Shown piece by piece: positions 1-64,000 of a DNA stretch of 64,000 nt (positions are counted from its first letter, which is position 1; each line of letters starts with the position of its first letter). The translations under genes and the position numbers were made by a program. Under the pieces are notes generated by a model, which was not told the DNA's origin, ran no database searches, and worked only from the letters and a program-made list of their open reading frames with translations. Source of the DNA: Streptomyces sp. NBC_00557 (GTDB taxonomy: Bacteria; Actinomycetota; Actinomycetes; Streptomycetales; Streptomycetaceae); assembly GCF_036345995.1 (NCBI RefSeq), contig NZ_CP107796.1, forward strand, positions 1,364,001 to 1,428,000, in the 5' to 3' direction.

Positions 1-356
1 CCACCGTGTGGCTCGACCCGGCGGCGGCCGGCAGCGCGCCGTGGGCGGAGCTGCACCGCGCACTGCGGCAGCGGTTCCCGCGCTGTCGCGGGCCCGCCGA
101 GGACTTCACCCCGCATCTGTCCCTCGGCCGGACCCGGGACCCGCGGCGGGTCGGCGCCGACTGCGCCGCCCGGCTCGAGGCCATGACGGCGACGGTCTGG
201 GAACTGGTCCTGCTCTCCCGCCGCGGCGACGGCCCGATGCGGCCACGGGCCACGGTCGCCCTGCGAACCGGCGAGATCCGCCGGCTGCCCCCACCCGGCC
301 CCGAAGCGCCGGGCCCGGAGCACACGGCATGGCTCACCCCGATCACCGACAGATGA
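1..356 (+). CDS. 2'-5' RNA ligase family (2H phosphoesterase) protein, 5' partial
   Basis: Only the C-terminal part is present: the reading frame is open at the window edge and stops at 354-356. The visible protein carries [10 protein letters not shown], which matches the second H-x-[ST]-x motif of 2H phosphoesterases. The first H-x-T motif would lie upstream, outside the window. Members act on cyclic phosphates or RNA ends, but the substrate here is unknown. The internal GTG at position 6 is not a credible start because the frame continues upstream. The next gene is convergent. Confidence 0.6.
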
Positions 357-458
357 GGCCGCACGGCCCCGAGCAGCCGGGGCCACCGCGCGACGGGTTC
401 CGGTCCGTCGGCCCATCGGCCTCCGCGTACGTGCCGACGGACCGGCGGTCCCGCCCGC

Positions 459-1261
459 TCAGACGCCGACCGGCCTGGCCGGGCCGGGCACGTTGCGGAA
501 GCGGAACGGCTCCGGCTCGCGGCCGGCCTGGACGAACCAGCACTCCCCCGTGCCGTCGCCGGTGATGATCCGCAGCACGGTGTCCGCGACGGCCTCGGCC
601 GGGATGACCGGCAGACCCTGCTCGGAGAGCATGCCGCGCAGGTGGTCGATGATGCGCGACTCGGCGAACCCGGGGCAGACCGCGTTGAAGCGCACATTGT
701 CCGGGGCGAGAGCCGGCCCCAGGGAGCGCGCGAGTCCCACGACCGCGTGCTTGTTGGCCGCGTACAGCGGGTCGAACGGCACCGCGGCCAGGCCGGCGAG
801 CGACGCGGTCGCCACGATGGATCCTCCGCCGCGGGCCCGCAGCGCGGGCAGCACCGCGTGGGTGCCGAAGACCACGCCGTCGAGGTTGGCGCCCATCGCC
901 CGGCGGTAGCGCGCGGGGTCGAAGTCCTCTCCGACTCCGCATCCGGTCGCCACGCCCGCGTTGAGCAGGGCGATGTCGACACCGCCGTACCGCTCCTGGG
1001 TGAACTCCACCAGGGCTCGGTTGGCGTCGAGGTCGGAGACGTCGCAGGCGTGGAAGTGGCCGTCGACCAGGTCGGCCACCTCCCGGCCGCCCTGCGCGTC
1101 GAGGTCGGCGACGACCACGCGCGCGCCCGCCCTCGCCAGTGCCAGCGCCGAGGCCCGGCCCAGTCCGCTCGCGGCGCCGGTGACGATCGCCACCTTGCCC
1201 CGGAGGACCCCGCCGTCTTCTTGCTCTCCCCGCGGGACGGCGGCCCCGCCGCCGGCGGCGG

Positions 1262-1265
<4 letters not shown>
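459..1265 (-). CDS. SDR family NAD(P)-dependent oxidoreductase
   Basis: This is a 268-aa classical short-chain dehydrogenase. The nucleotide-binding motif TGAASGLG follows LRGKVAIV near the N-terminus (about residues 20-32). The catalytic Ser lies in ATASLAG and the Tyr/Lys pair in YAANK, so it should be active. The ATG at 1265 overlaps the TGA of the upstream reductase gene (1262), so the two are translationally coupled. The same frame stays open to 2489, but that part is the shadow of the reductase gene. The pair probably performs sequential redox steps on one substrate under the TetR-type site at 2302. The substrate cannot be read from sequence. Confidence 0.85.
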
Positions 1266-2269
<1,004 letters not shown>

Positions 2270-2301
2270 CGCGCCTCCTGTTGTCGCGGCTCCCGCGACC
2301 A

Positions 2302-2317
2302 TACCGACCAGTAGGTA
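2302..2317. promoter_or_regulatory. TetR-type operator (imperfect copy, reductase operon)
   Basis: TACCGACCAGTAGGTA is an imperfect palindrome (outer TACC/GGTA arms intact). It matches the perfect site at 16869-16886. It sits 33 bp upstream of the reductase start, where a repressor would block the promoter. The regulator is not encoded nearby. Confidence 0.5.
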
Positions 2318-2458
2318 GGCCTGGCGGCGTGACATTCCCCACAGGTCGTCCGGGCGGCCGCGGGACTGGCGCGCAAAGGCCGTGGACCCTCCGGCGGATC
2401 GCCGTCGACCCGATGCCGCACCGAGCCGAAAACGTGATTTCCGGCGGGGTTATCAGCC

Positions 2459-2476
2459 ATCCCAACCAGTCGGTAT
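2459..2476. promoter_or_regulatory. TetR-type operator (degenerate copy, symporter operon)
   Basis: ATCCCAACCAGTCGGTAT matches the perfect 18-bp palindrome at 16869 in 13 of 18 positions, with the right half intact. It lies 69 bp before the DUF485 gene start, facing the opposite unit to the copy at 2302. Confidence 0.45.
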
Positions 2477-2544
2477 CGTGCGCCGCCACACCGACGCTTC
2501 ACCGCCACCTCCCACGGATCCGAGCCGCACCGGAAGGCCATGCG

Positions 2545-3147
2545 ATGACACACCCCGACGACCGGTACCCGCCGCCAGCACCGCCGGGATGGACACAGCG
2601 GACCGAGCCCCGTGGCCACGCCCCCTGGCCCCAGCCGTACGGGCAGGCTCCGCGGCAGGAGCCGTACGGCCGGCCGCCCCAGGAGCCGTACGGCCGGCCG
2701 CCCCAGGGGCCGTACGGATCCGCACGGCAGCAGTCGTACGGACACCACGCCCCGCAGGACGCCCCCTGGGTACCCGACGCCTTTGACGACGACCGGTACG
2801 GGCCGGTCCCCCGGCGTCAACCGCACGCGCACGAGAGCCGTCCGCACGGCGCCGACCTCGCCGCCCTCCGCTCGGCCTACCAGGTGCTCCGCCGGGTCTC
2901 CACGCTCACCGCGCTCGGTTCCTTCGCGGTGTACGTGGTCCTGCCCTGCTGCGCGCCGGACCTGATGGGTTCCAGGATCGCCGGAGAGCTCAGCCTGGGC
3001 ATGGGCCTGGGGATCCTCCAGCTCGTCGTCACCTTCGCCGCCGTCCTGTGGTACGGGCGCAGCGCACGGCGCTCCGTGGACCCGCTGGCGCTGGCCGTCC
3101 GGCAGCGAGCGGTCCGGCCGGGCCAGGACGCGGGGGTGGCGGGATGA
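2545..3147 (+). CDS. DUF485 domain membrane protein (YjcH-like symporter partner)
   Basis: The product is a 200-aa protein in two parts. Residues 1-about 100 are hydrophilic and rich in Pro, Tyr, Gly and Gln, with PYGRPPQ-type repeats. Residues about 110-180 form a DUF485 domain with two membrane helices (TLTALGSFAVYVVLPCC and GMGLGILQLVVTFAAVLWYG). DUF485 proteins of the YjcH type are encoded directly before ActP-type solute:sodium symporters and are thought to assist them, and here the symporter start overlaps the stop codon (ATGA at 3144). I chose the ATG at 2545; the ATG at 2540 hits a stop after two codons. The long repeat-bearing N-terminus is much larger than the usual ~100-aa YjcH. 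Confidence 0.85.
   Translation: MTHPDDRYPPPAPPGWTQRTEPRGHAPWPQPYGQAPRQEPYGRPPQEPYGRPPQGPYGSARQQSYGHHAPQDAPWVPDAFDDDRYGPVPRRQPHAHESRPHGADLAALRSAYQVLRRVSTLTALGSFAVYVVLPCCAPDLMGSRIAGELSLGMGLGILQLVVTFAAVLWYGRSARRSVDPLALAVRQRAVRPGQDAGVAG
2656..2717 (+). repeat. 24-bp tandem repeat (2.6 copies) in DUF485 gene
   Basis: Two identical 24-bp units start at 2656 and 2680, and a third partial unit starts at 2704. They encode QEPYGRPP / QEPYGRPP / QGPYG. The repeat is in frame, so copy-number change would lengthen the tail without breaking the gene. Confidence 0.9.
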
Positions 3148-4760
3148 ACGACTTCGGCTCGGGAACGCAGGCGATCGTCCTGGTCCTGTTCAGCACGCTG
3201 GTGACGCTGACCCTGCTGATGTGCGTGATGGCGGGTCCGGACCGCGACGACCTGACGAACTTCTACACCGGCTACCTCTCGCTCACCCCGCTCAAGAACG
3301 GCCTGGCGATCGCGGGCGACTACATCTCCGCGGCCACGGTGCTGAGCACCACCGGCATCATCGCGCTCGCCGGGTACGACGGTTACGTGCTGGCGGTCAG
3401 CACCGCCCTGTCGCTGGTGCTGCTGATGTTCCTGCTGGCCGAACCGCTGCGCAACTCCGGCAGTTTCACCATGGGCGACGTGCTGGCCCGCACCGTGCCC
3501 GGACGGGCCGTGCGGATCGCCTCCTGCGTGGTGACGCTCTCGGCGACCCTCCCCTTCCTGGTCGTCCAGCTCTCCGGGGCCGGGTCGCTGCTCACCTTCA
3601 TCGTGGGCCTGCCGCACGAGACCGGCGCCAGGACGGCGTGCATCGCCCTGGTCGGCAGCCTGATGATCATCTACGCCGCGATCGGCGGCATGCGGGGCAC
3701 CGCGCTCATCCATGTGATCAAGATCGTGATCCTGCTCGGCACCAGCCTCACCGTGGCCGCCCTGGTCCTGAACCGCTTCGACTGGGACCTCGGCGAGCTG
3801 CTGCGGGCCGCCGAGCACGGCAGCGGAACGGGCCCGGCCTTCCTCCGGCAGGGCGTCCAGCTGGGGACGTCGGCAACCGAGCGGCTGGACTTCGCCAGCC
3901 TCCAGATCACCGTGATCCTCGGCGCGGCCTGCCTGCCGCACATCACGATGCGCCTGTACTCCGCGCGGGACGTGCCCGCCGTGCGCCGCTCCATGTCCTG
4001 GGCGGTCGGTACGGTCACCACCTTCTGCCTGACGGTGATCATCATGGGCACGGGTGCGGCCGCCCTCGTCGGATCGCGCTCCATCACCGCCGTCGACCCG
4101 CACGGCAGGACGTCGGTGCTCATGCTGTCCCGGGCACTGGGCGGCGGCGCCGGCTCCGTGGGCACGACGGTTCTCTACGCGGCCATGGCGGGCACGGTGT
4201 TCATCACCCTGCTGTCCTCCGTGGCGGGCATGACGCTGGCCGCGGCCTCGTCCCTCGCCCACGACCTGTTCGCCCATGCGGTACGGCGGGAACGGGCGGC
4301 GCCGCGTACGGAGATGACGGTGGCGGCGTGGACGAGCGTGGCGGTGGGGAGCGTCGCCATCCTGCTCTCCGTCCTGGTGCAGAACTGGGACGTCGCCGTG
4401 CTGACCACGCTGGCGGTCTGCATCGGGGCGTCAGCCGTGGCCCCGGCGCTGACCTACTCGCTGTTCTGGCGCGGGTTCACCCGCACCGGCCTGCTCGCGA
4501 GCCTCTACGGCGGCACGGCCTGCGCGGTGGTGCTGATGGTCTTCTCCAAGGCCGTCTCCGGCACCCCCGCCGCGGTCTTCCCGCACACGGACTTCCACTG
4601 GTTCCCCCTGCAGTCCACCGGCCTGGTCTCGGTCCCGTTCGGCTATCTGGCGGGCTGGCTGGGCAGCCGTCTGGACCACCGGCGCCGCGCCGCCGACAGC
4701 CAGGAGAACCGGCGGCTGTACGAGGAGAGCGAGGCACGGCTGCTGGCCGCGGCCGAATGA
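3144..4760 (+). CDS. Sodium/solute symporter, ActP-like cation/acetate permease
   Basis: This 538-aa SSSF transporter has about 13 membrane segments. Family features include the N-terminal YTGYLSLTPLKNGLAIAGDYISAA segment (around residues 34-55), GYDGYVLAVSTALSLVLLM, the GGMRGTALIHVIK motif, and ITVILGAACLPHITMRLYSARD. These match the ActP/MctC acetate, propionate and pyruvate permease branch. Substrate is therefore likely a short monocarboxylate driven by Na+. The start ATG overlaps the stop of the DUF485 gene. The C-terminus ends in a charged cytoplasmic tail. Shared regulation with the TetR-type operator at 2459 is inferred. Confidence 0.9.
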   Translation: MNDFGSGTQAIVLVLFSTLVTLTLLMCVMAGPDRDDLTNFYTGYLSLTPLKNGLAIAGDYISAATVLSTTGIIALAGYDGYVLAVSTALSLVLLMFLLAEPLRNSGSFTMGDVLARTVPGRAVRIASCVVTLSATLPFLVVQLSGAGSLLTFIVGLPHETGARTACIALVGSLMIIYAAIGGMRGTALIHVIKIVILLGTSLTVAALVLNRFDWDLGELLRAAEHGSGTGPAFLRQGVQLGTSATERLDFASLQITVILGAACLPHITMRLYSARDVPAVRRSMSWAVGTVTTFCLTVIIMGTGAAALVGSRSITAVDPHGRTSVLMLSRALGGGAGSVGTTVLYAAMAGTVFITLLSSVAGMTLAAASSLAHDLFAHAVRRERAAPRTEMTVAAWTSVAVGSVAILLSVLVQNWDVAVLTTLAVCIGASAVAPALTYSLFWRGFTRTGLLASLYGGTACAVVLMVFSKAVSGTPAAVFPHTDFHWFPLQSTGLVSVPFGYLAGWLGSRLDHRRRAADSQENRRLYEESEARLLAAAE

Positions 4761-4909
4761 CCCGGTCACTGTGAACTGCCTCACCGGGCGGGGCTGTCGG
4801 CACCTGCGAACTGCCTGGTCGACAGCTCCCTCCCGGCCCCGGCGGCCGCCTGATGGCCGGATGCGTCAATAATCTGTCATTGCAGCCAGTACGGCGGCCG
4901 ATACAGGCT

Positions 4910-5932
4910 GTGACCGTGGCAGAGCGACGTGTTGTTGTGGTGGTGTACGCGGGCGCCATGGCCCTGGACATCACCGGACCGATCGAAGTGTTCGACACCG
5001 CCAACCGGCTCCTTCCGCCGGCGGCCGCCCCGTACCGGATCGACCTGGTCTCGGCCGACGCGCCCCTGGTGCGCACGAGTTCCGGCGTGAGCGTGGCGGC
5101 TTCCCCGCTTCAGGACGGGCGGGGCCCCATCGACACCCTTCTCGTGCCGGGCGGGTGGAGTCTCGGCGACGCGCTCCGGGACCGGGCGCTGGTGTCGTGG
5201 ATCGGCGAGGCGGCGGCCCGGTCGCGCAGGGTCGCCTCCGTCTGCGGCGGATCCTTTCTGCTGGCCGAGGCGGGCCTCCTGGACGGCAGACGCGCCACCA
5301 CGCACTGGGCGTACAGCGAGGCGATGGCCGGCCGCTACCCGGACGTGACGGTGGACGCCGAGCCGATCTTCGTCTGGGACGGCCCCTACGTGACCTCCGC
5401 GGGTGTGTCGACCGGGATCGACATGGCGCTGGCCCTGGTGGAGGCCGACCACGGCGCGGCGCTCGCGCTGGAGACGGCGCGGTTCCTGGTGCTCTTCCTC
5501 AAACGGCACGGAGGGCAGTCCCAGTTCAGCGCCGTCCTGGACGCCCAGCTGGCCGACCATCCGCCGATCCGGACCGCGCAGGAGTGGATCCTGGAGAACC
5601 TGCACAACCCCTTACCCGTGGCCGAGATCGCCCGGCGGGCCAACATGAGCGTGCGCAACTTCGCCCGGGTCTTCCGCCGCGAGGTGGGCACGACCCCCGG
5701 CCAGTACGTCGAGCGGACGCGCATCGCCCGCGCGCGTGAGCTGCTGGAGACCACCGATCTGCCGATGAGTCAGATAGCGGGCCGCTGCGGGTTCGGCGCC
5801 CCCGAGACGTTCTGCCGCTCCTTCGGACGGACCCTGGGGCTCACCCCGAAGGAGTACCGGCACCGCTTCCAGACCATCTCGCCGTCCGGCCTCGTCGACC
5901 GGCACCACGAGACGGAGAGGACCCCCGTATGA
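4910..5932 (+). CDS. GlxA family transcriptional regulator (DJ-1/PfpI + AraC HTH)
   Basis: With the GTG at 4910 this is a 340-aa regulator. Residues about 5-170 form a DJ-1/PfpI amidotransferase-like sensor domain, including SVCGGSFLLAEAG with the elbow Cys at residue 112. Residues about 230-325 are an AraC-type double helix-turn-helix (PVAEIARRANMSVRNFARVF ... PMSQIAGRCGFGAPETFCRSFG). An upstream ATG at 4853 is possible, but it lacks a ribosome-binding site and would span an AT-richer, promoter-like stretch (4866-4885). The stop overlaps the start of the ThDP enzyme gene, so the regulator is the first gene of the cassette it probably controls. The inducer is unknown. Confidence 0.85.
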   Translation: MTVAERRVVVVVYAGAMALDITGPIEVFDTANRLLPPAAAPYRIDLVSADAPLVRTSSGVSVAASPLQDGRGPIDTLLVPGGWSLGDALRDRALVSWIGEAAARSRRVASVCGGSFLLAEAGLLDGRRATTHWAYSEAMAGRYPDVTVDAEPIFVWDGPYVTSAGVSTGIDMALALVEADHGAALALETARFLVLFLKRHGGQSQFSAVLDAQLADHPPIRTAQEWILENLHNPLPVAEIARRANMSVRNFARVFRREVGTTPGQYVERTRIARARELLETTDLPMSQIAGRCGFGAPETFCRSFGRTLGLTPKEYRHRFQTISPSGLVDRHHETERTPV

Positions 5933-7677
5933 CCACCACGACCCCGTTCTTACCCACGGCAGGCACGGTACGCCTGGTGGACCACCTGGCCGCGGAACTC
6001 GCCAGGGCCGGCGTCACCCACCTGTTCGGCGTCGGCGGCGCGAACATCGAGGACCTGTACGACGCCGTCCACCGCGGCGGCACCCTCCGCCCCGTCGTGG
6101 CCAAGCACGAGTTCTCCGCCGTCACGATGGCCGACGGTTACGCGCGGACCACCCGGCGCCTGGGCGTCGTCGCCGCCACCTCGGGCGGCGGTGCGATGAA
6201 CCTGGTACCGGGCCTGGCGGAGGCGTACGCGTCCCGGGTGCCCGTGCTGGCCCTGGTGGGCCAGCCGCCGACCGGCCAGGAGGGACGCGGGGCGTTCCAG
6301 GACTCCAGCGGCAAGGCGGGCTCCTTCGACGCCCGCGAGGTCTTCGCCCCGGTCTCCCGGTTCTGCGCCCGGGTCGAGGACGCGGACGCGCTCCCGGAGT
6401 TGCTGCCCCGGGCGGTGGCGGCGGCCCGGGCCGATCCGCGCGGACCGGCGGTGCTGCTGCTGCCCAAGGACGTCCAGCAGGCCCGGATCCGGTGGCCCGG
6501 CCGCGTCCCGGCGCCGGCGCCGACGGCACCGGCGGCGGCACTCGACGGCGCGGCGCTCACCGCCGTGGCGGACGCCCTTCGCGGGGCCGGCCGCGTCCTC
6601 GTGATCGCCGGAGAGGGCGTCGCCGCCGCGGACGCGCGCGCGGAACTGGCCGGACTGGCCCGGCGCCTCGGGGCGTGGGTGGCGGTCACCCCCGACGCCA
6701 AGGACGTCTTCGACAACCGTGACCCGCGCTTCGCGGGTGTGGCCGGAGTGATGGGCCATGCCAACGTCGAGGACTGTCTGCGGCGGGCCGATGTGTGCCT
6801 GCTGGCGGGCACCCGGCTGCCGCTCCTGGCGAGCGCCGGCCTCGACCGGGCGCTGGACGCCGCCGACGTCGTGTCCCTCGGCGCGGAACCGCCGTTCGTG
6901 CCGGGCACCGTGCTGGCCGGGGACCTGCGCGAGGCGCTGCGCGCGGTGACCGGCCGGCTCCCGCCCCGCTCCCCCGCCTGCCCCGCGCACTCCGGTCCGC
7001 TGCCGGACCCTGCCTCCCCGGCCGTCCGCGGGCGCGCCGTCCCCTACGCCCGGGCGATCGCCGCGGTGGCGGCGGCACTCCCCGAGGACGCGCACGTCTT
7101 CGTGGACGCCGGCAACGCGGGCGCCAGCGCGGTCCATCTCCTCCCGGCACCGCGCCACGGCCGTTTCGTGGTGGCGGTCGGCATGGGCGGCATGGGCTAC
7201 ACCTTCGGCGCCGGCATCGGGGCCGCGCTCGCCACCGGGCGGCGCACCTACGTCCTCGCCGGCGACGGGGCCTTCTTCATGCACGGGATGGAAGTGCACA
7301 CCGCCGTGGAGCACGCCGCACCCGTGACGTTCGTGATCTTCAACAACAACGCCCACGCCATGTGCGCGCTGCGGGAGGAGTTCCTCCAGGGCGGCGTCCG
7401 CGGCGACGACCTGTTCGGCCGGACCGACATCGCCGCCGGGGTGGCCGCCGCCTTCCCGTCCCTCGACGTCACCGCGGCCGCGGACGCGGCCCAGCTGCGC
7501 GAGGCGCTGCTGCGCGGCAACGCGGGCGGCGGCCCGGCGTTCGTCGCGCTGGACTGCGACCCGCGGGAGATACCCCCGTTCCTCCCCTTCCGGCCCTTCG
7601 CCGAAGCCGCCGGCCGTACCGGACACCCCGACAGCAAGGAGAACCCCGATGAGCGACGAGTCGTCCACGTTGGCTGA
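5929..7677 (+). CDS. Thiamine-diphosphate-dependent enzyme (acetolactate synthase-like)
   Basis: This is a 582-aa protein with the three-domain ThDP fold. The Pyr domain holds the cofactor-activating Glu61 in VVAKHEFSAVTMADGYAR. The middle domain covers about residues 190-340. The PP domain has the Mg/ThDP motif GDG (residues 445-447) followed by NNN near 471. Such enzymes decarboxylate 2-oxo acids or join the resulting carbanion to a second carbonyl. No FAD-binding signature could be judged by eye. Start ATGA overlaps the regulator stop, and the 3' end overlaps the next gene by 29 bp. In this cassette it could supply an acyl or hydroxy-ketone unit to the KAS III-like enzyme (inference). Confidence 0.85.
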   Translation: MTTTTPFLPTAGTVRLVDHLAAELARAGVTHLFGVGGANIEDLYDAVHRGGTLRPVVAKHEFSAVTMADGYARTTRRLGVVAATSGGGAMNLVPGLAEAYASRVPVLALVGQPPTGQEGRGAFQDSSGKAGSFDAREVFAPVSRFCARVEDADALPELLPRAVAAARADPRGPAVLLLPKDVQQARIRWPGRVPAPAPTAPAAALDGAALTAVADALRGAGRVLVIAGEGVAAADARAELAGLARRLGAWVAVTPDAKDVFDNRDPRFAGVAGVMGHANVEDCLRRADVCLLAGTRLPLLASAGLDRALDAADVVSLGAEPPFVPGTVLAGDLREALRAVTGRLPPRSPACPAHSGPLPDPASPAVRGRAVPYARAIAAVAAALPEDAHVFVDAGNAGASAVHLLPAPRHGRFVVAVGMGGMGYTFGAGIGAALATGRRTYVLAGDGAFFMHGMEVHTAVEHAAPVTFVIFNNNAHAMCALREEFLQGGVRGDDLFGRTDIAAGVAAAFPSLDVTAAADAAQLREALLRGNAGGGPAFVALDCDPREIPPFLPFRPFAEAAGRTGHPDSKENPDERRVVHVG

Positions 7678-8302
7678 CATCCCCGGCCTGATGCGGATCG
7701 AGAACACGGGCAGGGAGGAGCTGACCGCCCACTGCATGGAACTCACCCACGCCGTCTACCCCCACCATCAGGTGTACGGGCGGTACTGCACCATCCACGA
7801 GTACGTCGACTGCCCGCCCGAGCAGGCCTACGACTACCTGCGCCAGGGTCATCACCTGGAGGAGTGGACCTGCAGCCTGCGGGACTTCGCGCCGTCCGGC
7901 ACGCCGGGGCTGTGGGTCGGCCGCGACCGGCTGGAGGACGACACCAGGATCTACTGCAGGGTGGCCGCCCAACCCGAGGCCATGACCGTGGACTACCACT
8001 GCGCCTGGGACCAGGGCGACACACTGTGGATGATCTACCTGATGCGCGTCGTGCCGGCCCGCCTGGTGCTCGGCAAGCCGGGATCGGTGATCACCTGGAC
8101 CAACTGCCGGCACCCCTACTACGACGCCAACCCGCACCCCGAGAAGGCGCCCCGCCCGGACCGGCCCTGGGTGGGCGACTACTGGGACCTGTTCTACGCC
8201 GGGCACACCGTGGAGATGAACAACCTCAAGGCCATCCTGGAACACCGTCACCGGCGCGGCCTGCCCGTCGGCGTGGCCCCGGCGCGGGCGGTGGAGCGGT
8301 GA
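7649..8302 (+). CDS. SRPBCC family protein (polyketide cyclase-like)
   Basis: The 217-aa product resembles START/Bet v1-like (SRPBCC) proteins. The N-terminal part carries YCTIHEYVDCPPEQAYDYLRQ, the typical 'boundary condition' strand-helix opening of the fold. The rest is rich in aromatic residues (WDQGDTLWMIYLM, YWDLFYAG), as expected for a hydrophobic pocket. These proteins bind or cyclise hydrophobic intermediates, but the function here is unproven. The start at 7649 follows AAGGAG and overlaps the ThDP gene by 29 bp. The stop overlaps the KAS III-like gene start (GTGA at 8299). Confidence 0.65.
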   Translation: MSDESSTLADIPGLMRIENTGREELTAHCMELTHAVYPHHQVYGRYCTIHEYVDCPPEQAYDYLRQGHHLEEWTCSLRDFAPSGTPGLWVGRDRLEDDTRIYCRVAAQPEAMTVDYHCAWDQGDTLWMIYLMRVVPARLVLGKPGSVITWTNCRHPYYDANPHPEKAPRPDRPWVGDYWDLFYAGHTVEMNNLKAILEHRHRRGLPVGVAPARAVER

Positions 8303-9318
8303 CCGGGGTCAGTCTCACGGACGTCGCGAGCTACCTCCCCGGCGATCCGGTCCCCGCCGCGTTCTACACCGACCACCCCGGAGCGGAGGACAAGCTCCGC
8401 GACCACCCCATGTTCAAGGTCCCGCCGTCACGGCACCACGTGGCACCGGACGAGACCAACGCCGACATGGTCGAACGCGCCGTACAGCCGCTGATCGACC
8501 GGCACGGCAGGGCGGAGATCCAAGCGGTGGACGTGCTGCTGGTGCACAGCCAGCTGCCGGACCTGCCGTTCGTGGGCGCCGGGACCGAGGTGGCGCGCCG
8601 GCTGGGCCTGAACCCCGAGTGGCTCGTCGACGTGGCCAACGCCGGCTGTGCGTCCTTCGTGTACATGCTGAAGCTGGCCCGGCAGATCCTCACCACCACC
8701 TCCGCGAAGCGCGCGCTGATCTGCAACGCGCAGAGCGCCGCGGGCCAGTGGTTCACCCAGTCCGAGGTGCGCAAGCTGGCCCAGGCCGCCATCCCGGGCG
8801 ACGGCTGCGGCGTGGGATACGTGACGACGTCGGCCGGCGCCCCGGTGCTCGACGTGGAGACCCGGCACATCGGCGCGTACGCCGGGGACATGACGGTGGC
8901 GGTCGACGACGGCCGCAAGTACTGGGAGCCGGGCGAGTCCCAGCTGCGCATCGGGTTCACCGACGCGAGCGTGGCCAAGGTCCTGGCACGCGGCAACCGC
9001 CTGGTCCCCGAGGTGGTCACGGACCTGTGCCGGCGGCTCGGCGTGCCGCCCGCCGGCATCGACGTCCTCATCACCAACCAGCCCAACCGCACCTTCCTGC
9101 GGAACTGGCGGGAGGCGCTGCAACTGCCCGCCGAACGGCACCCGAACACCTTCGACCGGTGCGGGAACCTCTTCGGAGCGGCGATCCCGGTCACCCTGGA
9201 CCACGCGGTCCGCTCGGGCCGGGTGAAGGACGGCGACCTGGTGGTGCTGGGAGGGTTCGCCCACGCGGGCGACTTCGCCGGGGCGGCCGCCGTCCGCTGG
9301 CACGGCGGGCGGGGATGA
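8299..9318 (+). CDS. Ketoacyl-ACP synthase III-like enzyme with altered catalytic triad
   Basis: This is a 339-aa thiolase-fold protein of the FabH/KAS III group. The nucleophile Cys117 is present in VANAGCASFVY. The Asn of the triad is present as Asn290 in CGNLFGAAIPVTL. The His that normally begins the HQAN motif is replaced: the sequence reads TNQPN, with Asn260 at the His position. KAS III-like enzymes with changed triads often act as acyltransferases rather than condensing enzymes, so C-O or C-N bond formation is plausible here. The GTG start overlaps the SRPBCC stop. It belongs to the 4.9-9.85 kb cassette, next to a truncated aminotransferase. Confidence 0.8.
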   Translation: MTGVSLTDVASYLPGDPVPAAFYTDHPGAEDKLRDHPMFKVPPSRHHVAPDETNADMVERAVQPLIDRHGRAEIQAVDVLLVHSQLPDLPFVGAGTEVARRLGLNPEWLVDVANAGCASFVYMLKLARQILTTTSAKRALICNAQSAAGQWFTQSEVRKLAQAAIPGDGCGVGYVTTSAGAPVLDVETRHIGAYAGDMTVAVDDGRKYWEPGESQLRIGFTDASVAKVLARGNRLVPEVVTDLCRRLGVPPAGIDVLITNQPNRTFLRNWREALQLPAERHPNTFDRCGNLFGAAIPVTLDHAVRSGRVKDGDLVVLGGFAHAGDFAGAAAVRWHGGRG

Positions 9319-9324
9319 CGGCCC

Positions 9325-9852
9325 ATGGGCGTTCCCGTACTGCACCGGCTGGCCCTGAACGAGAGCCCGTACCCGCCGTTGCCCTCGGTGCGCAGGGCGA
9401 TGCGGCGGGCCGTGGCCCGGGCGCACCGGTACCCGCAGTTCCATCCCGACGGCCTCACCGAGCGGATCGCCGCCTGGTGCCGGGTGGCCCCCGACAGCGT
9501 CGCGGTCGGCAGCGGATCGGTGGGGGTGGCCCTGCAGCTGCTGCAGGCGGTCGTCGAGCCGGGCGACACGATGGTGCACGCCTGGCGGACCTTCGACGCG
9601 TACCCGCTGCTGGCCGGGATGACGGGCGCCCGGCCCGTCCCCGTGCCCCTGTCACCGGACGGACACCAGGATCCGGACGCCCTGCTGGCGGCGGTCGACC
9701 ACCGCACCCGGGTCGTGGTGGTGTGCAATCCGCACAACCCCACCGGAAGCCTGATCGCCGCCGACGCCCTGGCGGCGTTCCTGCGCCGGGTCCCCCGGCA
9801 CGTGATCGTGCTCCTGGACGAGGCGTACGTGGAGTTCGCCGGACCGGTCCCG
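9325..9852 (+). pseudogene. HisC-like PLP aminotransferase, C-terminally truncated
   Basis: The first ~175 residues match class I/II aminotransferases of the histidinol-phosphate type: LALNESPYPPLPSVRRAM, a GSGSVG loop, VVVCNPHNPTGSLI, and LLDEAYVEF. Homology stops at about 9850, exactly where the stop codon of the convergent phosphatase gene lies (9853). The frame then runs on to 10002, but only as antisense of that gene. The whole large-domain C-terminal half is missing, including the SK motif with the Schiff-base lysine. The product cannot bind PLP covalently, so this is best called a pseudogene made by a deletion. The intact enzyme would have completed the upstream cassette. Confidence 0.8.
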
Positions 9853-12285
9853 TCAGGTGAACGCGCCGGTCAGCGGCTGCTCGGTCCACACCGTCTTGCC
9901 CTCGCGCGAGTAGCGGGTGCCCCAGCGTTCGGACAGCTGGGCCACCAGGAACAGGCCGCGCCCGCCCTCGTCGGTGCTGCGGGCGCGGCGCAGGTGGGGT
10001 GAGGTGTGGCTGGTGTCGCTGACCTCGCACACCAGGGACCGTTCACGGATCAGCCGCAGGGTCGCGGGGCCGCCGGCGTACCGGTAGACGTTGGTGACCA
10101 GTTCGCTGGCGATCAGCTCGGTGGTGAACGCCAGGTGCTCCAGGCCCCATTCGGTCAGCTTGGCCGAGGTCAGTTCCCGGGCCAGGGCGGCGCTGGCCGG
10201 CTCCGGCGGCAGCCTCCAGGAGGCGACGTCGTCCGGGGGCAGCATGCGGGTGCGCGCGATCAGCAGGGCGACGTCGTCGGTGGGGCGCGAGGGCACGAGC
10301 GAGTCGACCACCGCCTGGCAGGTCCGTTCGAGGGCCTCCGCAGGACGGCCGAGTGCTGCGCACAGCCTGGTCAGGCCGATGTCGGCGTCGATGTGGCGTT
10401 CGCCGACGAGTCCGTTGGTGTACAGGCACAGCAGGCTCCCCTCGGCGAGTTCGGTCTCCTGCGCCTCGAACGGCAGCCCGCCCAGGCCGAGCGGCGGGCC
10501 GGCGGGCAGGTCCAGCGGGGCGGCCTGTCCGCCGGGAGCGGTCACCACCGGCGGCGGGTGGCCGGCGCGGGCCATGGAGCACAGCCGGGAGACCGGGTCG
10601 TACACGGCGTACAGGCAGGTGGCGCCGACGACCTGCTCGCCCACGGGCCGTTCGCCCACCGCTTCCTGCTCGGCCGCCAGCAGGCCGACCAGGTCGTCCA
10701 GCCGGGACAGGACCTCGTCCGGCTCCAGGTCGAGGCTGGCCAGCGTGTGGACGGCAGTGCGCAGCCGGCCCATGGTGGCGGCGGCGTGGATGCCGCGTCC
10801 CACCACGTCGCCGACGACGAGGGCGACCCGGGCCCCGGACAGCGGGATGACGTCGAACCAGTCGCCGCCCAGGCCCGGCGCCGCGCTGGCCGGCAGGTAC
10901 CGCAGGGCCACCTCGACGGCCGACTGGTCCGGAACCGCCCGGGGCAGCAGGCTGCTCTGCAGGGTGAACGCGGCCTGCTGCTGCTGGGTGAAGCGCCGGG
11001 CGTTGTCGATGGCGACGGCGGCGCGCGAGGCGAGTTCCTGGGCGAGGGTGAGATCGTCCGGCTCGAAGGGGTCGGGGCGCCGCGAACGCCACAGGGTCAT
11101 CACGCCCAGCACCAGGCCACGTGCGGCCAGAGGGACCACGATCAGCGAATGGACGCCCAGGTCCGGAGCGTGGGCCCCCTCGTGGCCCTCGCTGGAGAAC
11201 CAGTCGGGCGGGAGCACCGGTTCCAGCACGGGCCGCCCCTCGGCCAGGCACGTGGCCTGCGGCGTGCCGGACCCGAACTCGACGGGCTCGCCCTGGGGGT
11301 GGGGCGGGCCGGCCTGCTGGGCGCCGACACCGCAGGTCCCCACGCGTACCACGGGCCCGGCCAGGGCCCGCGCCGGTTCCTCACCCCGCGTCACCGGCTG
11401 CAGCAGGTCCACCGACGCGTGGTCGGCGAGATGAGGCACCATCACCTCGGCCAGTTCCCGCGCGGTCTCGGCCACGTCGAGGGTGGTTCCGATACGGCTG
11501 CCGGCCTGGTCGAGGAGTGCGAGCCGACGCTGGGCCCGGTGGCGTTCGGTGATGTCCTCGATCATCTCGGCCACGCCCAGGATGCGGCCGGAGGGGTCCT
11601 CCATGCGGAACGACGACACCATGGCGACCCGCTCCCGGGCCGGATCCCGCTCCAGGCGGGCGAACTGCTCGGAGTAGATCAGCGGTTTGCCGGTGTCGAT
11701 GACGTGGCGTACCCGGTCCACGGCCCTGCGCGCGTCGTCGGGCAGGAGCATGTGCCCGGTGGGCAGACCCCTGAACTCCGCCGCCGGGACGCCGGTGAAG
11801 CGTTCGATGGCCCGGTTGACGCGGAGAATCCTCAGGTCGGGGCCGTGGACGACCAGGCCGATCGGGCAGCGGCGGTACAGTCCGTCGAGTACGGCGCTGT
11901 CCCTCTGCCACTCCAGGACGTCGGCCGCGGGGGCCCCGGCGAGAAGCCACTCACGGACCCGGTCGTCGCGGGTCAGCGCCTGGGCCCGGAGTCCCAGCTC
12001 CACGAGCCGTCCGTTTCGGTGCCGCACCGTGAGCATCCCGGACCAGCCGCCGGCTCTCCTGCAGTCCGCCGCGGCCTCCCGGACACCCGGCAGGTCCTGC
12101 GGATCCACGAGCACCTCGCAGGCCGGACGGCCGATCACGGCCGTACCCGGATGGCCCAGCAGCTCCTCGGCCCGCCGGCTCCAGCCGACCACGGCTCCCC
12201 CGTCGTCGAGCACCGCCAGGGCGGCGAGGTGCGGGGCGAACGGATCGTCGTGGCTCGCGCCGGGCTCGCTCGTCCGCTTCTGCAC
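9853..12285 (-). CDS. PAS-PAS-GAF SpoIIE-type phosphatase with RsbW-like kinase domain
   Basis: The protein has 810 aa. PAS domains lie at about residues 15-125 and 135-250 (VLDGLYRRCPIGLVVHGPDLRILRVNRAIERFTG). A GAF domain follows at about 265-430. A PP2C/SpoIIE phosphatase lies at about 455-660, with metal-binding LGGDWFDVIPL and GDVVGRGIHAAATM. A C-terminal HATPase_c domain lies at about 675-805 (ELVTNVYRYAG N-box; DEGGRGLFLV). This set is the usual Streptomyces partner-switching regulator that controls anti-sigma-antagonist phosphorylation. The GTG at 12285 follows a purine-rich AAGGTGG. An upstream start at 12486 would add a low-complexity tail. The input signal and partner sigma factor are unknown. 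Confidence 0.9.
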   Translation of the reverse strand: MQKRTSEPGASHDDPFAPHLAALAVLDDGGAVVGWSRRAEELLGHPGTAVIGRPACEVLVDPQDLPGVREAAADCRRAGGWSGMLTVRHRNGRLVELGLRAQALTRDDRVREWLLAGAPAADVLEWQRDSAVLDGLYRRCPIGLVVHGPDLRILRVNRAIERFTGVPAAEFRGLPTGHMLLPDDARRAVDRVRHVIDTGKPLIYSEQFARLERDPARERVAMVSSFRMEDPSGRILGVAEMIEDITERHRAQRRLALLDQAGSRIGTTLDVAETARELAEVMVPHLADHASVDLLQPVTRGEEPARALAGPVVRVGTCGVGAQQAGPPHPQGEPVEFGSGTPQATCLAEGRPVLEPVLPPDWFSSEGHEGAHAPDLGVHSLIVVPLAARGLVLGVMTLWRSRRPDPFEPDDLTLAQELASRAAVAIDNARRFTQQQQAAFTLQSSLLPRAVPDQSAVEVALRYLPASAAPGLGGDWFDVIPLSGARVALVVGDVVGRGIHAAATMGRLRTAVHTLASLDLEPDEVLSRLDDLVGLLAAEQEAVGERPVGEQVVGATCLYAVYDPVSRLCSMARAGHPPPVVTAPGGQAAPLDLPAGPPLGLGGLPFEAQETELAEGSLLCLYTNGLVGERHIDADIGLTRLCAALGRPAEALERTCQAVVDSLVPSRPTDDVALLIARTRMLPPDDVASWRLPPEPASAALARELTSAKLTEWGLEHLAFTTELIASELVTNVYRYAGGPATLRLIRERSLVCEVSDTSHTSPHLRRARSTDEGGRGLFLVAQLSERWGTRYSREGKTVWTEQPLTGAFT

Positions 12286-12579
12286 CGCTCGACACCACCT
12301 TGTACGGTCACCGATGTTGTGCCGCAGGTCCCTGCCCCGGCCGGTGACCGGCGCGGCGGCGGCCGGTGCGGTGACCCGGCGTTCCCCGGGCCACGCCGAC
12401 CTGCTGATGCCCTGCAAGCCTATTGAAACCGGAGATCGGCCGCGCTCCCGTCCGCCGCGCGCTCCGGCGGTGGACGCTCCTTCCATGAAGCGCAGTCCGC
12501 CGGGCGAGCAGGATGCTGTGTGGCTGATGCCGTTCCCCGGCCCGGCGCGGGGAGGGCGCCGTGGACGGCGCCTGCGGTG

Positions 12580-13413
12580 TCAGACGGCGGACGATGCCCG
12601 CCGGGGAGCGGCGGCCGCCCGGCGTGCCGTACGGCGGGGGCCGGGGCGCCAGGTGGCGACCAGGGCGGCGGCCAGCAGGAGTTCGGCGATGTCACCGCCG
12701 TAGTACATGATCTCCGCGCCTGCCTGCACCTGGTCGACGGGTACGTGGATGTCCACCCAGAAGCCGCCGTACATCAGCTGGGCGATCACCGCGTGCGCCG
12801 CGATGGCGACACCGAGGCAGACCAGCCGGTCGGGCACGCCGGGGCGGGAGGGCGCGGGGTCGGGTCCGGCGATGACGTGGGCGAACAGGCATCGGGAGAG
12901 CAGGAAGTGCGTGTGCAGCAGCCGGTGCGCCGCCGGGTCGCCCGTGGTCGCGCCGTAGACAGGGGTGAAGTAGAGCACCGCGAGGCTGCCCGTGGACAGC
13001 GCGAGCGCCACCGCCGGGTGGGTGATGACGCGGGCGGGCGGGCTGTGCAGCACCGCGGTCAGCTGCCGCGCCCGGGGTGCGGGCAGCGTGCGCAGCAGGA
13101 GGGTGACGGGGGCCGCGAGGACGAACGCGAGGAGCGCGTACATGCCGATGACCATGTGCTGGGCCATGTGTCCGCGGAAGTCCTCGTGGGCGAACGGGGC
13201 CACCGGCGGCAGCAGTGCGACGGCGAGCAGGACGGTCCCGCTCAGGAATCCGGCGGTCCGCCACCGGCTCCAGCCCAGGGCCGGATTGCGGCGGCGCGCC
13301 CGGCGGGCGAGCAGCAGGTAGGCGCCGGCGGCGGCCGTCAGGACGAGCGCGGGCGGCAGGCACTCCACGAGGCCGTGTCCCGCGGGCTGCCCGGGCAGGT
13401 GATGGTGGTCCAT
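12580..13413 (-). CDS. Cytochrome c oxidase assembly protein (CtaG/Caa3-type)
   Basis: The product is a 277-aa membrane protein with about seven hydrophobic segments. The family motifs GHMAQHMVIGMYALL and LLRTLPAPRA, and conserved histidines in HFLLSRCLFAHVIAGPDPAPSR, mark the CtaG/caa3_CtaG family, which is linked to copper delivery to the oxidase. The start at 13413 overlaps the stop of the DUF2243 gene. CtaG-like and DUF2243 genes are a frequent actinobacterial pair. The C-terminus is a basic tail rich in Arg and Ala. Confidence 0.85.
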   Translation of the reverse strand: MDHHHLPGQPAGHGLVECLPPALVLTAAAGAYLLLARRARRRNPALGWSRWRTAGFLSGTVLLAVALLPPVAPFAHEDFRGHMAQHMVIGMYALLAFVLAAPVTLLLRTLPAPRARQLTAVLHSPPARVITHPAVALALSTGSLAVLYFTPVYGATTGDPAAHRLLHTHFLLSRCLFAHVIAGPDPAPSRPGVPDRLVCLGVAIAAHAVIAQLMYGGFWVDIHVPVDQVQAGAEIMYYGGDIAELLLAAALVATWRPGPRRTARRAAAAPRRASSAV

Positions 13414-13973
13414 CAGGAGCGCCGGGTCTCGTGCCGGCCGGCGGGGTGGGCCGGGCCGAAGGGCCGGCCGCTGCGCTGCAGCAGGAGGCCGCCGATCACC
13501 AGCAGCCCGCCCAGCACGAGGAATCCGGCGTCCCACCATGCCTGGTACGGGCCGCCGTGGACGTGGTGGATGCCCAGGATCTGGTGGTCGAGGACGCCCT
13601 CGGCCAGATTGAACAGGCCCCAGCCGGCCAGGATCCAGCCCCACAGCACGCGCGAGGTCCACACCGCGCGCCGGTGGTGCGTGACCCGGGAGTACAGGAT
13701 CGCCAGGCCGGTGAGTACGGCGATCCAGCACACGGTGTGGAAGACGCCGTCCCACACGGTGTTCATCTCCAGCCCGGACACCGTGTGGGGGTCGTGGTAC
13801 TTCACCCCGATGCGATCATGGTTGGTGCTGGTGAGCATGTGGTGCCACTGGAGCAGCTGGTGCAGCAGGATGCCATCGACGAAGCCGCCCAGCCCCACGC
13901 CGAGCACGATGCCCGGCAGCCGGATGCTCCGCGGCTGCGGGCAGGCCCGCGCCTCGCCCGTCGTGGTGGCCAT
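13413..13973 (-). CDS. DUF2243 domain-containing membrane protein
   Basis: The product has 186 aa and about four membrane segments. The family signature GLGGFVDGILLHQLLQWHHML lies near residue 30, with further conserved residues in WDGVFHTVCWIAVL and GWGLFNLAEGVLDHQILGIHHV. The histidines look suited to metal binding, but no biochemical function is established for the family. The start ATG at 13973 (MATTTGE) follows a GGAG site; an earlier in-frame start at 13997 is weaker. The gene is coupled to the CtaG-like gene downstream, so a role in respiratory copper handling is likely (inference). Confidence 0.8.
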   Translation of the reverse strand: MATTTGEARACPQPRSIRLPGIVLGVGLGGFVDGILLHQLLQWHHMLTSTNHDRIGVKYHDPHTVSGLEMNTVWDGVFHTVCWIAVLTGLAILYSRVTHHRRAVWTSRVLWGWILAGWGLFNLAEGVLDHQILGIHHVHGGPYQAWWDAGFLVLGGLLVIGGLLLQRSGRPFGPAHPAGRHETRRS

Positions 13974-14116
13974 CGCCCGTCTCCGCTCCTGCCTCATGCA
14001 GTCCGCTGAAGTCGCCTCAGCGGCAGGTTCCCCGCTCCGCGGCGCTCACGCCCGGGCGTGTCCGCCATCCGGCCCCGCGGCGGCCGGCGGCCGTCTCCCC
14101 CTGGACCGGTCGTCGG

Positions 14117-15703
14117 TCAGTCGCGGGGGCGGAGGCTGGCCTCTTCGAGGTCGAGTTCGTGCTGGATACGGCGCCGGGTGGCGTTGCTGATCTTGTTCGC
14201 TTCGTAGAGGTGCTGCAGCTCGGCCGCCTCGATCGCGATGAGGGTCCGGCGGATCTCGCGGTAGGCGTCGGCAGGACGCGCGTCCGGGTCGCTGTAGTGG
14301 GCGTCTTCCACTTGGTGGATGCGCGCTTCCAGATGGCGCCGGGCCTGTTTCAACGCGGCCTGCGCGGCGGCGCCCAGCTCGGCGAGCTCCTCCGGATCGC
14401 CGACCTGCTTGAGCTCTTCGAGAGCGGCAGCGGCGATGCGCCGGCGGGTCCGCGCCTCCTCGCGGGCGGTGTGCTCCGGTTCCAGGGCGATGCCGGAGCG
14501 GCGGACGACAGGAGCAAGGGTGAACCCCTGGAAGACGAGTGTGAGCGCGACGGTCCCGGTGGTCAGCGTGAGAATGAGGGCCCGGTGCGGCAGCGGCGCG
14601 CCCGTGTGCGTGACCAGCGGGATGGACAGCGCGGCGGCCAGCGGCATGACACCCCGGGTGCCCGCCCAGGACAGGACGGCCGGAACGCGCCAGGACAGGC
14701 GGTTGTCGCCCAGGCTGTGCCGGTGATGGATCAGGGCGGACAGCGGGAAGATCCACAGCAGCCGGATCGCCAGCAGGGTGAAGGCGATCACCGGCACCCA
14801 CAGCGGCCAGCCGTGCTCATCGGGCGCGAGATGGCGGACGGCCGAGGGCAGCTCGAGGCCGATCAGGGCGAAGACGACGCTCTCCAGCAGGAAGCTCACG
14901 GTGTCGTAGACGGTGTGGACCTGGAGGCGGACGGAGGCGTCGCTGAGCTTGTGGCCGGTGCTGCCGAGGACGACCCCGGACACGATGACGGCGGTCACGC
15001 CCGAGGTGTGCGACTGCTCCGCGATGACGTAGGAGGCGTAGGGGGTGACCAGTGCGATGACGGTCTCCAGCATCAGGTCGTCGGTCCGTCTGCGGACCAG
15101 GGTCACCACGGTGGCGACCGCCGCACCCATGAGGGCTCCCCCGCCTGCGAGCAGCAGGAACTGCAGGGCGGTCCCGGGCACGCTGATGGCGCTGCCGGTC
15201 ACCGCGGTCGCCACGGCGACCTTGTACAGGACCAGCGAGGTGGCGTCGTTGAACAGGCTTTCCGCCTGCACCAGGGCCTGCACGCGCGGCGGCAGCGCCA
15301 GACGCCGGCCGAGCGCGGTGACGGCCACCGGGTCGGTGCTGGCCAGGACGGCGCCGAGGATGAGCGCGGCCGCGGAGGCGAGCGGAGTGATCGCGGCGGC
15401 CACGTACGCGACGCCGACGGCGGAGGCGAGGACCAGGCCGAAGACCAGAACGCTCACGGGCCTCCACACGGTGCGCAGGTCACGGACGGAGATCTCCCCG
15501 GCCGAGGCGTACAGCAGGGGTGGCAGCACCAGCACGCTGATCACATGAGGCGCCAGCCGCACCTCGGGGACCCACGGCATCAGTCCCACGACCACACCGG
15601 CGATCACGAGAAGTGACGGGGCGGGCAGGCTCCAGCGCCGGGCTCCGGCCGCCACCGCCGTGGCCAGGATGACGAGCAGCAGGACGACGATCAGGCCGGT
15701 CAT
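14117..15703 (-). CDS. Na+/H+ antiporter (CPA1/NhaP family)
   Basis: This is a 528-aa antiporter with about 12 membrane segments in the first 410 residues and a charged helical C-terminal domain of about 110 residues. Diagnostic CPA1 motifs are LPPLLYASAGEI, LASTDPVAVTALGRRL and AESLFNDATSLVLYKVA, with the membrane-embedded acidic residues (the ND of FND) in place. It exchanges Na+ (or K+) for protons across the plasma membrane. The cytoplasmic tail (KQARRHLEARIHQVEDAHY...) looks coiled-coil and may regulate activity. It follows the SDR gene on the same strand with a 24-bp gap. Confidence 0.9.
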   Translation of the reverse strand: MTGLIVVLLLVILATAVAAGARRWSLPAPSLLVIAGVVVGLMPWVPEVRLAPHVISVLVLPPLLYASAGEISVRDLRTVWRPVSVLVFGLVLASAVGVAYVAAAITPLASAAALILGAVLASTDPVAVTALGRRLALPPRVQALVQAESLFNDATSLVLYKVAVATAVTGSAISVPGTALQFLLLAGGGALMGAAVATVVTLVRRRTDDLMLETVIALVTPYASYVIAEQSHTSGVTAVIVSGVVLGSTGHKLSDASVRLQVHTVYDTVSFLLESVVFALIGLELPSAVRHLAPDEHGWPLWVPVIAFTLLAIRLLWIFPLSALIHHRHSLGDNRLSWRVPAVLSWAGTRGVMPLAAALSIPLVTHTGAPLPHRALILTLTTGTVALTLVFQGFTLAPVVRRSGIALEPEHTAREEARTRRRIAAAALEELKQVGDPEELAELGAAAQAALKQARRHLEARIHQVEDAHYSDPDARPADAYREIRRTLIAIEAAELQHLYEANKISNATRRRIQHELDLEEASLRPRD

Positions 15704-15727
15704 GGAGCGTCCCCGGGGGGTCGACGG

Positions 15728-16558
15728 TCAGTGTTCCTGGGCTGTGGGGCGGACCATGATCTCGTTGACCGCGACATGCCGGGGCTGAGTGACCACGAAG
15801 GTGATGGCGCGGGCGATGTCCTCGGCGGTCAGCCAGTCGCTCGGCGGCACGCCCCGGGCGGCAGCGGCTCCGGGGCCGGCCGCCATCTCCGTCGCCGTCA
15901 GGCCCGGCTCGATCAGCCCCACCCGGATGCCTCTTCCGGTCACCTCCTGGCGCAGGGCCTCGCTGAACGCCCCCACCGCGTGCTTGGTCGCCGAGTAGAC
16001 ACCGTTGTTCCTGCGCACCACCCGGCCGCCGACCGAGCTGACGTTCACGAGATCGGCGACCCCGCGCGGGCCGTCCGCCGCCGCGCGGAGCAGGTGCGGC
16101 AGGGCCGCCTGCGACAGGTGCAGGACGGCGGTGAGGTTGAGACCGACCATCCGTTCCCACTCGGCCGGGTCGCCCTCCTCGATCGTGCCCATGGCCACGT
16201 AACCGGCGTTGTTCACCAGCACGTCCAACCGGTCCAAGCACTCCACGGCGTCCTCGACGGCCCGGCGTGCCTGCGCCGCGTCCCGGAGGTCGGCTGTGAG
16301 CACCCGGCACGAGCCGCCCCGGTCGCGGATCACCGCGGCCAGGTCCTCCAGCCGCCCGGCACGGCGGGCGACCACCGCCACGGCGGCGCCCTGCAGGGCG
16401 AGCGACAGGGCCGTGGCCGCACCGATGCCGCTGGACGCGCCCGTCACCAGCGCCGCGCACCCCGCCAAGGGGGCGTCGCCGCCGGCGGCGTCGCCTGCCG
16501 TCGCAACGCCCTGATCCGCAGCTGCCGCGCGCCCGGCGTCCGGATCCCTCACACTCAT
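15728..16558 (-). CDS. SDR family oxidoreductase
   Basis: The product is a 276-aa classical SDR with an extra ~30-residue Asp/Ala-rich N-terminus. It has the cofactor motif TGASSGIGAA, NNAGYVAMG, the catalytic Ser in NVSSVGG, and Tyr/Lys in YSATKHAV. I chose the ATG at 16558 because a GAAGGGTGG ribosome-binding site precedes it. The frame is open further upstream but without codon logic. A 20-bp near-perfect palindrome lies about 100 bp upstream (16655-16674), the usual place for a dedicated repressor site. The substrate is unknown. Confidence 0.85.
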   Translation of the reverse strand: MSVRDPDAGRAAAADQGVATAGDAAGGDAPLAGCAALVTGASSGIGAATALSLALQGAAVAVVARRAGRLEDLAAVIRDRGGSCRVLTADLRDAAQARRAVEDAVECLDRLDVLVNNAGYVAMGTIEEGDPAEWERMVGLNLTAVLHLSQAALPHLLRAAADGPRGVADLVNVSSVGGRVVRRNNGVYSATKHAVGAFSEALRQEVTGRGIRVGLIEPGLTATEMAAGPGAAAARGVPPSDWLTAEDIARAITFVVTQPRHVAVNEIMVRPTAQEH

Positions 16559-16654
16559 GACCACCCTTCGCAGGTCATCCCGCCCAGGGCAGGCCGCGGT
16601 TCCGCGAGCCTCGCACCGCCGCCCGCCGACGAGGTGCCGCCCTGTTCTTCGAAG

Positions 16655-16674
16655 CTTGCACCACCTGGTGCAAG
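16655..16674. promoter_or_regulatory. Inverted-repeat operator (9-bp arms) upstream of SDR gene
   Basis: CTTGCACCA, two bases (CC), then TGGTGCAAG: a perfect 9-bp inverted repeat in the 476-bp divergent region between the SDR and MFS genes. It is unrelated to the TetR-type palindrome at 16869. It probably binds a dimeric regulator (TetR, MarR or MerR type) acting on the SDR gene. Confidence 0.6.
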
Positions 16675-16868
16675 ACCGCCTCCGCGCCTGCTTCGAGCGT
16701 GCCGTCGGCCGCCTCGAACGGGGGTATCCGCCGGGCGCCCGCCGTCGGCCGCACGGAGGCGGGCGCCCTCCCGGCCGCGCGACCCGGCCGCTTCCCGGTG
16801 CGACCGGGCCCCCGCGGCTTCCCGGGCGCCAGGTCACGTTTCGGTATCCCCGCGCACACCCCTAGGCC

Positions 16869-16886
16869 GTACCGACTAGTCGGTAC
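16869..16886. promoter_or_regulatory. Perfect 18-bp TetR-type operator upstream of MFS gene
   Basis: GTACCGACTAGTCGGTAC equals its own reverse complement. The form ACCGACNNGTCGGT is typical of TetR-family operators in actinobacteria. It lies about 150 bp before the MFS start, so either the 5' UTR is long or the promoter lies next to it. Related copies occur at 2302 and 2459. Confidence 0.75.
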
Positions 16887-17034
16887 TAGCCTCTGCGCAC
16901 ATTCCCCGTCCGGACACAGACCCCGGGGTTCGGCCCACCTCGCCGAACAGTGCTCGTACCCGCCCCACCGCAAGGCGTGGACTGTCCGCACCCACCGCAC
17001 CGGGCCCATGGGGCCCGAACCCAGGAGCCGCCGC

Positions 17035-18744
17035 ATGACCGCCATGCCCGCTTCGCCCGACGACACGAATGTCAGACCGGCCGATACCGGCACGCCGGAA
17101 TCCCCCCGCCGCGTCGCCCGCCTGTGGCGCCGCGAGTTGCACCACTACCCCGTCACCGCACACCGGCTGGCATACCTGGGGATCGTGGTGCTGACCACCG
17201 TGGTCCTCTACTACGCCCTCTACGTGCAGTACGCGGTCGCCACATCGATCATCACCCACTTCCACATGACCTACAGCTACTTCGTGTGGGTCAGCGTCAT
17301 CGGCAACGCGGTCGGCGCCTTCGCCTCGCTCGTGGCGGGCCTCGCCGACCGCTGGGGCCGGGCCAACATGGTGGTCTACGGCCTTCTCATCGCCGCCCTG
17401 CTCAGCCTCCTCGGCCTGCCGAACGCGCCGAACAAGGGCACCTACCTGGTGCTCTTCGCCGCCCTCAGCTTCATCGAAGGCATCGTGCTGGTGGCCACGC
17501 CGGCACTGATCCGGGACTTCTCCCCCCAGCTCGGCCGGGCCACCGCGATGGGCTACTGGACCATGGGCCCGGTCATCGGCAGCCTCGTCGTCACCGTCGT
17601 CACCAGCAGCACCCTGTCCTTCGCCAGTTGGCAGGACGAACTGCGCTACTCCGGCTGGGCCGGGCTCGCCGTCTTCGTGCCGGCGCTCGTCGGGCTGCGG
17701 GAGCTGTCGCCCCGGCTGCGCGACCAGATCATGGTCAGCCTCCGCGACCGTGCGCTCGTCGAAGCGCGGGCCAAGGGCACGCATCCGGAGACGGCGGCCG
17801 CGGGCCACTGGCGGCAGATGCTCCGGCTGGACATCGTCGGCTCGGCCACGGCCGTCAGCCTCTTCCTCCTGCTCTACTTCGGCGCCGTGGGAAACTTCGT
17901 CGTCTATTTCGCCGCGACCTTCGGCTACAGCGAGCAGCGCACCAACGGGCTGGCCAACTGGTACTGGGCGGCCAACGCGGTGGCACTGGTGGTGGCGGGT
18001 CTGCTCTCCGACAAGCTGAAGGTGCGCAAGCCGTTCATGCTCGCCGGAGCCCTCGGATCGATCGCGGTCACGACGCTGTTCGCGCTGCACGCCACGGAGC
18101 CGCGCACCGGTTACTACACCTTCGCCGCGCTGTTCGTCGCCATCGGTGTGCTCACCGGGGTCGCCTACGCCCCCTGGATGGCGAGCTTCACCGAGACCGT
18201 GGAGAAGCGGAACCCGGCCGCCACGGCGACCGGTCTGGCCGTGTGGGGATGGATCATCCGGGCGGTGGTCGCGATCTCCACGGCGTTCGTCCCGGTCGTG
18301 GTGACGTCGGCCACGCCGCTGGTCGAGCACGGCGCCCAGGTGAAGGCCGCGAGCGTCCAGGCAGCGCCCGCTCTCGCCATCATCGACGCGCACCCGCGGC
18401 TCTTCGCCAGACTCCAGGCGTATCCCCCGAACGAGGTCCCGCCGGCCCTGGCGGCCCAGGCGGCACGCGAGGTCGGGGCGGACGGCCTGGCGACCGTGCG
18501 CAAGGCCCAGCCGCAGCTGGCGCTGCTGCAGCGCTACGGCGCGAAGGTGAAGAGCGCCGCCGCCCAGGGCCCCGAACAGTGGCGCACCTGGTGGCTGATC
18601 TGCGTCGCCGGGCAGATCGTCTTCCTGCCGTTCATCTTCGTCATGGCCGGCCGCTGGAGCCCGCGCAAGGCCCGCGACGAGGCACTGGAGCACCAGCGCG
18701 CGGTCGACCGCGAACTGGCGGCCCTCACGGGTAAGGACGACTGA
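17035..18744 (+). CDS. MFS transporter with large extracytoplasmic loop
   Basis: This is a 569-aa major facilitator protein. Twelve membrane segments can be traced, with the conserved loop 2-3 motif as GLADRWGRANMVVYG. A hydrophilic loop of about 100 residues (roughly 415-515) lies between the last two membrane segments. It is rich in Ala and Gln (QVKAASVQAAPALAIID ... AQAAREVGADGLATV) and is not part of the standard fold. The ATG at 17035 has AGGAG upstream. A perfect TetR-type palindrome lies in its promoter region, and a strong terminator follows. Substrate unknown; the shared operator suggests an organic acid or lipid-derived compound. Confidence 0.85.
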   Translation: MTAMPASPDDTNVRPADTGTPESPRRVARLWRRELHHYPVTAHRLAYLGIVVLTTVVLYYALYVQYAVATSIITHFHMTYSYFVWVSVIGNAVGAFASLVAGLADRWGRANMVVYGLLIAALLSLLGLPNAPNKGTYLVLFAALSFIEGIVLVATPALIRDFSPQLGRATAMGYWTMGPVIGSLVVTVVTSSTLSFASWQDELRYSGWAGLAVFVPALVGLRELSPRLRDQIMVSLRDRALVEARAKGTHPETAAAGHWRQMLRLDIVGSATAVSLFLLLYFGAVGNFVVYFAATFGYSEQRTNGLANWYWAANAVALVVAGLLSDKLKVRKPFMLAGALGSIAVTTLFALHATEPRTGYYTFAALFVAIGVLTGVAYAPWMASFTETVEKRNPAATATGLAVWGWIIRAVVAISTAFVPVVVTSATPLVEHGAQVKAASVQAAPALAIIDAHPRLFARLQAYPPNEVPPALAAQAAREVGADGLATVRKAQPQLALLQRYGAKVKSAAAQGPEQWRTWWLICVAGQIVFLPFIFVMAGRWSPRKARDEALEHQRAVDRELAALTGKDD

Positions 18745-18762
18745 CCCCACGCCCACCCTCCC

Positions 18763-18798
18763 GCCCGGGCAGGCAGCCCCCACACCGCCTGCCCGGGC
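18763..18798 (+). terminator. Rho-independent-like terminator after MFS gene
   Basis: A perfect 12-bp inverted repeat (GCCCGGGCAGGC / GCCTGCCCGGGC) with a 12-nt loop begins 19 bp after the MFS stop codon. There is no clear T-run, as is common in Streptomyces. Confidence 0.75.
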
Positions 18799-18906
18799 TG
18801 CGGCATCGGCGTTCCCTTCACAGCACGCGAGGCGTGTGGCATGATCTGCGGGCTCTTAGATCTCCCTGCCGTCAGGTAAGGGGGTCCCTTGCCGAAGGAG
18901 ACTCCC

Positions 18907-19398
18907 GTGCCTGCCCTTTCTCGATCCGCCGAGCCCGCGCAGTGGGCGAACTACCTGCGTGCGGTAGTGGACATCGCCTTCTGCTCGCACAACGTTCGCG
19001 TGACACCGCATCGTTCAGGCGAGGGGCCGGGGCTTGCGTACCCGCTCGACAGCGCGCACACGCTCCACATCGTCACCGCCTTCAATCCCCGTGGACGCAA
19101 CGCCACGGTGCGGGCCAACCTCCGGGCGCAGCACGAACTGCTGCGGATCCTCGGTCTGCGGGGCCTGCAGTGGTGGCCGGCCGTCGGGGGTGACGCGGCC
19201 GGTACCCGCGCCGAAATCAGCGCGGCCGTCCTCGGCATGAACGACGCCCAGGCCAGGGCCCTGGGCCGGCGGTTCGGCCAGGACGCCGTGTTCGCCTGGT
19301 CCCCGACCGCCTGGCGCCTGCTGGACTGCGCCGACACGACCCACGACACGGTCGTCAGCGACTGGCACGCCGAGCTCCTGGGCCGCGAACGCGGGTGA
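18907..19398 (+). CDS. DUF3293 domain-containing protein
   Basis: The product is a 163-aa soluble protein with the opening of a DUF3293 domain, including HTLHIVTAFNPRGRNATVRANLRAQHELLRIL. The central LQWWPAVGGD and AVFAWSPTAWRLLDC segments also fit the family. No enzymatic role is established. The GTG at 18907 is chosen because AAGGAG lies 6-7 bases upstream; a TTG at 18889 is possible but would overlap that site. It stands alone between a terminator and the lytic transglycosylase gene. Confidence 0.75.
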   Translation: MPALSRSAEPAQWANYLRAVVDIAFCSHNVRVTPHRSGEGPGLAYPLDSAHTLHIVTAFNPRGRNATVRANLRAQHELLRILGLRGLQWWPAVGGDAAGTRAEISAAVLGMNDAQARALGRRFGQDAVFAWSPTAWRLLDCADTTHDTVVSDWHAELLGRERG

Positions 19399-19467
19399 GT
19401 CCTCGGTGTAGCCGGCACCGGAAGTCTCGCCGTTACGAAGGCGTCCGCCCGGTCCGCCCCGATTCGT

Positions 19468-19500
19468 GCGACGGACCCGCCCTCCGGCCGCGTAGAGCAG
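19468..19500 (+). promoter_or_regulatory. ECF-type promoter motif before lytic transglycosylase gene
   Basis: GCGACGGAC, 14 bp, then CGTAGAGCAG. The same two blocks with the same 14-bp spacing precede the mce operon at 21802. The -10-like CGTA block lies 42 bp before the GTG at 19533. The ECF sigma gene between the two sites is the likely user. Confidence 0.6.
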
Positions 19501-19532
19501 TCGACGGACTCATCCACGGAGGGGACTGCACA

Positions 19533-20576
19533 GTGACAGGGCGTGCACTGAAGGGGGCACTGAGGGGTGCCAGGGGTACGGCGGTCGCGGCGGCGGCGAT
19601 GGCGGTGCTGACCGCTTCGCAGGCGCCGGCGGCGGTGTCGGCCGGGGCCGCGGCGCTCGCGCGGAAGGCGGCGCCCGCCGAGCACGGCCCCAGCGTGTCC
19701 GGCGACACCCCGTACCGCACCGGTCTTCCCCCGCTGCGGACGCGGGGGAAGGGCCCGGCACGGGAGGCGACGGGCGGCGGGGCCCTGCCCGCGACCGTGT
19801 TCGCCGCCTACCGGCGTGCGGAGGAGGAGCTGGCGCGCAGCGCGCCCGGCTGCCGGCTGCGCTGGCAGTTGCTGGCCGCGATCGGGCAGGTGGAGTCCGG
19901 GCAGGCATGGGGCGGCCGGGTGACCCCGGACGGTACGACCGTGACGCCCATCCTCGGCCCCCGGCTGACCGGCGGCGCCTTCGCCGCCGTGGCGGACACC
20001 GACGGCGGCGCGTACGACGGCGACGCGGTGTACGACCGCGCGGTCGGCCCGATGCAGTTCATCCCGTCCACCTGGGCCCGCTGGGGCGCGGACGGCAACG
20101 GCGACGGACGGGCGGACCCGGACAACGTCTACGACGCGGCGCTCGCCGCCGGCCGCTACCTGTGCGCGGGCGGCCGGGACCTGTCCGACCCCGCCGACCT
20201 GGACCGGGCGATCCTGGGCTACAACCACTCCGACGCCTACCTCGACACCGTCAAGGCCTGGTACGCGTACTACCTGACCGGGCACCGCGTGGTGCCGGAC
20301 GCGTCCGGCGGGTCCCGGTCGGACCGTCCGGCGCCGGCCCGCCCGAAGCGGCCGAAGCCCTCGCCGTCGAAGCCGTCGGACGACCGGAAGCCGACCCCCG
20401 GTCCTTCGCGCACGCCCTCGGCGCCGCCCGCCTCGCCGTCACCCGGGCCGTCCCGTACGGCGAGCGTTCCGAAGGCGTCCCCGACGCCGCCGGTGCCCGT
20501 GCCCGAGCCTACCCTCACGCTGCCCGGCGGCGGCGTGCTGCCCGGCACCGGGCCGCTGACCATCGGCAACGGCTAG
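19533..20576 (+). CDS. Secreted lytic murein transglycosylase
   Basis: The product has 347 aa. Residues 1-about 40 form a secretion signal with basic start and Ala-rich core. Residues about 85-265 form a MltB-like SLT domain, with the catalytic Glu121 in LLAAIGQVESGQAWGG, GPMQFIPSTWARWG, a Ca-binding-like DGNGDGRADPDN loop, and the closing AILGYNHSDAYLDTVKAWYAYY. Residues about 280-347 form a Pro/Ser/Lys-rich tail, probably for wall association. It cleaves peptidoglycan glycan strands. The GTG at 19533 follows GGAGGGG. It shares a promoter motif with the mce operon, linking wall remodelling to lipid import. Confidence 0.88.
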   Translation: MTGRALKGALRGARGTAVAAAAMAVLTASQAPAAVSAGAAALARKAAPAEHGPSVSGDTPYRTGLPPLRTRGKGPAREATGGGALPATVFAAYRRAEEELARSAPGCRLRWQLLAAIGQVESGQAWGGRVTPDGTTVTPILGPRLTGGAFAAVADTDGGAYDGDAVYDRAVGPMQFIPSTWARWGADGNGDGRADPDNVYDAALAAGRYLCAGGRDLSDPADLDRAILGYNHSDAYLDTVKAWYAYYLTGHRVVPDASGGSRSDRPAPARPKRPKPSPSKPSDDRKPTPGPSRTPSAPPASPSPGPSRTASVPKASPTPPVPVPEPTLTLPGGGVLPGTGPLTIGNG

Positions 20577-20631
20577 AACACGATGGGCGCCTCCCCCTCC
20601 ACAACCGCGCCTACCCGGCGGTAATGTCGCC

Positions 20632-20660
20632 ACCCGCCGGGAAGCACAGGACCGGCGGGT
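20632..20660 (+). terminator. Stem-loop between transglycosylase and sigma factor genes
   Basis: A perfect 9-bp inverted repeat (ACCCGCCGG / CCGGCGGGT, 11-nt loop) lies 56 bp after the transglycosylase stop and 19 bp before the sigma factor start. It may end the upstream transcript or lie in the sigma factor leader. Confidence 0.5.
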
Positions 20661-20678
20661 GAGTGCGAAGGGGCCCTC

Positions 20679-21752
20679 ATGGCGACGGACATGCCTGCGG
20701 ACACAGCGGCCGCCGACGAGCGTTGGCAGCGTATGTGGAGCCATCGCGAGCAGTTGCTCAAAGTGGCCCGGCGGCGCTCCATGAGCCAGGAGGACGCCGA
20801 GGACGCCGTGCACGAGGCGATGCTGCGGGCCGCGGAACGCCCGGACCTCGACGACGAGCGGCTCGGCGCCTGGCTGACGACGGTGACGATGCGGCTGTGC
20901 GTCGACCGGTACCGGCAGGTCAACCGCGAGGCCGAGGTGGGCAGCCGCCCCACGCTCGTCTCGCCGGGCCCGGTACCGGTCGAGGAGGTGGTGTGCGACC
21001 GGGCCGAGGCGAAGTGGCTCGCCGTGCGCAGCGGTGAACTGCCCGCCCGGCAGGCGGAGGCGCTCCGGCTGAAGTCCCAGGACCTGGACGTCGGCCAGGT
21101 CGCGATGCGGATGGGGCTCAGCTACCGGACCGTCGAGTCGCTGCTCGCCCGCGCCCGGCGGACGCTGCGCGCCTCGCTGGCCGGGACGCTCGCACTGGCG
21201 CTGTTCCTCGTCGGGCGCGGCCGGCTGCGCGGCGGCGGCAAGGCCCAGGCGGTCGCGGTCGCCTCGACGGCGGCGACCCTGGCGGTGGCGGGGTTCCTGC
21301 TGCCGTACGCGCTCGACGCGGGCGGACACGGCAAGGCTCCGGCGCCGCGGCCGGCGGTGTCCGGTGACGCGCGGATCGTGAGCGGCGAGGCCACGGGGCC
21401 AGGGCCCGCCCTCGGGACGCGGACTCCTCCGGCTCCGGCGGCCGGGCCCGGGGCCCGGAAGCCCTCACCCTCCCCGGAAACGTCCCTGCCGGTGTCCGTG
21501 CCGTCCCTGCCGGACGCGTCCTCGCTCCCGGACCTGCCGGCGCCGCAGGTCCCGCGGGTGCCCGACGTGCCGGCGGTGCCGGGCCTGCCGACCGCCGTAC
21601 CGGACCTGCCGGCGAGGCCGGCCGCCCCGTCGGCGCCGTCGCTCGCGCCGATCCCGGCCGCTCCCGCCGTACCGTCCGCACCGCTGTCCGCCCCCGCCGG
21701 CGTCCCCACCCCGAGGACACCCACCAGCACGCCGTCACCGAAGCTGCCGTAA
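20679..21752 (+). CDS. ECF sigma factor with C-terminal membrane and Pro-rich extension
   Basis: The product has 357 aa. Residues about 15-85 match sigma region 2 (SQEDAEDAVHEAMLRAA). Residues about 110-165 match region 4 (LPARQAEALRLKSQDLDVGQVAMRMGLSYRTVESLLARARRTLR). It then continues with two hydrophobic stretches (about 168-186 and 195-213) and ~145 residues of Pro/Ala/Ser-rich sequence likely to face outward. Canonical ECF factors end after region 4, so this one appears membrane-tethered and may be released by proteolysis or controlled through its tail. GAAGGGG precedes the ATG. No separate anti-sigma gene is adjacent. Its probable targets carry the motif at 19468 and 21802. Confidence 0.85.
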   Translation: MATDMPADTAAADERWQRMWSHREQLLKVARRRSMSQEDAEDAVHEAMLRAAERPDLDDERLGAWLTTVTMRLCVDRYRQVNREAEVGSRPTLVSPGPVPVEEVVCDRAEAKWLAVRSGELPARQAEALRLKSQDLDVGQVAMRMGLSYRTVESLLARARRTLRASLAGTLALALFLVGRGRLRGGGKAQAVAVASTAATLAVAGFLLPYALDAGGHGKAPAPRPAVSGDARIVSGEATGPGPALGTRTPPAPAAGPGARKPSPSPETSLPVSVPSLPDASSLPDLPAPQVPRVPDVPAVPGLPTAVPDLPARPAAPSAPSLAPIPAAPAVPSAPLSAPAGVPTPRTPTSTPSPKLP

Positions 21753-21801
21753 CACCCCGGTAAGCGCGTCCGAACGCGTCCGAAAAAAATCTCCGTTCCC
21801 C

Positions 21802-21834
21802 GCGACGGACGCCCCGCCCCTCCCCGTAGAGCAG
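21802..21834 (+). promoter_or_regulatory. ECF-type promoter motif before mce operon
   Basis: GCGACGGAC, 14 bp, then CGTAGAGCAG, identical in both blocks and spacing to 19468-19500. The second block starts 56 bp before the ATPase ATG. It is the first promoter-like signal after the sigma gene stop. Confidence 0.6.
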
Positions 21835-21880
21835 ATGTCGGAGCTGCTCACGGCGCGAGTACGGGCGAAGGGTGGAGCGG

Positions 21881-22810
21881 ATGGGTGTCGAGATCTGTGT
21901 GGAAGGGCTGACCAAGTCCTTCGGCCACCAGGTCATCTGGCAGGACGTCTCCCTGACACTGCCCGCCGGTGAGGTCTCGGTGATGCTCGGCCCCTCGGGG
22001 ACGGGCAAGTCGGTGTTCCTCAAGACGCTCGTGGGACTGCTGAAGCCGGAGCGCGGCTCCATCACGATCCAGGGCCGGGACATCACCAGGCTCCGGGAGC
22101 ACGACCTGTACGAGGTGCGGAAGCTGTTCGGCGTGCTGTTCCAGGACGGCGCTCTGTTCGGCTCGATGAACCTGTACGACAACATCGCCTTCCCGCTGCG
22201 CGAGCACACCCGCAAGTCCGAGACCGAGATCAGGCGGATCGTCCTCGAGAAGATGGACATGGTCGGGCTGATCGGCGCCGAGGAGAAGCTGCCCGGCGAG
22301 ATCTCCGGCGGTATGCGCAAGCGCGCCGGGCTCGCCCGCGCCCTGGTCCTCGACCCGGAGATCATCCTGTTCGACGAGCCGGACTCGGGCCTGGACCCGG
22401 TCCGGGTGGCCTACCTGAACCAGCTGATCGTCGACCTCAACGCGCAGATCGACGCGACCTTCCTGATCGTCACCCACGACATCGCCTCGGCCCGCCAGGT
22501 CCCGGACAACATCGGGCTGCTGTTCCGGCGGGAGCTGGTGATGTTCGGGCCCCGCGAGGAGCTGCTGACCAGTGACGAGCCGGTCGTACGGCAGTTCCTG
22601 AACGGCCGGATGCAGGGGCCCATCGGCATGGCGGAGGAGAAGGACGCGGCCCAGGTCGAGCAGGAGCTGGCCCAGATCGACGAGGGCCCGCGGCCCGAGG
22701 GGCTCACTCCCCGCCTGCTGCCCGGCCCCGGCATCGCCCGTCCGCCCCGCTGGGAGGCGATCGCCAGACGCGAGGCCCAGCTGCACGGGACGGGGGTGAC
22801 GGGCTCGTGA
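21881..22810 (+). CDS. Mce/Mla-type ABC transporter ATP-binding protein (MceG/MlaF-like)
   Basis: This 309-aa ATPase has Walker A GPSGTGKS, Q-loop LFQDGALFGSMNLYDNIAFPLR, signature SGGMRKRAGLARAL, Walker B ILFDEPDSGLDP, and the switch His in IVTHDI. FQDGALFGS and the SGGM signature are hallmarks of the lipid-transport Mla/Mce group. A C-terminal extension after residue ~245 matches the MceG-like tail. It powers the permease pair encoded immediately downstream. I prefer the ATG at 21881; a GTG at 21872 is in frame. In mycobacteria the ATPase is usually encoded away from the operon, whereas here it heads it. Confidence 0.9.
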   Translation: MGVEICVEGLTKSFGHQVIWQDVSLTLPAGEVSVMLGPSGTGKSVFLKTLVGLLKPERGSITIQGRDITRLREHDLYEVRKLFGVLFQDGALFGSMNLYDNIAFPLREHTRKSETEIRRIVLEKMDMVGLIGAEEKLPGEISGGMRKRAGLARALVLDPEIILFDEPDSGLDPVRVAYLNQLIVDLNAQIDATFLIVTHDIASARQVPDNIGLLFRRELVMFGPREELLTSDEPVVRQFLNGRMQGPIGMAEEKDAAQVEQELAQIDEGPRPEGLTPRLLPGPGIARPPRWEAIARREAQLHGTGVTGS

Positions 22811-23577
22811 GGCTCTCCCCCACGGGTGCGCTCCGGCACTCCGGCAACCTCTTCGCGATGGCGCTGGACGTCGTCCGTACCCTTCCGCGACGGCCCTTCC
22901 AGGCACGGGAGTTCATCCAGCAGGCGTGGTTCGTCGCGAGCGTCACGATCCTGCCGACGGCGCTGGTCTCGATCCCGTTCGGGGCGGTCATCGCGCTGCA
23001 GATCGGCAGCCTGACCCGGCAGCTGGGCGCGCAGTCCTTCTCCGGTGCCGCGTCGGTGCTCGCGGTGCTGCGCGAGGCCTCGCCGATCGTCACCGCGCTG
23101 CTGATCGCCGGCGCGGGCGGCACGGCGATCTGCGCCGACCTCGGGGCGCGCAAGATCCGGGACGAGATCGACGCGATGCAGGTGCTCGGCATCGACCCGA
23201 TCCACCGGCTCGTGGTGCCGCGCGTGCTGGCGTCGATGGTCGTGGCGGTGCTGCTCAACGGCCTGGTGTCGGTGGTCGGCGTCGCGGGCGGCTACTTCTT
23301 CAACGTCGTCCTCCAGCACGGCACGCCCGGCGCCTACCTGGCGTCCTTCACCACCCTCGCCCAACTGTCCGACCTGTGGGCGGCGGAGATCAAGGCGCTG
23401 GTGTTCGGGGCCATCGCGGCGATCGTCGCCTCGTACAAGGGGCTGACGGCGCAGGGCGGCCCGAAGGGCGTGGGCGACGCCGTCAACCAGTCCGTGGTGA
23501 TCACCTTCATGTTGCTGTTCGTGACCAACTTCGTGATGACCGCGGTGTACTTCCAGGTCGTCCCGCAGAGGGGTTAG
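22807..23577 (+). CDS. MlaE/YrbE family ABC permease (YrbEA-like)
   Basis: This 256-aa permease of the Mce system has five or six membrane helices. It carries the family core LLIAGAGGTAICADLGARKIRDEIDAMQVLGIDP, which contains the EIDAMQVLG coupling motif that contacts the ATPase. The GTG start overlaps the ATPase stop. It forms the inner-membrane channel with the next gene product. Confidence 0.92.
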   Translation: MRLSPTGALRHSGNLFAMALDVVRTLPRRPFQAREFIQQAWFVASVTILPTALVSIPFGAVIALQIGSLTRQLGAQSFSGAASVLAVLREASPIVTALLIAGAGGTAICADLGARKIRDEIDAMQVLGIDPIHRLVVPRVLASMVVAVLLNGLVSVVGVAGGYFFNVVLQHGTPGAYLASFTTLAQLSDLWAAEIKALVFGAIAAIVASYKGLTAQGGPKGVGDAVNQSVVITFMLLFVTNFVMTAVYFQVVPQRG

Positions 23578-23580
23578 CCG

Positions 23581-24405
23581 ATGAGACCTCACAAAGTCCT
23601 CGACCGCCCCTTTCGATCGCTCGAAGAGCTGGGCGCCCAACTGTCCTTCTACGGGCGCTCGCTCGCGTGGACGGGCCGCACCCTGCGCCGCTACAAGAAG
23701 GAGATCCTTCGGCTGCTCGCCGAGGTGAGCTTCGGGCGGGGGGCGCTCGCCGTGGTCGGCGGCACGGTCGGCGTGATCGCGTTCCTGTCCTTCTTCACCG
23801 GCACCGAGGTCGGCCTCCAGGGCTACGCGGCCCTCAACCAGCTCGGCACCTCCAACTTCGTGGCGTTCCTGTCGGCGTACTTCAACACCCGGGAGATCGC
23901 CCCGCTGGTGGCCGGACTCGCCCTGTCCGCGACGGTCGGCGCCGGGTTCACCGCGCAGCTCGGCGCCATGCGGATCAGCGAGGAGACCGACGCGCTTGAG
24001 GTGATGGGCGTCCCGTCGCTGCCGTTCCTGGTGACGACCCGGATGATCGCCGGCTTCGTCGCGGTGATCCCGCTGTACGTGATCGGGCTGCTGTCCTCCT
24101 ACCTGGCCGCCCGCACCATCACCACCGGCTACTACGGGCAGTCGACGGGCACGTACGACCACTACTTCCACCAGTACCTGCCGCCCGTCGACGTGTTCTG
24201 GTCCTTCGGCAAGGTGATCGTCTTCGCCGTGCTGATCATCCTGGTGCACTGCTACTACGGCTACCACGCGAGCGGCGGCCCGGCCGGAGTCGGCGTCGCG
24301 GTGGGCCGGGCGGTGCGGACCTCGATCGTCGCCGTCAACGTCCTGGACTTCTTCCTGAGCCTCGCGATCTGGGGCGCCAACACGACCGTACGGATAGCGG
24401 GGTGA
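23581..24405 (+). CDS. MlaE/YrbE family ABC permease (YrbEB-like)
   Basis: The 274-aa second permease has a hydrophilic N-terminus (LEELGAQLSFYGRSLAWTGRTLRRYKKEI) followed by the MlaE fold with LSATVGAGFTAQLGAMRISEETDALEVMGVPSLPFLV. The EETDALEVMG motif matches the coupling helix of YrbEB proteins. It starts 3 bp after the YrbEA stop. Its own stop overlaps the first Mce gene (GTGA). Confidence 0.92.
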   Translation: MRPHKVLDRPFRSLEELGAQLSFYGRSLAWTGRTLRRYKKEILRLLAEVSFGRGALAVVGGTVGVIAFLSFFTGTEVGLQGYAALNQLGTSNFVAFLSAYFNTREIAPLVAGLALSATVGAGFTAQLGAMRISEETDALEVMGVPSLPFLVTTRMIAGFVAVIPLYVIGLLSSYLAARTITTGYYGQSTGTYDHYFHQYLPPVDVFWSFGKVIVFAVLIILVHCYYGYHASGGPAGVGVAVGRAVRTSIVAVNVLDFFLSLAIWGANTTVRIAG

Positions 24406-25664
24406 GAGCGGTGCGCACGCACAGATGGAGACTCAGGCTGTACGGCATCGCGTTCCTGGCCGTGCTCGCGCTGCTGCTGTCGCTCGCGGTGGCCGTCTAC
24501 CAGCAGGCGTTCACGCACGTCGTGCCCGTCACCCTGCAGGCCGGCACCCTCGGCAACCAGCTCGATCCGCGCGCCGACGTCAAGCTGCGCGGGCTGCTGG
24601 TCGGCGAGGTGCGCGAGGTGCACGCGGACGGCAGGAAGGCCACGCTCGACATCGCGCTCAAGCCGCAGTACGTGCCGTACATCCCCGCGGACGTGCGCGC
24701 GCGGCTGCTGCCCAAGACGCTGTTCGGCGAGAAGTACGTGGACCTGGTCCCGCCCGCGCGCACCTCTGCGCGGCCCATCCGCGCCGGGGACGTCATCACC
24801 CAGGACCGCACCAGGGCCGGCATCGAGGTGCAGCAGCTGATGAACGACCTGCTGCCGCTGCTGCGGGCCGTCCGGCCGGGCGAACTCAACGCCACACTCT
24901 CGGCGTTCGCCACCGCGCTGGAGGGCCGCGGCGACCGGATCGGCGACAACCTCACCCGGGTCGGGGCTTACCTGCGCCGGCTCAACCCGCACATGCCCTC
25001 CCTCAAGGAGGACATCTCGCGGTTCGCGGACGTCGCCGAGGTGTACGGCGACGCCGCGCCCGACCTGATGCGGATCCTGCGCAACACGGTCACCACCAGC
25101 CGGACGATCGTGGAGAAGCAGGACCGGCTGGCCGCGGGGCTCCGCTCGACCGCAGCCGTGGCGGGCACGGCGAACGACTTCCTGTCCGGCAACGGCGACC
25201 GGCTGATCACCCTGGGCCGGGTCTCCCGCCCCACGCTGGAGCTGTTCGCCCGTTACTCCCCCGAGTACCCGTGCCTCTTCCAGGGCCTGGTCCGGCAGGA
25301 GAGGGCGTCGGAGGACGCGTTCCGGGGCGGCGAGATGCGGATCACCCTCGAGGTGGTCCGGCCGCAGGGGGCGTACCGGCCCGGTGAGGAGCCGGTGTAC
25401 GGGGAGCGGTCGGGGCCGGACTGCCGTGGTCTGCCGCATCCGCCGGTGCCCGGGCCGAAGCCCCGTCTCAACGACGGTACGTCGGCCGGAGGTTCCGGCG
25501 GCGCACTCCCCGGAGGCGCCCCCGTGTCCGCCACCCGGGCCGAGCAGCGGGCCGTCGGCTCCCTCGTGGCCCCCGTCCTGGGCGTCCCCGCCGACCGGGT
25601 GCCGCCCGTGGCGACCCTGCTGTTCGGCCCGCTCGCGCGCGGAACGGCGGTGAGCGTCGCATGA
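24402..25664 (+). CDS. MCE family protein, first (MceA-like)
   Basis: The product has 420 aa. It has an N-terminal membrane anchor (LYGIAFLAVLALLLSLAVAVY), the MCE domain at about residues 40-120 (GNQLDPRADVKLRGLLVGEVREV; LLPKTLFGEKYVDLVPP), then a long helical region with repeated heptads as in Mce1A. The C-terminal ~70 residues are Pro/Gly-rich. Six such proteins are expected to assemble into a hexameric tunnel outside the membrane. The GTG start overlaps the permease stop. Confidence 0.92.
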   Translation: MRAVRTHRWRLRLYGIAFLAVLALLLSLAVAVYQQAFTHVVPVTLQAGTLGNQLDPRADVKLRGLLVGEVREVHADGRKATLDIALKPQYVPYIPADVRARLLPKTLFGEKYVDLVPPARTSARPIRAGDVITQDRTRAGIEVQQLMNDLLPLLRAVRPGELNATLSAFATALEGRGDRIGDNLTRVGAYLRRLNPHMPSLKEDISRFADVAEVYGDAAPDLMRILRNTVTTSRTIVEKQDRLAAGLRSTAAVAGTANDFLSGNGDRLITLGRVSRPTLELFARYSPEYPCLFQGLVRQERASEDAFRGGEMRITLEVVRPQGAYRPGEEPVYGERSGPDCRGLPHPPVPGPKPRLNDGTSAGGSGGALPGGAPVSATRAEQRAVGSLVAPVLGVPADRVPPVATLLFGPLARGTAVSVA

Positions 25665-26701
25665 GCAGGTCAGGAGCCCGGCAGACCGCCGCCCCGCTGA
25701 TCAAGTTCAGCCTCTTCGCCCTGGTCACGATCGCGGCGACGGCGCTGCTCGCCGCCACCGTCGTCAACATCTCCTTCACCCCGAAGGACACCTACCACGC
25801 GGTGTTCACCGACGTCACCGGGCTGGAGACCGGCGACGACATCCGGGTGGCCGGCGTGCGGGTGGGCCAGGTGGAGGACATCCGGATCAAGGACCGGACC
25901 CTGGCGGAGGTCACGTTCACCGTCGACGCCGACCGGCCGCTGCTCGCGGGAACCCACGCGGTCGTGCGCTACCGCAACCTGGTCGGGCAGCGGTACATCG
26001 CGCTCACCGAGGGCCCCGGCGACGTCACCGCCCGGCTGCGGCCGGGCGGCACCATCCCGCTGTCCAGGACCCGGCCGGCGCTGGACCTCAACGCCCTGCT
26101 GAACGGCTTCAAGCCGCTGTTCGCCGCGCTCAGCCCGAGCGACGTCAACCAGCTCGCCACCGAGATCGTCCAGACCCTCCAGGGCGAGGGCGGCACGGTG
26201 AACAGCCTCCTGGCGCACACGGCCTCGCTCACCACCACCCTCGCCGACCGCGACAAGCTGATCGGCTCGGTGGTCGACAACCTCAACACCGTCCTGGCGA
26301 CGCTCGACAAGCGCGGCTCCCGCTTCTCCGACCTGCTCACGCAGTTGCGCCGGCTGATCTCGGGACTGTCCGCCGACCGCAAGCCCATCGGGGAGTCGCT
26401 GGTGAGCATCGGCGACCTCGCCGACGTCACATCGGGGCTGCTGAAGGACGCGCGTCCGCCGCTGAAGGACGACATCGCCGGGCTCGGCGATCTGACCGGA
26501 ACGCTGAACAAGAACCAGAACACCGTGGAGGGCGTCCTGAAGCGGCTGCCGAACAAGCTCGACAAGCTGACGGGGACGGCCTCGTACGGCTCGTGGTTCA
26601 ACTTCTACCTCTGCGACTTCGACGGCCGGATCGTGCTGCCGAAGACCAAGCAGGTGATCACCCCGGAGCTGCACGTGGCGCGGGCGAGGTGTGGCGGATG
26701 A
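25661..26701 (+). CDS. MCE family protein, second (MceB-like)
   Basis: The 346-aa protein has a membrane anchor near residue 15 (FSLFALVTIAATALLAATVV), the MCE domain with TGLETGDDIRVAGVRVGQVEDI and VVRYRNLVGQRYIALTEG, and a helical tunnel region to about 300. The end GSWFNFYLCDFDGRI with a Cys and a final ARARCGG are typical of MceB. ATGA overlaps join it to both neighbours. Confidence 0.92.
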   Translation: MSRSGARQTAAPLIKFSLFALVTIAATALLAATVVNISFTPKDTYHAVFTDVTGLETGDDIRVAGVRVGQVEDIRIKDRTLAEVTFTVDADRPLLAGTHAVVRYRNLVGQRYIALTEGPGDVTARLRPGGTIPLSRTRPALDLNALLNGFKPLFAALSPSDVNQLATEIVQTLQGEGGTVNSLLAHTASLTTTLADRDKLIGSVVDNLNTVLATLDKRGSRFSDLLTQLRRLISGLSADRKPIGESLVSIGDLADVTSGLLKDARPPLKDDIAGLGDLTGTLNKNQNTVEGVLKRLPNKLDKLTGTASYGSWFNFYLCDFDGRIVLPKTKQVITPELHVARARCGG

Positions 26702-27942
26702 GACTGCGTGTCCCGGGACGGCGGCGCCGCCCCGAGCCCCTGGTGAAGGTACGGGTCCTGCCGCCGAGGCTGCCGAGAATCCCCCGGCTGCTGCCCAGGC
26801 GCACCCCCCGCCCCCAGCCGTTGGTCAGGGTACGGGTCCTGCCGCCCCGGCTGCCGGGACTCCCCAGGCTGCTGCCCAGGCGCGCGCCCCGCCCCCAACC
26901 CCTGGTCAAGGTGCGCGTCCTGCCGCCGAAGCTGCCCAGGATCCGGTTCGGGCGTCCACGCCTGAAGCCGTTCCGGGAGCGGAACCCGGTCGTCGTCGGC
27001 GCCGTCGGCCTCACCGTCCTGGCGCTGCTCACGTTCGCCGCCTTCAACGCCGACAGCCTGCCGCTGATCGGCGGCGGCGACACCTACAGCGCGGCCTTCT
27101 CCGAGGCCGGCGGGCTCAAGCCGGGCGATGAGGTACGGATCGCCGGGGTCAAGGTCGGCAAGGTCGAGGGCGTCGACCTGGACGGCGGCCACGTGAAGGT
27201 CACCTTCAAGGTGAAGGGCCACCCGGGGTTCGGCACCGACACGGGCGCGGCGATCCGCGTCAAGACGATCCTCGGCGCCAAGTACCTCGCCCTGTACCCG
27301 AAGGGGCCCGGCCAGCTGCGGCCGGGCAGTGAGATCCCGCTCGGGCGGACCGTGTCGGCGTACGACGTCGTACAGGCCTTCAGCGACCTGACGACCACCA
27401 GCGAGAAGGTCGACACGGACCGGCTCGCGAAGGCGCTGGACACCCTCTCCCTCACCTTCCGGGACTCCCCCGCGGAGGTGCGGGCGTCGATCAGGGGACT
27501 GTCACGCATCTCCCGGACCGTCGCCGCCCGTGACAAGGCGCTGCGCGGGCTCCTCCACCACGCGCACGGCGTCACCAAGGTGCTGGCCGGTCACACGAAG
27601 GACTTCTCCGCGCTGGTGAAGGACGGTGACGCGCTGTTCAAGGAGATCGACCAGCGGCGCGCGGCGATCCACACGCTGCTGAAGAGTTCCGCGCTGCTGG
27701 GCGTCGAGCTGTCCGGCCTGGTCGACGACAACAGCAGGGCGATCGGGCCCGCGCTGAAGAACCTCAACACGTTCCTGAAGATGCTCGAACGCAACCAGGC
27801 GAGCCTCGACCGCAGCGTCGAGCTCCTCGCGCCGTACGTGCGGCTCTTCACCAACACCCTCGGCAACGGCCGCTGGTTCGACTCCTACGTCCAGAACCTG
27901 GTCGCCGCCCCGGTCACGCCACGGACGGGAGGCACCCGATGA
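26698..27942 (+). CDS. MCE family protein, third (MceC-like) with basic repeat N-terminus
   Basis: The product has 414 aa. Unlike its paralogues, the membrane anchor (VVVGAVGLTVLALLTFAAF) starts only near residue 100. Before it lie three 27-residue repeats built on PLVKVRVLPPRLPRIPRLLP, very rich in Arg, Pro and Leu, that must be cytoplasmic. The MCE domain follows (SEAGGLKPGDEVRIAGVKVGKVEGV; KTILGAKYLALYPKG), then the helical region ending WFDSYVQNLV. The repeats could interact with the membrane surface, RNA polymerase or other anions; their role is unknown. Start overlaps the MceB stop. Confidence 0.9.
   Translation: MRLRVPGRRRRPEPLVKVRVLPPRLPRIPRLLPRRTPRPQPLVRVRVLPPRLPGLPRLLPRRAPRPQPLVKVRVLPPKLPRIRFGRPRLKPFRERNPVVVGAVGLTVLALLTFAAFNADSLPLIGGGDTYSAAFSEAGGLKPGDEVRIAGVKVGKVEGVDLDGGHVKVTFKVKGHPGFGTDTGAAIRVKTILGAKYLALYPKGPGQLRPGSEIPLGRTVSAYDVVQAFSDLTTTSEKVDTDRLAKALDTLSLTFRDSPAEVRASIRGLSRISRTVAARDKALRGLLHHAHGVTKVLAGHTKDFSALVKDGDALFKEIDQRRAAIHTLLKSSALLGVELSGLVDDNSRAIGPALKNLNTFLKMLERNQASLDRSVELLAPYVRLFTNTLGNGRWFDSYVQNLVAAPVTPRTGGTR
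26731..26973 (+). repeat. 81-bp tandem repeat (3 copies) encoding Arg/Pro-rich units
   Basis: Three in-frame 81-bp (27-codon) units start at 26731, 26812 and 26893. Copies 1 and 2 are closest; copy 3 diverges in its last ten codons as it runs into the anchor segment. Each begins with PEPLV or PQPLV and contains VRVLPP. Confidence 0.85.
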
Positions 27943-29048
27943 CCCGCAGACTCCTGGCCCTGTTCACCGCGCTCGCGGTCGTCGCGGGCCTCGCCGTCGC
28001 CCTCTGGCCGGGCCCCGGCCCGGTCCGCGTCACGGCCTACTTCCCGCGCACCGTCGGCATCTACCCCGGATCCGACGTCCGCGTCCTCGGCGTCCGCATC
28101 GGCGAGGTCAGGAAGATCACACCGCAGGGCGACCGGGTGAGGGTGGAGCTGGAGTACGACCGGGGCCGCAAGGTCCCCGCCGACGCGCGGGCCGCCATCA
28201 TCAACTCCTCGGTGGTCAGCGACCGTTACGTGCAGCTGCTGCCGGTGTACCGCAAGGGCGCGGTGCTGCGGGACGGCGACGTCATCCCCGAGTCCCGTAC
28301 CGCCGTCCCCGTCGAGCTGGACCGGATCTTCGACAGCCTGCACACCACCGCCGAGGCGCTCGGCCCGAACGGTGCCAACAAGCAGGGCTCGCTGTCCCGG
28401 CTGCTCGGGGTGAGCGCCGACAACCTCCAGGGGCAGGGCAGGAACCTGAACCAGACGGTGGCGGACCTGTCCCGGGCGGTCACCACGCTGTCCGACGGAC
28501 GCGGCGACCTCTTCGGCACCGTACGGAACCTGCAGGTGTTCACGGCGGCGCTCGCGGCGGACGACACCAGCGTGCGGTCGTTCACCACCGACCTCGCGAC
28601 CGTGGCCGGGCAGCTCGCCGGGGAGCGCGAGGATCTCGCCGCCGCGCTGAAGTACCTGGCCACCGCGCTCGGGGACGTGGCCGGTTTCGTCAGGGGCAAC
28701 AAGAAGGCCCTGACGTCGGACGTCAAGGGCCTGGCCAAGGTCACCAAGGTGCTCGTCGCCCAACGGTCCGCGCTGCAGGAGCTGTTGACCGTGGCCCCCA
28801 CCGGCCTGTCGAACCTGCAGAACGCCTACAACCCCGCCGCCGGCACCCTCGACACCCGCAACAACGCGCAGGGCCCGCAGGATCCGGCGTCCCTGCTCTG
28901 CTCGATCCTGAAGACGACCGGCGACGACCACGGCAGCTGCGCCGGGCTGAGGAAGCTCTTCGACTCCCTGCCCGAGGTGCCGTCGGCCCCGGCGTCGACG
29001 GGCACGGTCGACAAGACCCTCGGCGGGCTCCTGGGGGCACCGGCATGA
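27939..29048 (+). CDS. MCE family protein, fourth (MceD-like)
   Basis: The 369-aa protein has a short N-terminal anchor (LLALFTALAVVAGLAVALWPG), the MCE domain (VGIYPGSDVRVLGVRIGEVRKITPQGD; VVSDRYVQLLPVY), helical heptads through about residue 290, and a C-terminal pair of Cys (LLCSILKTTGDDHGSCAG) that could form a disulfide outside the cell. It overlaps both neighbours by 4 bp. Confidence 0.92.
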   Translation: MTRRLLALFTALAVVAGLAVALWPGPGPVRVTAYFPRTVGIYPGSDVRVLGVRIGEVRKITPQGDRVRVELEYDRGRKVPADARAAIINSSVVSDRYVQLLPVYRKGAVLRDGDVIPESRTAVPVELDRIFDSLHTTAEALGPNGANKQGSLSRLLGVSADNLQGQGRNLNQTVADLSRAVTTLSDGRGDLFGTVRNLQVFTAALAADDTSVRSFTTDLATVAGQLAGEREDLAAALKYLATALGDVAGFVRGNKKALTSDVKGLAKVTKVLVAQRSALQELLTVAPTGLSNLQNAYNPAAGTLDTRNNAQGPQDPASLLCSILKTTGDDHGSCAGLRKLFDSLPEVPSAPASTGTVDKTLGGLLGAPA

Positions 29049-30337
29049 GCGCGCGGCACCTGGGAAGGGCGGCCGCCTGGGCGGCGGCCGGCTCGCTGCT
29101 GCTGACCGGCTGCGAGTTCAACGGCTGGTACGACGTCCCGCTCCCCGGCGGCGCCGCCTCGGACGGCCACGCCTACCACGTCACCGTCGAGTTCCGGGAC
29201 GTCCTGGACCTGGTGCCGCAGTCGGCGGTCAAGGTCGACGACGTCACCGTGGGCGCGGTCGAGAAGGTGCGACTGGACGGCTGGCACGCGCGGGTCCGGC
29301 TCAGGATCGCCGACTCGGTGAAGCTGCCCGGCAACGCGGTCGCCGATCTGAGGCAGACCAGCATGCTCGGCGAGAAGTACGTCGCCCTGTCCCCGCCGGC
29401 CGGCACCGCTCCCGTCGGACGGCTCCACGACGGCGACGTCATCCCGCTGTCCCGCAGCGGCCGCAACCCGGAGGTCGAGGAGGTGCTGTCGGCCCTGTCC
29501 GCGCTGCTCAACGGCGGCGGGGTGGCCCAGCTGAAGACGATCACCGTCGAGCTGAACCAGGCCCTGAGCGGCCGCGAGGACCGGGTCAGGTCCCTGCTGA
29601 AGCAGCTCGACACGTTCCTCGGCGGCCTCGACCGCCAACGGGCGCAGATCGTGCGCGCGCTCGAGGGCGTCGACCGGCTGGCGAAGCGGCTGAAGAAGGA
29701 GAAGAAGACGATCGCCCTGGCCGTCGACACCATGCCGCCCGCCCTGAAGGCCCTCGCCGGCCAGCGCAAGGACCTGACGAAGATGCTCACCGCCCTGTCG
29801 ACACTCGGCAAGACCGGCACCAAGGTGGTGAACGCCTCCCACGACGACACCGTCGCCAACCTCAGGAAGCTCCAGCCCATCCTGCGGGAGCTGAACAAGG
29901 CGGGCGACGACCTGCCCAACTCGCTTGAACTCCTCACCACCTACCCGTTCCCGCGCAACGCGACGGACGCCGTCAAGGGCGACTACGTCAACCTGAGGAT
30001 CACCGCCGACCTCGACCTGGCGGACCTGTACGGCAACGTCACCGGCAAGCCGGGCAAGGGCGGGAAGTCCCCGGCCCCCAAGGCCCCGCACCTTCCCGGC
30101 CTCCCCACCCCCGCCCCGCTGCCGTCCGTGCCGTCCCTGCCGGGCACCCCGTCCGTGCCGCCCGTGCCCTCCACGCCCTCCGCCCCCGCCGTGCCCTCGA
30201 CGCCCTCCGGCGGCAGCACCCTGCTGTGCCCGCCGGTGTGCACCGCCGGCTACGGCACCGGGGCCGGCTCGCGTCGCCTCCCGCCCGGGACCGACCTCGG
30301 CCTCGCCGAGCTGATGCTGAAGGGGATACTGCCGTGA
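29045..30337 (+). CDS. MCE family lipoprotein, fifth (MceE/LprK-like)
   Basis: The 430-aa protein opens with a lipoprotein signal ending LLLTGC (lipobox Cys at residue 23), which is the expected feature of the fifth Mce position. The MCE domain follows (LVPQSAVKVDDVTVGAVEKV; TSMLGEKYVALSPP), then helical repeats, then a long Pro/Ser-rich tail (about residues 345-400) and a final PPVCTAGYG segment. It should be anchored by lipid to the outer face of the membrane. Confidence 0.92.
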   Translation: MSARHLGRAAAWAAAGSLLLTGCEFNGWYDVPLPGGAASDGHAYHVTVEFRDVLDLVPQSAVKVDDVTVGAVEKVRLDGWHARVRLRIADSVKLPGNAVADLRQTSMLGEKYVALSPPAGTAPVGRLHDGDVIPLSRSGRNPEVEEVLSALSALLNGGGVAQLKTITVELNQALSGREDRVRSLLKQLDTFLGGLDRQRAQIVRALEGVDRLAKRLKKEKKTIALAVDTMPPALKALAGQRKDLTKMLTALSTLGKTGTKVVNASHDDTVANLRKLQPILRELNKAGDDLPNSLELLTTYPFPRNATDAVKGDYVNLRITADLDLADLYGNVTGKPGKGGKSPAPKAPHLPGLPTPAPLPSVPSLPGTPSVPPVPSTPSAPAVPSTPSGGSTLLCPPVCTAGYGTGAGSRRLPPGTDLGLAELMLKGILP

Positions 30338-31608
30338 TCACACGTACGGTCAGGGCCCAGCTGCTCGCCTTCGCGGCCGTCACCGCCCTCGGGGTGTCGT
30401 ACGTCGGCGCCCGCTACACGGGCCTCGTGGACGACGTCCTCGACCGCGGGTACACCGTGCGCGCCGACTTCGCCGAGTCCGGGGGCGTCTTCCCCGGCGC
30501 CGAGGTCACCTACCGGGGCGTGCCGGTGGGCCGCGTGGGCGATCTGCGGCTGACCGGGTCCGGGGTGTCGGTGGCGCTGAAGATCGAGGACGGCGCGCCG
30601 AGGATCCCGGCGGACACGCTCGCGGTGGTAGCCGACCGTTCGGCGGTGGGCGAGCAGTACGTCGACCTCCAGCCTCGGCGGTCGGGCGGGCCGTACCTCA
30701 TGGACGGCAGCCCGATCCCGCGCAGCCGCACCCGGACCCCGCTGCCGGTCACCGACCTGGTCCTCAGCCTCGACCGGCTGGTCGAGTCGGTCGGCAAGGA
30801 CGATCTGCGGGTCACCGTGGACGAGCTGGGCAAGGCGTTCGCCGGCACCGGACCGAACCTGAGCCGGCTGGTGGACTCCGGCAACGCACTGGTGGAGTCC
30901 GCGTCCGCGTCGCTCCCCCAGACGGTCTCGCTGATCGAGGACTCGCGGAAGGTGCTCAGGACCCAGGCCGGCCAGGGCTCGGCCATCAAGTCGTTCTCCC
31001 GCGACCTGGCCACGCTCACCGCGCAGCTCAAGTCGAGCGACGGCGATCTGCGCCGGCTGATCGGCAACACGCCGCCCGCCGGCGAGCAGCTGGACTCCCT
31101 GCTGAAGTCCACCCGGCCGCACGTGCCGGTCCTGCTGGCCAACCTCATCAGCGGCGGCCAGATCACCCTGGCCCGGCTGCCCGGTGTCGAACAGGCCCTG
31201 GTGACGCTCCCGCTCACGGTCGCGGGCAGCTACACGGTCATCCCCGGCGACGGCACCACCCACTTCGGGCTGACCGTGAACGCCGACGACCCGCCCGCGT
31301 GCACCCAGGGCTACAACACCCGGCGGCGCGACCCCGCCGACACCGGCACGCGCCCGGCGAACACCGCCGCGCACTGCGCGGCACCGCGCGGCAGCAAGAC
31401 CTCGGTGCGCGGAGCCCAGAACGCGCCGGGCGCGACGACCGGTCCGTCCGGCGCGCACCGGGCCGCGTTCGTGGCGCCGTACGACCCGGAGACCGGCACC
31501 GCGACCGGCCCGGACGGATCGCCCGTCGAGATCGGCTCGACGGGCGGCGAACAGACCGTGTTCGGAAAGGAGTCCTGGCAATGGCTGCTCGTGGGACCGA
31601 TGGCGTGA
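30334..31608 (+). CDS. MCE family protein, sixth (MceF-like)
   Basis: The product has 424 aa. It has an N-terminal anchor (QLLAFAAVTALGVSYVGARY), the MCE domain (GGVFPGAEVTYRGVPVGRVGDL; DRSAVGEQYVDLQP), helical repeats to about residue 290, and the closing LVTLPLTVAGSYTVIPGDGTTHFGLTVN segment typical of MceF. The remaining tail is low-complexity. GTG start overlaps the lipoprotein stop; the 3' end overlaps the first Mce-associated gene by 28 bp. Confidence 0.92.
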   Translation: MITRTVRAQLLAFAAVTALGVSYVGARYTGLVDDVLDRGYTVRADFAESGGVFPGAEVTYRGVPVGRVGDLRLTGSGVSVALKIEDGAPRIPADTLAVVADRSAVGEQYVDLQPRRSGGPYLMDGSPIPRSRTRTPLPVTDLVLSLDRLVESVGKDDLRVTVDELGKAFAGTGPNLSRLVDSGNALVESASASLPQTVSLIEDSRKVLRTQAGQGSAIKSFSRDLATLTAQLKSSDGDLRRLIGNTPPAGEQLDSLLKSTRPHVPVLLANLISGGQITLARLPGVEQALVTLPLTVAGSYTVIPGDGTTHFGLTVNADDPPACTQGYNTRRRDPADTGTRPANTAAHCAAPRGSKTSVRGAQNAPGATTGPSGAHRAAFVAPYDPETGTATGPDGSPVEIGSTGGEQTVFGKESWQWLLVGPMA

Positions 31609-32093
31609 CAGGCACACGCGTCAGGCTGCTGTCGGCGGGACTCGTCGCCGCCACCGTCCTGACGACCGTCGTGGCGGTCTGGCTGGGCCTGAAGCTGTCC
31701 GACCAGCGCGCGGCGGAGCAGCGCCGCCAGGACGTCCTGGCGGCGGCCCGCCAGTCGGCGCTGAACTTCACCTCGCTCGACTACCGGCACTACGACCGGG
31801 ACAGCCGCGCGGTGCTGCAGGGCGCCACCGGCGACTTCAAGAAGCAGTTCGCCGCGCAGACCGCCCAGCTGACGAAGCTCGTCGCCCAGAACAAGTCGGT
31901 GTCCGAGGGACAGGTCCTGGAAGCGGGCATCGTGCGGTCCGACGCGCACGCGGCCCGGGTCCTGGTCGTGGCCGACAGCAAGGTGACCAACACCGCCGCG
32001 CCCGACGGCCAGGCGCGCACCTACCGCCTCCAGCTCGACCTGGTGCGCGTGGCCGGCCGCTGGCTGACGTCCGACGTGACGTTCGTCGGCTGA
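31581..32093 (+). CDS. Mce-associated membrane protein (first)
   Basis: The 170-aa protein has one N-terminal membrane helix (LLSAGLVAATVLTTVVAVWLGL) and an outer domain with ALNFTSLDYRHYDRDSRAVLQGATGDFKKQF, the typical signature of Mce-associated (Mas) proteins. These are thought to stabilise the Mce complex. The ATG at 31581 has AAAGGAG eight bases upstream and lies inside the MceF gene. Confidence 0.88.
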   Translation: MAARGTDGVTGTRVRLLSAGLVAATVLTTVVAVWLGLKLSDQRAAEQRRQDVLAAARQSALNFTSLDYRHYDRDSRAVLQGATGDFKKQFAAQTAQLTKLVAQNKSVSEGQVLEAGIVRSDAHAARVLVVADSKVTNTAAPDGQARTYRLQLDLVRVAGRWLTSDVTFVG

Positions 32094-32117
32094 CCCGCCC
32101 CTGAGGCCGTCGATGAG

Positions 32118-32168
32118 CCATGACCGAGGCCATCGCCGAGACCGTCCATGACTGAGGCCATCGTTGAG
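32118..32168 (+). repeat. 23-bp direct repeat between the two Mce-associated genes
   Basis: Two 23-bp copies with three mismatches lie at 32118-32140 and 32146-32168, sharing CCATGA-C/T-GAGGCCATCG. The first holds an ATG opening an 11-codon frame that ends in the second copy. No function is evident; it may be a duplication scar. Confidence 0.6.
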
Positions 32169-32178
32169 GAGAGACACC

Positions 32179-33012
32179 GTGGCGAACCCGACCTCCCGCA
32201 CCCGCGGCACCGGCTCCCCCGCCCGCCGCACCATGACCGCGGCCGCACGGGCGGCGGCCAAGCGCGCCGCCCGCCATGAAGAGGAAGCCGCCTCCGGCCG
32301 CACCCTGCTCGTCGAGCCCCCGGCGAACGGCTGGGTGGACCCACAGGAGCCCGCGCCCGTCGACGAGGAGCCGGAACCCACGCCCGTCGACGAGGAGCCG
32401 GAGCCCACCCCCGTCGGGAACAAGACGGATCCCGCGCCCGTCGAGAACGACCCGGAGAAGATCGCACCCTTCGAGGACGGCCCGCGGAAGACCCCGCCCC
32501 CGCGCAGGATCGGACGGCGTGTGCTCACCGCGGTGCTGGGCGTCCTCCTCGTGACGGCCCTGGCCGTGGCCGCCGTCCTCGGATCGCAGTACCGGCAGGG
32601 CCGGCAGGCGGAGCAGGCCCGCGGCGAGGCCCTCGCGGCCGCGCAGAAGGCGGCGCCGGTCGTGCTGTCGTACGACTACCGCCACCTGGACCGTGACTTC
32701 GCCCGGGCCCGTGCCCTGCTGACCGGGCACTTCCGCGACCAGTACGGCAGGACCACGAAGACGGTGGTCGCGCCGACCGCGACGAAGTACCACGGCGTGG
32801 TGAAGGCGACCGTGGCCACCCCCACCGACGGCGGCGCCCCCGCCGCCTCCGTCGTCTCGGCCACACCGGACAGGGCCGTCGTCCTGCTCTTCGTCAACCA
32901 GGTCACCCGGAGCACCCGGCTCCCGCAGCCCCGGCTGGACCTGAACCGGGTCCGGCTGACGCTCACCCATACCCCCGACGGCTGGAAGGTGAGCGGCGTG
33001 GACGCACTGTGA
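32179..33012 (+). CDS. Mce-associated membrane protein (second) with acidic N-terminal repeats
   Basis: The 277-aa protein has three parts: a basic start (about 1-40), an acidic Pro/Glu stretch (about 50-105) with repeats of EPEPTPVDE type, and one membrane helix (VLTAVLGVLLVTALAVAAVLGSQY). The outer domain VVLSYDYRHLDRDFARARALLTGHFRDQY marks it as an Mce-associated protein. The GTG at 32179 follows GAGGAGA. A TTG 15 bp upstream is in frame but lies inside that site. It is the last gene of the mce operon. Confidence 0.85.
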   Translation: MANPTSRTRGTGSPARRTMTAAARAAAKRAARHEEEAASGRTLLVEPPANGWVDPQEPAPVDEEPEPTPVDEEPEPTPVGNKTDPAPVENDPEKIAPFEDGPRKTPPPRRIGRRVLTAVLGVLLVTALAVAAVLGSQYRQGRQAEQARGEALAAAQKAAPVVLSYDYRHLDRDFARARALLTGHFRDQYGRTTKTVVAPTATKYHGVVKATVATPTDGGAPAASVVSATPDRAVVLLFVNQVTRSTRLPQPRLDLNRVRLTLTHTPDGWKVSGVDAL

Positions 33013-33578
33013 AGGCGTATGCGCTTGTCTCCTCCCGGGCTGGCTGGACCAGGTCACGGGATCCACGATCACGCAGGTGCCCACGGCAGCCACCGAGCGA
33101 TCGTCCCGCCGGCGCAGGACCAGACCGCTACACGTTCAGTTACTGCAGCTTGGATCAGGCAATGTTACGGGCCCTGACTTCTCCAGCTCCGATTCAATGC
33201 CGGCGGCCTTGTTTCAGGCTCCGGCCCTACAACTCAGAAACAAAGCGACATTCATCACAGACCGGAATTATTAGCACGGCGACACGCCTCCCTTAATGTG
33301 GTCGGACATCAGGCCTAAACCGGATGTACCAGCCATCTCCATCGACAGCGGGGGTCCGGGGCCGGGCGACGAAGCCCGCCGCCAGACCGACCCCCGGAGC
33401 ACTTGGAGCGGCCTGTAACCCCTGGGCGCCGACGCACAGGGAAGTAGGTCACCAGCGGACCCCGACTGCGGATGCCGCTGTGCCGTCGACCGGCAGCGCG
33501 CCAGCGCTCAGCCCTGCCTCGACGTGACCAGTACCAGCACCGATGTGCGCACCGAGTGGTGCCGACGGAGGTAGATCT
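33013..33578. other. Intergenic region without convincing gene
   Basis: This 566-bp stretch follows the mce operon. Short open frames exist (for example 33077-33274) but lack ribosome-binding sites and codon bias. The part from about 33130 to 33310 is clearly lower in GC than its surroundings, which fits promoter or transferred DNA. It marks the start of a patch with deacetylase, DUF6233 and transposase remnants. Confidence 0.5.
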
Positions 33579-34520
33579 GTGGCGTTGGCCAGAATCAAAG
33601 TGACGACGGCAACCGCCCTCATTGCGGCGATCACAGGAGCCGTGATCACGGCGTGCGGGCACCACTCAGGCGGGCACACGCCTCAGAGCTCGCCCCACAA
33701 CGTGACTCCCCCGACGACGCGGTCCTCTTCCAGGGCGCACTCGTCGTCCCAGGAGCCGTCGCCCTCGTACGCTTCCCCGTCCGCGTCGGCATCCGACCGC
33801 GCGGCAGGAGCAGCGCAGTCCGGCCGTAATGGAGGCTCGGCCGCGGTGCCGTCCAGGCCCGCTTCGCCATCGGGCTCGGCGAACACCTTCGGGCAACTGC
33901 CGAGCGCTCCGGCGGGCTCCGACGCGCTGGTCGGCCACGGGGTGGAAGGCAGCGGCAGGTCCGTAGCGCTCACCTTCGACGACGGCCCAGACCCGCGGTG
34001 GACCCCGCAGGTACTCGCCCTCCTCGCTCAGCACCACGCCAAGGCCACCTTCTGCGAGATCGGGCCGCTCGCCCAGCGCTACCCGTACCTGACCAAGGCG
34101 ATCGTCGCGGACGGGGACCGGCTGTGCGACCACTCGGTCCATCATGACGAGCAGCAGGACCGCAAGTCGGTCGAGTACAACATCCACGAGATCGTCGACG
34201 CCAAGCGCGAGATAACAAACGCCGCGGGAAACGACCTGAAGCTGATGTACTACCGGGCACCCGGCGGCGACTGGAGCCCGACGATCCGGGGGATAGCCGG
34301 CGCCAACCACCTGCAGCCGCTCGGCTGGAGCGACGACGCCAACGACTGGCGGCGCCCGGGTGTGGACGGCATCCTGCGCAACATCAACCAGGACTTGCGA
34401 CCCGGCGCGATCATCTTGATGCACGACGGCGGAGGTGACCGTTCGCAGACGGTGCAGGCGCTCGCCCGTCTCCTCAACCAGCTGGACACTCAGGGCTACG
34501 GCTACGGCTTCCCGGCCTGA
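33579..34520 (+). CDS. Polysaccharide deacetylase family lipoprotein (NodB/CE4)
   Basis: The product has 313 aa. A lipoprotein signal ends VITAC (Cys26). A Ser/Pro/Ala-rich linker spans about residues 28-115. The CE4 domain then shows all five motifs: TFDDGPD, the metal-binding HSVHH, YRAPGG, DANDW, and ILMHDG. It should be an active metal-dependent de-N-acetylase acting on peptidoglycan or another amino-sugar polymer outside the cell. I chose the GTG at 33579 because GGAGG lies seven bases upstream; the ATG at 33543 has no such site and would displace the signal peptide. Confidence 0.88.
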   Translation: MALARIKVTTATALIAAITGAVITACGHHSGGHTPQSSPHNVTPPTTRSSSRAHSSSQEPSPSYASPSASASDRAAGAAQSGRNGGSAAVPSRPASPSGSANTFGQLPSAPAGSDALVGHGVEGSGRSVALTFDDGPDPRWTPQVLALLAQHHAKATFCEIGPLAQRYPYLTKAIVADGDRLCDHSVHHDEQQDRKSVEYNIHEIVDAKREITNAAGNDLKLMYYRAPGGDWSPTIRGIAGANHLQPLGWSDDANDWRRPGVDGILRNINQDLRPGAIILMHDGGGDRSQTVQALARLLNQLDTQGYGYGFPA

Positions 34521-34594
34521 GCTCGACGCTGTCGGCATCTTGCCGTCTGCGAGGTCATCCGCCGACGTCCCGCCGGCTTCCCAGCGCGGGACTC

Positions 34595-34801
34595 GTGGCG
34601 GTCCAGGAAGTCGTATATGGCGTCCACGGGGCGCTCGCCCGTGCCGAGCGCCTCAGCAAGCCGCACCGCAAGGCGGGGAGGCGGCCCCCGGACTTCGCTC
34701 CGCGGTCCGTCAAGATCGGCTACGTCGCCCAGCAGAAGCTCACCGCCCACCATCGAGCCTGCCGGTTCTGCCGACCGGAGTGGGGCATCGACCCGCCGTG
34801 A
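34595..34801 (+). pseudogene. DUF6233-like remnant
   Basis: A 68-codon open frame ends with KIGYVAQQKLTAHHRACRFCRPEWGIDPP. This resembles GYVVQQKRTPYG and EPCQFCRPDTELGI of the intact protein at 60639-61055, with the ~30 residues between these blocks missing. The N-terminal half does not match. It is best read as an internally deleted fragment, next to a transposase remnant. Confidence 0.5.
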
Positions 34802-34810
34802 GCATCCGTC

Positions 34811-35422
34811 GTGTCGACGAGCTGCCCCACTCATGTAACCGGTCATGCATGCGGACCCATGCACCAGGTACCCAGACGCATCGACCATCTGTGGAACAAC
34901 CTAAGAGAGGCCATCGAGCGGGCCGTCGCCCAGCACCGCCGCTGCCTGCGCGTCCTCGTCCCCCAGGCGCCGCAATCAGTGGCCGAAGCTGCCCCAGCCG
35001 ATGAGCCCTCCGGCTCACCGTGGCAAGCCGGGCACCGTTTGGCCGACCGTACTCGGGCCCGACACGCTGCCGTCCGCGAACTGCTGGAGGCTGGCCACAG
35101 CCGACGCTCCGTCCAGAGGCAGCACGGCATGACCTACCGCACTGTCCAACCTCTTGCCGACGCCGCGGCGCCAGAAGAGCTCCTCAGCGGCCCGTGGTGC
35201 AACCGGACCTCCGTCGTCACCGAGTACAAGCCCTACCTCCTCCACTGTCCGGAGAGTCTCGCTGAGACGGAAACGCTCCAGCTCGAGACCGTCCGAGCCC
35301 ACTGCCCCGACCTCGACGCAACCACCCGGCACGTCCGGTCCTTCGCGGCCATGCTCACCGATCGCCAGGGCCAGCGTCTGCCCAACTGGCTCGACTCCGC
35401 GTACGGGCACGGCGGCACCTGA
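34811..35422 (+). pseudogene. ISL3 family transposase remnant (internal deletion and truncation)
   Basis: The frame encodes 203 codons. ADRTRARHAAVRELLEAGHSRRSVQRQHGMTYRTVQ and LLSGPWCNRTSVVTEYKPYL match the HTH and early catalytic region of Streptomyces ISL3 transposases. The sequence then jumps to ESLAETETLQLETVRAHCPDLDATTRHVRSFAAMLTDRQGQRLPNWLDS, which is normally ~90 residues further on. The C-terminal region with the last catalytic Glu is missing. No inverted repeats could be assigned. It cannot be an active transposase. Confidence 0.7.
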
Positions 35423-35663
35423 ACGGGCCCGGCGGGCCGACGACGTGCTGGACATGCAGCGCGCAGCCCGAAAGGGCGGGGCCGCAATCGCTGCTCCGCT
35501 GGCCGGCCGTACCGGGGCCGCCGTCCTCATCGGGTCGCGATGCCGGGGCGGGAGCCACGTCGTACGTCGTCGCGCACCGTCGGCGGCGAGCTGCGGCACG
35601 CGGTGCTTCCTGGAGCGTGGTTCGGTCACCGGCGGGTTCGATGGTCGGCCGACCAGCCGTCCG

Positions 35664-36803
35664 TCACCGCCGTCCGCCGAGAAAATCGAGGATGTGCCCG
35701 AAGACGTCCACGGCGGCGCCCCGGCCGAGGAATGTGTCCAGGTGGCCGTAACCGGGGATCTCGGTGTAGGAGACGTCCAACTGGGGCTGGCGGTCGGCGA
35801 GTACGTCGTGGCAGAGCCGCTGGGAGTCCAGCCACAGCCCGTTGTCGCTGCCCGCGAGGAGCAGCACGGGGGTGTCGATGCGGCCGGCCGCGTCCAGCGC
35901 ATTGGGCGGCAGGTCACGGTAGCGGTGGTCGGTTTCGTGCCAGCGGACCACGCTGCGGGCCAGCTCGATGCGGCGCAGGTGGGGCAGGATCCACAGCGGC
36001 GCGGGGCCGAGGAGGTCGGCGAGGCGGTCGTGGGTCGCCTCGGACAGGTTCTCGTGCAGGAAGAGCGAGGCGCCCGTGCCCCAGGCGGAGTTGTGCAGGA
36101 TCTGGCAGGTGGGGTCCGGGCAGCTCGCCTTCCGTGACGCCAGCGCGAACAGCGGGGTGTACTTCGACCACAGGCCCACCTTGCGGAAGTCGACCGGGAT
36201 GTGGTCGATCCGCGTCTTCAGCAGCTCTCCCGCCAGCGACATCCGCAGCGATGTCCGGCCGGCGAGCTTCGGCGTCAGGAACACACCCTGGGACACCACG
36301 CCGGCGAGGCCCGGCACCAGTCCCGCCGCCATGCTCAGGGACAGCGTGAGCGAGCCGATGCAGTGGGCGACCACGAACAGCGGGCGGTCGCCCGTGCACT
36401 CGCGGACGTACTTGACGGCCGCGGGGATGTCGTACAGGGCCACGTCGTCGTACGTGTACCTCTGGCCGGTCTCGTTGTACGGCAACCGGCAGCTGCCCCG
36501 CCAGTCCAGCAGCCAGGGCTCGTAGCCGTCGTCGAGGAGGACGTCGACCAGATTGCGGGTCTCCGGCAGCAGGAACATGTCGGCGGACGCGGTGTGTCCG
36601 TGCAGGATCAGCACGGCGGGACGGTCCGCGGCACCCGTGTGGATGCGGGTCAGGCCGAGGCGGACGCCGTCGTCCGCCCGGAAGGGGATCTCCTCGACAC
36701 GGGCCGGGTCGAGGCGGTGGCGGAGCGGACGCAGGGCCGCGGTGGTCCTGACCCGGCGCAGTGCCGGCCCGCCGGCGCGGGAGGTGGTCGTCCTGAAGAT
36801 CAT
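35664..36803 (-). CDS. Alpha/beta fold hydrolase with Cys nucleophile
   Basis: The product is a 379-aa alpha/beta hydrolase. The oxyanion region ILHGHTASADMF lies near residues 67-77. The nucleophile elbow reads VVAHCIGS, placing Cys148 where Ser is usual. The acid lies in LLLAGSDNGLWLD and the catalytic His in GYGHLDTFLG. The same type of domain is found fused to cholesterol-oxidase-like GMC oxidoreductases. Its ATG overlaps the stop of the thioester reductase gene, so it belongs to the PKS operon and may act on the released product, by hydrolysis or acyl transfer (inference). Confidence 0.85.
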   Translation of the reverse strand: MIFRTTTSRAGGPALRRVRTTAALRPLRHRLDPARVEEIPFRADDGVRLGLTRIHTGAADRPAVLILHGHTASADMFLLPETRNLVDVLLDDGYEPWLLDWRGSCRLPYNETGQRYTYDDVALYDIPAAVKYVRECTGDRPLFVVAHCIGSLTLSLSMAAGLVPGLAGVVSQGVFLTPKLAGRTSLRMSLAGELLKTRIDHIPVDFRKVGLWSKYTPLFALASRKASCPDPTCQILHNSAWGTGASLFLHENLSEATHDRLADLLGPAPLWILPHLRRIELARSVVRWHETDHRYRDLPPNALDAAGRIDTPVLLLAGSDNGLWLDSQRLCHDVLADRQPQLDVSYTEIPGYGHLDTFLGRGAAVDVFGHILDFLGGRR

Positions 36804-39373
36804 CGGTGGTGCTCCGTGAGGGTTGGGGTGCGGCGCAGGTCGAGCAGGTCCGCGGTGGCGCGGGCGAAGGGGCCGAGCAGGCCGCGGCCCATCTCCAGGC
36901 CGAACCAGGCGAGCCAGGTCAGCTTGGCGGCCCGCTTCTCCTGACCGGTAAGACGCGGGTCGACCTTGATGCCGTCGATCTGGTCGCGGACGTAGGAGTC
37001 CGCGGGCACGACGACCTCGCCGGCCACACTCGCCGGTTCGCCCTCGCGGCCGATCCGCACGGTCAGCGTGCGGGTCTGCCGCCACAGGTCGCGGCGGGCC
37101 CGGGCGTACTTGTGGCCCTCCAGCCACCAGTGGCCGCCGTCGGCGTCGCGCAACCGCAGCCGGTAGCGCAGCAGCTGGTGCCTGAGCCCGTGCTGCTGCG
37201 GGATCCCCTCCTCGGGGCGGACCCATAGGTCGCCGCGCTCGACGGTCAGCGGCTCGGGATGTACGGCGGTGCAGACGACCTCGCCGGTCACGTCCACCCT
37301 GCGCTCCTTCACCAGCTGGTACATGCTCGCGATGGAGAGCGTGAGCTCCATGGAGCAGGGGCTGTCGGCGGGGGCGCCGACCGGCCCCACGCTGCCCTGT
37401 GTCGTCTCCGAGAACCACAGATAGGGCTGGTCGTCCTTGTGCGGCAGCCGGGCGAGGCCGTCCTCGGCGAGCCGCTCGAAGGTCCTCAGCTGGGCCTGCG
37501 CGTCGTAGCGGGCCGCGGGCGGCAGCCCAAGAGCCTCGACCAGCGCGGCGGTGCGTGCGCCTTCGGCCACCGGGCCCTTCAGCGTCGCCTCGCACAGCTT
37601 GAGAGCAGTGGGGCTCTGCAACACCCTGGTGAGGAAGGCCAGTTCGGGTACCGGGTCGGCCTCCAGGCGGGCCAGGGCGTCGGTGCGCCACTCGTCCCAG
37701 TCCTGGACGTGCACGTGCATGCCGCCGAACGCCATGTCACGGACGACGTCGTCGAGGGTGTTGGGCACGCCGGTGAGGTTGTAGTCGTAGCCCCAGGCGT
37801 CGGGCTCGCAGACGGCGGCGACGGCGACCCGGCTCACCCAGTCCACCGGAGCCGCGTTCAGGTAGCGGAAGGCGGGTACGGTGCGGAAGCGGCCGAAGGC
37901 CGAGATCAGGCCGCTGCTGAGGTCCTGCGGGTTGCAGGCGCCGGTCTTCGTGTGGCCGCCGATGCCGCCGGGGCGCAGCGCGGTGACGACCAGGCCGTGG
38001 TCCCGGGCACGGCGCAGGGCGACCTCGGCGGCCCACTTCGACTGGTCGTAGCCCGAGATGAGCCGGTCGACGTGGGCGAGTGGGTCGTCCTCGCCCATGG
38101 AGGTGATGCCGACCTCGTTGAAGACGGCGATCGAGGAGATGTGGTGCAGCGGCTTGGGCCGCCCGGTGGCCGCGAGTTCGGCGAGGGTGAGCGCGCCGAG
38201 GACGTTGCTCGCCCGCAGCGACTGGTAGCCGCGCAGGAAGTCCACGGCCGCGGCGACGCCGACGACGCTGTCCAGTTCGTGGGCGAGCGTGTGCCACAGG
38301 TCGTCGGACAGGCCGAGCCGCGGCCGCCGGATGTCGCCGGGCAGCACGGTCACCCGGCGCCGCACCTCGGACGACCAGGGCAGCCGGTAACTCTTCAGCG
38401 CCTCGCCGAGCCAGGCGACGGCCGCCTTCTCGTCGGCCGCGCGCACCAGGCAATAGACATGCGCGTCGCTGTGCCGGAGCAGGTCGAGCAGCATGTGGCT
38501 GCCGAGGAAGCCGGTGGCGCCGGTCAGCAGGATCCGGCGGGGCGGCAGCGGCTCGGGCACGTCGGCGAACGGCAGGCGGTCGGCGAGGCTCAGATCGGCG
38601 AGGATCTGCTCGAGGTCCTCGTGGCGGGCCCTGGTATACCGTTCGTCGCCACTGCCGGCACGGGGGCGGAGCGCCGGTGAGGTGCGCGGGGTCGGGATCG
38701 GAAGGGTACGGGGGGCGGGGGGCGCGGGAGCGCCCGCCGCGGAGAGCGGAAGGGTGCCAGGGGCCGGGGACGGAACGGCGTCCCCGCCGGGAAGCGGCAG
38801 CGCGCCCGCGGTCGGGAGCGGAGCAGCATCCGCACCGGAGGACGACAGCGTCCCGGGGGCGGCGTCCGCGACAGCGTCCGCGCCGGCGGAGGGCGGAAGC
38901 GCACCGGCGGTCGGCGCCGGCAGAGCGCCCCGGGCGGTGGGCTCCTGGGTGTCCGTGGGCACGGGCGGCACGGCGGCACCGCTCGGCGCTTCCGACCCGG
39001 CCGCCTCCAGCCAGCGCCGGGCGAGGCTGATCGGACGGGCGTCGGCGAACACCTCGTCCAGGTCGAACTCGATGCCCAGCTCGCCCTCCAGCTCCGCGAC
39101 CAGCTCCACGGCGTGCACGGACGTGCCCCCCGCGTCGAAGAAGTCGGCGTCGGGCGACAGGTGTCCCGCGGGCAGGTAGCGGCCGGCCGCGGCGGCGATG
39201 GCCGCGGCCAGGCCGTCCACGTCCCGGGCCGGGGTGGGGGCGGCACCGGAACCCTCACCGGTGGCGGCCTGCATCACCCTGGCCAGCAGGTCGTCCACGC
39301 CGAGCCCGCCGCCACCGCGCTCGATCGCCTCGGCGGTCGCCCGCTGCCCGGAGTCCTCCGTCATGTCACGCAT
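36800..39373 (-). CDS. ACP-thioester reductase protein with extra C-terminal domain
   Basis: The product has 857 aa. Residues about 50-125 form a carrier domain, with Ser85 in DAGGTSVHAVEL as the phosphopantetheine site. Residues about 130-240 are an Ala/Pro/Gly-rich linker. Residues about 279-560 form an NADPH-dependent thioester reductase of the extended-SDR type (LLTGATGFLGSHMLLDLL, HISSIAVFNEVG, YDQSKWAAE). Residues about 640-800 (MELTLSIASMYQLV, VTGEVV, WLEGHKYARARRDLW) resemble the middle domain of the GMC oxidase/hydrolase fusions. It should accept a chain on its carrier and release it as aldehyde or alcohol. It follows the PKS with a 57-bp gap and overlaps the hydrolase gene. Confidence 0.88.
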   Translation of the reverse strand: MRDMTEDSGQRATAEAIERGGGGLGVDDLLARVMQAATGEGSGAAPTPARDVDGLAAAIAAAAGRYLPAGHLSPDADFFDAGGTSVHAVELVAELEGELGIEFDLDEVFADARPISLARRWLEAAGSEAPSGAAVPPVPTDTQEPTARGALPAPTAGALPPSAGADAVADAAPGTLSSSGADAAPLPTAGALPLPGGDAVPSPAPGTLPLSAAGAPAPPAPRTLPIPTPRTSPALRPRAGSGDERYTRARHEDLEQILADLSLADRLPFADVPEPLPPRRILLTGATGFLGSHMLLDLLRHSDAHVYCLVRAADEKAAVAWLGEALKSYRLPWSSEVRRRVTVLPGDIRRPRLGLSDDLWHTLAHELDSVVGVAAAVDFLRGYQSLRASNVLGALTLAELAATGRPKPLHHISSIAVFNEVGITSMGEDDPLAHVDRLISGYDQSKWAAEVALRRARDHGLVVTALRPGGIGGHTKTGACNPQDLSSGLISAFGRFRTVPAFRYLNAAPVDWVSRVAVAAVCEPDAWGYDYNLTGVPNTLDDVVRDMAFGGMHVHVQDWDEWRTDALARLEADPVPELAFLTRVLQSPTALKLCEATLKGPVAEGARTAALVEALGLPPAARYDAQAQLRTFERLAEDGLARLPHKDDQPYLWFSETTQGSVGPVGAPADSPCSMELTLSIASMYQLVKERRVDVTGEVVCTAVHPEPLTVERGDLWVRPEEGIPQQHGLRHQLLRYRLRLRDADGGHWWLEGHKYARARRDLWRQTRTLTVRIGREGEPASVAGEVVVPADSYVRDQIDGIKVDPRLTGQEKRAAKLTWLAWFGLEMGRGLLGPFARATADLLDLRRTPTLTEHHR

Positions 39374-39430
39374 GAGACCCTTTCCACGATGTGCACGTCC
39401 TTTCCCTTGCTCGGCAAGGTCCTTGCTCCT

Positions 39431-53131
<13,701 letters not shown>

Positions 53132-53194
53132 CTGGGCAGGTGTCCTCAAAGCAACGGTGACGCGGGCGGATTCCGCACGACCGCATGCGGCAGC

Positions 53195-53278
53195 GGCGTA
53201 CGGCTGACATCGGGTGACGTACGGCCGAAGTCGACGGACGTACGGCCGCGGAGGGCGGACGTGCGGCCGGCGCGGGCG
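53195..53278. repeat. Four 21-bp tandem repeats in FAAL-PKS spacer
   Basis: Four units start at 53195, 53216, 53237 and 53258, exactly 21 bp apart, each opening with GRCGTRCGGCYG (core GACGTACGGCCG). The spacing places each copy on the same face of the helix. They fill the 168-bp gap upstream of the PKS start. Confidence 0.8.
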
Positions 53279-53299
53279 GGCGCGCCGACGGCGGTGGGG

Positions 53300-55027
53300 T
53301 CATCCCGTGCCGGGCACGTCCACCAAGGCGAGGGTTCCGTCGAGGTAGGCCGCCCGGGAGTCGCGGCGCTGGATCTTCCCGCTGGACGTCTTCGGGATGG
53401 TGCCGGGGCGGACCAGCACCACCTCCCGCACCGACAGGCCATGGGCCTGGCCGATCGCGCTGCGCACCAGGTCGTTGATCTTCTCGGCCTCGCCGGCCGT
53501 CTCGGGGGCCACCTCGGCCACCACGACGACCTGTTCGCCCGCCATGCCGTCGGCGTCGACGGAGAACGCCGCGGTGCAGCCGGGCCGCAGTGCAGGGTGG
53601 GACAACTCCGCGGACAGCTCCAGGTCCTGCGGGTAGTGGTTGCGCCCGTCGATGACGACGAGGTCCTTCAGGCGGCCGGTGACGAACAGTTCGCCGTCAC
53701 GCAGGAAACCGAGGTCGCCCGTGCGCAGGAAACGGCCCTCGCGGCCGGACAGGGTGGCGCGGAAGGTCTCTCGGGTGGCAAGGGTGTTGCGCCAGTAGCC
53801 CCGGGCCACGCTCGCGCCGGCGACCCATATCTCGCCGACCTCGCCCTCGGGCAGTTCCTCCTGCCGTTCGGGGTCGGCGATCACCACGGTGATCCCGGTC
53901 CCGGGCCGGCCGCAGCCCACGGCGGCCGCGTCGGCCTCGCCGGCGTGCGGACCGGTCTCGGCGGCCTCCAGCAGGGTGGGCGGGGCGTCCACCGCACCGC
54001 CGGTGACCATCAAGGTGCCCTCGGCCAGGCCGTAGCAGGGATAGAACGCCTGATGGCGGAAGCCGGCCGCGCGGAAGGTCTCGCTGAACCGTCGCAGCGT
54101 GGCCGCGCGAACCGGTTCGGCGCCGTTGAAGGCGACCTTCCACGCGCTCAGGTCGAGGCTGTCGACCAGGTCGGCGGTGGCGTGCTTCAGACACAGCTCG
54201 TAGGCGAAGTTGGGGCCGCCGCTGGTGTGCGGCCGGTAACGGCTGATCGCGGTCAGCCAGCGACCGGGGCTCTGCAGGAAGTGCAGCGGCGAGAAGAGCG
54301 TGGCCGTGGCGCCCAGGTACAGCGTGTTCAGCACCGGGCCCATGAGGCCCATGTCGTGGTAGACGGGGAGCCAGCTGAGGATCAGTTCCCGGCCGTGCTC
54401 CGCGAGGGCGTCCGGGGTGTGCCCCATCCGCTCGGTGATGATCCGCTCGTTGTCCAGCAGGTTGCCGTGGGTGACCACCACACCGCGCGGGGCGGAGGTG
54501 GAGCCGGAGGTGTACTGGAGGAAGGCCACCGAGTCGGCGGTGAGGTCGGGGGCGTGCCAGGAGCCGGCCGCGTCGTCGGGAATGTCCTCGGTGGCGACGC
54601 GGGTGACCGCGTCCAGTCCGGGCAGGTCCTCGCGCCATGTGTCCAGGGCGCCGATGACGTCCCGGCCGCCGAGGATCACCTCGGCGCCGGAGTCGGCGAT
54701 CAGACGCTTCATCCGGATCAGTGCGCGGTGGTTCTGCGACCGTCCCTGCGGGGGCACGCCCGGCACGGCGACCACGCCGGCCGCGAGGCAGCCCAGGAAG
54801 GCGGAGATGAACTCCAGGCCGGGCGGATGGAGCAGCAGGGCGCGCGAGCCGGCCAGACCGCGGTCCTGGAGCCAGGCGGCGAGGGCCCGGGAGCGGTGGG
54901 CCAGCTGCCCGTAGGAGATCTCCTGAGTGTCCCCGTCGCAGTCGCCGGTGAGGAGGTACCGGTAGGCGGTACGGTCGGGCTGTTGCTGGGCGTGTACGGT
55001 CAGTAATTCGACCAGGGAACGAGCCAT
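53300..55027 (-). CDS. Fatty acyl-AMP ligase (FAAL)
   Basis: This 575-aa adenylate-forming enzyme carries FLQYTSGSTSAPRGV (A3), LPVYHDMGLMGPVLNTLY, GGPNFAYELC, CYGLAEGTL (A5), RTGDLGFLRDGELFVTGR (A7/A8) and a final KTSSGKIQRRDSR. The YHDMGL and PNFAYEL blocks are typical of FAALs rather than acyl-CoA ligases. It should activate a free fatty acid as acyl-adenylate and pass it to the N-terminal ACP of the PKS encoded next. The ATG at 55027 follows a G-rich site. It is the first gene of the four-gene minus-strand operon. Confidence 0.9.
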   Translation of the reverse strand: MARSLVELLTVHAQQQPDRTAYRYLLTGDCDGDTQEISYGQLAHRSRALAAWLQDRGLAGSRALLLHPPGLEFISAFLGCLAAGVVAVPGVPPQGRSQNHRALIRMKRLIADSGAEVILGGRDVIGALDTWREDLPGLDAVTRVATEDIPDDAAGSWHAPDLTADSVAFLQYTSGSTSAPRGVVVTHGNLLDNERIITERMGHTPDALAEHGRELILSWLPVYHDMGLMGPVLNTLYLGATATLFSPLHFLQSPGRWLTAISRYRPHTSGGPNFAYELCLKHATADLVDSLDLSAWKVAFNGAEPVRAATLRRFSETFRAAGFRHQAFYPCYGLAEGTLMVTGGAVDAPPTLLEAAETGPHAGEADAAAVGCGRPGTGITVVIADPERQEELPEGEVGEIWVAGASVARGYWRNTLATRETFRATLSGREGRFLRTGDLGFLRDGELFVTGRLKDLVVIDGRNHYPQDLELSAELSHPALRPGCTAAFSVDADGMAGEQVVVVAEVAPETAGEAEKINDLVRSAIGQAHGLSVREVVLVRPGTIPKTSSGKIQRRDSRAAYLDGTLALVDVPGTG

Positions 55028-55777
55028 GTGTCGAGTCCCCCCTGTCCGGGTCAGCAGGTGCGGGAACTGGAGTTCGATGGCTGCGTGACGCCCCGCGCCC
55101 AGAAGCCGTTGACCCGGCCCCCTTGCCAGGTCGCCCGTCTCGCCACTTGCCCGGCGGCGAGATGGCCACAGGTCTCCCCCGTGCCCCCCACTCAGCTTGC
55201 TACCAATGAGTAACACCATAACAAGTCCCGCCGGTCGACGGGTCGAACGCACGTAAACGCTGCGTGTCCAAACGGAGTTGACTGTCCGCCGCCTCCGCCG
55301 GGGCGACTCACCCGTCCCAGCTGCACATGTACGGCTTCGACGCCGTTGACCTCGACCACGCACAGGAAACGCCGTGGCGCAGCGGCGGAAAAGGAGTACG
55401 AGGGATGGGCCTGGCCGGCCCACCAGAACAAGCAGGCACGGGACGGCTTCTGACGCGACGGCGTGACAGCCACCGTCCGCGCCTGGGAACCCCCGCCGCA
55501 CCACGGGTCCGCAAGCCTGCGGCGCGGCGGGCACCCTTTCGGCACCGCCACTGCCGAGACCCGGGCGCCTTCAAAGGGCCACCGAGACAGCGACCTTTGT
55601 TCAGGGCTGAACCAGCTCGGGAGCGGGAAAGACGAACCCGCCCCGCCGAGGCTTGCGGACCTACGGCAGGGCGGGAGCTATGAGACCACTGGGTGCTCAA
55701 GTGGTTGCGGAATGCAGCATTGCACTTTTACCAGCGCTGGTAAAGACTTCTGATCTTCTGTCGTTCAGCGTGATCAA
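55028..55777. other. 750-bp divergent regulatory region, no gene seen
   Basis: The region lies between the FAAL gene (minus) and the XRE gene (plus). Open frames here lack codon bias and start signals. A locally AT-rich segment at about 55195-55222 (TACCAATGAGTA, a rough palindrome, then ACACCATAAC) is the best candidate for the FAAL/PKS promoter. A perfect palindrome at 55727 belongs to the XRE side. Confidence 0.5.
55727..55744. promoter_or_regulatory. Perfect 18-bp palindrome upstream of XRE regulator
   Basis: TTTACCAGCGCTGGTAAA is identical to its reverse complement. It ends 33 bp before the likely start of the XRE-family gene, where an autoregulatory operator would be expected. Confidence 0.65.
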
Positions 55778-56092
55778 GTGCCTCTCGACCCCATGCCCGA
55801 CTGGGTGTTAACCCGCCGCCGGGAGATCGGGGAGCGCATCCGAGTCGCCCGCTCCGCAGCCCGGTTGAGCCAGGTGGAGCTGGGCGAACGCGTCGGCCGA
55901 GACCACAAGACCGTCCATCGCTACGAGACGGCCCAGACCGCCCCGAACCTGACCGACCTTCTGCTGATCGCCGAAGCTCTCAGCATGCCGTGTCCCGCCT
56001 CGTGGAATGAGAAGCCCCGCCCATCCGCCTCGGGGGGAGCGGACGAGCGGGGCCGCATGGGGGCGCCCGGCGTTCAGACGGCGAGCGTCTGA
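55778..56092 (+). CDS. XRE family helix-turn-helix regulator
   Basis: This 104-aa protein has an HTH_3 domain at about residues 15-70: RREIGERIRVARSAARLSQVELGERVGRDHKTVHRYETAQTAPNLTDLLLIAEAL. The C-terminal 30 residues are hydrophilic with no domain. The start may be the GTG at 55778 or the ATG at 55793; neither has a strong ribosome-binding site. It overlaps the convergent ASCH gene by 19 bp at the 3' end. The perfect palindrome at 55727 is its probable operator. Confidence 0.8.
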   Translation: MPLDPMPDWVLTRRREIGERIRVARSAARLSQVELGERVGRDHKTVHRYETAQTAPNLTDLLLIAEALSMPCPASWNEKPRPSASGGADERGRMGAPGVQTASV

Positions 56093-56448
56093 CCGCCGAT
56101 TAGCTCGATCTCGATCGCGAGGGCGCCGAGCGCCTCTTTCTCCGGCGGGTAGATCTCCCGGATGTTGGCGAGCTGCTGGGCGCGGCTTGCGGTGGGGTTC
56201 ACGTTCGCCGGCCCCTCGCCGTCGAGCAGCGCCTCGAAGTCGTCGTACGCGGTGACCCGCTTCACGAGCACGTCGCACGTCTCGGCGGTGCCCTTGATCC
56301 GGAAGCGGATCGTGTCGCCCGCGGCCATGTCGGCGAGGTGCGGGTACCGCACTCGTACCTCGATCGTCTTCTGGCCGGCGGCAACGAGGTCGAAGTACCT
56401 GCGGTACAGATTCAGCTCGTGCCTGCGGGCGGTTGTGGTGTCGCTCAT
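56074..56448 (-). CDS. ASCH domain-containing protein
   Basis: The product is a 124-aa protein. ELNLYRRYFDLVAAGQKTIEVRVRYPHLADMAAGDTIRFRI gives the ASCH core with GxKTxExR, a fold related to PUA that binds RNA. The rest (VKRVTAYDDFEALLDGEG ... YPPEKEALGALAIEIELI) also fits. The ATG at 56448 overlaps the stop of the synthetase-like gene, and both products appear RNA-directed. Some ASCH proteins are tRNA- or nucleoside-modifying hydrolases; the activity here is unknown. Confidence 0.8.
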   Translation of the reverse strand: MSDTTTARRHELNLYRRYFDLVAAGQKTIEVRVRYPHLADMAAGDTIRFRIKGTAETCDVLVKRVTAYDDFEALLDGEGPANVNPTASRAQQLANIREIYPPEKEALGALAIEIELIGGQTLAV

Positions 56449-57555
56449 AGGGCGGTGACGCTCCTCGTCGGTTGGGTCATCAGCCGGCCGAGTTCGCCAG
56501 CCGAGTACGAGCGGAAGAAGTGGCGCGGGTCGGCCAGGAGCACGTCGGCCATCTCGAGCAGCCGGTCTGCGTAGTCGGACAACGAGCCGGGCCACATCCT
56601 GGTGTCGAGCATCCACGGCGCGGAGCCGTCGGGCAACGTGGCCTTGCCGTCTCGGATGAGGCTCTTGGAGAGTTTCGCCCCGGTGTCTGTGACGACCTGC
56701 GGGCAGAACAGCCGGGTTGGGAGCTGCCCGGCCATGAGTCCGATCGCGGTCAGCGCGTTGTCGACGAGGCTGGAGCCGAACATCCAGTCGCCCCCCTTGA
56801 CCATGACGGACAGCCGGTCGCGATCCACGCTCGCGGAGAGTTCCTTCACGAGGTTGCGGTAGAGAGTGGCGAGGTCGAGGTATCCGCCGCCGTCCGGTGT
56901 GATGACGACCTCGTACGGCCCGTGATGCAGGCAGACGGGGTTCACTTCGGCGTGCTCGTCGCCGAGGAGAACGCGGGTCCGCTGGGCGTATTTCTCGGCC
57001 CATCCGCAGCCCGGCGTGGGGCAGGGGACACGGACGTGTGGGGTGCCGTGCGCGGGGTCGAGCCACCAGCGGGCGGCGTCGATGCGGCGGTGCGCGCGCA
57101 ACCAGGTGCGCCGGTAGTGCTCGTCGGCCTGCTGCCTCGAGTACATCTCGATCGCGTAGGGGATCGACAGCCGCTCGGAGAGGGCGTCGAACAGCGGCCG
57201 GTACAGCTCGTCGACGGTGGCGGCGAGGGCGTCCTCGCCGAGCGCCTGGGCGATAGGCCCGCTGGTACCGGTGCCCGGACGCCGGGTCGACGACGACCTC
57301 GTGCGGCGCGTTGTCGAGGGCACCGAAGATCACTTCGACGGGCGTGCCGAAGCGTTCCCGAACTCGGGCAGCAGCGGCGAAGGAGAGGGACTGTACGAGC
57401 GAGGTACCCAGGTGAGGCACCCCGTTGATTTGGGTGCCGACTACAAACGCCACGCGCGACGGGTCGGTCACCCGTATGCAGGGCGCGAGAATGTCCTCCG
57501 CAGCGCCGAGCGCGTTCGCGAGCACCGTGTTCGGTGAAACGGGATAAGCAGTCAT
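56445..57555 (-). pseudogene. Class I aminoacyl-tRNA synthetase-like gene, frameshifted
   Basis: Two overlapping frames together encode one protein of about 370 residues. The first (from 57555) has VVGTQINGVPHLGTSLVQ, a HIGH-like motif, and ends in sense at HRYQRAY near 57254. The second carries AQALGEDALAATVDELYRPLFDALSERL, a zinc-ligand-like CPTPGCGWAEK and VNPVCLHHG, and AKLSKSL, a KMSKS-like motif. One extra C (minus strand) at about 57252 breaks the frame. The layout resembles class I LysRS catalytic domains without the anticodon-binding part. Either it is a pseudogene or the base is a sequence error. The start has no strong ribosome-binding site. Confidence 0.7.
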
Positions 57556-57640
57556 GCTCGACTCCCAGGTGCATGAACGGGACTGGAGTGGTCAGCGGGT
57601 CTGTCGCTGAGCTGCCGTACGCCCGCCGAGGTTTGATGGA

Positions 57641-57685
57641 CCCGCCCTGGCGCTCGACCTGTCCAGGGTTGGGGGCCAGGGCGGG
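57641..57685 (-). terminator. Terminator-like hairpin after small-gene operon
   Basis: An 11-bp inverted repeat (CCCGCCCTGGC / GCCAGGGCGGG) with a 23-nt loop lies downstream of the minus-strand genes ending at 57825. A second stem (CCCGTCCC / GGGACGGG) lies between it and the gene. Confidence 0.55.
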
Positions 57686-57824
57686 GGTCTGGAGACCCGT
57701 CCCGCCGGCGTCTTGCGGAACACCGACGGGACGGGCGGGCCCGCCTCACCAGGTCTTGCGGAGCCTGATGAGACGGGGTCTGCGGGGTGCGGCCCTTAGC
57801 CAGAGCGGCCGCCAGGGGGGTGCG

Positions 57825-58091
57825 TCAGTGCGGGGTCCGCGCCAGCACCAGGGCGAGGACGGGGCCGGTCACGGCCGCCACGTACAGGGCGAGGCCGGTG
57901 ACCGTCTTCACGCGGGCTCCGTCGCCGTGGTGGCAGGTGCAACGGCAACGCCCAACGAGCAGGATTCCGCGACCAAACGGCAGCGGCACGTCCTCGGTCT
58001 GGCGGCACTGGCCGTGCACCATCTCGTAGCCGGGCTGCCATGCCAGCGTGCACTCGACGGACAGGTCCGTCGCCTGCTCGGTGGTCGTCAT
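57825..58091 (-). CDS. Small Cys-rich membrane protein (hypothetical)
   Basis: An 88-aa protein with no recognised domain. It has Cys at CTLAW, QCRQ and GRCRCTCHHG, followed by one hydrophobic helix near the C-terminus (VTGLALYVAAVTGPVLALVLA). The CxCxCH cluster could bind metal. The ATG at 58091 overlaps the stop of the upstream gene, so the two are co-translated. Such small proteins are common in integrative elements of Streptomyces. Confidence 0.65.
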   Translation of the reverse strand: MTTTEQATDLSVECTLAWQPGYEMVHGQCRQTEDVPLPFGRGILLVGRCRCTCHHGDGARVKTVTGLALYVAAVTGPVLALVLARTPH

Positions 58092-58381
58092 GGGCACTCG
58101 CCTCGCGACCGGGCGTTGGCGGCGGCCACTCCGGCGCTGAGCGCCTCCTCGCCGCCGACCGGCCGCAGGGCGCGCGCCTCCGCGTCCCACTCGCGGCCAC
58201 CCCCGAGGGGCCGCAGCTGCACGTAGCCGCCGATGAAGTCCACGACGCGGCCGATACGTCGCGTCGCCGTGTCCTCCACCACTTCGTGCAGGTGCGGCGT
58301 CCCGTCGGGGAGAAGGACCTTCTGGTGGTGACCGGGGCCGGACCCTGTATCCCGCCATTGCCACTCGATACGCTGTGCCAT
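58088..58381 (-). CDS. Hypothetical protein
   Basis: A 97-aa soluble protein starting MAQRIEWQWRDTGSG, with a central beta-rich part (RIGRVVDFIGGYVQLRPLGGGREW). No family was recognised. The ATG at 58381 follows GAGGGAG. An open frame extends upstream to 58531 but crosses the operator at 58504, so the short form is preferred. It forms a two-gene operon with the Cys-rich protein. Confidence 0.65.
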   Translation of the reverse strand: MAQRIEWQWRDTGSGPGHHQKVLLPDGTPHLHEVVEDTATRRIGRVVDFIGGYVQLRPLGGGREWDAEARALRPVGGEEALSAGVAAANARSRGECP

Positions 58382-58503
58382 GTCGACGCTCCCTCGTAGC
58401 GTTGGCCGTGCCCGGGGCCGTGTCAGCGGTCGCCGGGCTTCGACATCTGTGGCCGGGCGCAGCGCAAGTGCTTTCTCTGTGCGCTGGAACGGCACGAAAA
58501 AGA

Positions 58504-58529
58504 GACTGGACCGGTGGACCGGTCCAGTC
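58504..58529. promoter_or_regulatory. GntR-type operator, 11-bp arms
   Basis: GACTGGACCGG, four bases (TGGA), then CCGGTCCAGTC: a perfect inverted repeat that also contains the 10-bp palindrome GGACCGGTCC. It sits about 125 bp before the 58381 gene and just after the GntR gene. It shares TGGAC/GTCCA with the site at 59285. Confidence 0.65.
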
Positions 58530-58548
58530 AAGCACGCACGGAAGCGCT

Positions 58549-59268
58549 CTACCGCATCGAGTACGTCTCGGTCTCCTCGAAAACGTGCGACGGCGTCACC
58601 CCTTCCTCGCAGACCAGCGGGCGATGTTCCTGGTCATAGGCGGTATGCAGCACCACAGCGACCGCAGCAGGCGGTTGCAGTTCCAGCAGTCGTGCCTCCT
58701 CGTCGCTGGCCAGGCGAACTCTGGTGATGTCCACCCCTTCGCAGGGCGCACGACCTGTTTCCCGTCGCACGTAGTGCGTCGTGCCCTCGGCGATCGGGCC
58801 CGGAAGCGATAGGCGGGGCGCCGCGTCGGCAACGTCCGGCGGGAACCAGGCGGTTACCAGCGTTCCGGGTGCGCCGTCGTCGAGGAGCACCAACCGCGCG
58901 CGCCGCAGGGCGGCCACACCCGGTTTCAGTCCGAGCGCCTCCGCGATGTGGGCGGGCGGCACGGGACGGTCAGGCGTGCCGAGTCGGCGGAAGGGTGCGC
59001 CGCCAGCGACTCGGCTGGTCCCGGCACGACGGCCGCCTGCGGGCCGGGCGATCGGTGTCTCGACCACCGTGAAGCCTGCGCCCTGCCGGGCGACGACCAG
59101 GCCGTCGGCCCTCAGCACGTCGTACGCCTTCACTACGGTGGCCCTGGACACGTCCCACTGCTCGGCGAGGTCACGGCCGGAAGGCAGCAGGTCGCCGGGG
59201 CCGAACTCGCCAGCAGCGATCCGCGTCCGAAGATCGTCGGCGATCTGTTCGTACTTCAGTAGGGCCAT
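58549..59268 (-). CDS. GntR family transcriptional regulator (HutC/UTRA type)
   Basis: The product has 239 aa. Residues about 4-70 form the winged helix (YEQIADDLRTRIAAGEFGPGDLLPSGRDLAEQWDVSRATVVKAYDVLRADGLV). After a linker, residues about 90-235 form a UTRA ligand-binding domain (PVPPAHIAEALGLKPGVAALRRARLVLLDDG ...). I chose the ATG at 59268 over a GTG at 59286, since GGAA lies at proper spacing and the upstream start would overlap the operator. Sites at 58504 and 59285 flank the gene, so autoregulation plus control of both neighbours is likely. Confidence 0.88.
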   Translation of the reverse strand: MALLKYEQIADDLRTRIAAGEFGPGDLLPSGRDLAEQWDVSRATVVKAYDVLRADGLVVARQGAGFTVVETPIARPAGGRRAGTSRVAGGAPFRRLGTPDRPVPPAHIAEALGLKPGVAALRRARLVLLDDGAPGTLVTAWFPPDVADAAPRLSLPGPIAEGTTHYVRRETGRAPCEGVDITRVRLASDEEARLLELQPPAAVAVVLHTAYDQEHRPLVCEEGVTPSHVFEETETYSMR

Positions 59269-59284
59269 AGGCGCGTTTCCGATC

Positions 59285-59300
59285 ACTGGACTGGTCCACT
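59285..59300. promoter_or_regulatory. GntR-type operator between regulator and methyltransferase
   Basis: ACTGGACTGGTCCACT, with a TGGAC-TG-GTCCA core. It lies 17 bp before the GntR start and 23 bp before the divergent methyltransferase start, so one dimer could block both promoters. Confidence 0.65.
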
Positions 59301-59322
59301 TGTCGCGAACCAGAATGCCTGC

Positions 59323-60138
59323 ATGACACTTCCCGAGCTAGCGCCGGAGATCATGAGGTTCTACACCGAGACCATCGACGAGGCAGACAGGCTGACCACT
59401 ACAGCCGACGGCCGCCTGGAGATGGTGCGCACCCAGGAGCTACTGCGCCGGCACCTACCGACACCACCGGCCAGCATCCTGGATGTCGGAGGCGGCCCCG
59501 GCGCCCATGCTCGCTGGCTCGTCGAGGACGGCTACAGCGTGCACCTCGTCGACCCGATCCCCCAGCACGTCGCTCAGGCTAAGGCAACCGGCGCCACCGT
59601 CGAAATCGGTGATGCCCGCAGCCTCACGGCCGCGGACGCCTCCTTCGACGTGGTCCTGCTACTCGGACCGCTCTACCACCTGATCGCCCGCACCGATCGC
59701 GACCAGGCGCTCGCCGAGGCATACCGCGTACTCAAGCCGGGCGGCCTGCTGGCGGCGGCCGGCATCAACCGGTATTCCAGCCTGTTCGAGCACGCCGCGT
59801 TCGGACACCTCTACAAGGAACCGATGCAGAAGAGCATCGGCCACATCCTGGCCTCGCAAATCCACGACGGGAAGAAGGCGTTCACCGCGGCCTACTTCCA
59901 CAGCGGCGAGCAGCTGCGCGACGAGGTGGCCACCGCCGGCTTCGTAGACGCCGAGGTCTTCGGTATCGAGGGGCCGGCCTGGTCCATGCTCGCGGCGGCC
60001 GAACGAAACACCGGCGGCGACTTCAGGGACAGCCCGCTCTTTGAGTCGGCACTGACCGCGGCACGCATGGCCGAGCCGTATCCCGAGCTGTTGGCCGCCA
60101 GCTCGCACCTGCTGAGCATCGGGCACCGACCAGCCTGA
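59323..60138 (+). CDS. Class I SAM-dependent methyltransferase
   Basis: This 271-aa protein has the Rossmann-type SAM site: motif I ASILDVGGGPGAHARWLVEDG (about residues 46-66), then HLVDPIPQHV, DASFDVVLLLGPLYHL and the ALAEAYRVLKPGGLLAAAGINRY strand. The C-terminal half (residues 140-270) is helical and probably binds the acceptor. The substrate is unknown. It is divergent from the GntR gene with a shared operator in the 54-bp gap, a common regulator-target layout. Confidence 0.85.
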   Translation: MTLPELAPEIMRFYTETIDEADRLTTTADGRLEMVRTQELLRRHLPTPPASILDVGGGPGAHARWLVEDGYSVHLVDPIPQHVAQAKATGATVEIGDARSLTAADASFDVVLLLGPLYHLIARTDRDQALAEAYRVLKPGGLLAAAGINRYSSLFEHAAFGHLYKEPMQKSIGHILASQIHDGKKAFTAAYFHSGEQLRDEVATAGFVDAEVFGIEGPAWSMLAAAERNTGGDFRDSPLFESALTAARMAEPYPELLAASSHLLSIGHRPA

Positions 60139-60144
60139 GATCCG

Positions 60145-60365
60145 TCACCGCGCCAGCCGGATGCTGCGCGGCTGCCAGCACTCGCGGACGATGACGCCCT
60201 TTTTCTCCAGCTGCTTCAGGTGGTAGTGCACCGAGCCGATGCTCCCGAGGCCGACCTGCTCACCGATCTCGCGGAGCGTGGGGCCTTCCCCGCGCTCCGC
60301 GATCGCCTCATGGATGCCCTGCCGATCTGCTGCTGCCGCTTGCTCAGGTACTCCACTCGGTGCAT
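60145..60365 (-). pseudogene. LexA-type winged-helix protein, frameshifted near N-terminus
   Basis: Residues GIHEAIAERGEGPTLREIGEQVGLGSIGSVHYHLKQLEKKGVI are a clear LexA-like DNA-binding domain without any peptidase domain. The natural N-terminus, MHRVEYLSKRQQQI, starts at 60365 but lies in another frame. One added base near 60325 would join both into SKRQQQIRQGIHEAIAERG. The frame in use can only start at a TTG at 60372, giving an unlikely leader. Either the gene is broken or a base is missing from the sequence. Confidence 0.6.
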
Positions 60366-60467
60366 GTGTCAATTAGATCTGGGGTTCGATTTTCTACGCA
60401 AGGCTACGAGGGGCTGCAAGCCCCGCGACTCCCCGCGCGTGAAGATGCGAGAAAAATCGAACACATG
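60363..60467. repeat. Nested inverted repeats, AT-richer block
   Basis: Outer arms CATGTGT (60363-60369) and ACACATG (60461-60467); next arms GTTCGATTTTCT (60384-60395) and AGAAAAATCGAAC (60450-60462); inner hairpin GGGGCT / AGCCCC (60410-60415, 60419-60424). The block separates the LexA-like gene from the truncated frame at 60443. Confidence 0.55.
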
Positions 60468-60658
60468 ATTGCCTCACCCGCGCACAAGAGGAGTGGCGCG
60501 CCGCCTACCAGCAGCTCGCCGTACGCCCACGCACCGCACTGCGCCAGCGCCTGATCCACCTGTCAGCCGAGGTGCTGTTCCATCCGTATTGGCAGGGCCG
60601 GCGGTCCGCGGGCTGGGCGGCGCTGCACGGTGCACGCCATGTCCGATCTGCCCCCTGA
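60443..60658 (+). pseudogene. Truncated remnant of an unknown gene (no start codon)
   Basis: The frame ending at 60658 reads AQEEWRAAYQQLAVRPRTAL and on to LRQRLIHLSAEVLFHPYWQG, protein-like with strong codon bias. No start codon exists before the upstream in-frame stop at 60440. It looks like the C-terminus of a protein whose 5' part was lost at the inverted-repeat block. It overlaps the DUF6233 start by 20 bp, suggesting former translational coupling. Confidence 0.4.
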
Positions 60659-61055
60659 CCCGCCCCGGCTTCGGGCGATCCTGGCGCACCTCGACAAGCA
60701 GCTCGCCGAGAACGAGACCGTCGGCATCTACCTGCAGCTCCAGCGGCAGGCCGTCCTCGTCGCGCTCGAGCACGCCGCACGGCCTCCCCGGCAGCAGCGG
60801 CCGGCACGGAAGGTGAAGGGCGGTGGCCCACTGCCCGGCTTCGCCCCCCCGCCGGTGACTACCGGCTACGTCGTCCAGCAGAAGCGCACCCCGTACGGCC
60901 CCGAGCCCGCCGTCATCCACCTGGCTGACGGCACGATGATCGAGGGCACCCCCCACAGGATCCGGCCCGACGAGGCACGGGCAGCCCTTACCGACCCGAC
61001 CATCGAACCGTGCCAGTTCTGCCGGCCGGACACCGAGCTGGGGATCCTCGAGTGA
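60639..61055 (+). CDS. DUF6233 domain-containing protein
   Basis: A 138-aa protein: an N-terminal helical part (PRLRAILAHLDKQLAENETVGIYLQLQRQAVLVALE), a basic linker, then GYVVQQKRTPYG, IHLADGTMIEGTPHRIRPDEARAALTDPTIEPCQFCRPDTELGI. The CxxCRPD end is typical of the DUF6233 family, frequent in Streptomyces accessory DNA; function unknown. The start may be ATG 60639 or GTG 60630. A degraded relative lies at 34595. Confidence 0.7.
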   Translation: MSDLPPDPPRLRAILAHLDKQLAENETVGIYLQLQRQAVLVALEHAARPPRQQRPARKVKGGGPLPGFAPPPVTTGYVVQQKRTPYGPEPAVIHLADGTMIEGTPHRIRPDEARAALTDPTIEPCQFCRPDTELGILE

Positions 61056-61151
61056 ACGACGCCTGCCAGGCCCCTGCCCGTACGACAGGGGCTGTGACCA
61101 GAGCCTTGAACCAGCGAGAGTGATCGGCGGCTGCCCCGAAAGACCGCAGCT

Positions 61152-61526
61152 TCAGACCCAGAGGGCTTGGGCAAGGGCGACGCCGGTGAACGCGGCGCCC
61201 AGCCCGGCTACGACGCTGGCAACGACGTTAGCGGCGGCGAAGAAGCGCGCCCCGGACTCGGCCAGCCGCAGCGTCTCGTAGGAGAACGTCGAGTAGGTCG
61301 TCAGCGCCCCGCACAGCCCGGTGCCGATGAGCAGCTGCATCGAGTGGGAAGCGCCACCGTAGGAGACCGCTCCGCTCAGCACACCCAGGATGAGGCAGCC
61401 GATGACGTTGACGGCGAAGGTGCCCCAAGGGAAGACCGTGTCGTGGCGGGCCTGGACGGCCCGGTCGGTCAGGTAGCGCAAGGGCGCGCCGACCACGGCA
61501 CCTGCGATGACCAGCAGCCAGTTCAC
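61152..61526 (-). CDS. crcB: Fluoride efflux channel CrcB/FluC (second subunit)
   Basis: This 124-aa protein has four membrane helices. Family motifs are [29 protein letters not shown] (with the pore Asn), and [19 protein letters not shown], which holds the TTYSTFS fluoride-path residues. It removes fluoride passively as a dimer of two subunits. Its start overlaps the DUF190 stop, and a second CrcB is encoded at the head of the same operon. Confidence 0.92.
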
Positions 61527-61876
61527 CGCTTATCCCTTCCGTCGCGGCCGGCGTAGCGGATGACCTCGCAGTCGTCGAGGATGACCAGGCCCTCGGTGAC
61601 CAGTTCGTCGAGCTGAGGCAGGAAAGCGCGGATGCGTTCCTCGCTGTCGACGATGACGATCGCCACGGGCAGGTCTTCGCTCAGCGACAGCAGCCGGGTG
61701 GTGTGCACGAGCGAGGAGGCGCCGAAGCCCTCGATGCCGCGGAAGACGCTCGCGCCAGCGAGCCCGGCCTTGTGGGAGCGGTGGACGATCTCGTTGTAGA
61801 GCGGCCGGTGGTGGAAGGCGTCGTTCTCCCCGATGAAGATCGTCACCCGCAGGGCAGTGCCGTGCAGTCTGGTCAT
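61523..61876 (-). CDS. DUF190 domain-containing protein
   Basis: A 117-aa soluble protein of the PII-like DUF190 family: [44 protein letters not shown] followed by [21 protein letters not shown]. These proteins are trimeric ferredoxin-like folds commonly encoded with crcB and may bind nucleotide to tune the channel. AGGAGG precedes the ATG. Four-base overlaps join it to both crcB genes. Confidence 0.88.
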
Positions 61877-62355
61877 GGCTGCCTCCTGGAGATCACGCGG
61901 CGGGTAGCGGTCGCAGCGGCCCACACTGCTGCGAGAGCAGCCACGATGGTGACCGCCAAGTAGACGAGAGCGGTGCGGGCGTGGCCGGCGTTGACGAGGC
62001 GCTGGATGTCGACTGCGTAGGTGGAGAAAGTGGTGAAGCCGCCCAGTACGCCGGTACCGAAGAACGGTCGCACCAACCGGTGAGCAGCCCACACATCGCT
62101 GATGATCACCATGAACACGCCGATCACCGCGCACCCGACCGTATTCACGGCCAGCGTGGTCCAGGGGAAAGCGTCGGGGCCTGTGTGCCATAGCAGCGAG
62201 GCTTCGTATCGGGCGGCCGCGCCGATCGCACCGCCGAACGCAACGACAGCCACAACCGGTGCCTGCCCGCGCCCGAGCTCGCGGCGCTGGGCGGGCACCG
62301 ACAGGTCAACGTCCGGGTCGGTCGGCTCCGTGGCCTGACTACGGGGGGATGTCAC
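61873..62355 (-). CDS. crcB: Fluoride efflux channel CrcB/FluC (first subunit)
   Basis: A 160-aa protein with a 30-residue hydrophilic N-terminal extension and four membrane helices. Motifs: [35 protein letters not shown], and [22 protein letters not shown]. It differs clearly from the other CrcB (61152), so the pair may form an antiparallel heterodimer as in other two-gene systems. The start is a GTG at 62355 with AGGAG seven bases upstream. Confidence 0.92.
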
Positions 62356-62604
62356 TCACGTCTCCTACTCGCCGGGCACCCGCACACGAGTGCGCGCCAT
62401 CGCAAGTAGGGACTGTTGGCGGCATCAATGCCGCGGTTCGGGTCCGGCGAGCCCCACCGCCGTACGACGGCCGTGTACGGGCCGCCGTCGCCTACGAGGA
62501 TACCGGCTGTCTCTCACGACCCACACCTCTTCCCAGAGAACCAGTTATGCCGGGCCTGCCGCACGGCCGAGGCCGACAATCCCGGTCAGCGGGCATGACG
62601 AAAT

Positions 62605-62632
62605 GCCCCCGCCTCGCGATGGCGGCGGGGGC
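62605..62632 (-). terminator. Terminator after small membrane protein gene
   Basis: GCCCCCGCC / GGCGGGGGC, 9-bp arms, 10-nt loop. On the minus strand the stem is followed by a short T-run. It lies 24 bp past the stop of the 62656-62874 gene. Confidence 0.7.
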
Positions 62633-62655
62633 GCTGTCTGTCGGCTTCACACCGG

Positions 62656-62874
62656 TCACTCGCGCAGGTACGCGAGCACTGACATTCCGGCGGTGAACAC
62701 GGCGAAGGCGGCTCCGGCCCCGGCGACGCAGGTCAGGTAGAACGAGAGGCCGCCCACAGTGCCAGCGAAGATTCCGGTGACGAGCCCGGCGATTCCAGCG
62801 ATCAGGCCGAGGACTGTGACGCGCATCCCTTTGGGAAGCAGCACGCCCGAAGCGGACGGCTGTGTACCGTGCAT
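62656..62874 (-). CDS. Small two-helix membrane protein (hypothetical)
   Basis: A 72-aa protein with two hydrophobic helices (VTVLGLIAGIAGLVTGIFAGTVGGLSFYL and VAGAGAAFAVFTAGMSVLAYL), Gly/Ala-rich. No family recognised. The ATG has AAGGA six bases upstream, and a terminator follows, so it is probably a real single-gene unit. Small Gly-rich membrane proteins of this kind occur in mobile elements. Confidence 0.65.
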   Translation of the reverse strand: MHGTQPSASGVLLPKGMRVTVLGLIAGIAGLVTGIFAGTVGGLSFYLTCVAGAGAAFAVFTAGMSVLAYLRE

Positions 62875-62914
62875 ACGTGGTCCTTGTCTCTGCGAAGTGA
62901 CACATGACCCGTGA

Positions 62915-62952
62915 AGAGCCCGCCGGTTGCCGTAGGAAGCCCGGCGGGCTCT
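62915..62952. terminator. Terminator-like hairpin
   Basis: AGAGCCCGCCGG / CCGGCGGGCTCT, perfect 12-bp arms with a 14-nt loop, in the gap upstream of the small membrane protein gene. It could end a transcript from either side. Confidence 0.6.
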
Positions 62953-63142
62953 CTGTTGAGCCCACTGAAAATTGTGGCGGGTGAGTGTCGGGAAGTCCCA
63001 ACTGAACCGCGTGTTACTGCTGTTACTCTCGCCTCACTCTTTCGAGGGGTGGAACATGTCTGCCCGCTAGTGGTACTGGCCCTCTCGCTGCCACGCCCAT
63101 CAGTCCCGCGTGACTTCTGACTATTGCCTGCACAGGGTCGAA

Positions 63143-63172
63143 AGCCCCCGCTGCCCGAAGGCGGCGGGGGCT
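63143..63172 (-). terminator. Terminator after collagen-like gene
   Basis: AGCCCCCGC / GCGGGGGCT, 9-bp arms with a 12-nt loop, followed by T residues on the minus strand. It begins 7 bp past the stop codon at 63179, supporting transcription of that gene on the minus strand. Confidence 0.65.
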
Positions 63173-63178
63173 CAGTGC

Positions 63179-63517
63179 TCAGAGGTACTGGCGGCGATGC
63201 GGGTCGAGGCCGAGGGCCTGCGGTGTGGTGGGCGTGTTGCTGTCGCTCGGCTGGGGCGCGCCGTCCTTCCGGCAGACCAGGGCGTCTGGGTCGTAGCTGG
63301 GAGCCTGCAACGAGTAGCCGTCGGGGCAGGTGCCCGTCCCGGCCGTCCTTGCCTGGTGGCCCCTGCGGCCCTGCAGGCCCTGCCGGTCCTGGCGGGCCTG
63401 CCGGCCCCGAAGGACCGACCGCACCGGGCAAGAATCTTCAAGTACGACGCTGTAGTGCTCAACGCCCACGTCGCTCTGCAGCAGCCGACGTCCCACGGCC
63501 CGAGCAATTCGCCGCAC
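63179..63517 (-). pseudogene. Collagen-like repeat protein, frameshifted
   Basis: One frame gives perfect Gly-X-Y triplets (GAVGPSGPAGPPGPAGPAG ... GPPGKDGRDG, about 63431-63340). Another gives the natural C-terminus TCPDGYSLQAPSYDPDALVC to the stop at 63179. One extra base near 63340 separates them. The N-terminal part before the triplets (MRRIARAVGRRLLQSDVGVEHY) lies in the second frame, so a further shift is needed. Proteins of this type occur in phages and integrative elements. Confidence 0.55.
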
Positions 63518-64000
63518 GTCGCTCGCGCCTGACTTCTGCGCTCTGCATAAACGCGAGCACGGTCAGGAGACCGCGGCGTGGCATCGTGAGGATGGCGTGT
63601 GACCTCCGCTGCGCCCCGCCCGTCAGTCCTCCCTCTGCGCCCGGCCTGCTCGGCGCTGAGCGTGGAGGCCCCGGCCGACGCGCAACAACAGCTCCAGGCC
63701 TCCCGACCCCCCGCCGTGCCGATCGCCGGCCCCAGCCCGCCCCAACCCTTCTCTTTCTGCTTCAGGGTCGGCTGCGAGAGGCGCATAGGGGGATGTCGGG
63801 CTCCCGATCACCGTCGGTAAGGCGTGGTGACCTGCGGCTGCGTCGTCCAGGGTGCGGCGGGGCGCGGTCAGTTGTCGGAGGAGATATCGGCGGGGATGCC
63901 AGCACGGTCGGGGGCGGTGTTGTTGCATCGTGACCGTGGTCGGGCCTTCGTGGTCGGTCCTTCGGTCGAGGTCGCCTGCTGCTGTAGCCGGTATACGCGG
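63518..64000. other. Terminal region, no gene assigned
   Basis: Open frames on both strands (for example 63623-63928 minus) show no recognisable motif or start signal. A gene running off the window edge cannot be excluded. Confidence 0.4.

What the first reader, a model, noticed from the sequence alone, without database searches (positions are those of the whole stretch)
35664..55027. FAAL - PKS(C-FkbH) - ACP-thioester reductase - hydrolase: candidate undescribed acyl-glyceryl lipid pathway
The four genes are co-directional and close-packed. The sequence shows FAAL, then a PKS with an N-terminal ACP, two KS-AT-DH-KR-ACP modules, a condensation domain and an FkbH domain, then an ACP-reductase protein and a hydrolase. 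Known families: FAAL loads fatty acids on ACPs; FkbH makes glyceryl-ACP from 1,3-bisphosphoglycerate; C domains join acyl chains to amines or alcohols; thioester reductases release aldehydes or alcohols. Inference: a fatty acid is extended to an alpha-methyl dienoyl chain, joined by the C domain to a glyceryl unit carried on the ACP of the reductase protein, and released reductively as an acylated glyceraldehyde or glycerol. I know of no described pathway with this exact domain order.
Basis: partly seen in the sequence, partly recalled or inferred. Interest (0 to 1): 0.92.

Follow-up and report, generated by a model that had tools for sequence, protein, structure and literature searches.

The report
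Core of the known foxicin synthase
These four Streptomyces-type genes are the core of an already described natural-product pathway, the one for foxicins, so the pathway is not new; but several of its enzymes look different from how they were labelled in print, and what the core itself makes is still unproven.

Summary
On the minus strand lie FAAL (53300-55018), a 4572-aa ACP-[KS-AT-DH-KR-ACP]x2-C-FkbH synthase (39431-53149), ACP-thioester reductase (36800-39373) and an alpha/beta-hydrolase-fold protein (35664-36803). The novelty claim fails: this is the foxBI-foxBII-foxBIII-foxEI core of the foxicin cluster of Streptomyces diastatochromogenes Tu6028 (PMC5318452, 2017), printed with the same domain order. 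The Tu6028 proteins are 79, 75-78, 76 and 86% identical and share the odd DH1 motif HxxxGxxxxS that the paper ties to foxicin's beta,gamma double bond; a foxBII mutant loses foxicins. So a short methyl-branched dienoyl chain is likelier than a long lipid.

Open is the C-FkbH-ACP-reductase end. By profile, FoxBI is FAAL-like (printed as an A domain) and FoxBIII an ACP-reductase with a C-terminal barrel-like domain (printed as PCP-TE). The 'esterase' FoxEI has Cys where lipases have Ser; barrel plus FoxEI match parts of GMC-oxidoreductase fusion proteins. The foxG sugar genes are not conserved. An acyl-glyceryl aldehyde or alcohol is possible but unshown. Here foxEII lies 6 Mb from the core.

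The parts
53300..55018 (-). FAAL (foxBI orthologue), 572 aa; loads the starter acid on the N-terminal ACP of the PKS (inferred)
   Evidence: Pfam AMP-binding; fatty-acyl-AMP ligase models 317-428 bits (below their own cut-offs), amino-acid A domain TIGR01733 145 bits (cut-off 317); best PDB matches are entries named Polyketide synthase (7r7e-g, recalled as FAAL domains), then Saframycin Mx1 synthetase B and FadD32 fatty-acid-AMP ligases; 79% identical to FoxBI of Tu6028
39431..53149 (-). PKS-NRPS hybrid (foxBII orthologue), 4572 aa: ACP-KS-AT-DH-KR-ACP-KS-AT-DH-KR-ACP-C-FkbH
   Evidence: 77.7% identical to the Tu6028 orthologue over 4553 aligned positions
52835..53092 (-). N-terminal loading ACP (approximate limits)
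   Evidence: one of three PP-binding stretches; GLGS at residue 56
49280..50137 (-). DH1 (approximate limits) with HTVFGRTVVS, i.e. HxxxGxxxxS, the variant that the foxicin paper links to a beta,gamma double bond
   Evidence: of 7 loci in which the motif pattern was found, 6 have S and one has C
45050..46012 (-). AT2 (approximate limits), GHSLG and FASH; methylmalonyl by orthology with FoxBII
   Evidence: same motifs in FoxBII, domain 81% identical; loop pattern found in 42 of 47 loci, FASH in 41 of these (some loci are the same genome)
41030..42232 (-). Condensation domain (approximate limits), HHAVSDL
   Evidence: HH pattern found in 40 of 47 loci
39500..40462 (-). FkbH domain with HAD motif DGDETLW; the only FkbH match in the genome
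   Evidence: motif pattern found in 42 of 47 loci
36800..39373 (-). ACP-thioester reductase-barrel protein (foxBIII orthologue), 857 aa
   Evidence: PP-binding and TIGR01746 above cut-off, no thioesterase match; ACP Ser85, NAD(P)-loop glycines and S413/S414, Y442, K446 invariant in 20 sequences (catalytic roles recalled)
36803..37447 (-). C-terminal domain X of the reductase protein, predicted mostly antiparallel beta, barrel-like (mean pLDDT 77)
   Evidence: no Pfam family above cut-off; similar to the middle part of a GMC oxidoreductase-X-hydrolase fusion and to a separate Pseudonocardia gene, weakly to Bernardetia; controls 77, 78; model; no specific fold match
35664..36803 (-). alpha/beta-hydrolase-fold protein (foxEI orthologue), 379 aa, Cys148 at the nucleophile position
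   Evidence: 86% identical to FoxEI; Cys and His kept in 58 of 58 loci; aligned with the GHSQG box of gastric lipase

Best explanation
A foxicin-type synthase core. Shown by sequence: it is the foxBI-foxBII-foxBIII-foxEI unit, orthologous to the Tu6028 genes. Most likely mechanism: (1) the FAAL activates a short, probably branched, carboxylic acid and loads it on the N-terminal ACP (inferred; the authors propose an isobutyryl starter from foxicin A's structure); (2) module 1 adds methylmalonate, KR reduces, and DH1 (HxxxGxxxxS) gives a beta,gamma double bond; (3) module 2 adds methylmalonate, and KR and DH2 give an alpha,beta double bond, yielding a 2,4-dimethyl-2,5-dienoyl chain (in foxicin A, by my count, the 2,4,6-trimethylhepta-2,5-dienoyl amide; steps 2-3 by orthology with a synthase whose disruption abolishes foxicins); (4) FkbH puts a glyceryl unit from 1,3-bisphosphoglycerate on the ACP of the reductase protein, and the C domain joins the chain to it (inferred; precedent for FAAL + FkbH + ester-forming C domain: vioprolide); (5) the reductase releases aldehyde or alcohol, and the barrel-like domain plus the Cys-type FoxEI act on that product, perhaps as an acyltransferase (inferred).
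For: Identical domain order in print, with gene sizes of 583, 945, 378 and 259 aa for foxBI, foxBIII, foxEI and foxEII that I recovered exactly from the Tu6028 contig (foxBII is printed as 4807 aa, and I took its frame without settling a start). Identities 79/75-78/76/86%. Same AT, DH, KR, C and FkbH motifs in FoxBII. foxBII disruption abolishes foxicins (section read). The foxicin A side chain fits two methylmalonyl modules and the DH1 variant. FoxBI of Tu6028 scores far better as a FAAL than as an A domain, and FoxBIII as a thioester reductase above cut-off, with no thioesterase listed. Vioprolide precedent from a review passage.
Against: The glyceryl, C-domain and reductive steps are untested for any fox-type protein in what I read. 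Foxicin A carries an amide on an aminoquinone, with no glyceryl ester, so either the C3 unit is rebuilt or the published product does not reflect steps 4-5. The foxicin link rests on one single-crossover mutant. FoxGI and FoxA lie near none of the six other regions examined, and FoxGII/GIII near only two other loci, so the aminoquinone route is unexplained and the product here may differ. No FAAL model reaches its curated cut-off, and FAAL substrates cannot be read from sequence.
Confidence: 0.72

Rival explanations
1. One reading: an undescribed long-chain acyl-glyceryl lipid pathway that releases an acylated glyceraldehyde or glycerol.
For: FAAL, C, FkbH and reductase domains are all there with their motifs. 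The Rhodococcus plasmid version lies beside two glycosyltransferase genes, ABC-transporter genes and ccrA, which would suit a glycolipid.
Against: The same domain order is published and tied to foxicin, a small aminoquinone with a C10 side chain. Nothing shows a long-chain substrate. The adjacent mce operon was not found beside the core in the other fetched loci.
Confidence: 0.12
2. The published foxicin route: FoxBI as an amino-acid A domain, FoxBIII as PCP-TE with hydrolytic release, FoxG enzymes supplying bisphosphoglycerate, and an amino acid plus the glyceryl unit forming the quinone part.
For: Proposed by the authors from structure and annotation.
Against: FoxBI of Tu6028 scores 429 bits with a fatty-acid-AMP ligase model (cut-off 775, not reached) against 142 for TIGR01733 (cut-off 317), and FoxBIII has a reductase above cut-off and no thioesterase match. 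FoxGII and FoxGIII were found near only L012 and L068 besides Tu6028 and look to me like part of a sugar-use operon (a recalled judgement). FoxGI and FoxA are near none of the 5 other full regions nor the window's surroundings.
Confidence: 0.1
3. The C3 unit from FkbH leaves the reductase as an aldehyde and is condensed with a second C3 unit to build the C6 aminoquinone ring, the acyl chain moving to nitrogen.
For: It would account for the FkbH, reductase and ring of foxicin at once. It is my own proposal, supported by no call.
Against: No gene other than foxEII recurs beside the core in most loci; an asparagine-synthase-like gene recurs in a minority.
Confidence: 0.06

Closest known systems
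Foxicin biosynthetic gene cluster (fox), Streptomyces diastatochromogenes Tu6028 (PMC5318452; MIBiG BGC0001598 as cited in a passage of PMC13391507)
   Same: Gene order foxBI-foxBII-foxBIII-foxEI, domain order, AT/DH/KR/C/FkbH motifs, the DH1 HxxxGxxxxS variant, 75-86% identity
   Different: foxEII is not adjacent (an 83% identical copy is 6 Mb away). FoxGI, FoxA, FoxGII and FoxGIII have no match in the 124 kb examined around the core. No product is known here. My domain labels for FoxBI, FoxBIII and FoxEI differ from the printed ones.
Vioprolide acyl-glycerate assembly (review passage in PMC8949500)
   Same: FAAL-loaded acyl chain joined by an ester-forming C domain to a glycerate placed by an FkbH domain
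   Different: In vioprolide a peptide follows; here two PKS modules precede the C domain and a reductase follows. No sequence comparison was made.
GMC oxidoreductase-X-alpha/beta hydrolase fusion proteins (Azospirillum, Bernardetia; separate genes in Pseudonocardia)
   Same: A domain X-like stretch and a Cys-type alpha/beta hydrolase occur with a GMC oxidoreductase
   Different: There the partner is a GMC oxidoreductase; here it is an ACP-thioester reductase. The function of those fusions is unknown to me.
Rhodococcus plasmid version (L001)
   Same: FAAL, KS-AT-DH-KR-ACP-C-FkbH, thioester reductase-X (about 60% identical over the 69% covered) and the Cys-type hydrolase (66%)
   Different: FAAL is fused to the first module, which shows no DH; transposase-like reading frames lie between the two PKS genes of PD04 (my reading); ccrA and glycosyltransferase genes follow

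Membership tests
Foxicin-type synthase core (foxBI-foxBII-foxBIII-foxEI) | Domain order AMP ligase; ACP-(KS-AT-DH-KR-ACP)2-C-FkbH; carrier protein plus release domain; alpha/beta hydrolase | tested here: met
Foxicin-type synthase core (foxBI-foxBII-foxBIII-foxEI) | Sequence identity in the published range (73-96%) to the fox genes | tested here: met
   79, 75-78, 76 and 86% to the Tu6028 proteins
Foxicin-type synthase core (foxBI-foxBII-foxBIII-foxEI) | DH1 HxxxGxxxxS motif linked by the authors to the beta,gamma double bond | tested here: met
   HTVFGRTVVS in window and FoxBII
Complete fox gene block (with foxEII adjacent) | foxEII next to foxEI (the paper says next to each other in the 21 strains, and elsewhere 'in most of the strains') | tested here: not met
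   No foxEII in the window; an 83% identical copy at G000:C1:7474615
Complete 41-gene fox cluster | FoxGI, FoxA, FoxGII and FoxGIII nearby | tested here: not met
   No match in the window or in L073-L075. The wider comparison suggests they are not part of the conserved pathway.
Foxicin producers | Makes foxicin A or an analogue | not testable with these tools
   needs culture and LC-MS
Fatty acyl-AMP ligases | Best and clearly better match to FAAL models and structures than to amino-acid A domains or CoA ligases | tested here: met
   note that no FAAL model reached its own curated cut-off
FkbH glyceryl transferase/phosphatase | FkbH profile above curated cut-off with HAD-type motif | tested here: met
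   408 bits against a cut-off of 147; DGDETLW
FkbH glyceryl transferase/phosphatase | Loads glyceryl from 1,3-bisphosphoglycerate on an ACP | not testable with these tools
   needs an assay
Serine esterase (printed label of FoxEI) | Ser in the GxSxG nucleophile elbow | tested here: not met
   Cys in 58 of 58 loci; aligned with GHSQG of gastric lipase
PHA synthase-like Cys alpha/beta hydrolases | Profile match above cut-off | tested here: not met
   PHA_synth_I 21.5 bits against a cut-off of 623; PHA synthase in the PDB at E 0.13. Works-like is open, membership not claimed; that PHA synthases use Cys is recalled.

The most novel reading that the evidence does not exclude
The four-gene core, and not the 41-gene fox cluster, is the real pathway. 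It makes an acyl-glyceryl thioester (FAAL-PKS chain joined by C to FkbH-derived glyceryl) that is released reductively and handed to a barrel domain plus a Cys-type alpha/beta-hydrolase acyltransferase, a module shared with GMC oxidoreductase fusions. Foxicin would then be a downstream or side product of one strain.
Probability: 0.27. Interest if true: 0.6.

Novelty: new member of a known kind. Interest (0 to 1): 0.36.

Why it matters
It stops a published pathway from being counted as new, and it sharpens it: the unit found conserved here shrinks from 41 genes to four or five; two of the three assembly-line proteins and the 'esterase' look mis-labelled in print; and a related unit exists on Rhodococcus plasmids although the paper detected none outside Streptomyces. 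The route from C-FkbH-ACP-reductase to product becomes directly testable with a small gene set.
Full report
Observation. Pfam and NCBIfam confirm every domain named: an AMP ligase; two KS-AT-DH-KR modules with three carrier stretches; condensation domain; FkbH (TIGR01686, 408 bits, cut-off 147); carrier plus thioester reductase (TIGR01746, 244 bits, cut-off 213); and an alpha/beta-hydrolase fold. The AMP ligase is called a FAAL on relative scores: 317-428 bits with fatty-acyl-AMP ligase models, none reaching its curated cut-off, against 145 with the amino-acid A-domain model; the best solved relatives are of the FAAL kind (labels partly recalled). The FkbH match is the only one in the genome.

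Known cluster. A full-text search led to PMC5318452 (abstract and sections 20-24 and 26 read). It describes the foxicin cluster of S. diastatochromogenes Tu6028: foxBI (583 aa, 'A domain'), foxBII (4807 aa, ACP-KS-AT-DH-KR-ACP-KS-AT-DH-KR-ACP-C-FkbH), foxBIII (945 aa, 'PCP-TE'), foxEI (378 aa, esterase) and foxEII (259 aa, carboxylesterase), and similar clusters in 21 further Streptomyces. A single-crossover foxBII mutant no longer makes foxicins. Foxicin A is an aminobenzoquinone whose amide side chain is a trimethyl-heptadienoyl group. By my count of the printed numbering, in which NH is 1'', this is 2,4,6-trimethylhepta-2,5-dienoyl.

Orthology. A genome scan with the reductase protein returned 40 loci, all titled Streptomyces, one of them (L011) the Tu6028 contig (this kind of scan reaches close relatives only). 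From Tu6028 I recovered proteins of 583, 945, 378 and 259 aa, the printed sizes. Window against Tu6028: FAAL 79%, PKS 77.7% over 4553 aligned positions (75% in BLASTP's best segment), reductase protein 76%, hydrolase 86%. Of the six other PKS proteins taken, four are full length and usable (Tu6028, cellostaticus, olivochromogenes, regalis); they agree with the window at the catalytic motifs shown, with small differences such as LAD for LDD in KR1 of two. The DH1 HxxxGxxxxS variant that the authors tie to the beta,gamma double bond is in the window too. AT1 carries YASH, AT2 FASH; FoxBII has the same pair and its product shows two methyl branches, so both are best read as methylmalonyl.

What the printed route leaves open. 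Tested directly on the Tu6028 proteins, FoxBI scores 429 bits with a fatty-acid-AMP ligase model (cut-off 775, not reached) against 142 for the amino-acid A domain (cut-off 317), and FoxBIII holds a thioester reductase above cut-off and no thioesterase match. The foxG/foxA genes, of which the foxG genes were thought to supply the C3 unit, are not conserved: FoxGII and FoxGIII were found only near L012 and L068 besides Tu6028, and FoxGI and FoxA near none of the five other full regions nor the 124 kb around the window's core (the other scan loci do not reach upstream of the FAAL and say nothing about FoxGI and FoxA). The conserved unit is foxBI-BII-BIII-EI, usually with foxEII: foxEII is beside the core in 34 of 39 other scan loci.

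Two features that the paper does not mention in what I read. I ran no literature search aimed at them; of the eight papers that hold the word foxicin I read sections of one and passages of two. First, FoxEI has Cys where gastric lipase has the nucleophile Ser; Cys and the His are kept in 58 of 58 loci, some of which are the same genome. Second, the C-terminal 215 residues of the reductase protein form a domain without a Pfam family above cut-off. It is similar to the middle part of a 1143-aa Azospirillum GMC oxidoreductase-X-hydrolase protein (E 2.8e-7, probability 93%, 32% over 171 columns) and to a separate Pseudonocardia gene that adjoins a GMC oxidoreductase gene, which in turn adjoins a FoxEI-like gene (E 2.3e-5, probability 76%); Bernardetia is weak (E 0.002, probability 14%). 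Controls with the FAAL and with a plain GMC oxidoreductase gave E 0.68 and 0.65. The predicted model (mean pLDDT 77) is mostly antiparallel beta and barrel-like. So barrel and FoxEI look like a module that also travels with another oxidoreductase, which would suit reductive release by FoxBIII. That last step is inference.

Mechanism. Steps by orthology: short branched starter, two methylmalonyl extensions, non-conjugated dienoyl chain. Steps by family knowledge: FAAL loading; FkbH glyceryl transfer (the foxicin authors cite OzmB and tetronate work; vioprolide precedent in a review passage); C-domain ester bond; reduction. None of the latter has been assayed for a fox-type protein in anything I read. 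Foxicin's amide-linked quinone does not follow from these domains, which is the real open question.

Setting. In this genome foxEII (83% identical to that of Tu6028) lies at C1:7474615, 6 Mb from the core. It stands there between homologues of genes that flank the complete unit in S. cellostaticus, so the place looks like that unit's site without the core. Five scan loci lacked foxEII in the stretch held (L003, L004, L010, L031, and L007 whose contig ends there); all five genomes have it elsewhere (the copy behind L007 shows one TAG in the matched stretch, perhaps its end). As a control, 10 of 60 other same-genus genomes have foxEII; of these, 5 have core genes beside it, 4 do not, and 1 contig ends. 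Those 5 of 60 are a lower bound for the core in a small sample, above the 2.6% printed in 2017. On Rhodococcus plasmids a related unit exists (reductase plus domain X in 5 records; one of them is in two pieces with an IS3 transposase annotated), with FAAL fused to the first module in PD04, no DH there, and ccrA and glycosyltransferase genes following, although the paper detected none outside Streptomyces.

Verdict. Known kind, new member. Interest lies in correcting the printed labels and in the untested C-FkbH-reductase end.

Noticed in passing
window 21872-31608 (+): mce-type operon (ATPase, two MlaE permeases, six Mce proteins) a few kb from the fox core; no Mce or permease gene of it was found in the other fetched loci.
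   Followed up: partly
L086 (G000:C1:7465000-7484999): foxEII stands alone between homologues of genes that flank the complete fox unit in S. cellostaticus, followed by an asparagine-synthase-like gene; the core seems to have left this place or been lost and regained.
   Followed up: partly
L001:3710-29876 (Rhodococcus sp. PD04 plasmid): Fox-like unit outside Streptomyces with fused FAAL-PKS, transposase-like reading frames between the PKS genes (my reading, not in the gene table), ccrA, two glycosyltransferase genes and ABC-transporter genes.
   Followed up: partly
window 35664-36803; L079-L081: Alpha/beta-hydrolase proteins with Cys in place of the nucleophile Ser, joined or adjacent to GMC oxidoreductases and a barrel-like domain without a family, in Actinomycetota, Pseudomonadota and Bacteroidota.
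   Followed up: partly
L056:15310-17987 (Tu6028): FoxRV/FoxGII/FoxGIII look like a regulator, sugar isomerase and aldolase of a sugar-use operon that happens to lie near the fox core; FoxGII and FoxGIII were found only in L012 and L068 besides.
   Followed up: partly
G000:C1:379000-562000 and C2:79000-149000: 39 further ketosynthase matches (30 and 9) in two dense stretches, i.e. large modular PKS clusters elsewhere in this genome.
   Followed up: no
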